DNA of 64,000 bases from Pseudomonadales bacterium (GTDB lineage Bacteria > Pseudomonadota > Gammaproteobacteria > Pseudomonadales > Azotimanducaceae). Below are positions 1 to 64,000 of the stretch, one piece after another. Each line of letters opens with the position of its first letter. Position 1 is the stretch's first letter. The notes beneath the pieces were generated by a model. The model was not told where the DNA came from. It searched no databases and was given only the letters and a program-made list of their open reading frames with translations. The translations under genes and the position numbers were made by a program. Location: assembly GCA_022827905.1 (NCBI GenBank), contig JAJEIQ010000061.1:1-64000 (forward strand), in the 5' to 3' direction.

Positions 1-221
1 CCTTGGAACCCAACCAGCTGTGACCCATGCCCCCGCCCAACGTCCGAATGGGCGAACCATAGAACCCGCCGGCTATAATGTCAAGCCGTGCGAAACACGC
101 CCTCAGGCGTCAACCAACGGCGCGGGGGTGCGAATAGTTACAAAAATTAAGAAAAACTTGAAACAACCTGTAGTATTCCGCAATTTATTGTTACACTCCG
201 CGACGAAGCCGACAATTGCTG

Positions 222-227
222 AAGGAG
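222..227 (+). promoter_or_regulatory. Shine-Dalgarno site of the TonB receptor
   Basis: AAGGAG lies 10 bases before the ATG at 238. It is the only strong ribosome binding site near the 5' end of the receptor and therefore picks the ATG at 238, even though that ATG is out of frame with the rest of the gene because of the C tract that follows. Confidence 0.7.
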
Positions 228-237
228 TGCTTTTCTC

Positions 238-3172
238 ATGTTCCAATCCCCCCCCCCCCCCCCGTAGGGCTTTGGTCGCCGCCTTTTTGGCGATGACGGC
301 CCTGCCCCTGGGCACCTATGCGCAAGAAGCGGACGAGGCCATGGAGCCTTCCGAGGCAGCCGCGCCGATCGAGGAGATCGTGGTCACCGGTTCGCGCATT
401 CGCCGAACCAACCTAGTCAGCGCCAGCCCCGTTACCCAAGTGACCTCCGAGGAAGTGCTTTTTCAAGGCACAGTGCGGGCGGAGGACATGGTGCGCACCC
501 TGCCGCAGGTCTATTCGGACCAGAATACGGGTCAGTCCAACGGCGCCACCGGCACCGCCACGCTGAACCTGCGCAACTTGGGCGCGGAACGCACCTTGGT
601 GTTGGTCAACGGCCGCCGGCTGCCGGCGGGCTCGCCCATCCAAGGCGGTATTGGCGCCGACATCAACCAGATTCCGAGCGCCCTCATCGACAGCGTCGAG
701 GTGCTGACCGGCGGCGCGTCCGCCACCTACGGGTCGGACGCGGTGGCTGGCGTGGTCAACTTCCTGATGAAGGACGACTTCCAAGGCCTGCGGTTTGACT
801 ACCAGTTCAGCCAGTACCAGCACAACAACCGCTCCGGCAAGTGGCAGGGCATCGTCGAGAATGCGGGCTATCCCGCAGCGGACGGCAGCAACGCCGATGG
901 GGACATGTCCTACCTGTCGTTGATCGTCGGCGGCGACCTCGATGGCGGCCGCGGCAACGTCACGGCTTATGCCACCTATCGGGACATCGAAGCGGTTTGG
1001 CAGGGCGACCGGGACTACAGCTCCTGTGCACTGAGCGACGACACCACGTTCTGCTTCGGCTCATCCACCATTCCCCAAGGGCGGTTCACGAACTTCGGCG
1101 TTGGCGGTCCGTTCGTTGACTACATCGTGTCGGGGAATGAATTCGTCGCGCGCCAAGGGGAGACGTTCAACTACGGCCCCCTGAACTACTATCAGCGCCC
1201 GGACGAGCAGTACACCTTTGGCGCCTTTGCCCACTACAACCTGAGCGACCGGGCGGAGGTGTACACCGAGTTGATGTTCATGGACGACCGCTCGGTATCG
1301 CAGATTGCGCCCTCCGGCGCCTTCTTCGTGACCGAGTCGCTCAGTTGCGGCAATCCGCTGATGTCGCAACAGCAGTTTGATACCGTTTGCGGCTCCATCG
1401 GCCTGACTATGGACGACGTTCGCGCGCCCTTCTGGATTGGTCGGCGCAACATAGAAGGCGGCAATCGCCAGCAGGATCTGCGCCATACCAGCTTCCGGGG
1501 CGTGTTCGGCGTGCGCGGCGACCTCAACGACAACTGGACCTACGACGCTTCCATGCTCTACGCCGAGGTCAGCATGGAGAACACCTACCTGAACGACTTG
1601 GGCACCACCGAGATTCGGCGCGCCTTGGACGCGGTTCGGCATCCGGAAACCGGCGAAGTTGTTTGTCGATCCGTGGTTGACGGCTCCGACCCGGCCTGCG
1701 TGCCTTGGAACATCTTCCAGGAGGGCGGCGTCACCCAAGAGGCGTTGGACTACATCGTCCTGCCCCTTTTCGCCCGCGGCACCACCGACCAGATCGTGGC
1801 CTCGGCCTTCGTCTCCGGCGACCTGGGCGAGTACGGCGTGCGGATGCCCAGTGCCGACAACGGCGTCGCGGTGGTGTTCGGTGCGGAGTACCGAGAGGAG
1901 AACCTCGACTTCAATCCCGACGAAGGCTTCCGCAACGGCGAAGGCGCGGGCCAAGGCGGCGCCACCAATCCCGTGAGCGGCGGCTACGATCTCTGGGAGT
2001 TGTTTGTTGAAGCTAGCATTCCGCTGGTGGAAGGGGCGGCATGGGCCGAGGAGCTGACCTTGGACGGCGGCTTTCGCTACTCCGACTACAGCTACGGCGT
2101 CTCCACGGAAACCTTCGGCGTTCGCGTCGGTTGGGCCATCAACCATTCCGTCAAGGCCCGCGGCAGCTTTCAACGCGCCATCCGCGCCGCCAACCTGCGC
2201 GAGCTGTTCCAGCCCCAGGGCTTCAACCTGTTCGACATGACCGGCGACCCCTGCGGCGGTCCGGTCACGGGCGGGGTCACGGCGGCGGGCCGGAGCTTTG
2301 AGGAATGCGCCCGCACTGGCGTGACGGCGGAGCAATTCGGCAACATCGCCAACTCGCCGGCCGGCCAGTACAACTTCCTGCAAGGCGGCAACCCCAACCT
2401 CGAGCCCGAGGAAGCGGACACCTACTCCTTTGGCGTTGTCCTCACGCCAGCGGCGATCGATGGCCTGACGCTCACGGTCGACTACTTCAACATCAAGATC
2501 GAGAAAGGCATCAGCAATCTGGGGCCGGAATTCATCCTGGACCAGTGCTTGGACGGCAATCAGTCCCAATGCGCTTCCGTCAGGCGGGGCCGGCCAGGCG
2601 ATCTGTGGATTGGTTCGAACGTCCAGACCAGCGGCCATATCGTGGCCCTGCAGGACAACCTAGCCATCGAGAAGGTCACTGGCTTCGACCTGATTGCGGA
2701 CTACGTCTTTGACGTCGGCGATATGGGCAGCGTGAACGTCAGCAACGTCATGTCCCTCATCGACAAGTGGGACCAACAGGAGTTGGCGGGCGCGCCCACC
2801 GAGGCCTGCTCTGGCAAGTGGGGCGCCTACTGCGGCTATCCCACGCCGGACCTGCGCAACAAACTGCGCGTGGTCTGGACCACACCTTGGAACGTGGCGG
2901 CCAGCATGATGTGGCGCTACACCAGCAAGGTGGATGACCTGAACGAATCCGACATCGACCTCAAGGCCATCTCCTACGTCGACTTGTCGGTGTTCTGGGA
3001 CGTTCGGGAGAGCACCCAGATTCGTCTGGGCGTCAACAACGTCTTCGACGAGGCGCCGCCGATTGCCGGCAACGGCGCCGGGCCGTCCATCAACGGCAAC
3101 GGCAACACCTTCCCAGGCATGTACGATGCCTTGGGCCGGTACTGGTTCATCGCAGCCAGCTTGTCTCTCTGA
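238..3172 (+). CDS. TonB-dependent outer-membrane receptor, start and body in different frames across a poly-C tract
   Basis: This is a TonB-gated outer-membrane transporter of unknown substrate. The N-terminal TonB-box/plug region is clear (IEEIVVTGSRI, then a plug with LRNLGAERTLVLVNGRRLP), and a long beta-barrel ends in the aromatic-containing strand YWFIAASLSL. About 977 residues are expected, normal for the family. The body frame is open upstream to about base 20, but that stretch does not look like protein. The natural start is the ATG at 238, with a good ribosome site. It encodes MFQS, then prolines from a run of 16 C, then hits TAG at 265-267. Removing one C (or adding two) would join it to RRALVAAFLAMTALPLGTYAQ, an excellent signal peptide. 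As written the gene is therefore out of frame: either phase-OFF or a homopolymer sequencing error. It stands alone, with a strong hairpin downstream. Confidence 0.85.
248..263 (+). repeat. Homopolymeric C16 tract in the signal-peptide region
   Basis: There are sixteen consecutive C residues four codons after the ATG of the TonB receptor. Reading from the ATG, tract lengths that are multiples of three (15, 18) give the full receptor. Length 16 ends in a stop at 265-267 and length 17 enters the third frame. Tracts like this, placed just inside a surface-protein gene, are classic slipped-strand phase-variation sites. They are also places where sequencing and assembly often miscount. Confidence 0.9.
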
Positions 3173-3184
3173 CCGGCCTCCTGC

Positions 3185-3210
3185 GGGCTCGGGGCCTCGC
3201 CCCCGAGCCC
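3185..3210 (+). terminator. GC-rich hairpin after the TonB receptor
   Basis: A perfect 10-bp stem (GGGCTCGGGG, 6-base loop, CCCCGAGCCC) begins 13 bases after the stop codon. A short T run (TTTT) follows about 11 bases later rather than directly, so this is a probable but not textbook intrinsic terminator. Confidence 0.6.
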
Positions 3211-3301
3211 CGCTGCCGCCGTTTTCCGGCGACCATGCCTTCGCTTCCCCAAGGGGTGATAGACTTCGCGAGCGTTGTGGAATTGAACCAACGGAGGGAC
3301 G

Positions 3302-3502
3302 ATGTCCATCGAGAACGGCGAGCGGTTTATTCGAGCATTGAAGGCCGATCAGGCGTTGCGGGACAAGGTCAGGGCTGAAGGCCGCGAGAACTTAACGACC
3401 ATCAGCGCCGCAGCGGGAGCATCCTGCAATGCGTTTGACGTGGTGGCGGCGCTGCTCAGGCAGATCGAGGGGGCCGAAACCTTGCCGGAGTGGGAGCGGT
3501 AG
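3302..3502 (+). CDS. Nif11-like small protein (66 residues)
   Basis: The protein starts MSIENGERFIRALKADQALR, matching the pattern of the Nif11 family: an N-terminal MS-x-E, an amphipathic helix with F-x-x-x-L, then D-x-x-L-R. A GGAGG ribosome site sits just before the ATG. Nif11-like domains occur as small free-standing proteins near nitrogen-fixation genes and as leader regions of peptide natural-product precursors. Here there is no double-glycine cleavage site, no Cys/Ser-rich core and no modifying enzyme nearby, so a precursor role is not supported. The C-terminus (LPEWER) is short. Its stop abuts that of convergent lpxA with no base between them. Function unknown. Confidence 0.65.
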   Translation: MSIENGERFIRALKADQALRDKVRAEGRENLTTISAAAGASCNAFDVVAALLRQIEGAETLPEWER

Positions 3503-4285
3503 CTACCCGGAATTGCGTCGTGGCCGAATGACGCCGACTTCCGAGGCCTCCACGGAGGCGACGAAGCACTCGACTTCCGGGCAGTCGGCGTGTTCCGTTC
3601 GCAGGCGCTCGCAGGCTTCCTCCGCAGTGAGGCCGGAGCGGTACAGGATCTTGAAGGCGCCGCGCAGGATCGCGATGAGTTCCGGTTCATAGCCCCTTCG
3701 GCGCATCCCCTCGACGTTCATGCCCACCGCTGCGGCCGGATTGCCCGCCACGGTGACGTAAGCCGGCACGTCCTTGAGCACTAGGCTCATGCCGGCGATG
3801 TGGGTGTGGGCGCCGATGTTGCGGAACTGCGGCACCCCGACGTAGCCGCCGAAGTTGGCGTGGTCACCTACGGTGCAGTGGCCGGACACCGAAGCGTTGT
3901 TGGCCATGATGACGTGGTCGCCCACCGTGCAGTCGTGGCCGATGTGAACGTAGGCCATGAACAGGCCGTGGCTACCGACGACTGTCTCGCCCTCGCCCAT
4001 GCCCCGATGCACGGTGACGCCCTCGCGGAAGACGTTGCCGTCGCCGATTTCCAGACGGGTGGGCTCGCCGCGGTAGGCCAGTGCCGGGGTGTCTTCGCCG
4101 ATCGTGGCGAACTGGAAGATGCGGTTGCCGGCGCCCATGCGCGTGGGCCCCTTGATGACCGCGTGCGCCCCAATGACGCAGCCGTCGCCGATCACGACAT
4201 CCGGCCCGATGAGGGTCCAAGGCCCGACTTCAACCCCGACGCCGAGTTCGGCGGAGGGGTCGATGATAGCGCGAGCGTCAATCAC
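3503..4285 (-). CDS. lpxA: UDP-N-acetylglucosamine acyltransferase LpxA
   Basis: LpxA transfers a 3-hydroxyacyl chain from acyl-ACP to UDP-GlcNAc, the first step of lipid A synthesis in the cytoplasm. The 260-residue chain is full length. It has many left-handed beta-helix hexapeptides and the catalytic VHIGHDC segment (His114 and His117, the latter matching E. coli His125), followed by a helical C-terminal domain with NVEGMRRRGY and LYRSG. At residue 152 it has Pro in VPQF where most LpxA proteins have His (E. coli His144, VHQF). It is the last gene of skp-lpxD-fabZ-lpxA, 9 bases after fabZ. The usual downstream lpxB is absent, and the gene runs convergently into the Nif11-like ORF. Confidence 0.95.
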   Translation of the reverse strand: MIDARAIIDPSAELGVGVEVGPWTLIGPDVVIGDGCVIGAHAVIKGPTRMGAGNRIFQFATIGEDTPALAYRGEPTRLEIGDGNVFREGVTVHRGMGEGETVVGSHGLFMAYVHIGHDCTVGDHVIMANNASVSGHCTVGDHANFGGYVGVPQFRNIGAHTHIAGMSLVLKDVPAYVTVAGNPAAAVGMNVEGMRRRGYEPELIAILRGAFKILYRSGLTAEEACERLRTEHADCPEVECFVASVEASEVGVIRPRRNSG

Positions 4286-4294
4286 CGGACCGCG

Positions 4295-4741
4295 TCACGG
4301 CTTGCGGCCCGCGCAAAGAATGTCCGAAGTGCAGGCGAGTTCGCCGTCCACGTACGCCCGGCAGGCGAACTTCATGACGGTGCGCCGCTCGACGAGGATT
4401 TCGCTTTCCATGTCGAGGCGGTCGCCGGGCACCACCGGACGCTTGAAGCGGGTGTTGTCGGTGCCCGCCAAGTAGAAGATGAGGTCCTTCGCTTCCTGGT
4501 CCTTGGTTGCCATCGCCAGCACGCCGGACACTTGCGCCATGGCCTCGACGATGAGCACCCCCGGCATGATGGGGTAGCTGGGGAAGTGGCCGCTGAAAAA
4601 AGGTTCGTTAATGCTGACGTTCTTGTAGCCCTTGACGCTTTCTCCGGGCTTAAGCGCCGTGATCCGGTCAACGAGCAGAAACGGGTAGCGGTGCGGCAGA
4701 TACTTGAACAGGTCGTCCATGCTCAGGATTGAATCGCTCAT
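4295..4741 (-). CDS. fabZ: 3-hydroxyacyl-ACP dehydratase FabZ
   Basis: FabZ is a hot-dog-fold enzyme that dehydrates 3-hydroxyacyl-ACP in fatty acid elongation. It competes with LpxA and LpxD for the same substrate, which is why it sits between them. The 148 residues are standard. The active-site pair is visible: His52 in GHFPSYPIMPG and Glu66 in VEAMAQ. N-terminal YLPHRYPFLLVDR is also typical. Its ATG overlaps the lpxD stop by four bases, so the two are probably translationally coupled. Confidence 0.97.
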   Translation of the reverse strand: MSDSILSMDDLFKYLPHRYPFLLVDRITALKPGESVKGYKNVSINEPFFSGHFPSYPIMPGVLIVEAMAQVSGVLAMATKDQEAKDLIFYLAGTDNTRFKRPVVPGDRLDMESEILVERRTVMKFACRAYVDGELACTSDILCAGRKP

Positions 4742-5787
4742 TGGCCGGATTTTTCCAGTTCGGTGACCCGCCGGTCCAGCTTGGCGGCGCGGCGGGCCAA
4801 CTCATCAAGGTTTTGGAAGCGCAGGGCGTTGCGCTTCCAAGCGGTGGCAGCGTTGTGCAGGACGCCCCCGGAATAGGTGCCGGGCTCGGTGATTGACTGC
4901 GAGACATGGGTGCAGCCGCTGACGGTGACGCCGTCGCAGATTCGGATCGGCCGATCTCCGCCGACGCCGACCATGCCGGCCAGAACGCAGCCCCGGCCGA
5001 TTTCGGTGCTGCCGACGATCCCCACGCAGCCGCAGATCACGCTGTGCGCGCCGATGCGGCAGTTGTGGCCGATTTGCACTTGATTGTCGATCTTGACGCC
5101 ATCCTCGATGAGGGTGTCCTCGATGGCGCCCCGATCGACGGTGGTGGCGGCCCCGATGCTGACGTCCCGGCCGAGCGTCACGCCACCGAGCTGGGCGATG
5201 GGCGCCAGGGCGCCGTCGCTGCTGCGGGCGAACCCGAAGCCGTCGGCGCCGAGTACCGCGTTGGCGTGCACCACGGAGTGCGCGCCGACTTTGACGTCGT
5301 CATAAAGGGTGGCGTTGGCCATGATGCGCACGCCCTCGTCGAGCCGGCAACGGTCGCCGACTACGGCGTTGGCGTGAATGGCCACATCGCCGGCCACGGT
5401 GGTTTCCGATCCGATGGCCACCCCGGGGCCGATGCGCGCCGTTGGATCGATGACGGCGCTGGCGTCGATCCAGGCGCTGGCGTGAATGCCGGCGCCCAGC
5501 CGCGGCGGACGCTCCCAGAGTCGGGAAGCGGTGGCGAATGCGAAGTAGGGGTCCGCGACCACGATGGCGTTGGTGGGGCAGAGCGCCAAGTCGCGGCCGT
5601 GGAGAATGACGGCGGACGCCTTGGTCCTGGGCAAAGCCTGCCGATAGGCTGGATTGGAAAGGTGGGTGAGTTGGCCCGGCATCGCGGAGGGCAGGGCACC
5701 CACGCCGGCGATCACCACATCCGCGTCGCCGACGACTTGGCCGCCCACTCGCTCGGCTAGCTCACCAAGGCGGTAGCTGCCGGTCAC
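4738..5787 (-). CDS. lpxD: UDP-3-O-acyl-glucosamine N-acyltransferase LpxD
   Basis: LpxD adds the second 3-hydroxyacyl chain to UDP-3-O-acyl-glucosamine in lipid A synthesis. The 349 residues comprise an N-terminal uridine-binding domain (to about residue 95), a long left-handed beta helix of hexapeptide repeats, and a C-terminal helix (NLDELARRAAKLDRRVTELEK). The catalytic His lies in VQIGHNCRIGAHSVICG. It overlaps skp upstream by four bases and fabZ downstream by four bases, which indicates a single transcript. Confidence 0.96.
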   Translation of the reverse strand: MTGSYRLGELAERVGGQVVGDADVVIAGVGALPSAMPGQLTHLSNPAYRQALPRTKASAVILHGRDLALCPTNAIVVADPYFAFATASRLWERPPRLGAGIHASAWIDASAVIDPTARIGPGVAIGSETTVAGDVAIHANAVVGDRCRLDEGVRIMANATLYDDVKVGAHSVVHANAVLGADGFGFARSSDGALAPIAQLGGVTLGRDVSIGAATTVDRGAIEDTLIEDGVKIDNQVQIGHNCRIGAHSVICGCVGIVGSTEIGRGCVLAGMVGVGGDRPIRICDGVTVSGCTHVSQSITEPGTYSGGVLHNAATAWKRNALRFQNLDELARRAAKLDRRVTELEKSGQ

Positions 5788-6305
5788 GAACTCGGCGCGT
5801 CGCGCTTCTGGTTCAGCTTTTCCGTCACCCGGCGGGTGATGTCGTGCTTGGGGTTGACGTAGCGAAGATTGGCGCGCTCCATGATGAGGTCGTAGCCTTC
5901 CAACTCGATGAGGTCCTTAAGCACCGCATCCACTTTCGGCACCATCACTTGCAGCAGGTCCTGGCGGCGGTCCTGCAGGGCCTTTTGCAGCTTGTTGACC
6001 AGAAACTCGTAGTCGATGCGCTTGTCCTCGATGTCCTTCTGCGCCTTGCGCTGCTCGGTTGGGCTCATCACCTCCCCATCCGTTTGCAGCTTTTCCTGCA
6101 AGGCCTGGATTTCGGCGCCGAGCGCATTGACCTCCTCCTCCTCCTTCTTGAGCTCGCTTTGCGCCTGCTCCAGAAGGGCCTTGGCCTCCTCGCTGGACAC
6201 CAGCGCCCGCTGGGTGTCCAAGACGGCGATCTTCAGTTCCGCAGCGGCCATGGCGGCTGCGCCCAAGCTCAAGGCCAAAAGGGATAACTGGGCTAACCTC
6301 TTCAT
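5784..6305 (-). CDS. skp: Periplasmic chaperone Skp/OmpH
   Basis: Skp holds unfolded outer-membrane proteins in the periplasm. The chosen ATG at 6305 gives 173 residues with a clean signal peptide (MKRLAQLSLLALSLGAAAMA) followed by ELKIAVLDTQRALVSSEEAK, the OmpH signature. A long charged coiled coil (KKEEEEVNALGAEIQALQEK) forms the arms. An upstream in-frame ATG at 6389 would put 28 non-signal residues in front and is less likely. In most gammaproteobacteria bamA precedes skp. Here the upstream neighbour is guaB on the other strand, so the cluster has been cut off from bamA. Confidence 0.92.
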   Translation of the reverse strand: MKRLAQLSLLALSLGAAAMAAAELKIAVLDTQRALVSSEEAKALLEQAQSELKKEEEEVNALGAEIQALQEKLQTDGEVMSPTEQRKAQKDIEDKRIDYEFLVNKLQKALQDRRQDLLQVMVPKVDAVLKDLIELEGYDLIMERANLRYVNPKHDITRRVTEKLNQKRDAPSS

Positions 6306-8078
<1,773 letters not shown>

Positions 8079-8087
8079 TTTCGGCTG

Positions 8088-9704
8088 ATGGCAGCGCCCC
8101 TGCAAGCCGTTGAGCCGGCGGCGGCCGGGCACCTCCGGGACCAACGGCTGCTCATTGTCGACTTTGGTTCGCAATACACCCAACTCATCGCCCGGCGGGT
8201 GCGTGAGGCGGGGGTCTATTCGGAAATCCTGTCCTACGACGCGGGCATCGAGGCCTTTGCCGCCTTCGGCGCCCGGGGCATCATCCTGTCCGGCGGGCCA
8301 GAATCCGTCACGGAAACTACGGCACCGCCCATTCCCGATGGCTTGTTCGATCTCGGTGTGCCGGTGCTCGGCATTTGCTATGGCATGCAGGCCATGGCCC
8401 GGCACTTCGGCGGTCAGGTGGCGGCGTCCGCCAAGCGGGAGTTTGGCCCGGCGGAGATTTGTGTGCGTGGCCCCTCGCGGCTGCTGTCGGCGCTCGAACT
8501 CAATGCGCAAGGCGGCCTGCCAGTCTGGATGAGCCACGGCGACAAGGTGGTGTCGGCGCCGTCGGGCTTTCGAGTCACCGCATCGACGGACAGCGCCCCG
8601 GTGGCCGCCATGGAGCATGAGCAGGCGCCTTGGTACGGCCTGCAGTTCCATCCCGAAGTCACCCACACCGATCAGGGCGGGGCCATATACCGCCATTTCG
8701 TTCACGGCATTTGCGGTTGCGACGGCGCTTGGACGGCGGACAACATCATCGATGACGCCATCGAACGGGTGCGGCGGCAGGTCGGTGGCGACAAAGTGGT
8801 GCTCGGCCTGTCGGGCGGCGTGGATTCCAGCGTGGTGGCCGCGCTGCTGGCCCGGGCCATCGGCGATCAGCTCACTTGCGTATTCGTTGACAACGGCCTG
8901 CTGCGCAAGAACGAGCGGGCGGAGGTGGAGGCCGCGTTTGCACCCCCCGCCGCACCCTCCAATGCGCCGAACCTCAACCTGGTCACCGTGGACGCCCGGC
9001 GGGAGTTCTACGCCTGTTTAAGCGGAGTCGATGAGCCCGAGGCTAAGCGGCGGGCCATTGGCGAGACCTTCATCGACGTCTTCGAGGGAGTGGCCAACGA
9101 GATTGAAGGCGTCTCCTGGCTCGCCCAGGGCACCATCTACCCCGACGTGATCGAATCCGCCGCCAGCGCCCACGGTAATGCCCACGTGATCAAGTCCCAC
9201 CACAACGTCGGCGGGCTTCCTGAGCGCATGGCGCTAAAGCTCGTCGAACCCCTGCGCGAACTGTTCAAGGACGAAGTGCGTGCGGTGGGCGCCCGGCTCG
9301 GTTTGCCGGACAGCCTGATCAACCGCCACCCTTTTCCCGGACCGGGGCTGGCGGTGCGCGTGCTCGGCGAAGTGAAGCCCGCCTATGCGGACGTGCTGCG
9401 CGAGGCGGACGCCATCTTCCTTGAGGCGTTGCGCGCGGCGGGCCTCTACCATCAGGTCAGCCAGGCGTTCGCCGTTTACTTGCCGGTGAAGTCCGTCGGC
9501 GTGGTCGGTGACGCCCGGCGCTATGAACACGTCATCGCCTTGCGGGCGGTGGAGACGGTGGACTTCATGACCGCGCGTTGGGCAAAGCTGCCCTATGACC
9601 TTCTGGAGCAGGTCTCGGCCCGGATCATCAACGAGCTGCCGCAGGTCTCCCGGGTGGTGTACGACATTTCCAGCAAACCGCCGGCGACCATCGAGTGGGA
9701 ATAG
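8088..9704 (+). CDS. guaA: GMP synthase (glutamine-hydrolysing) GuaA
   Basis: GuaA converts XMP to GMP using glutamine and ATP. The 538-residue chain has an N-terminal class I amidotransferase domain (Cys97 in GICYGMQ, His and Glu in QFHPEVTHT), an ATP-pyrophosphatase domain with the P-loop [11 protein letters not shown], and a C-terminal dimerisation domain ending in the family-typical KPPATIEWE. About 18 residues precede the first conserved strand ([13 protein letters not shown]), so the true start could be slightly downstream. It overlaps tadA by ten bases. Confidence 0.97.
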
Positions 9705-10162
9705 CCGAAACGGACCTCGCTTGGATGGGAGAAGCCCTCGAACTGGCTGAAGAGGCGGCTAGCTGCGGCGAAGTGCCGGTGGGGGCCGTGGTGGTGGACA
9801 CGGCGGACAACGCCTTGCTCGGCCAGGGCCGCAATCGGGTGATCGAGGACAACGACCCAACCGCCCATGCGGAGATCGTCGCGCTGCGCGATGCCGGGAC
9901 GGCACGGGGCAATTACCGGCTGCCGGGCGCCACCCTGTACGTCACCGTGGAGCCCTGCACCATGTGCGCGGGCGCACTCGTTCACGCCCGCATTGGGCGG
10001 TTGGTGTTCGGCGCGCGGGAGCCCCGGGCGGGCGCCGTGGAAAGCCGGGCGCGGGTTTTGGACAACCCCGCCCACAACCATCGGGTGGCCATCAGCGGCG
10101 GCGTCATGGCGGCGGAGTGCGGCGCCCTGATGCGCGCCTTCTTTGCGGAGCGGCGGCCTTGA
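9695..10162 (+). CDS. tadA: tRNA-specific adenosine deaminase TadA
   Basis: TadA deaminates A34 to inosine in tRNA-Arg(ACG). The 155 residues carry the zinc deaminase signature: HAE at 58-60 (His ligand and catalytic Glu) and PCTMC at 87-91 (two Cys ligands). [15 protein letters not shown] near the end is typical. The GTG at 9695 lies inside the guaA end, and an ATG at 9725 is an alternative that would trim ten residues. The guaA-tadA-purL order is characteristic of gammaproteobacteria, although the mltF gene often found between tadA and purL is missing. Confidence 0.95.
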
Positions 10163-10216
10163 TCGACCTGACCCGCTACGGCTTGTGGAAAAGTGGTTCA
10201 TAAGCCTACAAAGCTG

Positions 10217-13200
10217 ATGCGTGACGGGACACTCGTGCTGCCGGGGCCGCCTGCCCTGTCCGAATTCGCGTTGCGCAAGCACCGGGAGCCGCTGGGGCTC
10301 GATGGTTTGTATGCAGAGTACGTGCACGTCCTCCATCTTGCGGAGCCGCTCGACGCCGCCGAACTCACGCGGGCGCAAAGCTTGTTGCAATACGGTCCGC
10401 AACGGGGTCTCCCGGCGTCTCTGGCGTCTCGATCGGATGCCGTGCGGGTCGCTACCGTCATGCCGCGAGCGGGGCTGATTTCGCCTTGGTCGAGCAAGGC
10501 GACGGACATCTTTCATATCTGCGGACTGGCCAAGGTGGTGCGGGTGGAGCGGGGCGTGCGCTGGTTTGCTGATCCCGGGCTCGATGAGTCCCAGGTGGGA
10601 CGGCTGTACGACCGAATGACCGAGGCGCCGATCGATGAAGCGGCGTTCGAGCGGCTGTTTGAGACCCAGCCGGCGAGGCCCCTGGCGCGAATTGCGGTGC
10701 GCAGCGGCGGGCTGGCGGTGCTTGAAGCGGCCAACCGGGATCTCGGGCTGGCCTTGGCGCCAGCCGAAATCCGCTACTTGGCGGATGCCTTCGCCGAACT
10801 CGGGCGCGACCCGACGGACGTGGAACTGATGATGTTCGCCCAGGCGAATTCGGAGCACTGCCGGCACAAGATCTTCAACGCGAGTTGGACCATCGACGGC
10901 CAACTCATGGATCAATCGCTGTTCGACATGATCCGCAACACGCATCGGGTGACCAACGGCTTCGGCATCTTGAGCGCCTACGCCGACAACGCCGCGGTCA
11001 TCGCTGGCCCGCCTAACCAGCGTTTGATGGCCGATCCCCGCTCCCGTCAATACCGCTACGTTGATGAGGAAGCGCCGGTGCTGATGAAGGTCGAGACGCA
11101 CAACCATCCCACCGGCATCGCGCCCTATCCCGGGGCGGCCACCGGCAGCGGCGGTGAGATCCGGGATGAAGGCGCGGTGGGCAGGGGCTCCAAGCCGAAG
11201 GCGGGACTGGCCGGGTTCACCACCTCGCACCTCAACATCCCCGGCTTGCCGGAGCCTTGGGAAATCGGCACCGGCAAGCCGGAGACCATGGCCACGGCGC
11301 TCGACATCATGCTGGAGGGGCCGATTGGCGCCGCGGCCTTCAACAACGAGTATGGCCGCCCGGGCCTCGGCGGCTACTTCCGCACGTTCGAGCAGCCCGA
11401 CGCCAACGATCCGCAGGTGGTGCGCGGCTACCACAAACCGGTGATGATCGCGGGGGGGATCGGAACGGTCCGGCCGGGCCATGTGCAGGCGGAGGGCTTC
11501 GTGCCAGGCACCCAACTCGTGGTGCTTGGCGGGCCGGCCATGCTCATCGGCTTGGGCGGCGGCGCCGCCTCGAGCATGGCGTCGGGCGCCAGCTCATCGG
11601 ATCTGGATTTCGCTTCTGTGCAGCGGGACAACGCGGAGATGCAGCGCCGTTGCCAAGAGGTCATCGACGCCTGCACGGCCTTGGGCGACGAGAATCCCAT
11701 TTTGCTGATCCATGATGTGGGTGCCGGTGGGCTGTCGAACGCCTTGCCGGAACTGGTCAAGGATGCCGGCACCGGCGGGTGCTTTGAGCTGCGCAAGGTG
11801 CCCAACGCCGACCCCGGCATGTCGCCGGCGGAGATTTGGTGCAATGAGGCCCAGGAGCGCTACGTGTTGGGCGTTGCGGAGGCGCGCTTGGACGAGTTCG
11901 CGGCGCTTTGCGAACGGGAGCGGTGTCCTTGGGCGGCAATTGGCGAGGCGACGGCCGAAGAGACGCTGCTGGTGCGTGACGACGCATTCGACAACAGGCC
12001 GGTGGACATGCCCCTCTCGGTGCTGTTCGGCAGCCCGCCGGCGCTGCATCGGTCGGTCGAGCGATCCGTTCCCGAACGTCCGCCCCTGGACTTGGCTGAT
12101 GTGGATCTGGAGGACGCCATTCATCGGGTGCTCGGCTTCCCGGCAGTGGCCAGCAAGCAATACCTGATCACCATCGGCGACCGCAGCATCACCGGTCTCG
12201 TGGGCCGCGAGCAGATGGTTGGTCCCTGGCAGGTGCCGGTGAGCGATGTGGCGGTGACGTTGGCGGGGTTTCGCACCTACCGCGGTGAGGCGATGGCGAT
12301 GGGTGAACGGTCGCCGGTTGCCCTGATCGATCCGCCGGCCTCCGCACGCCTAGCCGTTGGGGAGGCGCTGACCAATCTCTTCGCGGCGGACGTTGAAGCG
12401 CTCGAACGCGTGGTGCTGTCCGCCAATTGGATGGCGGCGGCGGGCCGGGACGCGGAAGAGCAGGCGCTGTTCGATGCGGTGCGTTCGGTGGGTCTTGATC
12501 TTTGTCCAGCGCTTGGCATCGCCATTCCAGTCGGCAAGGACAGCCTGTCCATGGCCACCCGCTGGCAGGAGCAGGATGTCGAGCGCAGCGTCGTCTCGCC
12601 GATGACCCTGATCGTGTCGGCCTTTGCGCCGGTCGTTGATGCGCGGCGGACGCTCACGCCAGTGCTGCAGCGCGCGCCCTCCAGGCTGCTTCTGGTGGAA
12701 CTGGCCAGGGGACGGGCGCGTCTCGGCGGCAGCGCACTGGCCCAGTGTTACGGTCAATTGGGGGATGAGTGTCCCGACGTGGATGATCCGGCGGTGCTGG
12801 CAAGCGCGTTGCGAGCGACCGCAGCGCTCAATCGGGCCGGTGCGCTGCTGGCCTATCACGACCGTTCCGATGGCGGGCTCTTGGCCACGTTGGCGGAAAT
12901 GGCGTTCGCCGGACGCCTCGGTTGGGAGATCGGCATTGCCGACGAGAACCTGCTCGCCGCGCTCTTTGCGGAAGAGCTGGGCTGGGTGGTGCAGGTGGCC
13001 GATGCGGAGGTGGCTAGGGTTGAGGCCGCATATCGGGATGCCGGGGCAGGGGTGATTGACTTGGGCGCCGTGCGTACGGACGAGCGGCTGCGCATCCACC
13101 ACCGGGACGCCATGGTGGTTGACGCGGAGCGGGCCGCTTGGCAATGCCGGTGGGCCGAGCCGAGCCACCGAATGCAGCGCCTGCGCGACAATCCCCAAGC

Positions 13201-14077
13201 GGCGGACGAAGAGTACGCCGGCATCCGCGATGCCGATCCAGGCCTGTCGGCCAAACTGGCTTTTGACCTTGGCGAGCCGCCGTCGGCCTTCGCCATTGGC
13301 GGATCCCGGCCCCGGGTGGCGGTGCTGCGCGAGCAGGGCGTCAACGGCCACCTCGAAATGGCGGCGGCCTTCGACCGGGCTGGATTCACAGCGGTGGATG
13401 TCCACATGACGGAGCTGATTTCCGGGACCGTGTCGCTGCTCGACTTCCCGGTGTTGGCCGCCTGCGGCGGCTTTTCCTACGGCGATGTACTCGGCGGCGG
13501 CGGCGGCTGGGCGAAGAGCATTCTCCATCACGGCACGGTGCGCGATGCGTTCGCTGGCTATTTTGCCGCGGACCGATTGGCACTCGGCGTCTGCAACGGC
13601 TGCCAGATGATGGCCCATCTCAAGGCGCTGATTCCCGGTGCCGAGTCCTGGCCCCGATTCGTGCGCAATCGCTCGGAGCAGTTCGAAGGGCGCACCGTGC
13701 TCGTGCGTATCAATCCAAGCGCCTCGCCTTGGCTGGCGGGCATGGCCGGGAGCGTGCTGCCAGTGCCGGTGGCCCATGGCGAGGGCCGCGCCGAATTCGC
13801 GGATCCGGGCGATCTTGGGCAACTGGCCTCGGCCGGCCTGGTCGCGGCGCAGTACGTCGACACACACCATCGAGTGTGCGAAGCCTACCCCGCCAATCCC
13901 AATGGCTCCGAGGACGGCTTGGCCGGCGTCACCGCGGCGGATGGCCGGGTGCTGATCCTGATGCCGCACCCGGAACGCGTATTCCGCACCGTCCAGAACG
14001 CTTGGTCGGACCCTTCCTGGGGCGAGGACGGCCCTTGGCTGCGCTTGTTCCGCAATGCGCGGCGGGCGTTGGGCTAG
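10217..14077 (+). CDS. purL: Phosphoribosylformylglycinamidine synthase PurL
   Basis: This is the large single-chain FGAM synthase of proteobacteria, which uses ATP and glutamine to convert FGAR to FGAM in purine synthesis. With the ATG at 10217 it has 1286 residues, close to the roughly 1295 of E. coli. A GTG at 10193 would add eight residues. Domain order is PurS-like N-terminus, linker, two AIRS-like synthetase halves (KVETHNHPTGIAPYPGAATG, later IPVGKDSLSM), and a C-terminal glutaminase with Cys in LGVCNGCQMM and the HPERVFRT end. PANPNGS near the end is also conserved. The gene is intact. Confidence 0.97.
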   Translation: MRDGTLVLPGPPALSEFALRKHREPLGLDGLYAEYVHVLHLAEPLDAAELTRAQSLLQYGPQRGLPASLASRSDAVRVATVMPRAGLISPWSSKATDIFHICGLAKVVRVERGVRWFADPGLDESQVGRLYDRMTEAPIDEAAFERLFETQPARPLARIAVRSGGLAVLEAANRDLGLALAPAEIRYLADAFAELGRDPTDVELMMFAQANSEHCRHKIFNASWTIDGQLMDQSLFDMIRNTHRVTNGFGILSAYADNAAVIAGPPNQRLMADPRSRQYRYVDEEAPVLMKVETHNHPTGIAPYPGAATGSGGEIRDEGAVGRGSKPKAGLAGFTTSHLNIPGLPEPWEIGTGKPETMATALDIMLEGPIGAAAFNNEYGRPGLGGYFRTFEQPDANDPQVVRGYHKPVMIAGGIGTVRPGHVQAEGFVPGTQLVVLGGPAMLIGLGGGAASSMASGASSSDLDFASVQRDNAEMQRRCQEVIDACTALGDENPILLIHDVGAGGLSNALPELVKDAGTGGCFELRKVPNADPGMSPAEIWCNEAQERYVLGVAEARLDEFAALCERERCPWAAIGEATAEETLLVRDDAFDNRPVDMPLSVLFGSPPALHRSVERSVPERPPLDLADVDLEDAIHRVLGFPAVASKQYLITIGDRSITGLVGREQMVGPWQVPVSDVAVTLAGFRTYRGEAMAMGERSPVALIDPPASARLAVGEALTNLFAADVEALERVVLSANWMAAAGRDAEEQALFDAVRSVGLDLCPALGIAIPVGKDSLSMATRWQEQDVERSVVSPMTLIVSAFAPVVDARRTLTPVLQRAPSRLLLVELARGRARLGGSALAQCYGQLGDECPDVDDPAVLASALRATAALNRAGALLAYHDRSDGGLLATLAEMAFAGRLGWEIGIADENLLAALFAEELGWVVQVADAEVARVEAAYRDAGAGVIDLGAVRTDERLRIHHRDAMVVDAERAAWQCRWAEPSHRMQRLRDNPQAADEEYAGIRDADPGLSAKLAFDLGEPPSAFAIGGSRPRVAVLREQGVNGHLEMAAAFDRAGFTAVDVHMTELISGTVSLLDFPVLAACGGFSYGDVLGGGGGWAKSILHHGTVRDAFAGYFAADRLALGVCNGCQMMAHLKALIPGAESWPRFVRNRSEQFEGRTVLVRINPSASPWLAGMAGSVLPVPVAHGEGRAEFADPGDLGQLASAGLVAAQYVDTHHRVCEAYPANPNGSEDGLAGVTAADGRVLILMPHPERVFRTVQNAWSDPSWGEDGPWLRLFRNARRALG

Positions 14078-14084
14078 ACAGCCC

Positions 14085-14113
14085 TTGACAACCGCACCCG
14101 CTATCAGGATAGT
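14085..14113 (+). promoter_or_regulatory. Predicted sigma70 promoter of the leuA leader
   Basis: A perfect -35 TTGACA at 14085-14090 and a -10 GATAGT at 14108-14113 are 17 bases apart, eight bases after the purL stop. Transcription would begin at about 14120, right at the GTG of the leader peptide. Confidence 0.65.
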
Positions 14114-14120
14114 GCGCCGC

Positions 14121-14210
14121 GTGAACAAGCTCCCTGCCCAAGAACTGTCATTGCGTCTGCAAGACCTGCGCCCGCAAGGCCTGCGCTTGCGCCTCCTGCT
14201 GCCGGCGTAG
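14121..14210 (+). CDS. leuL: Leucine-rich leader peptide of leuA (attenuator)
   Basis: A 29-codon ORF starts with GTG at 14121 and stops with TAG at 14208-14210. Ten of its 29 residues are leucine, ending in the run LRLRLLLPA. It lies between a consensus-like promoter and leuA, the expected layout for control by ribosome stalling when charged leucyl-tRNA is scarce. No Shine-Dalgarno site precedes it, and the predicted transcription start falls on the GTG, so it may be read leaderless. Stem-forming segments lie inside it (GCAAG pairs with CTTGC) and over its stop codon. The peptide itself is not expected to have another function. Confidence 0.65.
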   Translation: MNKLPAQELSLRLQDLRPQGLRLRLLLPA

Positions 14211-14244
14211 CCGGCACATCTCACCCCAAAAAGGGCAACCGCCC
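14200..14244 (+). promoter_or_regulatory. Candidate attenuator stem-loops upstream of leuA
   Basis: A perfect 7-bp hairpin (TGCCGGC, loop GTA, GCCGGCA; 14200-14216) spans the leader stop codon. A second stem, GGGC-AACC-GCCC, lies at 14233-14244. Neither is followed by a clear T run, so which one acts as terminator or anti-terminator is not evident. Confidence 0.45.
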
Positions 14245-14287
14245 GCCTTAACCCAAAGCCCCCATCCACTCAGCAGGAGTCTTGGCC

Positions 14288-16006
14288 ATGAGCGAGTCTG
14301 CCGCAGTCAGCGAATCGCAATCATCTCCATATCAACCGCGCAGCCGTGCCGGCGGCGCGATGCCGTTCCACAAGTATCGCCCGTTCGCGCCCATCGACCT
14401 GCCGGAAAGGCAGTGGCCGGGCCGCACGTTGGAGCGCGCGCCCCGCTGGTGCAGCGTCGATCTGCGGGACGGCAACCAAGCCCTGATCGATCCGATGAAC
14501 GTGCAGGAAAAGCTGCGCATGTTCGATCTGCTGCTCGAGGTCGGCTTTGCGGAGATCGAAGTGGGTTTCCCAGCGGCGTCGCAGCCGGACTTCGACTTCA
14601 TTCGCCGCATCATCGACGAAGGGCGCATTCCCGATGGCGTCGCCATTCAGGTGCTTTGCCAGGCGCGCGAGGAGCTCATTGAGCGCACCGTGGAAGCTTT
14701 GAACGGCGCACCCAAGGTCGTTTTCCATCTGTACAACTCCACTTCGGAGCTGCAGCGGCGGGTGGTGTTCGGGATGGACCGCCAAGGCATCATCGACCTC
14801 GCGGTGAAGGGCGTCTCCTTGGTCAAGGCGGGTCTTGCGGCCTTGGATTCCGACATCACCTTCGAGTACTCGCCGGAGAGCTTCACGGGCACGGAACTCG
14901 ATTTTGCCGTGGACATCTGCACCGCCGTGGCGGAGCAGTGGGGCGCGACGGTCGAGACGCCGATGATCGTCAATCTCCCCTCCACCGTGGAGATGGCGAC
15001 ACCGAATGTCTATGCCGACCAGATCGAGTGGTTCGCCAGCCGCTTCCCGCACCGCGACAAGACGGTGATCAGCCTGCACACCCACAACGACCGCGGCACC
15101 GGCATCGCCGCCACCGAGTTGGCGCTGCTCGCGGGTGCGGAGCGGGTTGAGGGCACCCTGTTCGGCAACGGCGAGCGCACCGGCAACTGCGACATCGTCA
15201 CCATGGCGATGAACCTCTTCAGCCAAGGCGTGGATCCGGAATTGGACTTCCGCAACATGCCGCGCATCCGTAAAACCGTGGAGGCCATCAACAAGCTGCC
15301 CGTGCACGAACGCCACCCCTACGCGGGCGACCTGGTGTTCACGGCCTTCTCGGGCTCCCACCAGGACGCCATCAAGAAGGGCATGGCGCAGGTCGATCCG
15401 GACCGTTGGGAAGTGCCCTACCTGCCCATCGACCCCGGCGATGTGGGCTCGTCCTACAAGGAAACCGTGCGCGTCAACAGCCAGTCGGGCAAGGGCGGCG
15501 TTGGCTTCCTGCTCGAGGAGTTCTACGGCATCATTCTGCCCCGGGAGATGCTCAAGGAGTTCAGCGGCGTCGTCCAAAAGCTGACCGAGACCCTCGACCG
15601 GGAAATCAAGGTCGAGGAAATCTATCAGGCGCTGCTCGATGAGTATGCCGTGGAGGGCGGCCCGTACCGGCTCGTTGACTTTGACGTGCTCACCGGGCAT
15701 CGCGCCGAGCAACGCTGCGTCGCCCGCATCGAAGCCTCCGAGCAGTTGGTCACCATCGACGGCGAGGGCGGCGGCCCTATCGAAGCCTTCGTGCATGGCC
15801 TTGAGGAGACCTTCAACGAGCCGGTCAACATCGTCGAGTACCACGAGCATGCGCTGACCACCGGCAGTGACGCCCAAGCCATCTGCCTGCTGGCCATCGA
15901 GGATGCCGATGGCGGGCGCTGCTACGGCGTGGGGGTCAGCCGCAACACCATCACCGCTTCGTTCAACGGGGTGGTCGCGGCATTGAACCGTCGCTGGAAG
16001 CAATAG
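14288..16006 (+). CDS. leuA: 2-isopropylmalate synthase LeuA (long, type 2)
   Basis: LeuA condenses 2-ketoisovalerate with acetyl-CoA, the first committed step of leucine synthesis. The roughly 572-residue chain is the long form also found in actinobacteria and pseudomonads (PFHKYRPFAPIDLPERQWP near the N-terminus), not the E. coli-type LeuA. The catalytic TIM barrel shows SVDLRDGNQAL and the metal-binding HTHNDRG, and GNGERTGNCD is conserved. A C-terminal LeuA dimer/regulatory domain (from about residue 440) should give leucine feedback. The ATG at 14288 is chosen because AGGAG lies 8 bases upstream; the TTG at 14282 is too close. It has its own leader-peptide control upstream. Confidence 0.95.
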   Translation: MSESAAVSESQSSPYQPRSRAGGAMPFHKYRPFAPIDLPERQWPGRTLERAPRWCSVDLRDGNQALIDPMNVQEKLRMFDLLLEVGFAEIEVGFPAASQPDFDFIRRIIDEGRIPDGVAIQVLCQAREELIERTVEALNGAPKVVFHLYNSTSELQRRVVFGMDRQGIIDLAVKGVSLVKAGLAALDSDITFEYSPESFTGTELDFAVDICTAVAEQWGATVETPMIVNLPSTVEMATPNVYADQIEWFASRFPHRDKTVISLHTHNDRGTGIAATELALLAGAERVEGTLFGNGERTGNCDIVTMAMNLFSQGVDPELDFRNMPRIRKTVEAINKLPVHERHPYAGDLVFTAFSGSHQDAIKKGMAQVDPDRWEVPYLPIDPGDVGSSYKETVRVNSQSGKGGVGFLLEEFYGIILPREMLKEFSGVVQKLTETLDREIKVEEIYQALLDEYAVEGGPYRLVDFDVLTGHRAEQRCVARIEASEQLVTIDGEGGGPIEAFVHGLEETFNEPVNIVEYHEHALTTGSDAQAICLLAIEDADGGRCYGVGVSRNTITASFNGVVAALNRRWKQ

Positions 16007-16043
16007 AGGAGGTGGATTCGCCGACGATCTCTGCGGCCCGACA

Positions 16044-16868
16044 TCAACCCCGTTGCAGCAGCATCTCAAGCACGAATTTGCTGCCGAAGTAGCCGAGCAG
16101 CAGGAAGGTGAAGGCGATGATGGTCCAGCGCACCGCGGACGCGCCGCGCCAGCCGAGCCACAGCCGCCCGGCCAGCAGGCCGCCGTAGATCGCCCAGGAA
16201 AGCGAGGTCAGCACGGTGTGATGCACCACATGCTGGGCGAATAGGTCGTCGAGATAGAAAAAGCCGCTGCCGATGGCGGCGGTCAGGGCCACGAAGCCGG
16301 CCCAGATCATGGCGAACAGCAACCGCTCCATCGTTTCCAAGGGCGGCAGGATGCGCAGCAGCAGGATGTGGCTGCGGGTTCGTATGCTGCGCTCGACGAA
16401 GCCAAGCACGATGGACTGAATCGCTGCCATCATCAGTATGCTGTAGGCCAGGATGGAGACGAAGATGTGCGTTCCGAGCCCGGCATCCGATGCCTCAATC
16501 GCCTTGGGCGTTGGCTCCGCGACCAACGATGCCGACAGGGCCAAGGCCGACAGCGGAAACAGCACCACGAGCAGGCTGCGGACCGGTTGCACGGTGCTCA
16601 GGATGGTCACCAAGGCGACCATGATCAAGGCCGTCAGGCTGGCCACGGGAAAGAGGCCAAGATTGATGCCGCCGGGGGCGTCAATCTGCGCTTGAACGGC
16701 GATGGCGTGCAGAACAATGGCTGGTGCCGCCAGCGCCGCGAGCACGCGCATCGACAGCTTGGCGTTGTGCGCCAGTGTTCTGGCCTGGAGCGCGGTGCCG
16801 GCCAGGTAGAGAACAATGGCGATCAGCCCCGGCAATATGGGGCTTGCGGCAGCGGGATTGAGCGGCAT
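16044..16868 (-). CDS. CcsA/YpjD-like cytochrome c assembly-family membrane protein
   Basis: This inner-membrane protein has about eight hydrophobic segments and belongs to the CcsA/ResC-like family. Conserved features are the C-terminal HHTVLTSLSWAIYGGLL and WRGASAVRWTI. The size (about 274 residues from the ATG at 16868) and pattern match YpjD, a family member of unknown role often found near ffh in gammaproteobacteria. Haem handling is implied by the family but not shown. An in-frame ATG at 16916 would add 16 polar residues. It converges with leuA and is divergent from srkA. Confidence 0.85.
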   Translation of the reverse strand: MPLNPAAASPILPGLIAIVLYLAGTALQARTLAHNAKLSMRVLAALAAPAIVLHAIAVQAQIDAPGGINLGLFPVASLTALIMVALVTILSTVQPVRSLLVVLFPLSALALSASLVAEPTPKAIEASDAGLGTHIFVSILAYSILMMAAIQSIVLGFVERSIRTRSHILLLRILPPLETMERLLFAMIWAGFVALTAAIGSGFFYLDDLFAQHVVHHTVLTSLSWAIYGGLLAGRLWLGWRGASAVRWTIIAFTFLLLGYFGSKFVLEMLLQRG

Positions 16869-16967
16869 GGCCTGACTGGTTGGCGCTGGAGATTCGCTGG
16901 AGGCCCAGTTTCGCACAGCGCAAGCGCAGCCGCTAGACTGCGTTCTTTTCCACTAAAGGGCTTTGCC

Positions 16968-17954
16968 GTGCTTGCCGATCAGGATGAGCGAACCCCCTAT
17001 GCCGGGCTGTCCCCGAATCTCACGCTTGACGCGCTGGAAAGTGCTGGGTTTCATGCGGATGGCGGACTGACGCCACTGAACAGCTACGAAAACCGGGTCT
17101 TCCAAGTGGGCATCGAAGGCGGCGAGCCGGTGGTTGCCAAGTTCTACCGCCCGGGGCGCTGGAGCAGCGAAGCGATTCTGGAGGAGCACGCCTTCACGCA
17201 GGAGCTGGCTGAACTTGAATTGCCCTGCATCGCCCCGCTGCGGCGGGATGGAAGCACACTCTTTGTCTACGAGGGCTTCCGCTTTGCCGTGTTCCCCCGA
17301 CAGGCGGGCCGGGAGCCGGACATCGAGGCTGAGGGCACGTTGGAGATCATTGGGCGCACCTTGGGGCGGTTGCATGCGGCAGGCGCGGTGCGTCCCTTTG
17401 AGCATCGCGCCACCTTGACGGCGCAGCGGTTTGGAGTGGATGCGATGGCCTTTCTGCTCAGCGAGGGCTTCATTCCCCCGGACATGACGGCCGCTTACGA
17501 GGCGGTTGCCGGACAGTTGCTTGAACGCATTGAGCCACTTATGGGCGGCTTGCAGGCCGTGCAGCGCATACACGGCGACTGCCACCTCGGCAACGTGCTG
17601 TGGCGCTACGATGCGCCCAACATCGTCGACTTCGACGACACCCTGATGGGGCCGCCGGTTCAGGATTTATGGATGCTGCTGTCCGGTGAACGGCCCGAAC
17701 GCACCGCGCAACTTGACAAGCTAATCACGGCCTACGAGGCGTTTCATCCCTTCGACCCTCGGGAAACCCGCCTGATCGAACCGTTGCGCACCCTAAGGAT
17801 GATGCGTCACGCGGCGTGGATCGGCCGCCGTTGGAGCGACCCGGCCTTCCCCCGCGCCTTCCCTTGGTTCGATACGCCGCGCTACTGGTCCGAACACGTT
17901 CTAAGCCTAAAGGAGCAACTCGCGGCACTGGACGAACCACCCCTGAGCATCTGA
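16968..17954 (+). CDS. srkA: Stress-response kinase SrkA (YihE family)
   Basis: This is a small Ser/Thr protein kinase of the aminoglycoside-phosphotransferase fold, thought to protect cells under envelope and oxidative stress. GTG at 16968, preceded by AAAGGG, gives 328 residues, the E. coli length. Family motifs are LNSYENRVFQVG, VAKFYRPGRWS (ATP-binding Lys), the catalytic loop RIHGDCHLGNVLW, and the metal-binding VDFDDTLMGP. C-terminal RMMRHAAWIGRRWSDPAFP is also typical. Codons upstream of 16968 in the same frame are antisense to the CcsA-like gene and not part of it. Confidence 0.93.
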   Translation: MLADQDERTPYAGLSPNLTLDALESAGFHADGGLTPLNSYENRVFQVGIEGGEPVVAKFYRPGRWSSEAILEEHAFTQELAELELPCIAPLRRDGSTLFVYEGFRFAVFPRQAGREPDIEAEGTLEIIGRTLGRLHAAGAVRPFEHRATLTAQRFGVDAMAFLLSEGFIPPDMTAAYEAVAGQLLERIEPLMGGLQAVQRIHGDCHLGNVLWRYDAPNIVDFDDTLMGPPVQDLWMLLSGERPERTAQLDKLITAYEAFHPFDPRETRLIEPLRTLRMMRHAAWIGRRWSDPAFPRAFPWFDTPRYWSEHVLSLKEQLAALDEPPLSI

Positions 17955-17992
17955 ATCAACCCCAATTCAGCTACCATTCATCCAAATCCCGC

Positions 17993-17998
17993 TACAAT
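17993..17998 (+). promoter_or_regulatory. -10 box directly before the M48 protease gene
   Basis: TACAAT ends 7 bases before the ATG at 18006, so transcription would start at about the start codon and the mRNA would have essentially no 5' leader. No good -35 box is seen at the right distance. Confidence 0.4.
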
Positions 17999-18005
17999 CA
18001 GGACC

Positions 18006-19403
18006 ATGCACAAGCCGGTCCTCACCTCGATCACGCTGATCCTCCTCTTTGGCGGGAGCTGCGCCTTTGGTGCGGGCGATGGCGAGAAGATGTACAACGA
18101 CCTGCGCGAGAAAAACGCGTTGTACCGGGACGGCGAATGGCAGGACTACGTCACCGAGATTGGCGAGCGCCTGCTGGCGGTCTCGCCGGATGCGGGCAAG
18201 AACTACACCTTCGTGGTGGTGGACAGCCCTCAAGTCAATGCTGCGGCCACCCAGGATGGCTACATCTTCATCTACCGGGGCATCATTGCCTACTGCCGCA
18301 GCGAGGACGAACTGGCCGGCATCATTGGCCATGAAATCGGCCACGTGGTGGGACGCCACACCAAGCGGACGAAGGGGCTCAACCGCCTTGGCGGCCTGCT
18401 CGGCTGGATTGGGGTCATCGGCACGTCGAGTTGGGGCATGAAGGACTTGGGAGACACCTTGACGGCCACCGCGGTGAGCCGGGAGGCTCGGGAGCACGAG
18501 CTCGAAGCCGACGCCATTGGCGCCAAGCTCCTCGCCCGTGCCGGCTACGATCCCTTGGCGATGATCAACGTGATCTACGTGCTCAAGGAGGATGAGCTGT
18601 TCGCCAAGTCGGTGTCGAACCGGCCCAGCGTTTACCACGGCCTGTTTGGCAGCCACCCGCGCAACGACAAGCGGCTGCACGACGTGGTGGGGGAGGCGGT
18701 TCCCTTGGCTGGCGTCAATGTCCGTCCCCCGGAGCGCGATTTCTGGGCCATGCTGGATGGCTTGGTGTTTGGTGACGAAGCGGCCACCGGCTTAGTGCAG
18801 GGCAGCACCTACTACCACAGTGGCCTGCGCATCGTGGTGAGTTTTCCGGAGGGGTGGGATCTGGGCAATACGGCCTCGGAGGTCTTTGGCCGGGACCTAA
18901 GCGGCGCAGCCGACGCCGACATCACCGTGCAGCGGCAAAAGCCAGCTGCCAAGGGGCAGACGCCGGAAGGCTACATTCGCGAAACCCTCAAGCGCGACGA
19001 CATCGAGAACGGCCAGGCCATTGAGGTCAACGGCTATGCTGCCTACGTGGCCGACGTGACCATTCTGGCGGGCGACGCCCAAGTGCGGAAGATGGCCGTG
19101 GTTTTTAAGGACGGGGCGGTATATCTGTTCAAGGGCGAGCTCGGTCCGGTCGGCGACCCGGCGACTTTTGAGCGGGACTTCAGCGCAACCCTCGCCTCGT
19201 TTCGAGCGATGACGGCCAGCGATCTCGATGCCGCCAATAGGCAGCGCATTCAAGTGGTCATGGCCAACCCGAGCGACACCTACGCGGCGCTGGCGCGCAA
19301 GTCGTCCGTGAAGTCCTTCCCCGAGGAGACCTTAAGGGTCATCAACGGTCACTACCCCCGCGGCCAACCCCGGGCCGGCGACAATATCAAGCTGGTGCGT
19401 TGA
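18006..19403 (+). CDS. Periplasmic M48-family zinc metalloprotease
   Basis: The protein starts with a signal peptide (MHKPVLTSITLILLFGGSCA) and continues into an M48 peptidase domain. HEIGH at 109-113 supplies two zinc His and the catalytic Glu, and the second Glu is in HELEADAIGAKLL. A further domain follows, and the C-terminus (about residues 410-465) has ARKSSVKSFPEETLRVINGH...GDNIKLVR, as in outer-membrane-associated relatives that end in a LysM-like or TPR-poor tail. By family it is likely a quality-control protease for misfolded outer-membrane proteins (BepA/LoiP-like), although it lacks BepA's long TPR region. Only a short hairpin separates it from convergent ponA. Confidence 0.87.
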   Translation: MHKPVLTSITLILLFGGSCAFGAGDGEKMYNDLREKNALYRDGEWQDYVTEIGERLLAVSPDAGKNYTFVVVDSPQVNAAATQDGYIFIYRGIIAYCRSEDELAGIIGHEIGHVVGRHTKRTKGLNRLGGLLGWIGVIGTSSWGMKDLGDTLTATAVSREAREHELEADAIGAKLLARAGYDPLAMINVIYVLKEDELFAKSVSNRPSVYHGLFGSHPRNDKRLHDVVGEAVPLAGVNVRPPERDFWAMLDGLVFGDEAATGLVQGSTYYHSGLRIVVSFPEGWDLGNTASEVFGRDLSGAADADITVQRQKPAAKGQTPEGYIRETLKRDDIENGQAIEVNGYAAYVADVTILAGDAQVRKMAVVFKDGAVYLFKGELGPVGDPATFERDFSATLASFRAMTASDLDAANRQRIQVVMANPSDTYAALARKSSVKSFPEETLRVINGHYPRGQPRAGDNIKLVR

Positions 19404-19420
19404 GGCCGCAACTCGCGGCC
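19404..19420. terminator. Short hairpin between convergent M48 and ponA genes
   Basis: GGCCGC-AACTC-GCGGCC fills the gap between the two stop codons. A symmetrical stem here could stop transcripts from both sides, but there is no T run. Confidence 0.4.
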
Positions 19421-19421
19421 A

Positions 19422-21920
19422 TCAGAAGAGATCTTCGGGCCGGATGTTGGGGTCGCCCTCATCGTCGTCCGCATCCAGGCGTTGCGGCTTGGGCGCATGC
19501 TCCTCCAGGAAGTACTCGAAAATCGCATCGTCCTGGGTGCCGGTGGCCAAGGCTCCGGTTCTGGCGTCGATCTTCATGCTCAACACCCCGGGTGGCTGGG
19601 CGGGATGGGACTCCGGCAGGCCCTGCAAGGCGGTGCGCATGTAGTCGATCCAGATGGGCAGGGGATTGTTGGAGCCATACTCCCGCTCGCCCAAGGGCTC
19701 ATGGTCGGGAAAGCCCACCCAGACGGTGGTGGCCACGTCCGGGCTGTAGCCGTTGAACCAAGTGTCGGCGGCGTCGTCGGTGGTGCCGGTCTTGCCGGCG
19801 ATGTCTGTGCGTTCCAGCGCCCGAGCCCGGCGTCCGGTGCCGCGCTGGATCACGTCCTTGAGCATCTGGTGCATGATGAAGGCGTTGCGTTCGTCGATGG
19901 CGGGTTCGGCTGGGGCCGTCGGCGACTCCGCGAGGACATCCTCAAGATTGACCGGCTCCTCGGCGGGCAGGGCCGCCGGCTGGTCCTCGCCGCAGGACCG
20001 GCAGACCGCGGGATACTGCGGCTCAAAGACCGTAGCGCCGTCGATGTCCACCACTTTGCGGATGATGTGCGGCTGCACCTCGTATCCGCCGTTGGCGAAC
20101 ACCGCATAGGCCGCGGCCATGTCGATGGGCGTCACCGCCATGGTGCCGCCGCCGATGGCGAGCTGGGTGTTGCGGGGAAATGAGCCGGTGTCGAAGCCGA
20201 AGCGCTCGGCATGTTTGAGGACGTTGCCTGCCCCGACCCGCATCAGCACCCGCATCGATACCAAGTTGATGGAGCGGTACAGCGCTTCCCGCAGCCGCGT
20301 GGGGCCGTTGTAGCGGTTGTTGTCGTTTCTTGGCCGGTACTGGGACTCCAGATTGGCATCGTCATGCACCAAGGGTGCATCCATGAAGATCGAAGCGGGC
20401 GTTGTGCCGCTTTGCAGGGCGGCGGAATAGACGAAGGGCTTGAACCCCGAACCGGGTTGGCGGGCTGCCTGCAAGGCGTGGTTGTACTGGTTGATGCCGA
20501 AGTCGAAGCCCCCCTCAAGGGCCAGCACTGCGCCGGTGGCGGGATCGAGGGACACCAAGGCGCCTTGGACCTCGGGCAACTGGGCCAGCCGCCAACCCTC
20601 CTCAGTTGCCTGAATGCGAATCAAGTCCCCCGGCTGCACCACCTCCTTGGGACGCTTCGGCGCTGGCCCGCGAACATCCGTCTCGATGTAAGGCCGCCAG
20701 CGGAGCGCTGCCATCTCGAGGGTGACCGATGTGCCGTCGGCCAGGGTGGCCGTGGCCCGGTCGTGGCTGACGCCGGTCACCAAGGCAGGCACCAGGCCGC
20801 CTTGAACGGTCCGATCCGCCAACGCCGCCAGCCCAGTTTCCTGGTCATCGAACTGGGCTTCCGGACCCCGGTAGCCGTGGCGGCGATCATAGGTGATCAG
20901 CCCGTTGCGCAGCGCTCGGGTGGCGGCAGCTTGGTTTGCGCTGTTCAGGGTGGTGTAGGCGACGTAGCCGCCGGTGTAGAGATCCGGGAAACGATCAAGC
21001 AGTTGTTGGCGCACCCACTCCGCCGGGAAGGGGGCGGGCACGTCGAGATCCCGTCCGTGCAGCCCCGCCGTGATGGGTGCCGCCACGGCCTCCCGGTATT
21101 CGGCTTCGGTGATGGAGCCTTGGGCGCGCATTCTGGACAGCACTAGGTTGCGACGCCTGAGCGCCCGTTCCGGGCCGTTGATGGGATTGCCCGCCGTTGG
21201 GGCCTGCAGTACGCCGGCAAGCATGGCGAGTTGCGGAATGTTCAGTTCGTCCAAGGACTTGCCGTAGTAGGTGCGGGCTGCCGCTTCAGCGCCGTAGGCG
21301 CGCTTACCGAACGGCATCTCGTTGATGTAGAGCTCGAGTATCTCGTCCTTCTCAAGCTCCGTTTCGATCTTCAACGCCAGCAGCATCTCCTTGAATTTGC
21401 GCAGGAAACGCCGTTCCAAACTGAACGAGATGTTGCGCGCCAACTGCATGGTGATGGTGCTCGCGCCGGGCCCCAAGGAGCCTTCGAGCAGCAGGCTTTT
21501 GATCAGGCCGAAGGTGTCGTTGGTCAAGGATATGAAATCGATGCCGCTGTGTTGGTAGAAGCGCTTGTCCTCGGTGTCGAGCAGCGCGCTGATGAAGTGG
21601 CGTGGCACTTGGTCGAAGGGGATCGGGATGCGGCGGCGTTCGCCAAACTCGGCGATGAGCGCCTCTTCCGCAGTGAACACCCGCAGCGGAGTTTCCAGTT
21701 TGACGTGCCGATAGGACTCCGCATCGGGTATTTGCGGGTTCAAATAGAGAAAGACGGCGGCCAGTGTAAGAGATAACGTACAGATTCCGGTCAACGCGAT
21801 CCAGATAATGGTGCCCGTCAGTGATCTTTGGCGGGGTTTGACCGTGTTGAGTGTGTCGAGGTTGTTCAAGGGAAAGCCTGTCGGTTTGCTCGGAGTGGAC
21901 GTTGGCTCCGCATCGATCAA
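19422..21920 (-). CDS. mrcA: Penicillin-binding protein 1a (bifunctional peptidoglycan synthase)
   Basis: This class A PBP polymerises and cross-links peptidoglycan at the inner membrane. The 832 residues comprise a short cytoplasmic tail, one membrane segment (about 36-60), a GT51 transglycosylase domain (DTEDKRFYQHSGID, GPGASTITMQLARN), an OB-like insert with VVQPGDLIRIQ, and a transpeptidase domain with the nucleophile Ser in GSGFKPFVYSAAL, SIN in YRSINLVS, and KTGTTDD. It is also called ponA. The ATG at 21920 lies inside the 5' end of pilM. No better start exists between it and the membrane segment except a TTG at 21869, so the divergent genes overlap either way. Confidence 0.95.
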   Translation of the reverse strand: MIDAEPTSTPSKPTGFPLNNLDTLNTVKPRQRSLTGTIIWIALTGICTLSLTLAAVFLYLNPQIPDAESYRHVKLETPLRVFTAEEALIAEFGERRRIPIPFDQVPRHFISALLDTEDKRFYQHSGIDFISLTNDTFGLIKSLLLEGSLGPGASTITMQLARNISFSLERRFLRKFKEMLLALKIETELEKDEILELYINEMPFGKRAYGAEAAARTYYGKSLDELNIPQLAMLAGVLQAPTAGNPINGPERALRRRNLVLSRMRAQGSITEAEYREAVAAPITAGLHGRDLDVPAPFPAEWVRQQLLDRFPDLYTGGYVAYTTLNSANQAAATRALRNGLITYDRRHGYRGPEAQFDDQETGLAALADRTVQGGLVPALVTGVSHDRATATLADGTSVTLEMAALRWRPYIETDVRGPAPKRPKEVVQPGDLIRIQATEEGWRLAQLPEVQGALVSLDPATGAVLALEGGFDFGINQYNHALQAARQPGSGFKPFVYSAALQSGTTPASIFMDAPLVHDDANLESQYRPRNDNNRYNGPTRLREALYRSINLVSMRVLMRVGAGNVLKHAERFGFDTGSFPRNTQLAIGGGTMAVTPIDMAAAYAVFANGGYEVQPHIIRKVVDIDGATVFEPQYPAVCRSCGEDQPAALPAEEPVNLEDVLAESPTAPAEPAIDERNAFIMHQMLKDVIQRGTGRRARALERTDIAGKTGTTDDAADTWFNGYSPDVATTVWVGFPDHEPLGEREYGSNNPLPIWIDYMRTALQGLPESHPAQPPGVLSMKIDARTGALATGTQDDAIFEYFLEEHAPKPQRLDADDDEGDPNIRPEDLF

Positions 21921-22848
21921 GCTGGTTGAGCTCTCAAAGCAAGCGCATGGCTGCCGGGTCGAAGCCTATGGGATGGAGCCGCTGCCTCCCAATACCTTGG
22001 TTGATGGCCAGTTTAGTGATGTGGAGCCCATTGGTGAAGCCATTCGGGAACTCAAGCGCCAATGCGGCTGCCGGTCCAAGCGGGCGGCGCTGGCGCTGTC
22101 CGGGCCCTCGGCGGTCATCAAGACCCTCGCGGTGGATGCTGCCCTGGCGGATGCGGACGTGGAAGCCACCATTGAAGTTGAGGCGGAGCGACACCTGCCG
22201 GGCCCCCCCGAGGAGGTGGCCTATGACTTTGAACTCCAGGGGCTTTCGCCGCTTGATCCCAAGCAGGCCGAGGCGGTGCTGGCGGCCTGCCCGAAGGCGC
22301 AGTTGGCCCAGGGTGTGGCCGTTCTGCGGGCAGCCCGGCTGCAGCCCACCGTTGTCGAAATCAAGGAGTTGGCGCTGGCGCGGGGACTAGCGGAGGCGCG
22401 GGCTGCCGTGGCTGGGGAGAATGAAGGCCTGACCGCGTTGTTTGACGTTGCGTCCGGTGCGGCCAAGTTACGGGTGTTTGAACGTGGGCTTTGCATCCAC
22501 CGCGCAACCGAGGCCCTTGACGCCCCGGCTGGCTTGTCGGATGCCGTGGGTGACGAGCCGGCGCACCTAGCCATCGACGCCGGTCTCTTGGCCCGGGCGG
22601 CTGCCCAGGCTCTTGAACGCTTTGCGGCGTCCGCTGCCCCGGCCCGCGTCGGCGCGGCGTTGTTTGCAGGCGCTGACGTGGGAAGTGCCTTGGTGGATGT
22701 GGTGGACGAGCGGCTGCCAGTGCGCGCCGCAGTTGCCAACCCTTTTCAGGGCATGTCCCTGGCGCCGCGAATCGACCGCCAAGCGTTGTTTCGGGACGCC
22801 CCCGGCCTGCTCACGGCCTGCGGCTTGGCGCTGCGGAGCGGCCCGTGA
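21853..22848 (+). CDS. pilM: Type IV pilus assembly protein PilM
   Basis: PilM is the cytoplasmic, actin/FtsA-like ATPase-fold protein of the pilus alignment complex and binds the PilN N-terminus. The start is uncertain. GTG at 21853 gives MSRLFKGKPVGLLGVDVGSA, matching the family N-terminus; GTG at 21844 adds three residues. The nucleotide-binding pattern (LGVDVGSASIKLVELS) and EAYGMEPLPPNTLVDG are clear. About 331 residues, slightly shorter than the roughly 354 common in the family. It heads pilMNOPQ, in which each gene overlaps the next by four bases. Confidence 0.93.
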   Translation: MSRLFKGKPVGLLGVDVGSASIKLVELSKQAHGCRVEAYGMEPLPPNTLVDGQFSDVEPIGEAIRELKRQCGCRSKRAALALSGPSAVIKTLAVDAALADADVEATIEVEAERHLPGPPEEVAYDFELQGLSPLDPKQAEAVLAACPKAQLAQGVAVLRAARLQPTVVEIKELALARGLAEARAAVAGENEGLTALFDVASGAAKLRVFERGLCIHRATEALDAPAGLSDAVGDEPAHLAIDAGLLARAAAQALERFAASAAPARVGAALFAGADVGSALVDVVDERLPVRAAVANPFQGMSLAPRIDRQALFRDAPGLLTACGLALRSGP

Positions 22849-23456
22849 CGCCGGCCGTCAACCTGCTGCCGTGGCGGGACGGGCAACGTCGCCGCCGCAA
22901 CCGGCTGTTCGCTCTGCAGCTTGGCGGCGCCGTCGCCGCGGCCTTGGCGGTGATTGGTTCATTCGCTGTGCATCTCGATGGCGTTGCCGAGGGGCAACGG
23001 ATGCGCAACGCCTTTCTTAAGGAGAACATCGCCGAATTTGAGCGGCGAATTGAGGAGGTGGAGCGCCTCCGGCAGAGGCGGCGCGAGCTAACCGGCCGCA
23101 TTGAGGCCATTGGGGCGCTTGAGGCTCAACGGGGCGCGGTGGCGCGCGTGCTGGAGGAGATGGTCAGTACTTTGCCCGTCGGCGTGCACTACCAAGCCAT
23201 GGATTTGCGTGGCGATGTGCTCGCGCTGCGCGGCGTGGCGGCCAGCCACCAAGGCGTACCGGCGCTAATGCGGAATTTTCAACAATCCCCTTGGTTTACG
23301 ACGCCGAAATTGCTTGGCATTCAGGATGCGGCACAGGGCGCATCGCCCCAAGGCGGCAGTGCCTTCAGCATGACCGTTGTTCGGGTGCCCTCTAGCGCAG
23401 CCCCGGATTTGGCGTTGCCTGCGGCGGTTGCCGCTATCTCAGCCTCGGGTGAGTGA
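22845..23456 (+). CDS. pilN: Type IV pilus assembly protein PilN
   Basis: PilN is a single-pass inner-membrane protein that links PilM in the cytoplasm to PilO in the periplasm. The 203 residues start with the PilM-binding motif INLLPWR variant (VNLLPWRDGQRRRR), then a membrane segment (about 22-42), a coiled coil (FERRIEEVERLRQRRREL), and a ferredoxin-like periplasmic domain (VGVHYQAMDLRGDVLALRGV). It overlaps pilM and pilO by four bases each. Confidence 0.92.
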   Translation: MTPAVNLLPWRDGQRRRRNRLFALQLGGAVAAALAVIGSFAVHLDGVAEGQRMRNAFLKENIAEFERRIEEVERLRQRRRELTGRIEAIGALEAQRGAVARVLEEMVSTLPVGVHYQAMDLRGDVLALRGVAASHQGVPALMRNFQQSPWFTTPKLLGIQDAAQGASPQGGSAFSMTVVRVPSSAAPDLALPAAVAAISASGE

Positions 23457-24079
23457 CGATGAACTTCCGTGAAATGCTCGCGATGTCCGGCCGCATGGAC
23501 TTGGCAAGCCTGTCGACAAAGCTCGATTGGAGTGACTTCGGCGCGTGGCCGGCATCGCTCAAAGTGGCGTTGGCTGCAGCCTCATTTGCCGCGGCTTTGG
23601 CAGTTGGCGGTTGGGTCGTGTTCGGCGGCATGGCAGCCAGGAATGACGCGCTTGAGGCGGAGGAGAGGGCGTTGCGCAGCCAGCTTGCGTCGAGCGCTCG
23701 GCAAGTGGCCAATCTGGATCAACTGCGGTCCCAAGGCGAGGTGCTCGAGAGGGTCTTCGCGGACCGACGGGCACGGCTCCTTGCCGCTTCCGAAACGGCC
23801 GGGTTGATCGAGGACATCACCGAGGCGGCGCAGACCAACCATTTGGCCATCGACGGCATCGAGTTCGCCGACAGCCATCGCCTCGACCATTACACTGAAC
23901 TGCCGATGAGCGTCCGAGTCGTGGGCAGCTATCACCAACTCGGCGCGTTTGCGGGGGCTTTGGCCAACCTTCCCCGCATCCTCACCTTGCATGACTTTGA
24001 AATCGAACCGGGCGCGTCGCACAGCGACCTGCGGATGCGCCTCGACCTGAAGACTTACCAACCCGTGGAGGAGCCATGA
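23453..24079 (+). CDS. pilO: Type IV pilus assembly protein PilO
   Basis: PilO is the partner of PilN, a bitopic inner-membrane protein with a periplasmic coiled coil and ferredoxin-like fold. The 208 residues comprise an N-terminal cytoplasmic part (LDWSDFGAWPASLK), one membrane segment (about 41-62), a coiled coil (DALEAEERALRSQLASSA), and a C-terminal domain with the family pattern YTELPMSVRVVGSYHQLGAF and LPRILTLHDFEIEP. Four-base overlaps join it to its neighbours. Confidence 0.93.
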   Translation: MTMNFREMLAMSGRMDLASLSTKLDWSDFGAWPASLKVALAAASFAAALAVGGWVVFGGMAARNDALEAEERALRSQLASSARQVANLDQLRSQGEVLERVFADRRARLLAASETAGLIEDITEAAQTNHLAIDGIEFADSHRLDHYTELPMSVRVVGSYHQLGAFAGALANLPRILTLHDFEIEPGASHSDLRMRLDLKTYQPVEEP

Positions 24080-24603
24080 AACCCATACGAACAGCCTGTG
24101 CCCTGTGCGTCGTTGCTCTGGCCGCCTGCGGTGGCCGCCAACTTGGGGACGTTGAGCGCTACGTCGCCGAGCTTGAAGCGGGCTCCGGCCCGGCGCTGCC
24201 GCCCTTGCCGGAATTTTCCCAACCGGCCCGCGCCGCCTATCAGGCGGGGAGCGGGCGCAGCCCCTTCGAGCCGTTGGCTCTCGGCCCGGTTCCAGGTGCT
24301 GCGCCTAGCGGAAGCGGAATTGCACCGGACTTCAGCCGAGTCCGGCAGCCGCTGGAGGCGTTTCCGGCGTCGGCCTTGGAGATGGTGGGGACCGTCGCCA
24401 AAGACGCCGTGCGCCGGGGCTTGGTGGTCGATGCGGATGGCGGGGTCCACGAAGTGCGTGCCGGGGACTACTTGGGCCAAGATCACGGGCGCATTCGACG
24501 GATTGGGGAGGTGGCCATTGAATTCGTCGAAATCCTGCCCGACGGCGGTGGTGGCTGGGTGGAGCGAAACCGCAGCTTGGCGCTGGCGGGAGCGGTGCCA
24601 TGA
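24076..24603 (+). CDS. pilP: Type IV pilus assembly lipoprotein PilP
   Basis: PilP is an inner-membrane lipoprotein that connects PilN/PilO to the secretin PilQ. The 175 residues start with a lipoprotein signal (CALCVVALAAC, lipobox LAAC), followed by a proline-rich flexible region with SPFEP and a C-terminal beta domain (LEMVGTVAKDAVRRGLVVDA, VRAGDYLGQDHGRI, IEFVEILPDGGGGWVER), all as in the family. It is coupled to pilQ by a four-base overlap. Confidence 0.93.
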   Translation: MKPIRTACALCVVALAACGGRQLGDVERYVAELEAGSGPALPPLPEFSQPARAAYQAGSGRSPFEPLALGPVPGAAPSGSGIAPDFSRVRQPLEAFPASALEMVGTVAKDAVRRGLVVDADGGVHEVRAGDYLGQDHGRIRRIGEVAIEFVEILPDGGGGWVERNRSLALAGAVP

Positions 24604-25994
24604 GCACTTCGCGTGTCCGCCTGCTCGCCCGATGGGTGGGTGCGCTGTTCGCCTTGTTGGCGTTAGTGCCGGCCGCCGCCGATCCGCCGCCTGCCGCCGA
24701 CGAGGAGCCCTTGTCGCTGAACTTCCAGGACATCGATGTCCGCGCAGCGTTGCGCATCATTGCCAACGTGGGGGACTTCAATCTGGTGGCGAGCGAAGCG
24801 GTGTCGGGCCGGGTGACGCTGCGTTTGGAGGAAGTGGCTTGGGAACAGGCGCTCGAGTTGGTGCTGCAGGTTGCAGGGCTCGACCAGCGGCGCTTGGGCG
24901 ATGTGGTGTACGTGGCCCCGGCGGCGGAAATCGCCGCCGCCGAGCAGTTCCGTCTGCAGGCTGAACAGCAGACGGCGGCCTTGGCGCCGGTGCGCACTGA
25001 GCACATCCAGATCGGCTACGCCAGAGCGGCAGACCTTTGGTCCTTGTTCCACGACGACGGTCGCTCGGACGGGGGGCTTCCCGACCGCGGCCACGCCATG
25101 ATCGACGAGCGCACCAACGCCATACTCTACACGGGGACCGCGGCGCAGATTGAGGATTTCCGGCGCATCATCAAGGCCCTTGACGTGCCGGTTCGCCAAG
25201 TGCTCATCGAGTCCCGAATCATCACCGTCAACAGCAACCTGTCGGAGCAGTTCGGCATCCGCTGGGGTGGCGGTGGCATCGAAAACGGCGATAGCCGGGC
25301 GTTGCGCTTCGGTGGCTCATTGCAGACCTTGGGTGAACTGCAGAACGCCCTTGCCGACCCGGCGGGCGTCGGCGAGATATCGAGCCCCGACGATCTGGTG
25401 GTTGATTTGGGCGTGCTGAGTGAAGGCGCGTCGAGCTTAGGCGTTGGCATCACCGGCTCAAGCTACTTGATCGATTTGGAAATCTCGGCGCTGGCTGCAG
25501 AAGGGAAGGCAGAAATCATGGCGCGGCCCAAGGTCATCACCGCCGACAAGTCCCGCGCCCGAATCGAGTCCGGGGTGGAGATTCCCTATCAGGAAGCCAG
25601 CAGCAGCGGCGCCACCTCCACCTCGTTCAAGGATGCGGTGCTGTCCTTGGACGTGACGCCGCGCATTACCCCCAATGGCCGCATCATCCTGGAAATCAAC
25701 GTCAAGCAGGACAACGTGGGACGGATATTCAACGGGGTGCCCTCGATCAACACCAACGAAATCGAGACCGAGGTGCTGATCGAGGATGGCGAAACGGTGG
25801 TGCTCGGCGGCATCTTTCAGACCGACCGCAACTTCGCCACTGAAAAAACGCCGCTGCTGGGCAATCTGCCCCTGCTCGGCCGCCTCTTCCGTCGTACCTT
25901 CGAGCGGGACGACAAGCAGGAACTGCTGATCTTCATCACCCCGCACATCCTGGCCGCCAGCGCGCCCAGCGACGGGGCAACGGAGCCCGGTTAG
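24600..25994 (+). CDS. pilQ: Type IV pilus secretin PilQ, short form
   Basis: PilQ forms the outer-membrane channel for the pilus. After a signal peptide comes a secretin/TonB short N-terminal domain (LNFQDIDVRAALRIIANVG), an N1-like domain (MIDERTNAILYTGTAAQIED), and the secretin core (VLIESRIITVNSNLSEQFGIRW, then ARPKVITADKSRARIESGVEIPYQ, ending ETVVLGGIFQ and TPLLGNLPLLGRLFRR). At 464 residues it is much shorter than the roughly 700 of most gammaproteobacterial PilQ, because the peptidoglycan-binding AMIN repeats are missing. The reading frame is intact, so this is a natural short form rather than a break. Confidence 0.92.
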   Translation: MSTSRVRLLARWVGALFALLALVPAAADPPPAADEEPLSLNFQDIDVRAALRIIANVGDFNLVASEAVSGRVTLRLEEVAWEQALELVLQVAGLDQRRLGDVVYVAPAAEIAAAEQFRLQAEQQTAALAPVRTEHIQIGYARAADLWSLFHDDGRSDGGLPDRGHAMIDERTNAILYTGTAAQIEDFRRIIKALDVPVRQVLIESRIITVNSNLSEQFGIRWGGGGIENGDSRALRFGGSLQTLGELQNALADPAGVGEISSPDDLVVDLGVLSEGASSLGVGITGSSYLIDLEISALAAEGKAEIMARPKVITADKSRARIESGVEIPYQEASSSGATSTSFKDAVLSLDVTPRITPNGRIILEINVKQDNVGRIFNGVPSINTNEIETEVLIEDGETVVLGGIFQTDRNFATEKTPLLGNLPLLGRLFRRTFERDDKQELLIFITPHILAASAPSDGATEPG

Positions 25995-26032
25995 CGGGAA
26001 CAAGGTCGAAATTGTTGGTGCGGCATCCGGGC

Positions 26033-26038
26033 TACAAT
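26033..26038 (+). promoter_or_regulatory. -10 box directly before aroK
   Basis: TACAAT ends 6 bases before the aroK ATG. TTGTTG at 26012-26017 could be a -35 box, although the spacing of 15 is short. The predicted transcript would be leaderless, and aroK-aroB could then be expressed apart from the pil genes. Confidence 0.4.
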
Positions 26039-26044
26039 TCGGGC

Positions 26045-26572
26045 ATGGCGCAGAGCATCTACTTCGTCGGCTTGATGGCCGTGGGCAAGACTTCGATTGG
26101 CAGGCATCTCGCCGCTTCACTGCAGCGGGAGTTCTTCGATTCCGATCAGGTCATCGAGGAGCGGGCTGGGGTGCCGATCGCCTGGATATTCGATGTGGAG
26201 GGCGAGCAGGCCTTCCGTGACCGGGAGCAGGCCGTCATCGACGAACTCACCGGCAAGGAGGGCATCGTGCTCGCCACCGGCGGCGGCGCCGTGCTGCGGC
26301 AAGCCAACCGGCGGGCGCTCCGGGGCCGGGGCTGCGCGGTGCATTTGTACAGCCCCATAGACCGGCTCCTCGAACGCGCCGCCAAGGACAAGCGGCGTCC
26401 GTTGCTGCAGCAGGGCGACCCCCGCGAGACCTTGGAACGGCTGTGGCATGACCGCAAACCCCTATATGACGAGGTGGCCGACTATCGATTTCAGACCACC
26501 GGCCAAGGGGCTCGGGCGCTTGCCGAGGACGTTGAGCGCACCTTGCGCAGCGAGGGGGTGATTCGTGATTGA
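26045..26572 (+). CDS. aroK: Shikimate kinase AroK
   Basis: AroK phosphorylates shikimate with ATP in aromatic amino acid synthesis. The 175 residues start MAQSIYFVGLMAVGKTSIGR with the P-loop GLMAVGKT (more usually GLMGAGKS/T). The shikimate-binding DSDQVIEERAGVPI, EQAFRDRE and the ATGGGAVL loop are all present, as is the lid RPLL near residue 119. The ATG at 26045 is preferred; an upstream TTG adds non-family residues. It overlaps aroB by eight bases. Confidence 0.95.
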   Translation: MAQSIYFVGLMAVGKTSIGRHLAASLQREFFDSDQVIEERAGVPIAWIFDVEGEQAFRDREQAVIDELTGKEGIVLATGGGAVLRQANRRALRGRGCAVHLYSPIDRLLERAAKDKRRPLLQQGDPRETLERLWHDRKPLYDEVADYRFQTTGQGARALAEDVERTLRSEGVIRD

Positions 26573-27638
26573 GCTCAAGGTCGATCTCGGTGCGCGCAGC
26601 TACCCCATCCTCATCGGCGACGGCCTGCTCGGCACACCCGATCTACTCACTCCCTACATCGGTGGACGCCAAGTGGCGGTCGTCACCAACACCACCGTCG
26701 GCCCGCTGTTCCTGGACCAGCTCAAGGCGAGCTTGGGCAGCGTCGCGGTTGATGTCATCGAACTCAAGGACGGGGAGCGCTTCAAGACCCTCGACACCTA
26801 CGCCAGCGTCATCGACGCGCTAATGGGCAAGCGTCATAACCGCACCACCACCTTGGTGGCGCTCGGCGGCGGCGTCATCGGCGACCTCGCCGGGTTCGCC
26901 GCCGCCACCTTTCAGCGTGGCGTTGCCTTCGTGCAAGTGCCGACCACGTTGCTTGCGCAGGTGGATGCCTCGGTCGGCGGCAAAACCGGTGTGAACCATT
27001 CAAGCGGCAAGAACATGATCGGCGCCTTTCACCAACCGCGCTGCGTCCTGGCGGACACTGCAACCTTGGCCACCTTGCCGGCGCGCGAATACCGGGCGGG
27101 ACTGGCCGAGGTGGTGAAGTACGGCGTCATTTGGAGTGCTCAGTTCTTTGCCCAGCTTGAAGGGCAGATCGATGCGCTGAATCAGCGCGACGCCGCCGTG
27201 CTAGCCGAAGTGATCCGCGAGTCCTGTGCCATCAAGGCGGAAGTGGTGGCCGAAGATGAACGGGAGCAAGGCCGGCGCGCCATCCTCAACTACGGCCACA
27301 CCTTCGCCCACGCCTTGGAGACCCTGACCGGCTACGAGCAACTGCTGCACGGCGAAGCGGTGGCCATCGGCATGGTCCTGGCTGCCGACTGCGCCTGCCG
27401 CCATGACCTGCTGGACGAGGCATCCGTTCAGCGCATCCGCAACCTAGTGGGCGCCTTGGGCCTGCCCACGGAAATGCCGGACGCCATCGACCCATCCGCA
27501 GCCCTCACCGTCATGGGCATGGACAAAAAGGTTGTGGATGGCCGGCTGCGCCTCGTGCTCCCGGAACGCATCGGCGCGGTGCGCGTGACTGATCAAGTTG
27601 AGCGGGCCACCGTGCTGACCACGTTGGAGGCGGGTTAG
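26565..27638 (+). CDS. aroB: 3-dehydroquinate synthase AroB
   Basis: AroB cyclises DAHP to 3-dehydroquinate using NAD+ and a divalent metal, the second shikimate-pathway step. The 357 residues are full length. Conserved segments are LKDGERFKTL, VALGGGVIGDLAGFAAATFQRG (NAD binding), QVPTTLLAQVDASVGGKTGVN, and the metal site with LNYGHTFAHALE and LLHGEAVAIGM. It ends three bases before the convergent vsr stop. Confidence 0.97.
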   Translation: MIELKVDLGARSYPILIGDGLLGTPDLLTPYIGGRQVAVVTNTTVGPLFLDQLKASLGSVAVDVIELKDGERFKTLDTYASVIDALMGKRHNRTTTLVALGGGVIGDLAGFAAATFQRGVAFVQVPTTLLAQVDASVGGKTGVNHSSGKNMIGAFHQPRCVLADTATLATLPAREYRAGLAEVVKYGVIWSAQFFAQLEGQIDALNQRDAAVLAEVIRESCAIKAEVVAEDEREQGRRAILNYGHTFAHALETLTGYEQLLHGEAVAIGMVLAADCACRHDLLDEASVQRIRNLVGALGLPTEMPDAIDPSAALTVMGMDKKVVDGRLRLVLPERIGAVRVTDQVERATVLTTLEAG

Positions 27639-27641
27639 GAT

Positions 27642-28079
27642 CTAAGCGTCGGCGTCCAGAAATCCTCGTATCCGCTCGCCAAGCGCCTCCAAGTCCTTGG
27701 TCTCGCACTCCCAGATCACCAGCACTTCCCAGCCGAGCGTGCGCAGTTGGGTTTGGTTCTCGCCGTCGCGCTCCACGTTTCGCCGCAGCTTGTGGCGCCA
27801 GTAGGCGCGATTGGTTTTCGGTGTTCGGTTGCCTTTTGCGCAATCGTGCTGATGCCAGAAGCAGCCGTGAACGAAGATCACCTTGCGCCGCGGCCGGAAC
27901 ACCAAATCCGGCCTGCCCGGCAGCCCCCGCCCATGTAGCCGGTAGCGGAACCCCATCCCGTGGGTCAACCGCCGCACTCGCATCTCCGGCCCAGTGTTCG
28001 TTCCCTTGATCGCCCGCATGATGCGGCTGCGCATCTCGCTGGGCGCTTCGGTCATTCTCGGGGGGCTGGCTTCGGACAC
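27642..28079 (-). CDS. vsr: Very short patch repair endonuclease Vsr
   Basis: Vsr nicks DNA 5' of the T in T:G mismatches produced by deamination of 5-methylcytosine. The 145 residues include RSRIMRAIKGTNTGPE, PGRPDLVF (Asp58, matching the E. coli catalytic Asp51), and FVHGCFWHQHDC (His71 and His76, matching active-site His64 and His69), with zinc-site Cys residues. ATGs at 28055 and 28034 are possible later starts. Vsr is normally next to a C5-cytosine methyltransferase, but none is in this window. Confidence 0.92.
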   Translation of the reverse strand: MSEASPPRMTEAPSEMRSRIMRAIKGTNTGPEMRVRRLTHGMGFRYRLHGRGLPGRPDLVFRPRRKVIFVHGCFWHQHDCAKGNRTPKTNRAYWRHKLRRNVERDGENQTQLRTLGWEVLVIWECETKDLEALGERIRGFLDADA

Positions 28080-28107
28080 GGGAGGCTGTGCGACCGCAAT
28101 CAGACGT

Positions 28108-28467
28108 TCATGCTTCGTTGTCGAGATGCCCGCCCAGCACGAAGATGTCGGTGAGCACGGTGCGCAGGTGGATGGAGACGTTCAGGTTGTCCACGGCTTC
28201 GGAGCTCAGGGGTGGGGTCTTCAGCACAAAGCCGATGAGGGCTCGGGCCTTGTCGATGTCGGTGTGCAGGACGGCGTGGAAGGGGTCGGCGTTGGGGTCC
28301 AAGGCGGACTTTATGCCGTCCAGGGCCGCTTGCATGGCCCCAAGGGTGTCGCTGGCGTAGGGGCCGGGCTGGGAGCGGTCTTCTTCGATGCGGCCTTGGG
28401 CGGCGTAAGCGAGCAGGAATTCGTAGCCTGCCTCGATGGTTTCGATGTGTTGACTAAGGTCGGTCAA
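28108..28467 (-). CDS. Hypothetical protein linked to a molybdenum hydroxylase
   Basis: A 119-residue soluble protein with no signal peptide or membrane segment, starting MTDLSQHIETIEAGYEFLLA. It looks all-helical and acidic. I do not recognise a named family. Its ATG overlaps the stop of the cytochrome b gene by four bases, so it is the last member of the operon 2Fe-2S / Mo / FAD / cytochrome b and probably serves that enzyme, for example in maturation or assembly. That role is inferred from position only. Confidence 0.7.
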   Translation of the reverse strand: MTDLSQHIETIEAGYEFLLAYAAQGRIEEDRSQPGPYASDTLGAMQAALDGIKSALDPNADPFHAVLHTDIDKARALIGFVLKTPPLSSEAVDNLNVSIHLRTVLTDIFVLGGHLDNEA

Positions 28468-29279
28468 CGCGCATCGGCGCCTAGGGCGGACGGTGCTTCG
28501 ACCGTGGTGTCACCACTCGCCACGGCGTCGGGCGTCCATCGGGCGGGGTCGTGATGGGCGGCCAACTCGGAGCGGCTGACCCAGCCTGTGACCATGGAGC
28601 GCAGGTAGAACTGCTTTTCCGGGCGGGCGGTGAAGTACAGGTGCAGGGCGGCGAAGCCGATCAGGGCCAGGGTGGAGAGGCCGTGGAGCAGGAACATCCA
28701 GCCCAGCGCCGCTTCGCTTAGGAAGTTGCTCCGCGCCCACCAAGGGGTGTCGATCTGCGCCAGCAGGGCGATCCCGGTGCCTACGGCGATCAGCACCAGC
28801 ACCGCCATGGCCATGTGCATGCCCTTCTGCGCCAGCGAGTATTTGCCGGGCAGGGGCACCGCCGAACCGCCGGTGAGTTCCGCCAGATCGCTGGGTTTGA
28901 TCCAGACAGAGGCCAGATCCTTCCAGAACAGGGAGCGGACGATGTGGAAGACGATCGCCGCGGTCAGCACGATGCCGGCCACCCAATGGATGGTCAGCCA
29001 AGGAAACTTCACGCCGACAATGGGCAGCACGCCGGTGGCCAGCAGTACGAAGAAGGAGGCGGCGGTGATCCAGTGAAACCAACGGTCCAGGGCGGCATGG
29101 CGGCTGAGCCGCTCGCCGTCCGGTGACGGACGCGGCCCGGATTTGCGCGCCAGCATGACGGCTGCGTGAACCATGATGAGGATGAAGCTGGCGGCGATGA
29201 CCAGCCACAAAAGATCCCAGGAGACCCCCAGGAGCACTTCGCGGCCCCAGACATCCTCGCGGTAGCGGACAATCTCCAC
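28464..29279 (-). CDS. Membrane cytochrome b subunit (cytochrome b561 / formate-dehydrogenase gamma-like)
   Basis: A 271-residue inner-membrane protein with about five hydrophobic helices. Candidate haem-ligand histidines lie in DRWFHWITAASFF, TIHWVAGIVL, FHIVRSLF, KGMHMAMAVL and LLHGLSTLALIGFAALHLY, a pattern like the di-haem b subunits of formate dehydrogenase and Ni-Fe hydrogenase. It directly follows the FAD subunit gene and likely anchors the periplasmic molybdenum enzyme and passes its electrons to quinone. Such a subunit is not part of the standard E. coli PaoABC set. Confidence 0.8.
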   Translation of the reverse strand: MEIVRYREDVWGREVLLGVSWDLLWLVIAASFILIMVHAAVMLARKSGPRPSPDGERLSRHAALDRWFHWITAASFFVLLATGVLPIVGVKFPWLTIHWVAGIVLTAAIVFHIVRSLFWKDLASVWIKPSDLAELTGGSAVPLPGKYSLAQKGMHMAMAVLVLIAVGTGIALLAQIDTPWWARSNFLSEAALGWMFLLHGLSTLALIGFAALHLYFTARPEKQFYLRSMVTGWVSRSELAAHHDPARWTPDAVASGDTTVEAPSALGADAR

Positions 29280-30274
29280 TAGGCTTTCCCGCGCAGCGCC
29301 CGGCGCACGAGGTTCTCCATCAGCGGCGCCTTGAACTGGTTGTGGTTGAGGGGCTCAGCGCCGCGGCTGGCCAAGCGCGCCGCCTGCTCGCCGGTGCTTT
29401 CGGAGCGGGGCTTGCCAACCACGGCTTGTTCGACCGCGGGCAGCCGGTAGGGCACGCAGGCGACCCCGCCGCAGACGAAGCGGGCGCTTTCAATGCGGCC
29501 GTCCCGCATGCGCAGGGCAGCGGCGATGCTGACCAGCGCAAAGTCCCAGACGTTGCGGTCGGCAACCTTCTCGAAGTGGAAGTCGGCGTTCGCCCAGTGG
29601 TCGGGCAGGCGCACCGAGGCCAATACCTCGTCGTCCGCCAAGGCCGTCATGTTGACGATGTCCACGTCCGGGCCGACGAAGAAGTCGTCCACCGGGACTT
29701 CCCGGCTACCGCGCCGGCTGGTGACGATCATTGTCGCCTCCAATGCACTGAGGGCGGTGGCGGTGTCCGATGGGGAGACGGCCACGCAACGGCTGGCGCC
29801 GAACAGGGCGTGCTCCCGGTTCATGCCCGCCGGACTGTCCGCGTAGCAGATGTTGCCCCCGGCCCGATAGCAGGAAAGCCCGCGCCGGTAGTACCAGCAG
29901 CGGGTGTCCTGGCAGAGATTGCCGCCCAAGGTGCCCATGTTGCGGATTTGCGGGCTGGCAACCACTGCCGCTGCCTCCCGCAGCAGCGAGTAGCGTTCGC
30001 CGATCAGCGGGTGGCGGGTGATTTCGGTGAGGGTGGTGAGCGCCCCGATCTCGACGCCGCCGGGGATTTCGCGGATGCCCTTGAGCGCATCGATGCCCTT
30101 GAGGTCGATCATCGCTTCGGTGGTCTTGGCGCGGTCCTTGAGCCAGCCGTAGGTGTCCTGACCGCCTGCCAACAGCCAAGCCTTGCCCTTCAGCCGCGCC
30201 GCCAGTTCGGTGGCATCCTCCACCGTGGCGGGTTGATAGAGTTCGATGTCCGGCATCACGTCGTAGGCTGACAC
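29279..30274 (-). CDS. FAD-binding (and probably 4Fe-4S) subunit of a xanthine dehydrogenase-family enzyme
   Basis: A 331-residue CoxM/YagS-like subunit that carries electrons from the Fe-S subunit. FAD-binding segments are AGGQDTYGWLKDR and IRNMGTLGGNLCQDTRCWYY. An inserted loop has five Cys (121, 126, 135, 143, 163), as in 4-hydroxybenzoyl-CoA reductase beta and PaoB, where such a loop binds an extra 4Fe-4S cluster; I infer the same here. No signal peptide is seen, so export would have to be piggy-back on the Tat-tagged 2Fe-2S subunit. Confidence 0.88.
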   Translation of the reverse strand: MSAYDVMPDIELYQPATVEDATELAARLKGKAWLLAGGQDTYGWLKDRAKTTEAMIDLKGIDALKGIREIPGGVEIGALTTLTEITRHPLIGERYSLLREAAAVVASPQIRNMGTLGGNLCQDTRCWYYRRGLSCYRAGGNICYADSPAGMNREHALFGASRCVAVSPSDTATALSALEATMIVTSRRGSREVPVDDFFVGPDVDIVNMTALADDEVLASVRLPDHWANADFHFEKVADRNVWDFALVSIAAALRMRDGRIESARFVCGGVACVPYRLPAVEQAVVGKPRSESTGEQAARLASRGAEPLNHNQFKAPLMENLVRRALRGKA

Positions 30275-30289
30275 GGCTCCGTCCCCCGA

Positions 30290-32695
30290 TCAGAATGTGT
30301 TGATGGCGAGCGGCCCTGAGGTCGGCGGCAGCCCGGCGATGTGGCTCAGGATGACGTCCGGCGTGACCGGGGTGCGATTGAACAGGTGTCCGCCCAAGGC
30401 GTCGGACAGGGCGCACATCACGGCGGCAACGGCGCAGCCCATGGCCGGCTCGCCGATGCCCCGCGCGCCGACCGGGTTGTCCGGGTCGGGGATGTCTGCG
30501 GCAGCCCAGTCCATATTGCTCGGTACGTCGAGATAGGTGGGCGGTTTGCATTGGTAGAAGCCGACATTGGCGGGCAGGCCGTTTTGCGGGTCGTACACGT
30601 GGCGCTCGGTGGTGGCCATGCCGAACCCCCAGACGCCGCCGCCGCGCAGTTGATTGGCCAGCCCCAACGGATGCACCACGGTGCCGCACTCGCCCACCGC
30701 CAAGTAGTCGATGATTTCGTGCTTGCCGGTTTCGACGTCCAGTTCGATCTCGACGAAGCCGATGGCGAAGCCGGGAACCGTGCCGCGCATAGGCAGGCTG
30801 TCCTTGGCGACGCCGACTAGGCCAGTTCCGGCGATGCCCGCCACCGCCCGCTTGGTGACGTCGTGAATGTCTTCAGGGACTTCGTCCCCGCTGTATTTTC
30901 CGCCCATCTCGATGGCCTTGGCCGCCGCCTCGCCATAGGACAGGGCGCGGGAGGCGCGGTTGCGGTGGAACACCCGCTGGCCGTCGATGTCGTAATCCCC
31001 GGCTTGGCCGCCAAGCGCCGCCGCGGCGACCTCCTTGAGTTTGGCCACGGCGTCCAAGGCAGCGACGTGATTGGCCCGGGTGTGGGTGAAGATGGTCACG
31101 CTGCCGGCTTGGTAGCTGCTCCAAGGCAGATGGGCGGCGGAGCGGCCATGCACGATCTCGCATTGGCTCCAATCGCACTTCAAGGCCTCAGCCGCCGCCC
31201 GGGTGGTGGAGGCGTAGGAGTAGGTGCCGAGGTTGCCGACGCCGCTGTGCAGGTGGATCTTGCCGTCGGGCGTGATGCGCACTAGGCCGTCAAATCCTGA
31301 GGTGCCGGCTGCATGGTAGCCTTGGCCGATGCCGATGCCGGTAACCTTGCTGCCCTTGCGGCGGCCGCTGCGCTTGGCCTTTTCCGCCCAGTTCCAGCGC
31401 TTGGCGCCCAGATCCAGGGCCTCGGCCATGTGGGCGCTGGTCACCGGACCCTGGTCGGCGTTCAGTTTGGCGTTCGAGTCCGGCGCGTTGATGCGGCGGA
31501 TGGCCACCCGGTCGAGCCCCAACTCCTGGGCGGCCTTGTCCATCATCGGCTCGAAAATGGCGGCGATCTGGTTCTGCCCGGGCCCGCGCTGGGCGCCCCG
31601 GGGCGTGGTGTTGGTGAGCACTGGCACCGAGCGCAGGCGCAGCGCCTCGGGTTGGTAGAGGATGCTGACCGCGCCGCCGGCGGAGGAGGCGTCGCCGCCA
31701 GCGCGCTTCGGCCCCAAGTCCTGAACGATGTAGAGGTCCACGGCGGAAACCCGGCCGTCGGCGGCGAAGCCCGCCTTGATCCAGCCTTGGAAGCCGACCC
31801 GGGCCGAGCCGATGTAGTACTCCTCCTCGCGGGTGATGCGCAGCATGACCGGACGGCCAAGCTTCTTGGCGAAGTGCGCGGGCAGGGCCATGATGGGGTA
31901 GGGGAAGATCTTGGAGCCGAAGCCGCCGCCGCAGTACTCACTGACGTAAACCAGGTTCTCCGGGGCAACGCCAACCATGGGCGCCAGAAACGGAATGATG
32001 AAGCTTTGGCTCTGGGTGGACCCGTACACGAAGCACTTGCCGTTCTCCCAGTAGCTCATCACCGAGCGTGGCTCCATGGACATGTGCGCGTAGCCGGTGG
32101 TGACGAAGCTCTCCGTGAGGATCACGGCGGCGTTGTCGAAGCTCGCCTCAAGATCGCCGTACTGCCACTCGATGGGCGCTTCGGCGGAGGGCTGGCCGCC
32201 AGCCAGGAAGCGCTCCACCTCGTCCTGGCGCCAATGCAGCTCGCCGACCTGGGGTGGGCTGCCGGCGTAGATGTTGCCTTCTTCGCGGGCGTTGGGACCG
32301 GCCGGCCGCAAGCTGTCGGTTGGGTTGACGGTGAAGGGCAGGGGTTCGAGTTCGATGTCAATGCGGCTGATGGCGTCCTCCGCGGTCTTCTCGTCCACCG
32401 CCGCCACCGCCAGAATCGGATCGCCGATGAACACCGGCTCGTTGGTCAGGATGCCGCCATTGGGTGCTTCCACCGGCGGCAGGTTGTCGGCGGTGAGCAC
32501 CCCGAAGACGCCGTCCATGGCCAGCGCTGCCTTAAGGTCGAGCTTCTTCACCCGGGCGTGGGGCATGGGGCTGACCAACAGGCGCGCGTAGCACATGCCG
32601 TCAGCGGTGAAGTCCTCCGCGTACTTGGCCTTGCCGGTGACCTTGCCGAAGATGTCCGGCGGCGTGAAGTCCTTGCCGATGTGTTGGTAGGTCAT
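30290..32695 (-). CDS. Molybdopterin-binding catalytic subunit of a xanthine dehydrogenase-family enzyme
   Basis: The 801-residue large subunit binds the molybdenum cofactor and the substrate. The N-terminal a/b-hammerhead starts at YQHIGKDFTPPDIFGKVTGK. Mo-cofactor segments include EYCGGGFGSK and RGPGQNQ, and the catalytic Glu lies in GARGIGEPAMG near the end. The ATG at 32695 overlaps the stop of the 2Fe-2S gene by four bases. The order is like paoABC, pointing to an aldehyde or aromatic/heterocyclic hydroxylase; the true substrate cannot be told. No XdhC/PaoD-type maturation chaperone is adjacent. Confidence 0.9.
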   Translation of the reverse strand: MTYQHIGKDFTPPDIFGKVTGKAKYAEDFTADGMCYARLLVSPMPHARVKKLDLKAALAMDGVFGVLTADNLPPVEAPNGGILTNEPVFIGDPILAVAAVDEKTAEDAISRIDIELEPLPFTVNPTDSLRPAGPNAREEGNIYAGSPPQVGELHWRQDEVERFLAGGQPSAEAPIEWQYGDLEASFDNAAVILTESFVTTGYAHMSMEPRSVMSYWENGKCFVYGSTQSQSFIIPFLAPMVGVAPENLVYVSEYCGGGFGSKIFPYPIMALPAHFAKKLGRPVMLRITREEEYYIGSARVGFQGWIKAGFAADGRVSAVDLYIVQDLGPKRAGGDASSAGGAVSILYQPEALRLRSVPVLTNTTPRGAQRGPGQNQIAAIFEPMMDKAAQELGLDRVAIRRINAPDSNAKLNADQGPVTSAHMAEALDLGAKRWNWAEKAKRSGRRKGSKVTGIGIGQGYHAAGTSGFDGLVRITPDGKIHLHSGVGNLGTYSYASTTRAAAEALKCDWSQCEIVHGRSAAHLPWSSYQAGSVTIFTHTRANHVAALDAVAKLKEVAAAALGGQAGDYDIDGQRVFHRNRASRALSYGEAAAKAIEMGGKYSGDEVPEDIHDVTKRAVAGIAGTGLVGVAKDSLPMRGTVPGFAIGFVEIELDVETGKHEIIDYLAVGECGTVVHPLGLANQLRGGGVWGFGMATTERHVYDPQNGLPANVGFYQCKPPTYLDVPSNMDWAAADIPDPDNPVGARGIGEPAMGCAVAAVMCALSDALGGHLFNRTPVTPDVILSHIAGLPPTSGPLAINTF

Positions 32696-33279
32696 GTAGC
32701 TTGTCCCGAGGCGCGCATCACCGCGTTGAGGTAGTGGTCGTAGGCGCCGCAGCGGCACAGGTTGCCGGACAAGCTGTGGCGCGCCTGCTCGCGGGTGGGC
32801 TTCGGATTGACCCGCAGCAGGCCCACGGTGGCCATGATCTGCCCTGGCGTGCAGAAGCCGCACTGGGGCGCGAGCTCATCGACAAAGGCCTGCTGCACGG
32901 GATGCAGGGTGCCGTCCGCCTGTTGCAAGCCCTCCACTGTGAGCACCGTCTTGCCGCGGGCATTGTGGGTGAGCATGGAGCAGGCGTAGTGGGGCACGTC
33001 GTCAATGAGCACCGTGCAGGCGCCGCACTCGCCTCGGTTGCAGCCGAGCTTGGTGCCGGTCAGGCCGAGCTTGTAACGCAGGGTGTGGGCCAAGGTCTCT
33101 TGCGGCAGCACATCCACCCGCCGGGTGCGGCCATTGATGTTGAGGGACAGCAAGCGGTCCACCGCTTCGGCGGGCCGGGCGCCGCCAGCCGCGGCATTGC
33201 CGTGGCCAATGGTGCCGGCGGCGATGCCGGAGGCGATCACGCCCTTGATGAACCGGCGCCGATTCAGCTTGACGTTCAT
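32692..33279 (-). CDS. Tat-exported 2Fe-2S subunit of a xanthine dehydrogenase-family enzyme
   Basis: A 195-residue small subunit. It opens with a twin-arginine signal (NRRRFIKGVIASGIAAGTIG), so the holoenzyme is predicted to be periplasmic, like PaoA. The first cluster ligands are Cys80, 85, 88 and 100 (GCNRGECGAC then YAC); the second set are Cys140, 143, 175 and 177 (CGFC then CRC). It heads the operon Fe-S, Mo, FAD, cytochrome b, 119-residue protein, with a plausible promoter upstream. Confidence 0.93.
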   Translation of the reverse strand: MNVKLNRRRFIKGVIASGIAAGTIGHGNAAAGGARPAEAVDRLLSLNINGRTRRVDVLPQETLAHTLRYKLGLTGTKLGCNRGECGACTVLIDDVPHYACSMLTHNARGKTVLTVEGLQQADGTLHPVQQAFVDELAPQCGFCTPGQIMATVGLLRVNPKPTREQARHSLSGNLCRCGAYDHYLNAVMRASGQAT

Positions 33280-33305
33280 CCTTTCCCCGCTGAACTACTC
33301 AGTTG

Positions 33306-33333
33306 AGCATAGCACCGGTGGGGAGGGGCGCAA
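33306..33333 (-). promoter_or_regulatory. Predicted sigma70 promoter of the molybdenum hydroxylase operon
   Basis: On the minus strand TTGCGC (33328-33333) and TATGCT (33306-33311) are 16 bases apart, 26 bases before the 2Fe-2S ATG. Confidence 0.4.
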
Positions 33334-33354
33334 GCAGACCCCAAGCGCTTCCCA

Positions 33355-36300
33355 TTATCTCTTCTCTTCGAGCCACTCGTACATCACGGGGAGCAAAACG
33401 AGCGTAAGCAGCGTCGATGTCACCAGCCCGCCAACCACCACGCCCGCCAACGGTCGCTGGGTTTCGGCCCCGACGCCGGTCGAGAGAAGCATCGGCACTA
33501 GGCCAAGGATGGCGACACTGGCCGTCATCAGCACGGGCCGCAGGCGGAGTTCCGCGCCGCGCCGCACTGCCTCTCGCACACTGGCGCCTTCGGCCCGTAG
33601 CTGGTTGACGAAGCTGACCAGCACGATGCCGTTCAGCATGGCCACTCCGAAGACGGCAATGAGACCGATGGCCGATGGCACCGACACGTGCTGTCCGCCG
33701 ATGAGCAGCGCGGCAATGCCGCCGATGGCGGCGAAGGGCACATTGGCAATGATCAAAGCCGCGTACCGGGCGGAATTGAACGCGGTGTACAACAGCACGA
33801 AGATGAGGAAGACGGTCAGTGGCACGATCACCGCCAGCCGTTGCAAGGCGCGTTGCTGGTTCTCGAAGGCGCCGCCCCACTCGATGGAGTAACCCGGCGG
33901 CAAATCGACGCTCGAAGCGATTGCCGCATCGGCTTCCCTTACGAAGCTGTCGACGTCTCGTCCGCGCACGTCCATCTGAATGACCGCGTAGCGGCTCAGG
34001 CGCTCGCGGCGCACGAAGGAGTAGCCCTCGGCGACGGTCACCTCCGCCACCGCTGATAGGGGCACGATGGCGCCGTCCGATGCCCGTAGCGGGATGCGTC
34101 TGATCGCCTCCACGGACGCCTTTGACGCGTCATCGAGCCGCACCGTGATGTCGAAGCGCCGGACGCCATCAAGCAGCGCCGACACCGGTTCGTTGCCGAT
34201 TCCGGTGCGCACCACCTCGAGGACCTCATCAGCGTTCATCCCGTACCGGGCGAGCCGGTCGCGGCGCACTTCGATGCGAATCTGAGGCTTGCCGAGATTG
34301 GCTTCGAGCGACAGGTCGGCAACGCCTTCCACTTCGGCCACCACGTCTTTGATTGCCGTGCTCAGCCGGTCGAGTTCGGCGAGGTCCTCGCCGTAGATCT
34401 TGACGGCCAGCGTCGCACGTACGCCGGAGATCAGCTCCTCCACGCGCATCTGGATGGGCTGGGTGAACGCGACCACGGTGGTTGGCGCCACGCGTTCAAT
34501 CTCCTCGCGCATGGCTTCGGCCAGGCTTGCGTAGTCGTGCTCGGACGGCCACTCGTCGCGCGGGCGCAGCGCCGTGTACACCTCCATGTAGTTCACGTCC
34601 ACGGTCTCGCCCTTTTCCGCCCGCCCGATCATCGCGACCGTTGACTCGACCTCCGCAAAGCTGCCCAGTGCGTTCTCGATCTCGATCGACACCGCGATCG
34701 ACTGGTCCAACGAGGTCGACGGGATGCCGGTGACCCGCCACATGATGTCGCCCTCTTGGAGCGTTGGCATGAACTCCCGGCCAAGGAAGGGGAACATCGC
34801 CAATGCGGCGACCAGTAAGGCCAGCGCGCCGCCCACCACCCTGCGCCGGTTGGCCAGCGACCAGGCCAGCAGCGGCAGATAGGCAGCCTTCGCCATCCGT
34901 AACAGCCAAGTGTCCCGTTCCTCCTTCGGCTTTACGAGGGCGGCGGAGAGCACCGGAATCAACGTTAGAGCGAGTAGCAGCGAACCCGCCATCGCGAAGG
35001 CTATGTTCAACGCCATCGGCTTGAACAGCTTGCCTTCAAGGCCCTCCAAGGTGAACAGCGGGATAAAGACCACAACGATGATGCCGATGGCGAACGCGAC
35101 CGGATTGGCCACCTCCCGGCCAGCGTCGAGCACCGCCGCGGCACGGTCCACCACCCCGCCACCGGAGCGCCGCTCCGCCATGGTACGGAAGGCGTTCTCC
35201 ACCATCACCACCGCGCCGTCCACCATCATGCCGATGCCGACTGCCAACCCGGCGAGGGACATCAGGTTGGCCGAAAGGCCAGCTTGGCCCATGCAAATGA
35301 ATGCGATCAGCATCGCCATCGGCAGTGCGGAGATCACCACCGCGGCGCAGCGCAGGTCGCCCAGGAACAGGAACAGCACCAAGGCGACCAGCACGGAACC
35401 CTCGACGAGCGCCCGGATGGCGGTCGAAGTGGCCTCGTCCACCAGTCGCGAGCGGTCGTACACCGGGCGGAGCACCACGCCTTCGGGCAGCGCATGCTCA
35501 AGCGCATCGACCCGTTCGCGCACGGCCTTCACGACGCCGGCGGCGTTCTCGCCGGTGCGTGACAGCGCCATCCCCAAGACCACCTCGCGGCCATCGCGGG
35601 TCACGGCGCCAAAGCGCGCTGCGCCGCCTTCGGCGATGTCGGCCACGTCGCGCAGAAACACCGGCGCGCCGTCCAGCACCTTCACCACGATCCCACCGAG
35701 GTCGTAGCCGTTGCGCACCAGACCCATGCCGCGCACGAGGTACTGCTCGGCGCCAAGATCCACGAACTGCCCGCCGACCTGACGGTTGTTCAGGGTAACC
35801 GCGCTGACCACGTCGGAGAAGCTTAAGTCGTAGGCGATCATCCGCATGGGATCGACCACCACTTGGAGTTGACGCTCGTGCCCGCCCCAAGACATCACGT
35901 CGTCCACGCCTTGGGCTGTTCGCAGCGTCAGCCGGACGGTCCAGTCGTGCAGCGTGCGCAGGTCCATGTCCGTCACGGCGTCCGCAAGCGCCTCGTCGGC
36001 GCGTTCCAGCGTGTACCAGAAAACCTGTCCGAGCCCGGAGGAATTCGGACCCATCTCCGGTGTGCCGTAGCCCTCGGGCAGCCGCTCGCCAACCTCCTGC
36101 AGCCGCTCCATGACGAGCCGCCGGGCGAAGTAAATGTCCATGTCGTCCTCGAAGTACACGGCGACATAGGACAGGCCGAACAAGCTCACCGACCGAATCT
36201 GGCTCACGCCAGGCAACCCGGCCAGCCCCGACTCCACCGGGAAGGTCAGCAACTGCTCCACGTCCTCGGCCGCGAGCCCCGGGGATTCCGTGTAAACGTT

Positions 36301-36441
36301 GACCTGGACCGGCGTGACGTCTGGGAAGGCGTCGATAGGCACCGTCCGCACCGCGCGCCAGCCGACGAAGGCCACGCCTGCCGAGGCGATGAGCACCAGC
36401 AACCGGTAGCGCAACGACAGTTCGACCAGTCCGCCAAGCAC
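33355..36441 (-). CDS. Heavy-metal RND efflux pump (CzcA/CusA family)
   Basis: A 1028-residue inner-membrane proton antiporter, the pump of a tripartite metal exporter. RND hallmarks are PIDAFPDVTPVQVNVYTE near the N-terminus, twelve predicted membrane helices and large periplasmic loops. The TM4 segment reads VGIGMMVDGAVVMVEN. It keeps the Asp and Glu of the CzcA proton relay (D408 and E415) but has Gly where CzcA has its first Asp (D402, in DFG). It is therefore not a standard zinc CzcA, and the substrate metal is uncertain. It is the last gene of the nine-gene metal operon, 41 bases after the adaptor. Confidence 0.93.
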   Translation of the reverse strand: MLGGLVELSLRYRLLVLIASAGVAFVGWRAVRTVPIDAFPDVTPVQVNVYTESPGLAAEDVEQLLTFPVESGLAGLPGVSQIRSVSLFGLSYVAVYFEDDMDIYFARRLVMERLQEVGERLPEGYGTPEMGPNSSGLGQVFWYTLERADEALADAVTDMDLRTLHDWTVRLTLRTAQGVDDVMSWGGHERQLQVVVDPMRMIAYDLSFSDVVSAVTLNNRQVGGQFVDLGAEQYLVRGMGLVRNGYDLGGIVVKVLDGAPVFLRDVADIAEGGAARFGAVTRDGREVVLGMALSRTGENAAGVVKAVRERVDALEHALPEGVVLRPVYDRSRLVDEATSTAIRALVEGSVLVALVLFLFLGDLRCAAVVISALPMAMLIAFICMGQAGLSANLMSLAGLAVGIGMMVDGAVVMVENAFRTMAERRSGGGVVDRAAAVLDAGREVANPVAFAIGIIVVVFIPLFTLEGLEGKLFKPMALNIAFAMAGSLLLALTLIPVLSAALVKPKEERDTWLLRMAKAAYLPLLAWSLANRRRVVGGALALLVAALAMFPFLGREFMPTLQEGDIMWRVTGIPSTSLDQSIAVSIEIENALGSFAEVESTVAMIGRAEKGETVDVNYMEVYTALRPRDEWPSEHDYASLAEAMREEIERVAPTTVVAFTQPIQMRVEELISGVRATLAVKIYGEDLAELDRLSTAIKDVVAEVEGVADLSLEANLGKPQIRIEVRRDRLARYGMNADEVLEVVRTGIGNEPVSALLDGVRRFDITVRLDDASKASVEAIRRIPLRASDGAIVPLSAVAEVTVAEGYSFVRRERLSRYAVIQMDVRGRDVDSFVREADAAIASSVDLPPGYSIEWGGAFENQQRALQRLAVIVPLTVFLIFVLLYTAFNSARYAALIIANVPFAAIGGIAALLIGGQHVSVPSAIGLIAVFGVAMLNGIVLVSFVNQLRAEGASVREAVRRGAELRLRPVLMTASVAILGLVPMLLSTGVGAETQRPLAGVVVGGLVTSTLLTLVLLPVMYEWLEEKR

Positions 36442-36482
36442 GGTGCTACCCTTGCCCCCTGGCCCTACCCAAGACAGCAGGT

Positions 36483-37616
36483 TCAGTGAGCATGGCCGCT
36501 GCCGAGCGAAGACTTGAGCAGCAGGGACTTGAGGTGAAAGACGCCCACCGACGCCACCCTGTCCCCTGCCTCAAGGCCGGCCTGCACGACAACTCGATCG
36601 CCGAGGCCGCGTCCTGTGGAGATGGGAACCGGGTGGAACTCATCGCCTTCCATCCGAAACACGGTCTGCCGGCCATCCAGCACGGTAATCGCGGAAGACG
36701 GAATGGCGAGGACCGGTTCAGCCGCTCCCGTTTCGAGTTCAACCTCCACGAACTGACCGGGGTGGAGGGCGTCGTCGGTGTTATCCACCTCGATCCGCAG
36801 GCCACGGGTGCGGGTGGCCTCGTCGAGCCGATGGTGGCGCTGGACGATCCGGCCGGCAATGCGGCTGCCATTGTCCGTCACGACGACTGCCGCATCGTCG
36901 CGTTGCACATCCGGGAGCTCGGCGGCGCGGGCTTCAACCCAGACCGTCGATTCGTCAACCACTTCAACCAGCACGCGGCCGGGCTCGATCAGCTCGCCAA
37001 TCACGAAGTCGTCGCTGAACACCGTGCCCGCGCGGGGGGCGAGCAGATCGAATTGTCCCGAGAAGGCGCCGAGACGGTCGGATGCGGCGAGCTCGCGGGC
37101 CTGTGCCTCCGTCAATCCGTAGCCGATCACCTTGGCCATCGCTTGGCGTTGGGCCGTCTCCGCTTCCGCGTATCGGCGTCCGGATACGGCTTCGGAACCA
37201 AGTGCGCGCACTAGGCGCCATTCGTAAGCGGCCAGCATGAGTTCGCCGGCCGCTTCGGCCATGGCGACGCTGGAGAGGCTGGCCAGCGGTTGACCCGCCT
37301 CGACCGCATCTCCGAGACGAACGTGGCGCGCCTCCACGACGGAAGGAATTTTGGGTGTGACGCGCGCCGAGCGGTAGCCGTTGACGATGACCTCTGCCGG
37401 CAACCGCGTAGTTGCGCGAACGGCCCGCAGGGCCACCCGCTCGATCTCTATCCCGGCCTCGATCCGCTCGTGCCGGCTCAGCGACACAGATCCGGCTTCC
37501 TCGTCGCCGTGCTCGTCTCCGGTCTCGCCGTTCGCCGTTGCCCAAACGCCAGCGGCCGTAAAACACGTGATCACAGCCCCTAGGCTCAGGCGCCTACTCG
37601 CCTTCATGTTCACCAC
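36483..37616 (-). CDS. RND periplasmic adaptor (membrane fusion protein, CusB/CzcB-like)
   Basis: A 377-residue adaptor bridging pump and outer-membrane channel. It has an N-terminal signal or anchor, then an acidic His-containing stretch (GDEHGDEEAGS), a barrel-sandwich region (HVRLGDAVEAGQPLASLSS, later FDLLAPRAGTVFSDDFVIGE), and a beta-barrel domain (ALHPGQFVEVELETG). The C-terminus ends GSGHAH. The His/Asp/Glu tails suggest metal binding, as in CzcB-type adaptors. Its start overlaps the end of the outer-membrane factor gene by 23 bases. Confidence 0.9.
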   Translation of the reverse strand: MVNMKASRRLSLGAVITCFTAAGVWATANGETGDEHGDEEAGSVSLSRHERIEAGIEIERVALRAVRATTRLPAEVIVNGYRSARVTPKIPSVVEARHVRLGDAVEAGQPLASLSSVAMAEAAGELMLAAYEWRLVRALGSEAVSGRRYAEAETAQRQAMAKVIGYGLTEAQARELAASDRLGAFSGQFDLLAPRAGTVFSDDFVIGELIEPGRVLVEVVDESTVWVEARAAELPDVQRDDAAVVVTDNGSRIAGRIVQRHHRLDEATRTRGLRIEVDNTDDALHPGQFVEVELETGAAEPVLAIPSSAITVLDGRQTVFRMEGDEFHPVPISTGRGLGDRVVVQAGLEAGDRVASVGVFHLKSLLLKSSLGSGHAH

Positions 37617-38904
37617 CTCCGTTCCTGCCGCGCATCCCCAGCCAGTCTTCCCAGCGGCCGGACGCCAGCAGCCACTCGAACCAAGCCTCCCAAACGGTAT
37701 GACGCAGGTCTAGGGCCTGCATCCGTAGTTCCGCAACCGATTCCACATGCCCGAGATAGTCCCGGGGATCGAGTTCGCCGGCCTCCCAAGACCGTCTGGC
37801 CAGTACTTCCCGGTCTTCCAGCGAGCCGGCGCCATCGCCTAGCCACCGCCGCCATGCGCGCCGGGCAATGCGGTAGCGTTCTGCGCTTGACTGGAAGCGG
37901 ACCAAGGCCCGGCGTGCGACGTCGTCGCTTTCGCGGGCTGCCGCAGTCGCGTCGGCGTTCGCTGCGGATACCGCGTGCGTACCGCGGTCGAGCACGGGGA
38001 GCGGCACCGATATGCCAAGCTCCGCGAGGCCGACTCCGGCTTCCCGGCCGACGCCCAAACTGAACGTGGGGTTGGGTCGGCGGTTGCGGGTCTCCTCGGC
38101 GGCCACCGCGGACGCGGCGCGGGCTCTCAACATCGCGGCGCGCACGGCCGGCAGTTCGGATATCGCCTCCATGGGCATCTCGGCGAGCGGAGGGAACTCG
38201 ATGTCCAGCGTCGGCCAGCCCGTCATGTCGTCGTGGAACGTCACCCGCCGCACCGCTTCCGCCGCCATCGTCCGTTGCGCCTCGGCGGCCGCCCGCCGCA
38301 TTCGCGTCTCGGCGAGCGCAAGCGTCGCCAAGTCCGCCTCCATGTGGCTGATGTCGCCGGCGTCCCGCTGTCGCTTGGCCAGCGACTCGAAGTCTGCCAT
38401 CGCCTCCTGTTGCGCTTCGAGCAGCCGGGCCCTGGCCGTTGCGGTCCGCCATCGGGCGAGCGCGTTCAGGAGTTCGCCGGCGGTTGCCCCTCTTAGGGTC
38501 TCGAGCTCCGCTTGGGCGACTAACTGCTGCGCCTCGGCGACTGTGACCCGCGCTTGGCGCTTGCCATGCAGGTCGAACTGCTTGGCCACGCCGACCACGA
38601 CTCTGCGCTCATTGTGGTGGCTGCCGCCAAAGGCGCCGATCTCTTCGGTCTGAATCGACAGTTCCGGATTGTCGTACGACCGTGCGGCACCGGCCCGCCG
38701 CTCCACGTGGGCGCGAAGACTCGACTCGGCGGCGAGGACGGCCGAATTGCTGGCCACTGCGTCGCGCACGAAGGATGCAAGATCGACTCGATCGTTCGCC
38801 GTCGCGGACAGTGCCAGCCATAGGAGCGCCGTTGCGCTCGTCGATCGGGCCGCCAAGTGCGCTTCCCGCGTTTGAGTGAATAGTCCTCGCTTGGATGGGG
38901 TCAC
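37594..38904 (-). CDS. Outer-membrane efflux factor (TolC/CzcC family)
   Basis: A 436-residue outer-membrane channel protein of the tripartite exporter. It has a duplicated helical layout: SYDNPELSIQTEEIG then a long helix pair, and NRRPNPTFSLGVGREAG then ISVPLPVLDRGTHAVSAANA, both typical of CzcC. The N-terminus (about residues 1-36) may hold a signal sequence (TALLWLALSATA) starting later than the annotated ATG. It lies 12 bases after the ZIP gene and overlaps the adaptor gene. Confidence 0.88.
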   Translation of the reverse strand: MTPSKRGLFTQTREAHLAARSTSATALLWLALSATANDRVDLASFVRDAVASNSAVLAAESSLRAHVERRAGAARSYDNPELSIQTEEIGAFGGSHHNERRVVVGVAKQFDLHGKRQARVTVAEAQQLVAQAELETLRGATAGELLNALARWRTATARARLLEAQQEAMADFESLAKRQRDAGDISHMEADLATLALAETRMRRAAAEAQRTMAAEAVRRVTFHDDMTGWPTLDIEFPPLAEMPMEAISELPAVRAAMLRARAASAVAAEETRNRRPNPTFSLGVGREAGVGLAELGISVPLPVLDRGTHAVSAANADATAAARESDDVARRALVRFQSSAERYRIARRAWRRWLGDGAGSLEDREVLARRSWEAGELDPRDYLGHVESVAELRMQALDLRHTVWEAWFEWLLASGRWEDWLGMRGRNGGGEHEGE

Positions 38905-38916
38905 CGCCGTCGCCCT

Positions 38917-39747
38917 TCAGTGGGTCCGCCCGCCATGGGCCGCCAACGCCTCAACGAAGTATAGCGCGTAGGCAAAGGAGACCCCGGCCAGGAGCGCCAG
39001 CAGGAGCTTGCCGCGGTCGTGCCGGTGGAAGTGGACCTCGGGCAGCAGGTCGCTCAGCGAAATGCACAGCAACGCACCCACGGCGAAGGCGAGCCCGTAT
39101 CCCAACACCGGACCTTCCAACGCTGCGGCGACCATTCCCGTGCCGACGTAGCTCGACACCGCGGCTAGGGGGCAGATGAGCGCGTAGCCGACGTTGGCGG
39201 CCAGCCGAGCGCGCCTTGGCTTGCCTTGCTGCTTCATGGTGCCGGTGATCGAGAAGGCGTCCAGCGGCTTGTGCAGCAAAATGGCCAAGCAGACACCAAG
39301 CCCGGGCAGCACTCCCTCCTCAGTCAGTCCGATGCGCACGCTTGCCCCGAGGGCGAATCCCTCCGTGACCGCGTGGATGCCCAAGCCCAAGGCAATCCCA
39401 GCCAAGCCGTGGCTGTTGTTCCCGGTGTGGCCGTGTGCGCTGGCCTCGTCGCTGAAGTCGTGCTGATGGAATTGGAACACGCGCAGCAGGACGACCATCG
39501 TGATCATCCCCCCCACGACCCACAGCATTGCGGCGTTCACCGGTTCGGGCCCGGGAATTCGTTCGAGGCTGTGGGGGAGGAGATGGAACAGGGCGACCCC
39601 TAGGATGAAGCCGGCGACCAAGCTCATCACGAGTTGGGTGCGCATGTGGGTCATTGCGCCGTACTCGGACAACCGCCCGCCGACCACGGACGCAGCGAAG
39701 ACCGCCCCCGAATAGGCGAGCAGCAGCACCGGCGGGGAGACGCTCAC
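38917..39747 (-). CDS. ZIP-family metal transporter
   Basis: A 276-residue inner-membrane protein with about eight helices. The ZIP metal-site helices are clear: HAVTEGFALGASV (TM4) and ILLHKPLDAFSI (TM5). A cytoplasmic-type loop has His clusters (FQFHQHDFSDEASAHGHTG). ZIP proteins usually bring Zn2+ or other divalent metals into the cytoplasm, so it is notable inside an efflux operon. It sits 15 bases after the small membrane protein gene. Direction and metal are inferred from the family only. Confidence 0.9.
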   Translation of the reverse strand: MSVSPPVLLLAYSGAVFAASVVGGRLSEYGAMTHMRTQLVMSLVAGFILGVALFHLLPHSLERIPGPEPVNAAMLWVVGGMITMVVLLRVFQFHQHDFSDEASAHGHTGNNSHGLAGIALGLGIHAVTEGFALGASVRIGLTEEGVLPGLGVCLAILLHKPLDAFSITGTMKQQGKPRRARLAANVGYALICPLAAVSSYVGTGMVAAALEGPVLGYGLAFAVGALLCISLSDLLPEVHFHRHDRGKLLLALLAGVSFAYALYFVEALAAHGGRTH

Positions 39748-39762
39748 CGGCTGGCGGGTTAG

Positions 39763-40251
39763 CTAGAAGAATAGCGTGAGCAGCACGATGCTGGCCACGC
39801 CGCCCGCCATGAATCCGATCGCGCTGACCACGCCCGCGGCGGTCGCCATGTCGGCGATGCGGAACGTCTGGTTCTCCACAGTGAACAGCACTTGGGTGCG
39901 GTCGATCTCCCCGTCCACGAAGCGCTTCAGGCCAGTCTCCGCGCCATGCGCCTCCTTGATCGCCACCAGCGCCACTAGGATCATGGTTGACGCCGACGCC
40001 AGGATGCCGATGCCGAAGACCACCAGAGTCAGCAGCGCGAACCAGTGGTACGGGGGATCATCCGCGCCCCCGGATGCGCTCATGATGCCGATGATCAGCG
40101 CCGCGCCGCCAGCATTGCCGAGCAGCAGCAGCCGGGTGGACTCGGTGATCAAACGGAACATCACGCCCCGTCGCTGGGCGACCACCTTGTAGAGTTCCCG
40201 CAGCCACTCCTCGCCGGTCTCCTCGACGGAGAATTGGTCCATGCGCTTCAT
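39763..40251 (-). CDS. Small membrane protein of unknown family in the metal operon
   Basis: A 162-residue protein with three to four hydrophobic helices (around residues 43-60, 68-97 and 131-162). The N-terminus is soluble (MKRMDQFSVEETGEEWLREL) and a middle loop is charged (KEAHGAETGLKRFVDGEIDR). I do not recognise the family. Its ATG overlaps the stop of the solute-binding protein by four bases, so the two are probably made together. Confidence 0.75.
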   Translation of the reverse strand: MKRMDQFSVEETGEEWLRELYKVVAQRRGVMFRLITESTRLLLLGNAGGAALIIGIMSASGGADDPPYHWFALLTLVVFGIGILASASTMILVALVAIKEAHGAETGLKRFVDGEIDRTQVLFTVENQTFRIADMATAAGVVSAIGFMAGGVASIVLLTLFF

Positions 40252-41426
40252 GGGTTGCCTCCCTCCGCGCTGTCCGCTTCGGCTTCCGGGCCGAAGTGGG
40301 TCAGGCGCACGTACTTGGACCCGGCGTTCGACTCAGGCGCGAAGGCCACTGTCCAGTCGTCGATGCGCACCGGTTCCGTCGGCTTCGCTTCGGTCATGAA
40401 GGCCGTGCGGGTGACCTCGCCGTCAACGCGCTCGAGGGTGGATGCCAGATAGCGTCCGAGCAGATAGCCCTCCAGTGAGACTTCGTTCATGGCCGGTTCA
40501 TCCGATGCCGCGTGGGTCGCCATCGCGCGTCGAAAGTTGGTGGCGAGCGCACTCTCCGCATCGGTCGGATTCGGAACCACCTCGGTCATCAGAATTCGGT
40601 CGCTGGGCGCTTCCACCCGTCGCCGAAGCTCCGAGGAAAGCGAGAACGACAGGTTGGCCAGCGTGTAGTCATGGCCCAACGAGTGCGCCAAATTGATGAT
40701 CTCGGAATTGGCGGCGTAGGCGCCGACCAGCAGGATAGCTTCCAGATCCGCCTTGGCGAGGCCGAACAGGCTGGCGTGGACCGCGTGGGTGTTCCGCGAG
40801 TAGGTGGTCTTTGCCAGCAGCGGGATGTCCTGCTCCGCCAGTGCGGCGAGATAGCTGCGCATCACCGAGCGGCCGAACGCATCGTCTTGGTAGATGATGC
40901 CGAGCCGCTTGTGGCCGCGCTCTTCGACGATGTTGGCTACCAAAGCCCGCACCTCGTCGAAGTAGCTCGCCCGCAGGTTGACCACGTTCGGAAACCGCGC
41001 CGCATCGTGCAGGAAGTCGGCGCCCGTCACGTGGCCCACGAAGGGGATGCCCGCGGTCCGCAGCACTGGTGCGATCCGGGCCGCGGTCGGCGTTCCCACG
41101 CCACCGACCACCGCCAGCACGTCGTTTGCCGCCGCGAACTGCTCCGCGTTCGCCGCTGCCTGTTCCGGTTCGTAGCCATCGTCAAGCGCGACCAGTTCAA
41201 GGTTGCGTCCGTTGACGCCGCCTGCGGCGTTGCGTTCCGCGAAGGCGGTGAGGATGCCCGACCGGTAGTCGATGCCGAGACGCCGGTTGGGGCCAGAGAA
41301 GCAAGCGCTCTGGCCGAACACCACCGCTTCCGTGGTCACTCCAGGTCCCGCCACTGCCGGCCATGCGGTTAAGCTGGCTGCGGCAAGGCATAGGAACCGC
41401 AAGGCTCCCTTACCCATCATGGCCAT
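40248..41426 (-). CDS. Orphan periplasmic binding protein (branched-chain amino acid / LivJ type)
   Basis: A 392-residue protein with a signal peptide (LRFLCLAAASLTAWPAVAG) and a type I periplasmic-binding fold: VVFGQSACFSGPNRRLGIDY, then AVVGGVGTPTAARIAPVL and a second lobe with HKRLGIIYQDDAFGRSV. LivJ-type proteins normally feed an ABC importer, but no ABC permease or ATPase gene is nearby. Here it is embedded between HflK-like and small-membrane-protein genes, with a 17-base overlap upstream, and may act as a periplasmic sensor or partner of the SPFH/permease complex. Ligand unknown. Confidence 0.85.
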   Translation of the reverse strand: MAMMGKGALRFLCLAAASLTAWPAVAGPGVTTEAVVFGQSACFSGPNRRLGIDYRSGILTAFAERNAAGGVNGRNLELVALDDGYEPEQAAANAEQFAAANDVLAVVGGVGTPTAARIAPVLRTAGIPFVGHVTGADFLHDAARFPNVVNLRASYFDEVRALVANIVEERGHKRLGIIYQDDAFGRSVMRSYLAALAEQDIPLLAKTTYSRNTHAVHASLFGLAKADLEAILLVGAYAANSEIINLAHSLGHDYTLANLSFSLSSELRRRVEAPSDRILMTEVVPNPTDAESALATNFRRAMATHAASDEPAMNEVSLEGYLLGRYLASTLERVDGEVTRTAFMTEAKPTEPVRIDDWTVAFAPESNAGSKYVRLTHFGPEAEADSAEGGNP

Positions 41427-42714
41427 CCGAACCGCCCTTATTGTTCTGCGGGGTTTCTTCAGGAATTGTGTCCACGAGTGGCTTCTGCGCCGGACGCTCC
41501 TCCACCGCCGGACCCGTGCGCCCGACGTGTCCGTGGGCGAAGATCGAAGGCGAATCGAAGATCAGGGAGCGCGGCGCGGCCGCCGCCAAGTGGTCCCGCT
41601 CCGCTCGTCTATCGTGGAAACGCCCGTCCATGGTGAGTTGGTCGAGTTCCACGTCGCCGCCCGCATGCAAGTCCCTCGGCGCAGTGGACGCAACCAGGGT
41701 CCGTTCTTCGCCAAGTTCCCTGGCCGCTCCGGGTGGGGTGGCGACGGCCAAGTCGAAGGGCGGCGCGCCAATGCCGTCGATCATGTTGATGTCGATGGTG
41801 GAGGCGTCGCCTGGGTTCACCGCCGCAAGGCTCGCTTGGGAGAAGATGGTGCGCATCCGCTGCCAGTAGCGCGTGACGGCCACTTGTTCCGGCTCGCTGC
41901 GGTACTCGGCCAGCAGGGCGCGAAAGGCCTCAGCGGCGCTCTTGGCCTGCTTGAGGCGTTCCTCGGCCCGCGCCTTGGCGTTGAGCACCAAGGATTCGGC
42001 TTGGCCGCGGGTGCGGGCGAGATAGCGTTCGCTGCGCCGGTTTGCCTCGCTCTCCGCCTGGGTTCGCTCAGCGATGGCATCGTTGACGTCGCGGAACGCG
42101 GCCATCGTCTCGTCGATGGGCCGCACGTCCACGATGGTCAGCGCTGCGACCTCGATGCCAATTCCGTATGCCGCGACCCGTTCAGCGATGTCCTCGAATA
42201 GGTGCGCCTCGATGATGTTGCGGTTGCTGGTGAAGATCAGGTCGATGAAATTGCTGCCGAGCGCATCGACCAGCGCCTCCCGAACAAGCATCGTCATCAG
42301 CTTCTCGGGCTCGGCGGCGGTGTGCAGGTAGTTGTGCAGATTGTCGATCACGTACTGGACGGCCACTTCGACCTCCAGCAGATTGGTGTCGCCCGACAGG
42401 ATCGTGAAGTTGACCTTGTCCCCATTCTTGCTGGCCACCCCGAGGCGTGCGATGCGCTTCACTGGGCGGATATGCGCCTCCTCGATCACCGGAATGCGGT
42501 AGCGCCAGCCGGGGCCGACCTCGGCATCCACCACCTTGCCGAATCGTGTGCGAACCGCCTGCTCCTCTTTTTTGACAATGTAGAAGCCGCTTGTTAGCAG
42601 AGCAACGAGGCCGACCATGGCGGACCAAGCTAGAATGTGTCCCCAGTGGCGCCCGACGAAGTCGAACGACGCGTAGATCGCGCGGGTGCTTGGCGGCAGC
42701 GGCTCGTCGGCCAT
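41410..42714 (-). CDS. SPFH-domain protein, HflK-like
   Basis: A 434-residue single-pass membrane protein (helix at about 27-47) with an SPFH/band-7 domain: GFYIVKKEEQAVRTRFGKVV, PGWRYRIPVIEEAHIRPVKR, and VEVAVQYVIDNLHNYLH, as in HflK. The coiled coil carries ANRRSERYLARTRGQAESLV. The C-terminal tail (about 100 residues) is unlike HflK of E. coli. It is adjacent to an HflC-like gene, as hflK is to hflC, but it lies in a metal operon and not in the usual hfq-hflX-hflK-hflC locus. It is therefore probably a specialised paralogue. Whether it touches FtsH is unknown. Confidence 0.85.
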   Translation of the reverse strand: MADEPLPPSTRAIYASFDFVGRHWGHILAWSAMVGLVALLTSGFYIVKKEEQAVRTRFGKVVDAEVGPGWRYRIPVIEEAHIRPVKRIARLGVASKNGDKVNFTILSGDTNLLEVEVAVQYVIDNLHNYLHTAAEPEKLMTMLVREALVDALGSNFIDLIFTSNRNIIEAHLFEDIAERVAAYGIGIEVAALTIVDVRPIDETMAAFRDVNDAIAERTQAESEANRRSERYLARTRGQAESLVLNAKARAEERLKQAKSAAEAFRALLAEYRSEPEQVAVTRYWQRMRTIFSQASLAAVNPGDASTIDINMIDGIGAPPFDLAVATPPGAARELGEERTLVASTAPRDLHAGGDVELDQLTMDGRFHDRRAERDHLAAAAPRSLIFDSPSIFAHGHVGRTGPAVEERPAQKPLVDTIPEETPQNNKGGSDGHDG

Positions 42715-43613
42715 TACGGGCTCCCCGGCATGGCGCGGCTGTCCAGGTAGCGGAACAGTTCGCTGTCCGCGGGGAGCATGAGCGTGGTGTTCTCGTCGAT
42801 GATGAGGTCGTAGCTGTCCAGCGCCCGGATGAATTCGTAGAAGTCCGGATCCTCGCGGTAGGCCTCACCGAGCAGGGCCATCGCCTCCGCCTCCGCATTG
42901 CCGAGAATCACCGTTGCCTCCGCGTGGGCCTCCGCGACCAGTTTCTCGTGCTCGTTGACCGCCAGCGCCTCAATGCGCATGGCCACCTCCTCGCCCTCGG
43001 CGCGGTAGCGCGAAGCGATGCGGGCGCGTTCCGAGACCATGCGCTGGATCACGCTTGGCCGGTTCTCCGGGGGCAGGGTGTACTCCACCACCCCGGCGCG
43101 CATGACCTCGATGCCGTAGTTGGCCAATGCCACGGGGGCGACGCGCTCGAGAATTTGGTCGGATGCCTGATCGAATTCCTCGTGTTCAAGCCCCAATCCG
43201 ATGAACGCTTCGCGGGCCTTGTTGCTGACCACGATGCCGACGCTGGACAAATAGACGTCGCGCAGCTTCTCCAGCGCGTTCTCATCGGTGCGGATGGCCT
43301 CGACAAACAGGATGGGATCCACCACCCGCCACAGCAGGTAGCCGTCCACCAGCACGCTCTTCTGATCCTCCGTGATCAGTTCCTGGGGCAGGTCCGTCAT
43401 GGTCTGCATGCGGCGATCGACCTTATAGACTCTGGACACCGGGCGCGGCCACTTGAGGTGGAAGCCGGGCTGCCGCACCGGTGGCGCAATCCGGCCGAAG
43501 TGGGTCAGCACACCCTGCTGCGTCTCCCGGATGATGTAGAAGCTGTCATACAGGATGGCCAGCGCCAACGCGGCGCCGACGGTCCAGAGCGTTGCCTTTC
43601 CGGTTCGCGTCAT
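42714..43613 (-). CDS. SPFH-domain protein, HflC-like
   Basis: A 299-residue band-7 protein. The start at 43613 (MTRTGKATLWTVGAALALAI) overlaps the permease-SPFH stop by four bases. One membrane helix is followed by SFYIIRETQQGVLTHFGRIA, QPGFHLKWPRPVSRVYKVDR, and the coiled coil MVSERARIASRYRAEGEEVA, which matches the HflC signature (ERxRIAxxxRAEGEE). The end DPDFYEFIRALDSYD is also HflC-like. It pairs with the HflK-like gene just downstream. Confidence 0.88.
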   Translation of the reverse strand: MTRTGKATLWTVGAALALAILYDSFYIIRETQQGVLTHFGRIAPPVRQPGFHLKWPRPVSRVYKVDRRMQTMTDLPQELITEDQKSVLVDGYLLWRVVDPILFVEAIRTDENALEKLRDVYLSSVGIVVSNKAREAFIGLGLEHEEFDQASDQILERVAPVALANYGIEVMRAGVVEYTLPPENRPSVIQRMVSERARIASRYRAEGEEVAMRIEALAVNEHEKLVAEAHAEATVILGNAEAEAMALLGEAYREDPDFYEFIRALDSYDLIIDENTTLMLPADSELFRYLDSRAMPGSP

Positions 43614-45913
43614 CGTTTTGTCCCTCCGTGGTGGCCGTTGCCGGCTGCACCGGATCGGCGCTTCCAGAGCGCCACCTTGTCGAGGCTGCCTTCGTTGGGC
43701 ACGATCACCTTGGCGTTGCCGGACAGGGCGGATTCCAGCTTCTCCCGCCACAGCATGTTCCGCAGCACCTCCGGGGCGGTGCGGGTTGCCCCCGCCACCG
43801 CCGAGATCGCCTCCGCTTCCGCCCGTGCGCCCGCCAGCTTGCGGAACGCCTGCCCTTGCGCTTGTTCCACCTCGTAGAACGCGTTGCCGTAGGCTTGCGG
43901 AGTCAGCGCGACCAGCAGGCGTTGCGCGTTCACGATGATCCGCTCCCGGTCCTCCTGGGCGCTCGACACCTCGCGGAAGGCGCTGGCCGTCTCCGCGGTC
44001 GGGCTCACGTCCACCAGATTCGCCTTCACCAGTTCGATTGAGTTGAGCACGGGATCCCGGCCTTCTATGGGCTCGTCGAACAGTGCCCGGATGTGGTCCT
44101 CCAGCGGGCCGCGGTGGGCGTTGAGCAGCGGCTCCAGGCGCTGCGCCGATATGAACGAGCGCATGTGGCCGAAGATGAAGGCGGAAATCACGCGTTCCGG
44201 ATCGGTGGTCCGGTAGTGGTAGATGTAAGGGTCCGACACGCGATATTGCACGTTCACGGTGAACGACATCAGGTTCAGGTCGCCGGAGACGAACTCATGC
44301 CCGTCGTCGGACATGATTGACTTCACTTCGCGGATCGGCCAGTGGTCCACCTGCACGAAGGGGCGGGGAGCCAGATAGTGCAGCCCGGGCGGCAGGTCGC
44401 GCCACCACACCTGGCCGAACAGCAGGCCGTAGCCCACCGAGCCGGGCGGCACCCGAGTGAAGCCGGAACCGAGGAACACCAGAAGCGCAGCGCCCAACAG
44501 CGCGGCGCCCGCCGGTGTATTGGGTACCACGGCTCCCGCCAGTGGACGCCCACGGGTGAGCCGCATCCAGAGTTCGGCGAGCCGTCGACCGACCGGGCGC
44601 ATGTTGAGCATCAGATCGTCGTAGCCGCTCTTGAGCGCTCCGGCCCGGAACCGCCACACGATCAGCGCAGCCAAGCCGATGGCGCCGCCGATCTGGAGAG
44701 CGAGAATCGCCGGCGAGTCCGACGCCTCGAGATTTACCGCGATCGACAGGCCTGCAGCCAGCAGCAACAGGTCAATCGCGATGCCCAGCACGACCGTGAC
44801 GGCGATCACCGCAGCGACATAGACGGCTGTGAACCGAGCGCCGAATTGGCTCACTATGATCGCGATTGTGCCGGTGTTGGTTGCCGGACCCGTCATCAGG
44901 AACACCAAGGCCGCCCCTGGGCTGACGCCCTTGGCCACCAGCGCCGCAGCAATGGGCGTGCTGGCCGACGCGCAGATGTAAAGCGGAATGCCGATCAGCA
45001 CCATGACCGGGTACGACAGCCAGCGCGCGTATTCGTGAGCCATCAAGTCCGCCGGGATCGCCAGGTACAGGATGCCGCCGAGGGCGATGCCCACTAGGAG
45101 CGCAAAGAGAATGTCGTCGGCGATCTCGACGAATCCGTAGCGGAACACGTGCCGGACCACCGTGGGAAAGTCGGGGCCTTGAACGGCCGCGTCGTCGTGC
45201 GGGTCCTGCGCCGAAGACTCGCCAGTCGGCGACGGCGCGGCTTCTCGGTAAAAGTCCGGCTTTAACCATGCGGCGTGCCGCCATCGGCCAGCGGCGGAGG
45301 TCAGACCGCGGAGCCAGCGTCCCGCGAAGCCGCGCAGCTGGGCGAAGCTGACGTAGCAGTCGTCCCGATCCGGCATCAGCGACTCATGGGCGCCGTGATC
45401 GTCATGTCCGTGATCGTCATGTCCGTGATCGTGCCCGCCGTGGTCGTGGCCGTCCCCGTGGCTGTGGCCGGGCTCGGCCTGGCCGTGACCTTTGGAGTCG
45501 TCGCGGATCAGCCCGATGCAGAAGATGCCGGCAACCACTGCAGTCAAGAAGCTGATGACCGGCCGCACGATCGCGACGATCGGCCCAAAAAAGGCGTTGG
45601 TCACCAAGATCGAGTCGGCTCCCGTTTCCGGTGCCGTGATGAGGAAGGACATGCACGAGGACCGGGAGGCGCCCTTCCGGCGCATCTCGGCAACCACGGG
45701 CACCACCGAGCAGCTGCACAGGGGCATCGGCACGCCAATGCCCGCGCTGGTCGCCACGGACTTGAGGCTGTCGTCACGGAACCAGCTAAGAATCGCCTCT
45801 CGCGATATGAAGACGTGGATCACGCCGGAAAGGAAAAGCCCCAGCAGAAGCATCGGGGAAAGCAGCAGGAAGGACGACCATAGAAAATCCAGGAACTCGA
45901 CCGCTGCATTCAT
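43610..45913 (-). CDS. Cu/Zn-type permease (SO_0444/ArsP-like) fused to an SPFH domain
   Basis: A 767-residue fusion. Residues 1 to about 425 form a permease of the DUF318/SO_0444 metal-efflux group. The first helix bundle holds GVPMPLCSCSVVPVV (Cys66 and Cys68) and ITAPETGADSI. A His/Asp-rich loop (about 143-176) follows, then a second bundle holds YICASASTPIAAALVAKG and MTGPATNTGTIAIIV. Residues about 465-767 form a membrane helix plus SPFH/band-7 domain of HflK type (RVPPGSVGYGLLFGQVWWRD, FTVNVQYRVSDPYIYHYR, a coiled coil with YGNAFYEVEQAQGQAF). I know no standard protein with this layout. It is the first gene of the nine-gene metal operon. Metal export is inferred from the permease family. 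Confidence 0.88.
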   Translation of the reverse strand: MNAAVEFLDFLWSSFLLLSPMLLLGLFLSGVIHVFISREAILSWFRDDSLKSVATSAGIGVPMPLCSCSVVPVVAEMRRKGASRSSCMSFLITAPETGADSILVTNAFFGPIVAIVRPVISFLTAVVAGIFCIGLIRDDSKGHGQAEPGHSHGDGHDHGGHDHGHDDHGHDDHGAHESLMPDRDDCYVSFAQLRGFAGRWLRGLTSAAGRWRHAAWLKPDFYREAAPSPTGESSAQDPHDDAAVQGPDFPTVVRHVFRYGFVEIADDILFALLVGIALGGILYLAIPADLMAHEYARWLSYPVMVLIGIPLYICASASTPIAAALVAKGVSPGAALVFLMTGPATNTGTIAIIVSQFGARFTAVYVAAVIAVTVVLGIAIDLLLLAAGLSIAVNLEASDSPAILALQIGGAIGLAALIVWRFRAGALKSGYDDLMLNMRPVGRRLAELWMRLTRGRPLAGAVVPNTPAGAALLGAALLVFLGSGFTRVPPGSVGYGLLFGQVWWRDLPPGLHYLAPRPFVQVDHWPIREVKSIMSDDGHEFVSGDLNLMSFTVNVQYRVSDPYIYHYRTTDPERVISAFIFGHMRSFISAQRLEPLLNAHRGPLEDHIRALFDEPIEGRDPVLNSIELVKANLVDVSPTAETASAFREVSSAQEDRERIIVNAQRLLVALTPQAYGNAFYEVEQAQGQAFRKLAGARAEAEAISAVAGATRTAPEVLRNMLWREKLESALSGNAKVIVPNEGSLDKVALWKRRSGAAGNGHHGGTKR

Positions 45914-46067
45914 GCGAGACCCCGTGAGCTATGGACTTTGGGCTTGCCCTCACGCTGGTGCATCGGGCACAGACAGCCGCGTGGCAGTTGGCCCGGAATG
46001 GACCATGCGCCGCCCGCCACGGATTGTCGTCCCCTTCGAGTTGTTTGCTCAAGCTCCAACACGCACC

Positions 46068-46096
46068 ACTCCAGCTTGGAGACAGAACACTGGAGT
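46068..46096. promoter_or_regulatory. Inverted repeat upstream of the metal operon
   Basis: ACTCCAG (46068-46074) and CTGGAGT (46090-46096) form a 7-bp inverted repeat with a 15-base spacer. An overlapping smaller one, CTCCA-GCT-TGGAG, lies at its left. Both lie in the 295-base gap before the permease-SPFH gene, and the sequence resembles half-sites used by MerR-type metal regulators. The rest of the gap holds nothing else I can name. Confidence 0.4.
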
Positions 46097-46208
46097 TAGT
46101 CTGAATGCGTCCGCCCGAATATGTCAAGTAATTGTGGCTTTGTCTTGGGACAACTCCCGTTGTGGCTTTTTCGTGGATGTCGAACGGAACGCCAAGGGGC
46201 GCCGGCTC

Positions 46209-48413
46209 CTAGAACACCACGCGCACCCCGCCTTCGATGGTCCGACCCGGCTGCGGGGCAACGTCCTTGATGTAGGAGGTGTGGTTGCGCTGCTCCGCAT
46301 CGGTCAGGTTGCGGCCTTCCACGAACAGGCTGATTTCGGTGGCGCCGACCGCAATGTGCCAGTCCATGTAGGCGCGCAGATCGTCGTAGCCGCTGGTGGC
46401 CAGTTCGTGGTCCGTTACGTCGTCCTGGCTGAAGGCGCGCAGGTAGTCCATGGCGAAGATGAACGGGCCATGGGTCAGCTCGAAGCCGGCGCCCACCCGG
46501 CTCGGCGGAATCCGCGGCAGATTGTCGTTGCCGGAGGTATCCAACTCCGCGGAAACGGTGTCGGCGAAGGCGGAAAGCGCCAACTGACCATCGGTCCAGA
46601 CCATCGCCACGACGGACCCTTCCACCTCGAAGCCGGTGAAGGTGGCATCACTCTGGGTGAACTGCCGCACGGGCAGGCCATGATCTTCGATGCCGGTGTC
46701 CGCTTGGTAGATGAAGTCGGAAAACTCGGTCCAGTAGAGGGTGCCGGCCAGCGACCAGCGTTCGCCCGCGTACTTCAGCGTGGCGTTCAAGTCGAAGGCC
46801 TTCTCTTCGTCGAGGTCCGGGTCACCGATGTCAAAGCTCTGGGTGGCGAAGTGCGGCCCATTGGAGTACAGCTCCTCGCTGACCGGCATGCGGGTGGCGT
46901 AGCTGCCGAGCAGGGTGCCCGTCCAGCCTTGTGCAAGGGGAATCACGGCGCCTAGGGATGCAGATACGCCGCTGAACGTTTCGTTGTTCCCCGAGTCGGG
47001 GTCGTGTTTGGTGCGGTCGAAGCGCAGCCCCGCTTCCAGTTGAAAGGGTTCGAAGTCGCGCTGACCCATCCAGAACAGCCCCAGCGCATCCGTGTTTGCC
47101 GGCGGGGAGAAGGCCTCCTCCCCGGTTGGCGTATATTTGCGGTCGCTCAATTGAGCGCCGAAAACCCCGTCCCAGCCCGCGATGGGGTTGTGGGCCAACT
47201 CCAGGCGCGCTTCCCAAGCCTCGTTTTCAAACAGCGTGCCCACTTCGCCGGATGGCTCAATCTCGGCGTGTTCGTAGTCGTTGATGCCGACCCGGAGACT
47301 CAAGCTGCGGATGCCGGGCAGGGGCTGGTCAATGCCCGCTTCAAGGTCGATGCGCGTTTGCTCGAGATCGGCAACCGGCGAGCCTTCCGCTTCGTCGCCG
47401 TGGTCCTCTTCGTCATCGTGGCCCTCTTCCTCCTCTTCCTCGTCGTGGTCCTCTTCTTCTTCCTCGTCCCCGTGATCTTCCTCCTCGTCCCCGTGTTCCT
47501 CCTCGTCGCCGTGGCCATGGGCGAAGCCAGGCAGCCCGTAGTCGGATTCCAAGCGACTCACTGAGATGCCGAAGAAGCCGCGCTCACCGATGAATGAAAA
47601 GCCGACGGCGCCGCCCTTGGCCTCAAGATGGCTGTTCGGCAGGGTGCCGCGCACTTCCTCGGCTTCGCCCTCCTCATGCCCGTCATCTTCATCCTCATCT
47701 TCGTCTTCGTCGTGGTGCTCCTCCTCCTCCTCATGCTCTTCCTCATCCTCAAGAGCGGCCCGGAACCGGGAGGATCGAACGAAGCCAGGGATGTCCACGT
47801 CATCAGCGTCGCGGGCAAAGCCGTCGATGTGCCAGGCAAATGCCCCGGCACCGCCATCCAAGCGAAATCCGCCACGGAAGGCATCGCCGTTGTCGGCTCC
47901 GCGTAGGTCCAGCTTGCCGGTCAGAGCATCCGGTATTTCCCGGGGCACCCGGCCGGTGTGTACGTCGATGACGCCGCCGATTGCGCCTGAGCCGTAGAGC
48001 AGAGTTGCGGGGCCCTTGAGAATCTCGATCTCGTTGGCTATGAAGGGGTCCACCGACACAGCATGGTCACCGCTCGAGACGGAGACGTCCATGGTGTCCA
48101 CATGGTCCTCCATGATGCGCACTCGAGCCCCGTCCAATCCGTGAATGACGGGCCTGCCAACCGCAGGACCAAACGATGTCGCGTGAATGCCGGGCTCACG
48201 CCCGACGGTGGCGCCGATGGTGTCCGCGACTTTGCGGTCGAGCTCCTCGCCCCGCAGCGCCTCCACGGGTTGCGCAACGCCGCCAGAGGACAAGGGGTGG
48301 GCGGTGACTACGATTTCCTCGATTTCGTACCCGTGCCGCTCTTGACCGACCGCTCCTTCGAGCGCGGCTAGGCATAGGCCGAACGTCAGCGTCAGCCGAT
48401 AGGCGGTTTTCAT
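46209..48413 (-). CDS. TonB-dependent receptor with His/Asp/Glu-rich loops (ZnuD-like)
   Basis: A roughly 734-residue outer-membrane transporter. The ATG at 48413 is preferred because AGGAGGG lies just upstream. A signal peptide leads to the TonB box (YEIEEIVVTAHPL), the plug (GRPVIHGLDGARVRIMEDHV, GPATLLYGSGAIGGVIDV) and a barrel ending in EGGVRVVF. Two extracellular-type loops are extremely rich in Glu, Asp and His (DNA about 47655-47750 and 47385-47519), as in zinc receptors of the ZnuD type, where such loops collect metal. Zinc is the likeliest substrate by this analogy. It precedes the nine-gene metal operon and follows a small Cys/His protein gene. Confidence 0.92.
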   Translation of the reverse strand: MKTAYRLTLTFGLCLAALEGAVGQERHGYEIEEIVVTAHPLSSGGVAQPVEALRGEELDRKVADTIGATVGREPGIHATSFGPAVGRPVIHGLDGARVRIMEDHVDTMDVSVSSGDHAVSVDPFIANEIEILKGPATLLYGSGAIGGVIDVHTGRVPREIPDALTGKLDLRGADNGDAFRGGFRLDGGAGAFAWHIDGFARDADDVDIPGFVRSSRFRAALEDEEEHEEEEEHHDEDEDEDEDDGHEEGEAEEVRGTLPNSHLEAKGGAVGFSFIGERGFFGISVSRLESDYGLPGFAHGHGDEEEHGDEEEDHGDEEEEEDHDEEEEEEGHDDEEDHGDEAEGSPVADLEQTRIDLEAGIDQPLPGIRSLSLRVGINDYEHAEIEPSGEVGTLFENEAWEARLELAHNPIAGWDGVFGAQLSDRKYTPTGEEAFSPPANTDALGLFWMGQRDFEPFQLEAGLRFDRTKHDPDSGNNETFSGVSASLGAVIPLAQGWTGTLLGSYATRMPVSEELYSNGPHFATQSFDIGDPDLDEEKAFDLNATLKYAGERWSLAGTLYWTEFSDFIYQADTGIEDHGLPVRQFTQSDATFTGFEVEGSVVAMVWTDGQLALSAFADTVSAELDTSGNDNLPRIPPSRVGAGFELTHGPFIFAMDYLRAFSQDDVTDHELATSGYDDLRAYMDWHIAVGATEISLFVEGRNLTDAEQRNHTSYIKDVAPQPGRTIEGGVRVVF

Positions 48414-48492
48414 GTTCCCTCCTGGCAACCGGTGCGCGGTTGCAGTGAATTTGCGCTAGGTGCGCGTTCAACAAGGCCTTAGTGGATTGTTG

Positions 48493-48810
48493 TCAGGGGG
48501 AGGGTGGCGCTCGTGGCTGGAAGGGATGGGCTTGCCGCTCGATGACAACGCCCAATATCTGCGGTTTGGCCGTGCGTTGGCACAGCCGGGGAACCGCCTG
48601 AACCGGGGCAAGCGCGGCATGTTGGCCGTCATCGACGAATGCGCAGGCCGCGCACAGGGCCTCCGGTTCATCGGGGCTGATCGAGGCGTGAACGTGCGCA
48701 CTGAGCAGGAGTTGTGCGAGGCTGAATGCCAGCACAGCCGACCAAGCAGCGGCGCGATGGCGCAGGAGGCGCCTGCCGAGAATGGTTGGTATGCCTGTTG
48801 AGCCGGACAT
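48493..48810 (-). CDS. Small exported Cys/His protein (DUF2946-like)
   Basis: A 105-residue protein with an N-terminal hydrophobic signal or anchor (AAAWSAVLAFSLAQLLLSAH) followed by HVHASISPDEPEALCAAC, then CQRTAKP. The C-x2-C after an HxH-type segment resembles small DUF2946 proteins that accompany TonB receptors and copper/zinc genes. It lies upstream of the ZnuD-like receptor in the same direction, with a good promoter before it. Function unknown; a periplasmic metal chaperone is only a guess. Confidence 0.6.
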   Translation of the reverse strand: MSGSTGIPTILGRRLLRHRAAAWSAVLAFSLAQLLLSAHVHASISPDEPEALCAACAFVDDGQHAALAPVQAVPRLCQRTAKPQILGVVIERQAHPFQPRAPPSP

Positions 48811-48843
48811 GGGGACAATGCTGCGCCGTGACGTTCGAGCCTA

Positions 48844-48872
48844 AATGTAAGGAAATTGACTGTACACTGCAA
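48844..48872 (-). promoter_or_regulatory. Predicted sigma70 promoter of the DUF2946-like / TonB receptor genes
   Basis: On the minus strand TTGCAG (48867-48872) and TACATT (48844-48849) are 17 bases apart, in an AT-richer stretch 34 bases before the ATG at 48810. The spacer includes the palindrome TGTACA. No obvious Zur box was found. Confidence 0.5.
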
Positions 48873-48901
48873 GCCGCTGCCGCAGCAGTTGTTCACCGCA
48901 G

Positions 48902-49777
48902 TTAGTGCGCATGGACGTCATGGGAGTGTGCTACATCGCCGATCAACGCCATGACCACGATGCCCGCAACGACGAGCAGGAACTTGAAAATGCGGTCGTT
49001 GTCTTGGGTCGGCATGGGCACGTCGTCGTTGCCGGTCAAGGCGCTCATCACGAACTTGGCCGTCCGCGCTTCCCGCTTGGAGAACTCCTCGTCGATGATG
49101 TCCAGGATGGCGATGTAGATGAAGGTGCCCGCTGCCAGCGCATTGAAGCTGCCTTCGACTAGCGCGGCGCCGTCGCCATGCAGGATGCTGGCGCCGAGCA
49201 TGCCCGCGAGTATGCCCGCGGGGGTCATGGCGACGAAGAAGCCGAGAAGGGCGTTGCGGCGATTTTCGGCAAAGCCGGCGCTGATCGCGCTTACCATCAG
49301 CGCGAAGGCCTCCGAGCCCTTGTGCAGCAGAATTCCGAGCGCGAGGATGATGGCGGTTGCAGCATGGCTCTCAAGGCCTAGCGAGAGGCCCGCGATGATC
49401 GAGTGGACCGACAGGAGCAGCAGCAGCACAAGCGGGTAAATGGATCTGCCTTGGACTGCATCCGAGTCCGAATGGATGTGCCGGCCATCGAAGATGATGC
49501 GGTCAATCAGCAGCAGCGTTCCGAATCCCGAGGCCGCCAGGAGGGGAGCTAGCGGATACTCCACGACGTTCGCAAGCTGCTCGATGCCCTCGGGCAGCAG
49601 GTGGATGAAGCCCACGCCGAGGAACAAGCCGCCGGCAAACGCATTGCCTAGGGAGAAGAACCTCTGACTGCCTTGGTAGCGGGCGGCGGCCATTGGAATG
49701 GCGCCGCCGATCAGGGCAACGGCTAGGATGGATGCGGCCGCGATGAACTTAATGACCGGCAGCGAGTGTTCTTCCAT
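48902..49777 (-). CDS. ZIP-family metal transporter (second copy)
   Basis: A 291-residue membrane protein with about eight helices and ZIP metal-site helices SVHSIIAGLSLGL (TM4) and ILLHKGSEAFALMVS (TM5). It has a short loop with GRHIHSDSD and a C-terminal HSHDVHAH tail. It differs clearly from the other ZIP protein in the island (HKGSEAF against HKPLDAF), so this is not a recent duplication. It resembles eukaryote-like ZIP1-type bacterial proteins. Transport of Zn2+ or a similar metal is inferred from the family. Confidence 0.9.
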   Translation of the reverse strand: MEEHSLPVIKFIAAASILAVALIGGAIPMAAARYQGSQRFFSLGNAFAGGLFLGVGFIHLLPEGIEQLANVVEYPLAPLLAASGFGTLLLIDRIIFDGRHIHSDSDAVQGRSIYPLVLLLLLSVHSIIAGLSLGLESHAATAIILALGILLHKGSEAFALMVSAISAGFAENRRNALLGFFVAMTPAGILAGMLGASILHGDGAALVEGSFNALAAGTFIYIAILDIIDEEFSKREARTAKFVMSALTGNDDVPMPTQDNDRIFKFLLVVAGIVVMALIGDVAHSHDVHAH

Positions 49778-49886
49778 TCAGGCCAAATCTCCGGTGGTTT
49801 CCGGGAGCAGCGGCGCTTGGAGCGCCGCACGGCTTCCTTGGCAGTGAGCCTATGTGTAGCATTGCGCCGTTTCAAGGAGGTTGGCC

Positions 49887-50399
49887 GTGGCCAATTCGGC
49901 GCGCAGTGAGCCCGTCATGCTTCAGGATCGTGCGGCGGTCGCCTACGCCGCGGTTCGGGTGCGCCTGTCCTTGGGTGAGTTGGGCCCTGCGCTGGCCAAG
50001 CTCTGGCCGGAAGTGTCCGCTTGGCTCGACGAACAGGGGATCGTGCCTGCCGGCCGCCCGCTGATCCGCTATCACGTCATCGACATGCCCGAAGTGGAGA
50101 TTTCCGTGGGTTTGCCGGTTGAATCGGGGGCTGTTGGGGATGGGCGCATTGAAGTTGGGGAACTGCCCGCGGGGCGCTATGCGGTGCTGGTGCACGTGGG
50201 TCCCTATGAGGGTCTTGTGCAGGCCAACGCCGACCTGCAAAGCTGGGCTGGGGATCATGGCGTTGCCTTCGATGGCAGCGATGGCACGCCGGGCTGGGCC
50301 GGACGGGTGGAGTTCTATCTCACCGATCCGATGGATGATCCGGATCCCTTGGCTTGGCGAACCGAAGTGGCCTACCTGACGCTTCCGGACCCTTCATAA
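49887..50399 (+). CDS. GyrI-like small-molecule-binding protein
   Basis: A 170-residue stand-alone effector-binding domain of the AraC/GyrI type: IRYHVIDMPEVEISVGLPV, then LPAGRYAVLVHVGPYEGL and WAGRVEFYLTDPMDDPDPLAWRT. AAGGAGG lies six bases before the GTG at 49887, which decides the start; the TTG at 49881 touches the ribosome site. Such domains bind hydrophobic or cationic ligands, and some hydrolyse or sequester them. There is no DNA-binding domain, so it is not a regulator by itself. Ligand unknown. Confidence 0.82.
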   Translation: MANSARSEPVMLQDRAAVAYAAVRVRLSLGELGPALAKLWPEVSAWLDEQGIVPAGRPLIRYHVIDMPEVEISVGLPVESGAVGDGRIEVGELPAGRYAVLVHVGPYEGLVQANADLQSWAGDHGVAFDGSDGTPGWAGRVEFYLTDPMDDPDPLAWRTEVAYLTLPDPS

Positions 50400-50453
50400 G
50401 GGCTTGCGAAGCGGGCCGCAGCGTTCTACTTTATCCAAGCTTGGGAAATAGAG

Positions 50454-50873
50454 ATGCCCGTGCGTCACGTTGGCGACATTTTGCAGGAGAAATCCGAGGA
50501 GCTCGTTTGGATCGGCCCGCTTGAGTCCGTGTTCGATGCGCTCAAGCTGATGAACGAGAAGGACGTCGGATCGGTGGTGGTGCAAATCGACGGCTACCTG
50601 GTCGGCATCCTGTCCGAGCGCGACTACGTGCGCAAGGTCATTCTGGACATTCACGCCTCGCAAAAGACCAAGGTCTCGGAGGTGATGACCCGCGATGTGG
50701 TCACCGTGACCCGAGAGGACACCATCGTCCACTGCATCGCCTTGACCCATAAGCACCACGTCCGCCATCTGCCGGTGGTGGAGGAGGGCAAGGCCATCGG
50801 CATGATTTCCTTGCGGGATCTGTTCCTTGACGTCATTCACCACAAGGTCGGTGAGATTCGCGACGACGAGTAA
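50454..50873 (+). CDS. CBS-domain pair protein
   Basis: A 139-residue cytoplasmic protein made of two CBS motifs: residues about 10-70 (ESVFDALKLMNEKDVGSVVV, LVGILSERDYVRKV) and 75-130 (MTRDVVTVTREDTIVHC, HVRHLPVVEEGKAIGMISLR). CBS pairs bind adenine nucleotides and act as energy or stress sensors. It is the common small stand-alone form. It lies 54 bases after the GyrI-like gene, possibly co-transcribed. Confidence 0.9.
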   Translation: MPVRHVGDILQEKSEELVWIGPLESVFDALKLMNEKDVGSVVVQIDGYLVGILSERDYVRKVILDIHASQKTKVSEVMTRDVVTVTREDTIVHCIALTHKHHVRHLPVVEEGKAIGMISLRDLFLDVIHHKVGEIRDDE

Positions 50874-50876
50874 GCA

Positions 50877-52088
50877 CTAGGGTGGCGCCAGCCACTCCGG
50901 GGCCGTGGCCAGCGGCCCGTCGAGCGTGTTCAGGAACGCCTCCAAACGCTTGAGTTCGTAAGGCAGCAAGCCAAGCGGCTTGGCTTCGTTGTGGCCGACG
51001 ATGGCGTTGCGCGCCCGGTTGTAGTGGTCCAGCGCTTCGGCCAACGTGCCCATTTGCCCGGCGTGCATGTAGGGAGCGGTGCCCTCGAGATTGCGCAGCG
51101 ACGGGGTCTTCTGGGCCGCAACCAGATCATCCCCGGTGCGCATGAAGCGCAGTTCCGGGCAGTCCTTGGCCGGATCGTCGCTATGGACGCTGAAACAGTT
51201 GAACGGGTCTTCGAGAACCAGGCGGGCGCCTTCGGCGCGCCCCTTGTCCGGCAGGGCGCCGATGGCCGGCAGCACGCCGGTGTTGTGGAACTCGTGGTTG
51301 GTGAACAGCGGCCCATTGTGGCAGTTGATGCACTGGGCCTTGCCGATGAACAGCCGCAGCCCCTCCGCTTCCTGGTGGCTGAACTGGGCGTCCGGGGCTT
51401 TTGCCCCGTCCCGTCCTAAGCTCGCGGCATAGCGGTCGAAGCGTGTCTCCCCCGGCAGCAGCAAGCGCTCGTAGGCGGCAATCGCCTTGGCGAGGTTGGC
51501 GAACGCCTTGGTGACGGCTGCTTCCTCCTGCTTGGTGGCGGGCGCTTCACTGGGCAACGGCGGCAGCGGCCCGAACAGTGTCTCGTAGGCGGCCAAGTAA
51601 ATCGGGTCCCCGGCGATCAGGCGAGCCGCCTCCGCTCGGCTCACACCCTGCTCGATGGGGCTTTCCAAGGGCGCGGTGGCCTGTCCCCAGAGGCTGTCCT
51701 GGCGGCCGTTCCAGAAGAACCAAGGGCTGTAGGCTGCCCCGACCAGGCTCATGGTGTTGAAGGTGCCGACGGCAAGCCCCACCGCCCGGGGCAGTCCGTC
51801 GGTGAAGCGCAGGGCCGGCTGGTGGCAGGTGGCGCAGGAGACCGCGCCGTTGGCACTCAACCGCGCATCGAAGAACAGGCGGTGGCCGAAACGCTGCGCG
51901 ACGGGATGGTCGGCGACCGCGTTGCTGGGAACACTCGGTAGGGGCGGCAAGGCGTCAAGGCTTAGGGATTGAATGGCTTTGAGTTCGTCATCGCTCCAGG
52001 GCGAGGTGGGCGGCGCGTTCAGGTGGGCTGCGCCGGCTCCGGCCAAAGCCAGGAGCAGGACGATCAACCCGGTCAAGTCCTTGCCCAT
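50877..52088 (-). CDS. Di-haem cytochrome c peroxidase (CcpA/MauG family)
   Basis: A 403-residue exported protein with an N-terminal signal (LTGLIVLLLALAGAGAAHL) and two haem c motifs, CATCH (85-89) and CINCH (253-257). Other family segments are FGHRLFFDARLSANGAVSC, SPWFFWNGRQDSLWGQATAP and KTPSLRNLEGTAPYMHAGQ. The ATG at 52088 sits 26 bases after the FixH-like gene. Family members reduce H2O2 in the periplasm or carry out MauG-type protein oxidations; which applies here is open. Confidence 0.9.
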   Translation of the reverse strand: MGKDLTGLIVLLLALAGAGAAHLNAPPTSPWSDDELKAIQSLSLDALPPLPSVPSNAVADHPVAQRFGHRLFFDARLSANGAVSCATCHQPALRFTDGLPRAVGLAVGTFNTMSLVGAAYSPWFFWNGRQDSLWGQATAPLESPIEQGVSRAEAARLIAGDPIYLAAYETLFGPLPPLPSEAPATKQEEAAVTKAFANLAKAIAAYERLLLPGETRFDRYAASLGRDGAKAPDAQFSHQEAEGLRLFIGKAQCINCHNGPLFTNHEFHNTGVLPAIGALPDKGRAEGARLVLEDPFNCFSVHSDDPAKDCPELRFMRTGDDLVAAQKTPSLRNLEGTAPYMHAGQMGTLAEALDHYNRARNAIVGHNEAKPLGLLPYELKRLEAFLNTLDGPLATAPEWLAPP

Positions 52089-52114
52089 GGGCAACCGTGG
52101 CAGGCGGGTGGGGA

Positions 52115-52555
52115 TCAAAGATCCAGCGGGATGGACAGGGCATCGTCTCCCGTGCCGGACTTGACGTTGAGCACCACTTCCCAAGCGCCGCCCATGTGGA
52201 ATTTCATGCCCTCTATGAGATAGCGCCCTTCGCCGAGATAGGCGGTGGCCCGGGGCGCGGTGGGCAGGCCGTGGTCGTGGTCGGGCATGCCGCCGGTGAT
52301 GCTGATGGCGGCGCCCTCCACCGGATTGCCGTCGGCATCCATCACCTGCGCGACCCAAATGTGAATGCGGTTGATCTCGATCGGTTCCAGCGCGGAGGCG
52401 TAGCTGATCCGGTAACGCCCAAGTTCGGTGACCTGGGCATTGTCCGGGTTGGGGGTCGGCCAAGCCTCTGCGGCCAGGGCCCCGGCGGCCAAGGCGCCGG
52501 CGGCGGGCAGGGTGGCTGAAAGCGCGAGAAAAAGCAGGGGAGGCAAGGCGTTCAT
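52115..52555 (-). CDS. FixH/YtkA-like exported protein
   Basis: A 146-residue protein with a signal peptide (PPLLFLALSATLPAAGALAA) and one immunoglobulin-like domain: IEINRIHIWVAQVMDADGNP, GGMPDHDHGLPTAPRATAYL, and YLIEGMKFHMGGAWEVVLNV. The His/Met residues in PDHDHGLP and MKFHMGG are placed like copper sites of YtkA/CopC-type domains. It is the first gene of a pair with the di-haem peroxidase. A role in copper or electron delivery is inferred. Confidence 0.8.
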   Translation of the reverse strand: MNALPPLLFLALSATLPAAGALAAGALAAEAWPTPNPDNAQVTELGRYRISYASALEPIEINRIHIWVAQVMDADGNPVEGAAISITGGMPDHDHGLPTAPRATAYLGEGRYLIEGMKFHMGGAWEVVLNVKSGTGDDALSIPLDL

Positions 52556-52604
52556 CGCAGCGACAGTCTATCATGGCGGCATCACCATCAGGCAGGATCA
52601 AGCC

Positions 52605-53618
52605 ATGGACTACCGCGTTTTGGGCCGGACGGGCATCCGGGTGTCGCCCTTGTGCCTAGGCACCATGAACTTCGGCGGCCCGACCTCAGAGGCCGAGAGC
52701 ATCGACATCGTGCATGCTGCCCTGGATGCGGGGATCAACTTCATCGACACCGCCGATGTGTACAACCGGGGCGTGAGCGAGCGCATCGTCGGCAAGGCCA
52801 TCGCTGCCAGTGGCCAGCGGGGTCGGCTGGTGATCGCCACCAAGGTCTATAGCCCCATGAGCCGGGAAGTAAACGACCGGGGCGGCTCGCGGGATCACGT
52901 CATCAAGTCCTGCGAGGCCTCCCTCAAGCGCCTTGGCATCGACTGCATCGACCTCTACCAACTGCACCGCCCGGACCTTGACGTGCCCCAGGACGAAACC
53001 CTGCGCGCCTTCGACGACCTCATCCGGGCGGGCAAGGTGCGCTACATCGGCTGCTCCACCCATCCCGCGTGGAAGGTCATGGAGGCCCTGGCCGTCAGCG
53101 AGCGCTGCGGCCTGCACCGCTACGTCAGCGAGCAGCCCCCCTACAACCTGCTCGACCGGCGCATTGAAAACGAACTGATCCCCTTGTGCGAAGCCTATGA
53201 CCTAGCAGTGCTGCCTTGGTCGCCGGTGGCCGGCGGCGTGCTCACCGGCCGCTACACCCCTGAAGCCAAGGCCCCGGAAGGCTCCCGCGCTGCCAACTGG
53301 GGCGCCCGCTTCGCCACCCGGGTGACCGACCGCGGCCTCGAAGTCGCCGCCGAAGTGGCCCGCATGGCCGCCGAACGCGACTTGAGCGCGTCCCAACTGG
53401 CACTGCTCTGGGTGAAGGACCAGCCTCGGGTGACGGCCCCAATCTACGGCCCCCGCACCCTGGGCCACGTGCACGACGCCCTGCCGGTGCTGGAAATGAC
53501 GCTGGCCGATGCGGACCGTCCCCGGTTCGATGCGCTGGTGCCTCCCGGCAATGCGGTAGCCGACTTCCACGACAGCAACAACTGGATGAAGGGCCGGGTG
53601 GTTGTTGGGGCGGGATAG
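52605..53618 (+). CDS. Aldo/keto reductase
   Basis: A 337-residue NADPH-dependent TIM-barrel oxidoreductase of the YajO/Tas-like group. It starts MDYRVLGRTGIRVSPLCLGT. The catalytic set is FIDTADVYNRG (Asp, Tyr), ATKVYSPMS (Lys), and LYQLHRPD (His). C-terminal RVTAPIYGPRTLGHVHDAL binds the cofactor. It is divergent from the FixH-like gene, with about 50 bases between them. Substrate unknown. Confidence 0.92.
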   Translation: MDYRVLGRTGIRVSPLCLGTMNFGGPTSEAESIDIVHAALDAGINFIDTADVYNRGVSERIVGKAIAASGQRGRLVIATKVYSPMSREVNDRGGSRDHVIKSCEASLKRLGIDCIDLYQLHRPDLDVPQDETLRAFDDLIRAGKVRYIGCSTHPAWKVMEALAVSERCGLHRYVSEQPPYNLLDRRIENELIPLCEAYDLAVLPWSPVAGGVLTGRYTPEAKAPEGSRAANWGARFATRVTDRGLEVAAEVARMAAERDLSASQLALLWVKDQPRVTAPIYGPRTLGHVHDALPVLEMTLADADRPRFDALVPPGNAVADFHDSNNWMKGRVVVGAG

Positions 53619-53625
53619 CCCGAAG

Positions 53626-54237
53626 TCAACCCCCTGAATTGCTCCTCGCTTGAGACTTGCGGATGTCTTCCGCTTGGTTCCAGACCGGTCCGGTGGGCAC
53701 CTCGCCGTGGGCTAGGATTTTGGGTTCGCTGCCCTCGCCATCCCATTCGATGAGGCGCGGCTGGCCGACCTGCAGATGGTCCGCGTCCTCGGGGGCTATG
53801 GTCCAAGGCTCCTCGCCATGGTAGCTCAGGGTGGGCGCGAGCAGCGGTGGATTGTCCGGGGCGCCAAAGGCGCCGCGGCGGTCCAACTCCAAGCGTAGCA
53901 ACTTGCGGTAGCGGCGCATGCGCGGAACCGCGTCCGGAACCACCGCGTTCTGGATCTTCAATATCAGGATGAAGTGGGTGGCCTGCACCAGTTGGCGAGC
54001 GCCCGTCTTGAGGGGCACCGCCCAGATCAGGTCGGCGAAGCGCTTGCCCTTGTCGGACACCCAGTCCTCGGGCACTAGGGTCATTTCCTCAAAATCGAGT
54101 TGCCGGTGCCAGTGCTCGCCGTAGTGGCGAACCAGCTTGGCGATGGCGCGCTTGACGTCATCCGGAAAGGCGTAAAAGGGTGTGTAGGTGTACTCCACGT
54201 TGGCGTTCTCCTGCTCGGGTATTGATTTGGTTTTCAA
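53626..54237 (-). CDS. Rpn-like nuclease / transposase-related protein, probably inactive
   Basis: A 203-residue protein resembling the PD-(D/E)XK recombination-promoting nuclease (Rpn, YhgA-like) family: SDKGKRFADLIWAVPLKTG followed by THFILILKIQNAVVPDAVPR. The family catalytic pattern is D...E-x-Q; here Asp69 is kept, but the Glu is Lys94 (K-x-Q). Active-site loss is therefore likely, if the family match is right. It converges with the aldo/keto reductase. Not an intact mobile element. Confidence 0.6.
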   Translation of the reverse strand: MKTKSIPEQENANVEYTYTPFYAFPDDVKRAIAKLVRHYGEHWHRQLDFEEMTLVPEDWVSDKGKRFADLIWAVPLKTGARQLVQATHFILILKIQNAVVPDAVPRMRRYRKLLRLELDRRGAFGAPDNPPLLAPTLSYHGEEPWTIAPEDADHLQVGQPRLIEWDGEGSEPKILAHGEVPTGPVWNQAEDIRKSQARSNSGG

Positions 54238-54374
54238 ACCCGAAAACCGTAGCGAGGTTGCCGCCGCGAAATCTATGGGCGATGTCCTACACGCTTGTGA
54301 GAAATGGCTGAACTTTCAGCCTTGAGGAAGGGGCTGGCCGACCGGTTGGGGCCGGATTCGATCAAAGGCCTGCG

Positions 54375-54665
54375 TCAGGTCAGTATCCCGTCGGGCACCT
54401 TGGGTTTGAGCTCGGGCAGGAAGGTGGGTGAGCCGCCGTCCGCCGAGCAGGCCGACAACGTGGTTTGGCGGAACGGATTTTCGATCTCGTCGTTGGGGGG
54501 AATGAGCTTGCCGTGCTCCAAGCCGCCGAAGCAGATGTTGCCGCGGCCGGGGTCGGTGCGGGTGAGTGAGTCGTCAGTGGGTTCAGCGGCGAAGGCACCG
54601 ACGCTGAGCGTCCAAGCAAGCATGGCAGGAAGGGCGAGCCGAGAACGGATGATCGGTGGCTTCAA
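54375..54665 (-). CDS. Small predicted secreted protein
   Basis: A 96-residue ORF with a TTG start and a convincing signal peptide (ALPAMLAWTLSVGAFA, then AEPTDD). The mature part has two Cys (NICFGG and SACSADG) and many prolines. I do not recognise a family. It follows the DUF899 gene on the same strand after a perfect inverted repeat. The 137 bases between its stop and the Rpn-like gene show nothing notable. Confidence 0.45.
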   Translation of the reverse strand: MKPPIIRSRLALPAMLAWTLSVGAFAAEPTDDSLTRTDPGRGNICFGGLEHGKLIPPNDEIENPFRQTTLSACSADGGSPTFLPELKPKVPDGILT

Positions 54666-54667
54666 TC

Positions 54668-54698
54668 GAGTGCTCAGTCGTCAAGATGGTGAGCACTC
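54668..54698. promoter_or_regulatory. Perfect 9-bp inverted repeat before the secreted-protein ORF
   Basis: GAGTGCTCA (54668-54676) and TGAGCACTC (54690-54698) are separated by 13 bases and end two bases before the TTG start at 54665. It could be an operator or an mRNA hairpin covering the start. No T run follows, so a terminator role is less likely. Confidence 0.45.
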
Positions 54699-54728
54699 TA
54701 TGAAAGGAAAGTTACAGTTTGATGACGG

Positions 54729-55331
54729 TCATTCGAGTAGATTCTCGCCCCCATCGTCCAGGTGCTCAGGGCGTTGCCAGTAGCGGTATTGGGGCGTCCA
54801 CTCGCCTTCGCCCATGCCGGCCAGCCCCAGCAGGCTCCACATCGCGCAGTAGAGGTCGCCGGGCCCGAACACGCAGCTGTTCTTGCGCAGCACCTGATCG
54901 CCTTGACGCGCGTAAACGACGGCGCCGGGCATGTTGCCTTGGCCCTTCATCACCGTTTGCTCGCGGATGTAGTCGCCGCCGCCATGGGAGGCGAGGCGAA
55001 AGCGCCAATTGCGCGAGTTGGCGAAGTCCCGCTGCACGCCGGGCGCATCCTTGGACAGCAGCACCACCGCCATGGCGTCCTCCAGATGGCCGAGCAGGCC
55101 GTTGAAGCCGTCCGCCCAAAGCGTGCAGTAGCGGCAGCCTTGGCCCATGTTGTGGATGGCCAGCAACTGCTCCCGCCCAGCGAAAAGATCCAGCAGGGTG
55201 ACCTCTCCGGAGAGGGTCGCGAAACGGTAGTTGGGCACCGGCCTAGTGGGAGCCTGCCGGCGCAGTTCGTTCAGCTTGCCGGTGAGGTCGGCGATTTGCC
55301 GCTCCAGATCGGCGATTTCGGGATTTGCCAT
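54729..55331 (-). CDS. DUF899 family thioredoxin-like protein
   Basis: A 200-residue protein of the DUF899 group, which has a thioredoxin-like fold. It begins with a short coiled coil (IADLERQIADLTGKLNELRR), then TLLDLFAGREQLLAIHNMGQ, CRYCTLWADG (a C-x2-C pair), and FRLASHGGGDYI. C-terminal NSCVFGPGDLYCAMWSLLGL is family-typical. Disulphide chemistry is suggested by the CRYC motif but is not established. It is 60 bases after the luciferase-like gene, on the same strand. Confidence 0.82.
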   Translation of the reverse strand: MANPEIADLERQIADLTGKLNELRRQAPTRPVPNYRFATLSGEVTLLDLFAGREQLLAIHNMGQGCRYCTLWADGFNGLLGHLEDAMAVVLLSKDAPGVQRDFANSRNWRFRLASHGGGDYIREQTVMKGQGNMPGAVVYARQGDQVLRKNSCVFGPGDLYCAMWSLLGLAGMGEGEWTPQYRYWQRPEHLDDGGENLLE

Positions 55332-55391
55332 TTGTGGTCCTCGCTATTGACGCAACCGCACCATGGATGAATCAGGTGCTGGGCATTTAGT

Positions 55392-56396
55392 TCAAAGCAC
55401 TTCCTCGGCCATGAAGCGCAGGGTTTCGGGATCGGAGGAGCCGACCGTCAGCATGGTCACTGGGCTGTCCCGCCAAGCCGCAAGGCGTTCGCGGATGCGC
55501 GCCTTGGGGCCGACAAGCGCGATTTCGTCGCAAAGCTGGTCCGGCACCGCGGCGATGGCTTGGTCGCGCTTGCCGGACAAAAACAGTTCCTGAATTCGCT
55601 CCGCTTCCGCCCCGAAGCCGAGCCGGGTGACGTGGTCCTTGTGGACGTTGAAGTTCTTGGCACCCATGCCGCCGACGTAGAAGCCCACATCCCGCTTCAC
55701 CGCCGCCATCGCCCGGTCGAGGTCGTCATCGACGATGACCGGCACCACGGCGGCGATCTCAAAGCCCTTGGCACGACGGGCCATGGCGTCCTTGTACACC
55801 TCCATCATGCGGTAGGGCGACAGGAACATGGGTATCCAGCCGTCGCAATTCTCCACGCCGAGCCGTACGTTCTTCGGCCCTTCGGCGCCGAGGTAGAGGG
55901 GGATGTGCTCGCGCACCGGATGCAGGATCAGCTTCAACGGCTTGCCGAGCCCGGTGCCGCCCGGCAGCGGCAGTTGGTAGTGCTCGCCATCGAAGGCCAC
56001 CGGCTCCTTGCGGGCGACGATTCTGCGGAAGATCTCGATCCATTCCCGGGTGCGGGCCAACGGCTTGGGATAGGGCTGGCCGTACCAGCCTTCCACCACC
56101 TGCGGGCCGGAGACGCCGATGCCGAGAATCAATCGGCCTTGGGACAAATAGTCCAAGGCCACCGCGTGCATGGCGGCGCTGGCCGGGGTGCGGGCGGAAA
56201 TCTGCATGATCGAGGTGCCGAGGTTGATGCGCTCGGTTTGGGCGCCGATCCAGGCCAGCGGCGTAAAGCAGTCCGCACCGTAGATTTCCGGGCACCAGAT
56301 GGTGTCGTAACCGAGGGATTCGGCCTCCTTGGCCGCCGCCACGATGTTTGCGCCGCCGGGTGGGCCGAGGGGGCCAATGCCAATTCCGAGCTTCAT
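55392..56396 (-). CDS. LLM-class (luciferase-like) flavin/F420-dependent oxidoreductase
   Basis: A 334-residue TIM barrel of the bacterial luciferase-like family. It starts MKLGIGIGPLGPPGGANIVA; SLGYDTIWCPEIYGADCFTP, GTSIMQISARTPASAAMHAV and LILGIGVSGPQVVEGWYG follow. The pattern is closest to the F420-type subgroup common in actinobacteria and some marine proteobacteria. Whether FMN or F420 is used, and the substrate, cannot be told. It lies on the other side of the toxin module from tesB. Confidence 0.88.
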   Translation of the reverse strand: MKLGIGIGPLGPPGGANIVAAAKEAESLGYDTIWCPEIYGADCFTPLAWIGAQTERINLGTSIMQISARTPASAAMHAVALDYLSQGRLILGIGVSGPQVVEGWYGQPYPKPLARTREWIEIFRRIVARKEPVAFDGEHYQLPLPGGTGLGKPLKLILHPVREHIPLYLGAEGPKNVRLGVENCDGWIPMFLSPYRMMEVYKDAMARRAKGFEIAAVVPVIVDDDLDRAMAAVKRDVGFYVGGMGAKNFNVHKDHVTRLGFGAEAERIQELFLSGKRDQAIAAVPDQLCDEIALVGPKARIRERLAAWRDSPVTMLTVGSSDPETLRFMAEEVL

Positions 56397-56435
56397 GAAA
56401 ACGTCCCTTGCCTGTTGAACAAGACGCCAGTTTAA

Positions 56436-56456
56436 CTGATGAACATGACGTTCAGC
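56436..56456 (+). repeat. Left copy of a 21-base direct repeat flanking the PIN module
   Basis: This 21-base stretch, ending CATGACGTTCAGC, matches 57566-57586 at 20 of 21 positions. The right copy is the translation start of tesB. The left copy has no reading frame behind it and looks like a stranded tesB start. Confidence 0.7.
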
Positions 56457-56472
56457 CTAGTGTTAACAGGCT

Positions 56473-56895
56473 CTAGAGTGTCGCGCTGGCGAGCGGCTGG
56501 ATGAAGTGAATTCCTGGCACGACCTTGCGGCTGAGCCGCTCGTCGTTGGTGATGAACAGATCCACTCCGGCCACGGATGCGCAGGCGAGTTGGATTGCGT
56601 CGGGCGGCTTGATCGATCGGTCTTGGCGGATTCCGGCGAACGCCAACGCTGCGCCTTGGTCGAAAGGCAGCACGGTTGAGGCAGCTAGGATCGCCTGCTC
56701 GTATCGGCGAGCCAGGGATTCGCCCCCTGCCTCAACGGGTCGAACTAGAATCTCGCCGACGGTAAGCGTGGAAGTGAACAGCTCGTCGCTGCGTTCGATC
56801 ATCCGCTCGCGCAGCGTCACGACCCGCTCGGTGAGCTCGCCCTTGTCTTCGAACAGATACACAAACAGGTTCGTGTCCCAGAATATGCGGCTCAT
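56473..56895 (-). CDS. PIN-domain toxin (VapC-like ribonuclease)
   Basis: A 140-residue PIN nuclease with all four acidic active-site positions: Asp7 (FWDTNLFVYLFE), Glu48 (TLTVGEIL), Asp99 (KPPDAIQLA) and Asp118 (FITNDERL). VapC-type proteins cut RNA and are held in check by a partner encoded upstream. Its ATG overlaps the stop of the upstream gene by four bases, the usual antitoxin-toxin arrangement. The target RNA is unknown. Confidence 0.88.
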   Translation of the reverse strand: MSRIFWDTNLFVYLFEDKGELTERVVTLRERMIERSDELFTSTLTVGEILVRPVEAGGESLARRYEQAILAASTVLPFDQGAALAFAGIRQDRSIKPPDAIQLACASVAGVDLFITNDERLSRKVVPGIHFIQPLASATL

Positions 56896-57374
56896 TGCCA
56901 GCCGGCCCGTTGGCGGCGGACATAGGCGTCGGCTTCTTCGTCGGCCCAAATTTCCTTGCCAAGGCCACGCAGGGCTAAAACGGGGTCGTTTGCTTGACCA
57001 TTTGCGCCTGCATATTGTTGACAGTACCAATCGACCAGATCACGGTACTTCGCCGGAAGCGCGTTCCGGACGGGGACGTCTTTACCAGTTAACCGTCGCG
57101 GATGGCAGGGGTCGCCCGGTCGAAATAGACGCCGTCGGCCCGGTGCGGACTCGTAGAGCATCCGATACCGGCCGGGGTTCGGCGCTTTGTTGGCAACGCA
57201 ATGCAAATGGACATGCACCCGAATGCCCGGCCTGAGGGGTTTGCCTGTCGCGGCCTCTGCCTCAGCTTTGGCCATGATCTCGCCGACGGAGAAATCCACT
57301 CGATTGGGGTGCTCTCGGTGGAGGGCTGCCGCAGCAAGCCATACTTCGTCGGCAACTTTTATCTGATCTGGCAT
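56892..57374 (-). CDS. Probable antitoxin partner of the PIN toxin, unrecognised family
   Basis: A 160-residue protein. The ATG at 57374 is chosen because GAGGAGG lies just upstream; an ATG at 57416 falls inside the predicted -35 box. The N-terminus (VADEVWLAAAALHREHPNRV then FSVGEIMAKAEAEA) looks like a winged-helix DNA-binding start. The C-terminal tail (LRGLGKEIWADEEADAYVRR) looks like a toxin-wrapping segment. It is not a standard VapB (too long, no AbrB or RHH signature). The antitoxin role is inferred from order and overlap. Confidence 0.7.
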   Translation of the reverse strand: MPDQIKVADEVWLAAAALHREHPNRVDFSVGEIMAKAEAEAATGKPLRPGIRVHVHLHCVANKAPNPGRYRMLYESAPGRRRLFRPGDPCHPRRLTGKDVPVRNALPAKYRDLVDWYCQQYAGANGQANDPVLALRGLGKEIWADEEADAYVRRQRAGWQ

Positions 57375-57387
57375 GTTAGCCTCCTCG

Positions 57388-57416
57388 ATATTCAATATTC
57401 CAAGAATCTTTGTCAA
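57388..57416 (-). promoter_or_regulatory. Promoter and palindromic operator of the PIN module
   Basis: On the minus strand a perfect TTGACA (57411-57416) lies upstream of the AT-rich palindrome ATATTCAATAT (57388-57398), which overlaps the likely -10 region, and the GAGGAG ribosome site follows. This is the usual layout for auto-repression by an antitoxin. The AT-rich base composition here stands out from the surroundings. Confidence 0.5.
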
Positions 57417-57565
57417 ACATCATACCCAAAGGAAAAATAGGAAGTCCATGTATTCTTTAGTGAAACTCGAACGGGCTTTGGGGGCCGCTTGAGCACCAGG
57501 CCTAGCGGGGTCAAACTTGGTGGCCTCGCGCCCGCTGCGATAGGGTGCCTTGAAGGAAGCCAAGT

Positions 57566-57586
57566 CTGATGAGCATGACGTTCAGC
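57566..57586 (+). repeat. Right copy of the 21-base direct repeat, covering the tesB start
   Basis: Matches 56436-56456 at 20 of 21 positions; the one difference is A to G at the eighth base. It includes the ATG at 57569 and the first codons of tesB. Confidence 0.7.
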
Positions 57587-58426
57587 GATCTGATGAGGTT
57601 GGAGCCGCAAGGGGAGGATCATTTTGTGGGCCCACCCGCTCCGGACAAGGGCGATACCTTGTACGGCGGGCAACTCCTGGCCCAATGCCTGATAGCGGCC
57701 GAGGCAACGGCCGGCGACGATCGCGCTTGCCACGCCCTGCACGCGGCCTTTCTGCGCCCCGGCGACGTCGACGCGCCGGTGGAGATTGCCATTGAGCGGG
57801 TGCGCGATGGCCGTTCCTTCTCCTCCCGTCAGGCGAGGGCCTTCCAGCACGGCAAGGAGTGCTTCCGCATGCTCGCCTCCTTCCAGGTGCCCACTGAGAG
57901 CCCGGCTTATTGCGGAGTTTCCATGCCGAGTGCGCCGCCGCCGGAAGATCTTTCGATCACCTACGACGACTTCACCCTGGCCCAGACCGGCGAGTCGAGT
58001 TGGTACGGCTCCGACCGGCCCATGGACGTCCGCTACGTCAATCCGCCCAGCGCACCTCGCGGCGAGCCGGTGACGGAACCGCAGCTCATGTGGATGAGAG
58101 TTCAGGACAAACTGCCCGCAGCGGAGAGTGCCCCGTATAGCGCTGGCCTACACCGTGCGGGCCTCGTCTATCTCTCCGACGCCACCCTGGTGGACCACGT
58201 CATGCTGCCGCACGGCCTGCGCTGGCAGGACGAAGACTTCCTGGGCACCAGCCTCGACCATGCCATGTGGCTGCACCGTCCGGCCGCCGCGGATGAATGG
58301 CTGCTCTTTGAACAGATCGTGGTGGTGACCGGCAACGGCCGGGGATTGGCCCACGGGCGGTTCTTCGAGCGCGGTGGCGAACTGGTCGCCACCTGCGTTC
58401 AGGAAGGCTTGATGCGCTGGGCCTAG
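57569..58426 (+). CDS. tesB: Acyl-CoA thioesterase II (TesB family)
   Basis: A 285-residue double hot-dog thioesterase that hydrolyses medium- and long-chain acyl-CoA. N-terminal HFVGPPAPDKGDTLYGGQLL and HALHAAFLRPGDVDAPVEIA, and C-terminal YLSDATLVDHVMLPHGLRW and SLDHAMWLHRPAAADEWLLF, are all TesB-like, with the Asp and Thr of the active-site network in SDATL. The ATG at 57569 is placed 11 bases after AAGGA. Its start lies exactly in the right copy of the repeat that borders the PIN module. Confidence 0.92.
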   Translation: MSMTFSDLMRLEPQGEDHFVGPPAPDKGDTLYGGQLLAQCLIAAEATAGDDRACHALHAAFLRPGDVDAPVEIAIERVRDGRSFSSRQARAFQHGKECFRMLASFQVPTESPAYCGVSMPSAPPPEDLSITYDDFTLAQTGESSWYGSDRPMDVRYVNPPSAPRGEPVTEPQLMWMRVQDKLPAAESAPYSAGLHRAGLVYLSDATLVDHVMLPHGLRWQDEDFLGTSLDHAMWLHRPAAADEWLLFEQIVVVTGNGRGLAHGRFFERGGELVATCVQEGLMRWA

Positions 58427-58489
58427 TGTCTTGCTACTCTTGCCGCAACATCAACCACTTCGCAGCCGGAGCGCCGTTTCCCCCAACCC

Positions 58490-58888
58490 ATGCCGGAAGT
58501 CGCTGACAAGGAACGCTTGGAACCGAAGCTCGCCGATCTGCTTGAGGATGAGCCCGAGGAGAGGAAGGACTACATCTATTGCGCGGTCTGCTCCACGGTG
58601 ATTGGGCGGTGCAGCGACCGCGCGGAAGTCAACGGCAGCCATGACCACAACTTCACCAACCCCTACGGCCTGCAGTTCCATGTCGGCTGCTTCAGCCAGG
58701 CGCTCGGCTGCGAAATCGCCGGCCCCCCGCAACGGGCGGACACTTGGTTCATGGGTTTTCAGTGGCGCATTGCCAACTGCGCCGACTGCCGCCGCCACCT
58801 CGGCTGGTACTTTGACCGCATCGCCCCGCCCGGCGGGGACTTCTTCTACGGCTTGATCTTGGACCGCATCCAGCATGACGGCGATTGA
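58490..58888 (+). CDS. CULT-domain protein (bacterial cereblon-like)
   Basis: A 132-residue stand-alone CULT domain, the fold of the drug-binding part of human cereblon. Four zinc Cys are present: Cys31 and 34 (CAVC) and Cys97 and 100 (CADC). The three cage tryptophans are Trp86, Trp92 and Trp106 (TWF, QWR, GWY). Their spacing of 6 and 14 equals that of the cereblon cage (W380, W386, W400), and Trp92 to Cys97 (5) also fits. NPYGLQFHVGCF is family-typical. Bacterial homologues bind cyclic imides in vitro, but their natural role is unknown. It overlaps the HAD gene by 14 bases. Confidence 0.85.
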   Translation: MPEVADKERLEPKLADLLEDEPEERKDYIYCAVCSTVIGRCSDRAEVNGSHDHNFTNPYGLQFHVGCFSQALGCEIAGPPQRADTWFMGFQWRIANCADCRRHLGWYFDRIAPPGGDFFYGLILDRIQHDGD

Positions 58889-59561
58889 CCCCAGTAAGTA
58901 CGCCACCCTCACCTTCGATTGCTACGGCACGCTGATCGACTGGGAGAGCGGCATCACCGGCTACCTGCAGCCGCTGCTTGAGCGCTACGACGTCCACGTC
59001 ATTGATGAATTCCTGCTGGAGGCGTTCAGCCGCCTGGAGCCCGAACTGCAGGCCGAAGGCGGGGCGTACACCGACGTGCTGGCGCGGATTCTGGAGCGGC
59101 TGGGCGAGCGCTTGGCCTTTGCGCCGAAGCCGGACGAACTGGCGGGCTTTGGCGCCAGCATCGAGAAATGGCCAGCCTTTGCGGACACTGTGGCCGCGCT
59201 GGAGACGCTGGCGAGCCACTTCGAATTGGCCATCGTTTCCAACATCGACGATCGGCTCTTCGAACTGTCGGCGAAGCACTTGCAGGTTCCCTTCGACCAC
59301 GTCATCACCGCCGAGCAGGTGGGTGTGTACAAGCCGAATCCGAAGGTGTTTGAAGCCGCCTTGGGCCGGGTCAAGGGACCGGTGCTGCATGTGGCCCAGA
59401 GCCGCTTTCACGACATCGTGCCGGCCACGGCGGCGGGCCTGGACACCGTGTGGATCAATCGCCCGTCGAAGGGCGCGGCCAAGCCGGTTGCGGCCAGTCC
59501 CACCTGGACCTTCACCAGCATGGCCGAGTTCGCGGCTGCGGTCAGCGAACAGGCTGCCTAG
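58875..59561 (+). CDS. HAD-superfamily hydrolase (haloacid dehalogenase type II-like)
   Basis: A 228-residue HAD enzyme. Motif I is TFDCYGTLIDWE (nucleophile in F-D-C-Y-G-T), motif II lies in AIVSNIDDRLF, motif III is the Lys of VGVYKPNPKVF, and motif IV is in HVAQSRFHDIVPA. The FDCYGTLIDWESG start is typical of L-2-haloacid dehalogenase-like proteins, but the substrate could equally be a phosphate ester. It overlaps the CULT gene, so the two are probably made together. Confidence 0.88.
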   Translation: MTAIDPSKYATLTFDCYGTLIDWESGITGYLQPLLERYDVHVIDEFLLEAFSRLEPELQAEGGAYTDVLARILERLGERLAFAPKPDELAGFGASIEKWPAFADTVAALETLASHFELAIVSNIDDRLFELSAKHLQVPFDHVITAEQVGVYKPNPKVFEAALGRVKGPVLHVAQSRFHDIVPATAAGLDTVWINRPSKGAAKPVAASPTWTFTSMAEFAAAVSEQAA

Positions 59562-59567
59562 CGTCCC

Positions 59568-60044
59568 GTGCCCCGCACCCACATCGAAATCACCAAGGAG
59601 GCGCTGCACTTTGCCGCCGCGCACTTCACGTTGTTCTCCGCCACCGAGCGCGAGAACCTGCACGGCCACAACTTTTACGTAGCCCTCGAAATCGAAGCGG
59701 AAGTGGGTGAGGACGGCCTGGCCTTCGATTACAACATCGTCAAAACGGCCCTCAAGACCCTTTGCGACGGCTTGGATGAGCACACCCTGCTGCCGGAACG
59801 CTCCCCGCATCTACGCATTGAGCGGGATGGAGACTATGTCGTTGCGTTGTTCAACGGCGAACGCATCCCCTTTCTATCCCGCGACGTGCGCACCCTGCCG
59901 GTCGCCAACATCACCGTCGAGGCGCTGGCTGCTTGGTTTCTGGAACAGCTCAAGGCGGACCCGGCCATCAAGCCGCTCGCCATCCACGGGCTGGTGGTCA
60001 AGGTGTCGTCGGGGCCCGGGCAGTGGGCGCGGGCTGAGGGTTAG
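59568..60044 (+). CDS. 6-pyruvoyl-tetrahydropterin synthase / QueD-like protein lacking the usual Cys
   Basis: A 158-residue T-fold enzyme (GTG start). Zinc His residues are visible: His19 (FAAAHFTLF) and His32 and 34 (ENLHGHNFY). GEDGLAFDYNIVK and the C-terminal IHGLVVKVSSGPGQWA (glutamate-type site changed) match the family. The catalytic Cys normally just before HGH is absent; the segment reads TERENLHGH, with Glu29 three residues before His32. That resembles the PTPS-III group, which makes the folate intermediate 6-hydroxymethyl-dihydropterin. It may therefore serve folate rather than queuosine synthesis; this is inference. Confidence 0.8.
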   Translation: MPRTHIEITKEALHFAAAHFTLFSATERENLHGHNFYVALEIEAEVGEDGLAFDYNIVKTALKTLCDGLDEHTLLPERSPHLRIERDGDYVVALFNGERIPFLSRDVRTLPVANITVEALAAWFLEQLKADPAIKPLAIHGLVVKVSSGPGQWARAEG

Positions 60045-60046
60045 CC

Positions 60047-61300
60047 TCAAGCTCGGGATATCGCCGTCAGATACCAGTCCACGAAGTCGATGCAGAGGCT
60101 TTCGAACTCGGGGTGGTAGGGGCCGGGTTCGAAGAAGCGCGAGTTTACGCCCGCACTGTTGCGGCAAATGATGTACTGATCCTCTTGGGTGGTGCGGTCC
60201 CACAGCCAAGTGACGGCCTCCCGGTCGTAGTCCCGTCCCTCTTCGGCGTCGCCGCGCACGAACCAGACGAGTTCAATGTCGGTGCTGGTGCGGCTGCGCG
60301 GCGTGAAGCGGTAGAGCACGCAGTGGTCGGGGTAGTTCAGCATGAAGGCCAGCGGGCCGATCTGAAAGTCACCGGCGCCCCCGTCATAGCCCTTGAACTC
60401 GCCCATGAGCGGCGCCACTGGCTGACCGCCGTCGCTGCCGGTCCGGTAGCCGTCGTAGAGGGCGTAGCGGCTGGTGTACACGCAGGTGCCGAAGCCTGAG
60501 GATGCGCCATAGGCTTGGCAGTGGGCGTGGGTGATGCCGGGAACCCCGGTTTGCCGTTCGGCGCGTTCCAGCATGGAAGCGGTGATGTCCTGCACCTCGT
60601 CTTCAAGCCGCTCGATGGTATGCAGCTTGGCGTAGGCCCGATGGGCGGTGGCGCAGTGGTAGCACTCCTGGTAGTTCTCCAGCACCAGCTTCCAGTTGGC
60701 CTCGACCGGATAGACTTGGCGGTGGGCAATCTTCGCGTTGGTTAGGTCGTAGGGCCGCAGCGCCGGCTCGATGGTGCGCAGCGGAGCCTCGAAGTCGGCA
60801 GCTTGCGAGTCCGCGTTGACGAAGATCAGGCCTTCGTAAACGACGCATCGGGCGGTCTTCAAGCCGTAGTGGGCGGGCTCGAATCCAGGTTTCACCTCCA
60901 TCGCCCGAGCGGCCTTGAGGCTGCCGTCCAAGTTGTACGTCCAGCCGTGGTAGGGGCAGACGAATGTCGTCCGGTGGCCTTCAGCCGCCTCGCAGACCCG
61001 GGCGCCACGGTGTCGGCAGACGTTCATCAGGGCCTGCACCCCGTCGCCCTGGTCGCGGACGACGATGATGGAATCCTCGCCCAAGTCGTAAAGGAAGTAG
61101 TCGCCCGGATTCGGAATCTGGCTCGCATGTCCGGCGTACAGCCAGCTCTTGTAAAGGATTTCGTCAAGTTCCTTGCGGTAAACGCGAGGGGAGCGGTAGA
61201 AGTGGGCGTCCAGGGCAAAGCCGGGCTTGGCCCGTTGGGCGGCGATGCGTTCCGCCAATCGCTTGGCGGAGTCCTCCGTATCGGTTGCGATCGGGGTCAT
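60047..61300 (-). CDS. Rieske-type aromatic-ring-hydroxylating / demethylating oxygenase, alpha subunit
   Basis: A 417-residue Rieske non-haem iron oxygenase. The [2Fe-2S] site is Cys95-x-His97 and Cys115-x2-His118 (CRHRGARVC, later CPYHGWTYNLDG). The mononuclear iron site follows in LENYQECYHCATAH (His215, His220). The overall pattern is near the glycine-betaine, carnitine and stachydrine oxygenases, which remove N-methyl groups. No reductase gene is adjacent. It is the last gene of a three-gene minus-strand set with a GcvT-like and an FAD protein. Confidence 0.9.
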   Translation of the reverse strand: MTPIATDTEDSAKRLAERIAAQRAKPGFALDAHFYRSPRVYRKELDEILYKSWLYAGHASQIPNPGDYFLYDLGEDSIIVVRDQGDGVQALMNVCRHRGARVCEAAEGHRTTFVCPYHGWTYNLDGSLKAARAMEVKPGFEPAHYGLKTARCVVYEGLIFVNADSQAADFEAPLRTIEPALRPYDLTNAKIAHRQVYPVEANWKLVLENYQECYHCATAHRAYAKLHTIERLEDEVQDITASMLERAERQTGVPGITHAHCQAYGASSGFGTCVYTSRYALYDGYRTGSDGGQPVAPLMGEFKGYDGGAGDFQIGPLAFMLNYPDHCVLYRFTPRSRTSTDIELVWFVRGDAEEGRDYDREAVTWLWDRTTQEDQYIICRNSAGVNSRFFEPGPYHPEFESLCIDFVDWYLTAISRA

Positions 61301-61315
61301 AGGGTCATGGCTCGC

Positions 61316-62500
61316 TCAGTAGTCGGGAGCGGGGGTTTGGCGGCGGCGGGGCGGATCCCAAATCGGTCCGTCGATGATCCGGCAGCGGGCTTCGACGCGG
61401 GTCCAGCGCAGTTCCCGACTGAAGTAGATTTCGGCATAGAGTTCATCCTCTGGGCGGCCCCAAGGCATCTCCAGGGAGGCGAGCGCCACGTTGCGCTTGG
61501 CCGAGGGGCACCAGGCGGCGGAAGTGGCGTGGCCGACCGTCTTGCCCCGCTTGTTGAGGATGAAGGATTCCGCCGCGGGTTTGTTGCCTTCCACGTCCAG
61601 CCGCACGAATCGGAAGCGTGAGCCCTGCGCCCGCTCCTTGAGCAGGGCGCTGCGCCCGGAGAAGTGTCCCTTGTCGAAGTCCACCAGCCAGTCCAGGCCC
61701 AGCTCGAAGGGCGAGCGCGCCCGCCCGTGGCGCACAACCTGCTCGGCCGGCACGAAGTCCACGCCTGCTTGGATGAAGCCCGCCTCGATGCGGGCAAGTT
61801 CCAGTGCGGCGTTGCCCATGGGCCGGATGAGGTGGTCGCGCCCGGCAGCGAACAAGGCATCCCACAGGGCTTCGGCGTGGGCGGGGGCGACCCAGACTTC
61901 GTAGCCGAGGTCGCCAGTGAAGCCGGTTCGGGACACCATCAACTCGCCGCCGTCGAAGGGGTAGTGGCGCAGGCCGAAGGGCCTTAGGGCTTCGAGACCG
62001 TCGAGGCCCATGGCGCGCAAGGTGGCGCACGACGTGGGGCCCTGCACCGCCAACGCGGCCACTTCGGCGGTCTCGTCGGCGATGGTAACGTCGAGCCCCA
62101 ACGCGGAGGTGAGCAGCCAATCCAGGCAGCGTTCCTGGGCGCACAGGCGATAGTCGCCTGGGCTTAGGTGAAACAGGGTGCCGTCGTCGAGCACCATGCC
62201 GGCGTCGTTGCACCACACCGTGTAGCCGACTCGCCCCGGACGGATCCTGCCGACGTCACGGGTCAGTAGACGATTCAGGAACGCCGCCGCATCGGGCCCG
62301 CTGATGCGGTACTTGGTCATCGGCGTCAGATCGAACACGCCCGTGGCATTGCGAACGGCGAAGTACTCCAACTCCACGTCCTCGTAGGCGATTGGCGAAG
62401 CGTAGCCTTTCCATGACTCCCACTCCCGAAGTTCGCAAGCCGCCTGCACCCTCGACGCAAAGGGTGTGTCCAGCAGCATCTGGTCGTCGTGGGGCGTCAT
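61316..62500 (-). CDS. GcvT/DmdA-like aminomethyltransferase-family protein
   Basis: A 394-residue folate-binding protein of the glycine-cleavage T / DmdA group. YEDVELEYFAVRNATGVFDL, MTKYRISGPDAAAFLNRLLT, YTVWCNDAGMVLDDGTLFHL, and TGFTGDLGYEVWV are typical. In this family tetrahydrofolate accepts a methyl or methylene group from substrates such as glycine, dimethylsulphoniopropionate or methoxy-aromatics. The start at 62500 overlaps the FAD gene stop by four bases. No gcvH or gcvP is nearby, so it is probably not the glycine cleavage enzyme itself. Confidence 0.87.
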   Translation of the reverse strand: MTPHDDQMLLDTPFASRVQAACELREWESWKGYASPIAYEDVELEYFAVRNATGVFDLTPMTKYRISGPDAAAFLNRLLTRDVGRIRPGRVGYTVWCNDAGMVLDDGTLFHLSPGDYRLCAQERCLDWLLTSALGLDVTIADETAEVAALAVQGPTSCATLRAMGLDGLEALRPFGLRHYPFDGGELMVSRTGFTGDLGYEVWVAPAHAEALWDALFAAGRDHLIRPMGNAALELARIEAGFIQAGVDFVPAEQVVRHGRARSPFELGLDWLVDFDKGHFSGRSALLKERAQGSRFRFVRLDVEGNKPAAESFILNKRGKTVGHATSAAWCPSAKRNVALASLEMPWGRPEDELYAEIYFSRELRWTRVEARCRIIDGPIWDPPRRRQTPAPDY

Positions 62501-64000
62501 GATGCGTCCTCCCCCGAGAGGATCGCCTTGGCCGAGTTGCGCCCCGCCAAGCCCAACAGGCCGCCGCCGGGATGGGTGCTCGCGCCGCATAGGTAAAGGC
62601 CCGGCACCGGTGTGGCGTAGTGATTGGCGCCCGGCACCGGGCGGGTGAAGAGTGCTTGGTCCAGGGCAATCTCCCCGTGGTGCCAATGGCCGCCGCGCAC
62701 CCCGAAGCGCGCCTCAAAATCGGGTGGCGTCAGCAGTTCAGCGGCGATGACCCGTTCGCCGATGCCAGGGGAGATGGCTTCCAGCCGCCCTAGGCAGCTT
62801 CGCATGAAGGCCTCCCGGCCCGCCGGCCAACCCGCCTTTAGCGTGTAAGGAGCATACTGCGCCACGGCGGAAAGAACGTGCTTGCCGGGTGGTGCCAAGC
62901 TGTCGTCATGCACCGTCGGAATGGATATCTCCATGATCGGCTCCGGCGAGCACTCACCGTACTTGGCGTGGTTGAACGCACCTTCAATGCCGTCCATGGT
63001 GGCGGCGGCCAGCAGCCGGGAACCCGCATCGGTCGGGTCCAGCCCCGGAAACTCAGGCAGGCCGTCGAGCGCCAAGTGCAGCTTGGCGGTAACCCCGCGC
63101 GCCCGGAAGTTGTGGACTCGGCGAACGAAACCGGCGTCCAAATTGAGTGGCCCCACCAGCCGGAAGGTGCTTTTGAGGTCGGCGTTGGACACCACCAAGG
63201 GTGCGGCTATGGCGGAGCCGTCCGCGAGCGTGACGCCGGCCGCCCGGCAGTCTGCCAGGTCGATGCGCGTCACGCGCTGGCGGTAGCGAATGGCGGCCCC
63301 GGAAGCCTCCGCGGCGGCGGCGAAGGCAGCGCCCAGCGCGCCCATGCCGCCTTTGACGAGGGCAGAACCCGCGCCGGCGTCGTTCAGGTGCCGGTGCAGG
63401 TAGGCGTAAACGGTGTTGGGCGAGCGCGGCCCCATGTGCGAGCCCAAAACCGCATCCATGCTGAGGGCGGCCTTGAGCAGCGGGTTCTCGAACTTCTCCT
63501 CGACCACGTCGTGGATGTTGATCGCGCCGATGCGCAACAGTTCGCGCATGTCCGCCTTGCCGAGCGTGCGCACATCCCAAGCGAGTTTGGCCAAGAGCCA
63601 GTTGTCGCGTCCCCGGCGCTCGGTGAGCCGTGGGAAGGGGCGGGCACAGAAGCGGTTGAGCACCTTTGCGTAGCGGCGCATCCGGCGTTGGAATTCGGCG
63701 AAGGCGGCTTGGTCGCTGGCCGAAGCGCCCGCGAGGCGGTCGCCGTCAATGACCAGTTGCCGCCCGTCACCGGGCAGGACAACGGTCTTGAGATTGCGTG
63801 CGGCGTAGGCCAGCCCATGCCGCTCCAAAGCCAGATCCTTGACCAGCTCGGGACTGAGCATGTTCAGCAGGTGCGCAGCGGCGGACACCCGGAACCCATC
63901 CGCGAATTCCCGGGTGGCTGCCAAGCCGCCGGGCTGCTCGCCGGCCTCGAGCACCAGCACCTTGCGGCCGCTGCGCGCGAGGTAGGCCGCGCAGGCTAGG
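62497..64000 (-). CDS. FAD-dependent oxidoreductase (phytoene-desaturase-like), cut by the right edge
   Basis: The C-terminal 500 or so residues of an FAD flavoprotein. The frame is open through base 64000 (ending LACAAYLARSGRKVLVLEA on the inside), so the N-terminus with the GxGxxG dinucleotide motif lies outside the window. EAGEQPGGLA, AAAHLLNMLSPEL, KGGMGALGAAFAAAAEASGA and the C-terminal YLCGASTHPGGGLLGLAGRN are typical of phytoene-desaturase-like (CrtI/PDH-like) amine-oxidase-fold enzymes. No carotenoid genes are near. With the GcvT-like and Rieske genes it probably acts on a methylated metabolite. Confidence 0.87.
   Translation of the reverse strand, partial: LACAAYLARSGRKVLVLEAGEQPGGLAATREFADGFRVSAAAHLLNMLSPELVKDLALERHGLAYAARNLKTVVLPGDGRQLVIDGDRLAGASASDQAAFAEFQRRMRRYAKVLNRFCARPFPRLTERRGRDNWLLAKLAWDVRTLGKADMRELLRIGAINIHDVVEEKFENPLLKAALSMDAVLGSHMGPRSPNTVYAYLHRHLNDAGAGSALVKGGMGALGAAFAAAAEASGAAIRYRQRVTRIDLADCRAAGVTLADGSAIAAPLVVSNADLKSTFRLVGPLNLDAGFVRRVHNFRARGVTAKLHLALDGLPEFPGLDPTDAGSRLLAAATMDGIEGAFNHAKYGECSPEPIMEISIPTVHDDSLAPPGKHVLSAVAQYAPYTLKAGWPAGREAFMRSCLGRLEAISPGIGERVIAAELLTPPDFEARFGVRGGHWHHGEIALDQALFTRPVPGANHYATPVPGLYLCGASTHPGGGLLGLAGRNSAKAILSGEDAS

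Follow-up and report, generated by a model that had tools for sequence, protein, structure and literature searches.

SPFH scaffold domains normally form membrane cages. SO_0444 permeases are defined by the paired Cys motifs of their two halves, and the C-terminal cytoplasmic part of CDF transporters is their dimer domain. Among the described systems closest to the locus reported here is the E. coli HflK-HflC cage with FtsH (PDB 7vhp, 7wi3, and 9cz1), which shares with it K-type and C-type SPFH subunits and a TM helix followed by the SPFH domain. Another is the P. aeruginosa operon PA2439-PA2438-PA2437-PA2436-hmtA(PA2435)-PA2434, which is bound by Zur (Zur shifts the PA2439 promoter) and, when znuA is mutated, is upregulated 5.6- to 14.4-fold (PMC4542158, PMC8531726). 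PA2438 and PA2439 are higher in zinc-depleted proteomes (PMC11761036), and HmtA is described as an importer, with hmtA mRNA constantly low and unrepressed by zinc in one study (PMC8531726). In the available portions of these sources, FtsH modulation is the only role given for the HflK/HflC genes of this zinc-responsive operon. Full-text searches of the open-access literature, judged mostly from their listings, brought up no description of an SPFH-transporter fusion (subscription journals lie mostly outside that scope), and the words transporter, permease, cation, metal, and fused do not occur in the main text of PMC2636767.

The fusion locus lies in the window, a 64,000-nucleotide stretch of contig JAJEIQ010000061.1 from a Pseudomonadales bacterium (GCA_022827905.1), and differs from E. 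coli HflKC by an extra K-type subunit, an N-terminal transporter, and a metal operon (Table 1). The fusion of a permease to a band-7 domain put forward in the original prediction at 43610..45913 was confirmed by matches to Pfam (ArsP_1 at residues 6-380, 138.5 bits; Band_7 at 507-664, 41.2 bits) and NCBIfam (NF033936 SO_0444 at 12-419, 319.4 bits, above the cut-off of 300), and the frame is indeed uninterrupted, with 767 codons free of stops. The CSC motif is found at residues 66-68, and the predicted His-rich loop and the membrane helix at the join are present as well. The CSC and CASASTP motifs are both retained, and C66, C68, and C314 are unchanged across six relatives (three fused, three unfused). 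Export of Cu/Zn by the protein is predicted from its family membership, and no CDF domain was found in it by Pfam and NCBIfam searches. The linker at 421-466 has 9 K+R vs 3 D+E. Against the HflK model TIGR01933, the fused SPFH domain scores 114.8 bits over 499-741, under the cut-off of 159.4, and residues 474-743 match E. coli HflK 86-348 (PDB 7vhp) with an E value of 3.6e-17. Both K-type SPFH proteins of the locus fall under the family cut-off; they are K-type by descent, and an HflC gene follows the fusion. The predicted structure of the fusion is good over the SPFH domain only (pLDDT block means of 68-85 over residues 471-690; overall mean 56.7, pTM 0.33).

Table 1. Features of the fusion locus and adjoining genes in the window
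Feature	Coordinates	Strand	Remarks
Fusion protein: SO_0444-type Cu/Zn permease, linker, TM, HflK-like SPFH	43610..45913	(-)	767 aa
SO_0444 permease part	44657..45880	(-)	Residues 12-419
His/Asp-rich loop of permease	45374..45505	(-)	About residues 137-180, read from sequence
Arg/Lys-rich linker and junction TM helix	44453..44653	(-)	Helix about 467-487
HflK-like TM, SPFH, and helical region	43685..44494	(-)	Residues 474-743
HflC-like partner, C-type SPFH, 299 aa	42714..43613	(-)	TIGR01932 157.8 bits (cut-off 134.4), scored with the extended frame 42714-43751
Second HflK-like partner, K-type SPFH, 434 aa, long C-terminal tail	41410..42714	(-)	TIGR01933 149.2 bits, under cut-off 159.4
Periplasmic binding protein (Peripla_BP_6), 392 aa	40248..41426	(-)	Same position in G002 and G014
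Orphan, 162 aa, about 4 predicted TM helices	39763..40251	(-)	Kept in G002 and G014
ZIP family metal transporter	38917..39747	(-)	Pfam/NCBIfam
Outer-membrane efflux protein (OEP)	37594..38904	(-)	Part of the CzcCBA-like set
RND periplasmic adaptor	36483..37616	(-)	TIGR01730 above cut-off; CzcB model TIGR00999 112 bits, under cut-off 319
CusA/CzcA family heavy-metal RND pump	33355..36441	(-)	TIGR00914 1065.8 bits, cut-off 701
ZnuD-like TonB receptor, next gene upstream of fusion	46209..48428	(-)	396 bits, under ZnuD cut-off 950
Second ZIP transporter, upstream	48902..49777	(-)	Pfam/NCBIfam

The separate HflC- and HflK-like partners expected beside the fusion adjoin it directly. The ATG of the HflC-like gene overlaps the fusion-gene stop (4 bases), and the HflC-like and HflK-like genes overlap by 1 base. 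The order FUS-HflC-HflK-PBP-4TM-ZIP-OEP-MFP-RND is common to the window and the two other fusion genomes, G002 and G014. In the window, intergenic gaps across the nine genes are -23 to 41 bp. The OEP, adaptor, and RND pump form a CzcCBA-like efflux set downstream, and the 162-aa orphan has no match in Pfam or NCBIfam. In the G014 stretch no TonB receptor was found ahead of the fusion gene; in G002 the receptor is divergent. No Zur box (consensus GTTATANNATAAC) was found in the window at ≤2 mismatches, and scans for sigma-70 promoters and terminators were at chance level.

Full-length copies of the fusion occur in G002 (90% identity) and G014 (86%), so that it was found in 3/97 genomes searched, its own included. 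The three genomes belong to two genera, one of the two others being of a different genus. Carriers are rare, at 2/9 genomes of the genus and 2/390 of the order. The absence of the same fusion from every other genome had been named in the original prediction as grounds for refutation; the fusion is present in these two, and the covalent joining of the permease to the SPFH domain is confirmed and conserved in three genomes. Across the linker and junction helix, dN/dS is 0.03-0.19, a sign of purifying selection on the join. Among the long segments, conservation is lowest at residues 140-255, where the His/Asp-rich loop lies. Among 200 genomes of the phylum, 25 matches in 22 genomes were above the NF033936 cut-off, with frames of 349-531 aa for 24 of them and 772 aa for that of the window. 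The 767-aa protein with its C-terminal SPFH domain is accordingly not one of the stand-alone permeases of about 350-530 aa typical of the family. None of the six closest unfused permeases has an SPFH gene nearby, and none of 72,556 plasmid records has a single place covering 80% of the fusion. Recent acquisition of foreign DNA gave no signal (GC 0.659 vs 0.652 and 0.647 in the flanks).

In related trios of fused SPFH, HflC, and HflK, a CDF metal-exporter domain (TIGR01297, PF01545) takes the position of the permease. These trios occur in Alphaproteobacteria and other Gammaproteobacteria (four of the latter), and one is on an Aquibium plasmid. HflC and HflK follow the CDF-SPFH gene at 9/11 genome-contig loci, and the remaining two end at contig edges. 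Both HxxxD pairs expected of the CDF metal site are present in all 16 trio CDF domains; those of L110, L147, and L187 are under the TIGR01297 cut-off and above that of PF01545. In the stretches examined, no metal genes of the window or Aquibium type adjoin the trios of G654, G369, and G232, apart from their own CDF, and no P-type ATPase lies by L076 or L077. The predicted CDF-SPFH structure (mean 36.2) gave no usable model. The CDF domain at this position is a point absent from the original prediction.

A third type (type c, L191-L196) has the gene order long SPFH, HflC, third SPFH, and heavy-metal P-type ATPase, the last present at 6/6 loci and above the TIGR01525 cut-off in each. In the long SPFH protein of these loci, the membrane domain differs from those of the window and CDF trios in being neither permease nor CDF: it has no Pfam match over cut-off (6/6), and hhalign probabilities against both are under 1%. 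The idea that the three N-terminal domains (a, b, and c) are diverged members of a single family was not supported (hhalign 0.6, 0.1, and 0.5%, with thin alignments). A Zur-like box precedes the first gene at 5/6 type c loci vs 0/3 window-type loci. The hmtA operon likewise has three HflK- and HflC-like SPFH genes beside a metal transporter in an order matching type c, a likeness resting on gene order and family names, whereas HmtA is an importer and SO_0444 and CDF are export families.

The K-C-K arrangement, with the first gene N-terminally extended by a membrane domain, is shared by the window, L033, L034, the CDF loci, and L191-L196. In a 101-row tree, SPFH1 and SPFH3 group with K-type and SPFH2 with C-type sequences (split 100/100), and the 17 trio SPFH2 sequences form one branch (support 91/81, not starred). 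A single origin is absent from the best tree and is not rejected for SPFH1 (p-AU 0.093) or SPFH3 (p-AU 0.145), with long branches flagged.

With a permease, a CDF domain, or a third module in the same trio, a membrane-module-SPFH subunit with HflC and HflK looks like a modular, metal-linked complex, and in some bacteria metal transporters seem to be built straight into SPFH cages. For the window, we lean towards a three-SPFH complex in which the fusion gene supplies the subunit that bears the transporter, with the exporter held in an HflKC-like oligomer and linked to metal partners. The linker is basic and hence probably cytoplasmic, which would put the SPFH domain on the periplasmic side, where HflK and HflC have theirs. 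An HflKC-like ring or cage would be made of K- and C-type subunits in alternation, with the unfused HflK diluting the bulky fused subunit, and would keep the exporter clustered in one defined part of the membrane. Exported Zn/Cu may then pass to proteins inside or beside the cage (the binding protein and RND adaptor), and the same scaffold may set FtsH access. Counted for this complex were the kept fusion and gene order, dN/dS, the tight gaps, HflK homology, the CDF and type c trios, and the K/C split. Counted against it were a fusion model confident over SPFH only, an unusable CDF-SPFH model, a single trio origin outside the best tree, rarity, the HmtA importer vs export families, low hmtA mRNA unrepressed by zinc, trios without metal neighbours, unfused permeases without SPFH, and 0/3 Zur boxes. 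More tentatively, and with somewhat less than even expectation, there may be a general class of transporter cages, HflKC-like K-C-K SPFH assemblies with a swappable transporter (SO_0444, CDF, or the third module) on a K-type subunit. These would wall off a periplasmic compartment that receives exported metal and from which the metal is captured, re-imported, or passed to an RND pump. The gene itself specifies the cargo here, since two unrelated metal exporters are joined to SPFH at an equivalent position, each within a trio of the same make-up; this bears on roles of bacterial SPFH scaffolds besides FtsH modulation. If the complex forms, SPFH function and organised metal export could be tested in it directly.

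The main rival is control of FtsH access, which we consider unlikely: the SPFH domain would tie the permease to FtsH, and HflC and HflK would protect it or deliver it for degradation as metal supply changes, with no channelling. HflK/HflC oligomers are reported to interact with FtsH (PMC2636767); FtsH is described as a protease that depends on zinc, and zinc depletion raises the trio of P. aeruginosa (PMC4542158, PMC9431628). However, no FtsH-type domain was found among the operon proteins scanned, the source genome already has its own canonical hflKC (L002), and the added PBP, ZIP, and RND genes would be left unexplained. It is more doubtful still that SPFH is a plain oligomerisation tag holding transporter monomers together and, in the CDF version, standing in for a missing cytoplasmic dimer domain. 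In L068, TIGR01297 is matched over 2-198 of 285 only, so the C-terminal part of the CDF model is missing, and TM and SPFH follow instead; yet a tag does not account for the HflC and HflK partners present in every trio with a complete stretch. A functionless chance or assembly fusion of adjacent genes, with which the rarity in the order would agree, is very improbable and already contradicted by three separately assembled genomes with 86-90% identity over the full length, by purifying selection over the join, and by CDF domains occupying the same fusion site elsewhere; on the first two grounds a frame or assembly artefact, which the original prediction had called not obvious, was rejected.

A second-HflK lead in G141, G317, G335, and G064 was rejected, since the genes there are hflKC with neighbours that, identified by eye, resemble miaA-hflX-hisZ-purA. 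At 13 loci of the order (L148-L160) a second, unfused HflK-HflC pair was found, in no case with a transporter module; the ten pairs placed in the tree group with L063 in a separate clade on both the K and C sides.

The fusion gene reads through without a stop as one protein, and separate HflC- and HflK-like partners are encoded beside it, both as claimed in the original prediction. In a PDB search, fusion residues 474-743 were aligned to E. coli HflK 86-348 (7vhp, E 3.6e-17), so the junction helix coincides with the membrane helix of HflK. The linker (421-466) has 9 Lys/Arg vs 3 Asp/Glu; by the positive-inside rule, we infer from the sequence that the linker would be cytoplasmic and the SPFH domain periplasmic. 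The SPFH domain of HflK/HflC is reported as periplasmic (PMC2636767). The AlphaFold model of the fusion is good over the SPFH domain only, with block means of 68-85 for 471-690 against 56.7 overall, and is uninformative about assembly.

Domains of the fusion protein and genes around it (window positions or fusion residues)
Feature	Position	Model or family	Bits and cut-off
Fusion gene, 767 aa	43610-45913 (-)
Permease	residues 6-380	ArsP_1 (Pfam)
Permease	residues 12-419	SO_0444 Cu/Zn efflux (NCBIfam)	319.4, cut-off 300
SPFH	residues 507-664	Band_7 (Pfam)
SPFH	residues 499-741	HflK (NCBIfam)	114.8, below cut-off 159.4
HflC-like gene		TIGR01932	157.8, over cut-off
Second HflK-like (third SPFH) gene	41410-42714	HflK	149.2, slightly below cut-off
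Binding protein	40248-41426	Peripla_BP_6
Orphan, 162 aa, ~4 TM	39763-40251
Next in order		ZIP, OEP, RND adaptor, CusA/CzcA pump
Upstream TonB receptor	46209-48428	ZnuD-like	396, cut-off 950

The genes form an operon-like run. The stop of the fusion gene overlaps the ATG of the HflC-like gene, which in turn overlaps the second HflK-like gene, giving a K-C-K trio, and the intergenic gaps behind it are -23 to 41 bp. Upstream are a second ZIP gene and the ZnuD-like receptor, whose His/Asp/Glu-rich loops are very long. A further hflKC of this genome (L002) groups with canonical ones. The binding protein is of the Leu/Ile/Val type in a run without ABC partner genes; in 3/3 fusion genomes, it and the orphan separate the SPFH genes from the ZIP gene. 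The third SPFH protein has a C-terminal tail of ~110 residues past the SPFH homology, as in G002, another fusion genome. TTGACATAT is found upstream of both window 45913 and position 9721 of L033, another window-type locus (214 and 128 bp ahead of the start codon), and is possibly the operon's own promoter; in L034, also of this type, it is missing from the 484 bases examined upstream of the gene.

Each domain of the fusion is already known. Searches of an open-access library, which lacks most subscription papers, found no K-C-K trio in which one subunit joins a metal exporter covalently to SPFH. The trio is rated as a variant form of HflKC-type complexes; a bolder reading would be a general class of transporter cages. 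With its SPFH domain facing the periplasm, the fusion may join a mixed oligomer of K- and C-type subunits with the unfused HflK as spacer; the SPFH oligomer would cluster the exporter, and metal would be handed to periplasmic partners. The main rival is FtsH control by the SPFH complex, perhaps acting alongside the scaffold role.

The fusion recurs with another exporter. On a plasmid of Aquibium oceanicum, hflK-hflC-hflK is followed by PPIase, heavy-metal P-type ATPase, PCuAC, and SCO genes, and the first "HflK" (515 aa) consists of CDF (PF01545, 89 bits) and Band_7 (73.5 bits). Scanning genome_contigs (84,980 species) with this CDF-SPFH protein gave 11 loci (10 full-length, 1 broken by a contig end) titled Rhizobiaceae, Chelativorans, Nitratireductor, Ahrensia, Oricola, Aminobacter, Tianweitania, Carideicomes, Allosediminivita, and a Hyphomicrobiales MAG, all of them Alphaproteobacteria. 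All three SPFH genes are present in 9 of the 11; the contig ends in HflC in L072 and within the fused gene in L078. A P-type ATPase lies behind the trio in 4/7 tabulated CDF loci, L078 being cut by the contig end and L076 and L077 having none in the stretch read. Gammaproteobacterial CDF-SPFH-HflC-HflK trios were found in G538 and G654 (HflC profile, 369 genomes of the class) and in G369 and G232 (390 genomes of the order; 1/40 in the family of G232), counts that are lower bounds because the thresholds were strict; the G232 trio escaped the CDF-SPFH profile search that gave G369. PF01545 is over cut-off in 7/7 CDF-SPFH proteins scanned with Pfam, TIGR01297 in L068 and under cut-off in L110, L147, and L187. 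Both HxxxD motifs, the metal-site residues of CDF transporters, are present in 16/16 CDF-SPFH proteins. L068 is without the C-terminal part of CDF, since the model match ends at position 198 of 285, followed by a TM helix and SPFH.

A third trio type came from family f21 of the window's order, where 6/69 genomes have a second HflC match. At each of the six loci, a long SPFH protein (called at 660-713 aa) is accompanied by HflC, a third SPFH, and a heavy-metal P-type ATPase that exceeds the TIGR01525 cut-off. In none of the six does the N-terminal part of this long protein match a Pfam model over cut-off; it has ~6 hydrophobic segments in the 3 examined. The loci resemble P. aeruginosa PA2439-PA2438-PA2437-PA2436-HmtA-PA2434 by gene order and family names. 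Five listed genes of this operon rise 5.6- to 14.4-fold when znuA is mutated (PMC4542158), the PA2439 promoter is shifted by Zur (PMC8531726), and PA2438 and PA2439 are raised in zinc-depleted proteomes (PMC11761036). Against a zinc link, hmtA mRNA is described as constantly low and unrepressed by zinc in PMC8531726, and HmtA is an importer whereas SO_0444 and CDF, the two fused modules identified, are export families. Near the start, 5/6 f21 loci carry a Zur-like palindrome (1-2 mismatches), equalled in 0 to 1.3% of 300 single-base shuffles; in L192, L193, and L195 the frame is called from its most upstream start and has the palindrome 37-91 bases inside it, which would require a true start further down. 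The sixth locus has chance-level matches only, and 0/3 window-type loci have the palindrome.

In a 101-row SPFH tree (L065, L066, and L069-L074 excluded beforehand), every trio has its SPFH1 and SPFH3 on the HflK side and its SPFH2 on the HflC side (split 100/100). The HflC-side tree, excluding L064 as well, has the 17 trio SPFH2 on one branch (91/81, below the starred level); the best tree does not unite window and CDF types on their own (p-AU 0.111). In the K-side tree, keeping 7 canonical and 5 second-pair rows, single origin was neither rejected nor demonstrated for SPFH1 (p 0.093), SPFH3 (p 0.145), or both jointly (p 0.344). Long branches were flagged in all trio trees. These sequence comparisons fit a single ancestral trio with swapped membrane modules; repeated fusion may have occurred instead, and profile comparison, with thin profiles, found no kinship among the three N-terminal modules. 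Several genomes of the order have a second unfused HflK-HflC pair (L063, L148-L160); those placed in the tree cluster as a clade of their own, separate from canonical hflKC and the trio.

The fusion is conserved. The original prediction had asked for other genomes with it, and of 97 searched (the window's own, 8 of its genus, 52 of its family, and 36 of its order), full-length copies are in 3: own, G002 (90%), and G014 (86%, different genus), with identical gene order from the fusion through the RND pump. Over SPFH, dN/dS is 0.056-0.07; over the linker and junction helix it is 0.03-0.13 (window pairs) and 0.095-0.19 (G002-G014). The loosest long segment is 140-255, holding the His-rich loop (0.14-0.31); the sole higher value is 0.376 for the 22-residue C-tail in one pair. 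An artefact is ruled out by the three genomes, the shared gene order, and the low dN/dS across the join. The fusion is present in 2/390 genomes of the order and 2/9 of the genus. A scan of 200 genomes from the phylum gave 25 NF033936 matches over cut-off, spread over 22 genomes, with frames of 349-531 aa, the window's 772 being the sole exception. In the stretches read, no SPFH gene lies near six close unfused permeases (53-74%; G015, G047, G044, G032, G312, G382), three of which adjoin a ZIP gene. At another locus, L040, ~2.5 kb separates a same-superfamily permease (6944-8704, 586-aa frame) from a TonB receptor of ZnuD-like type.
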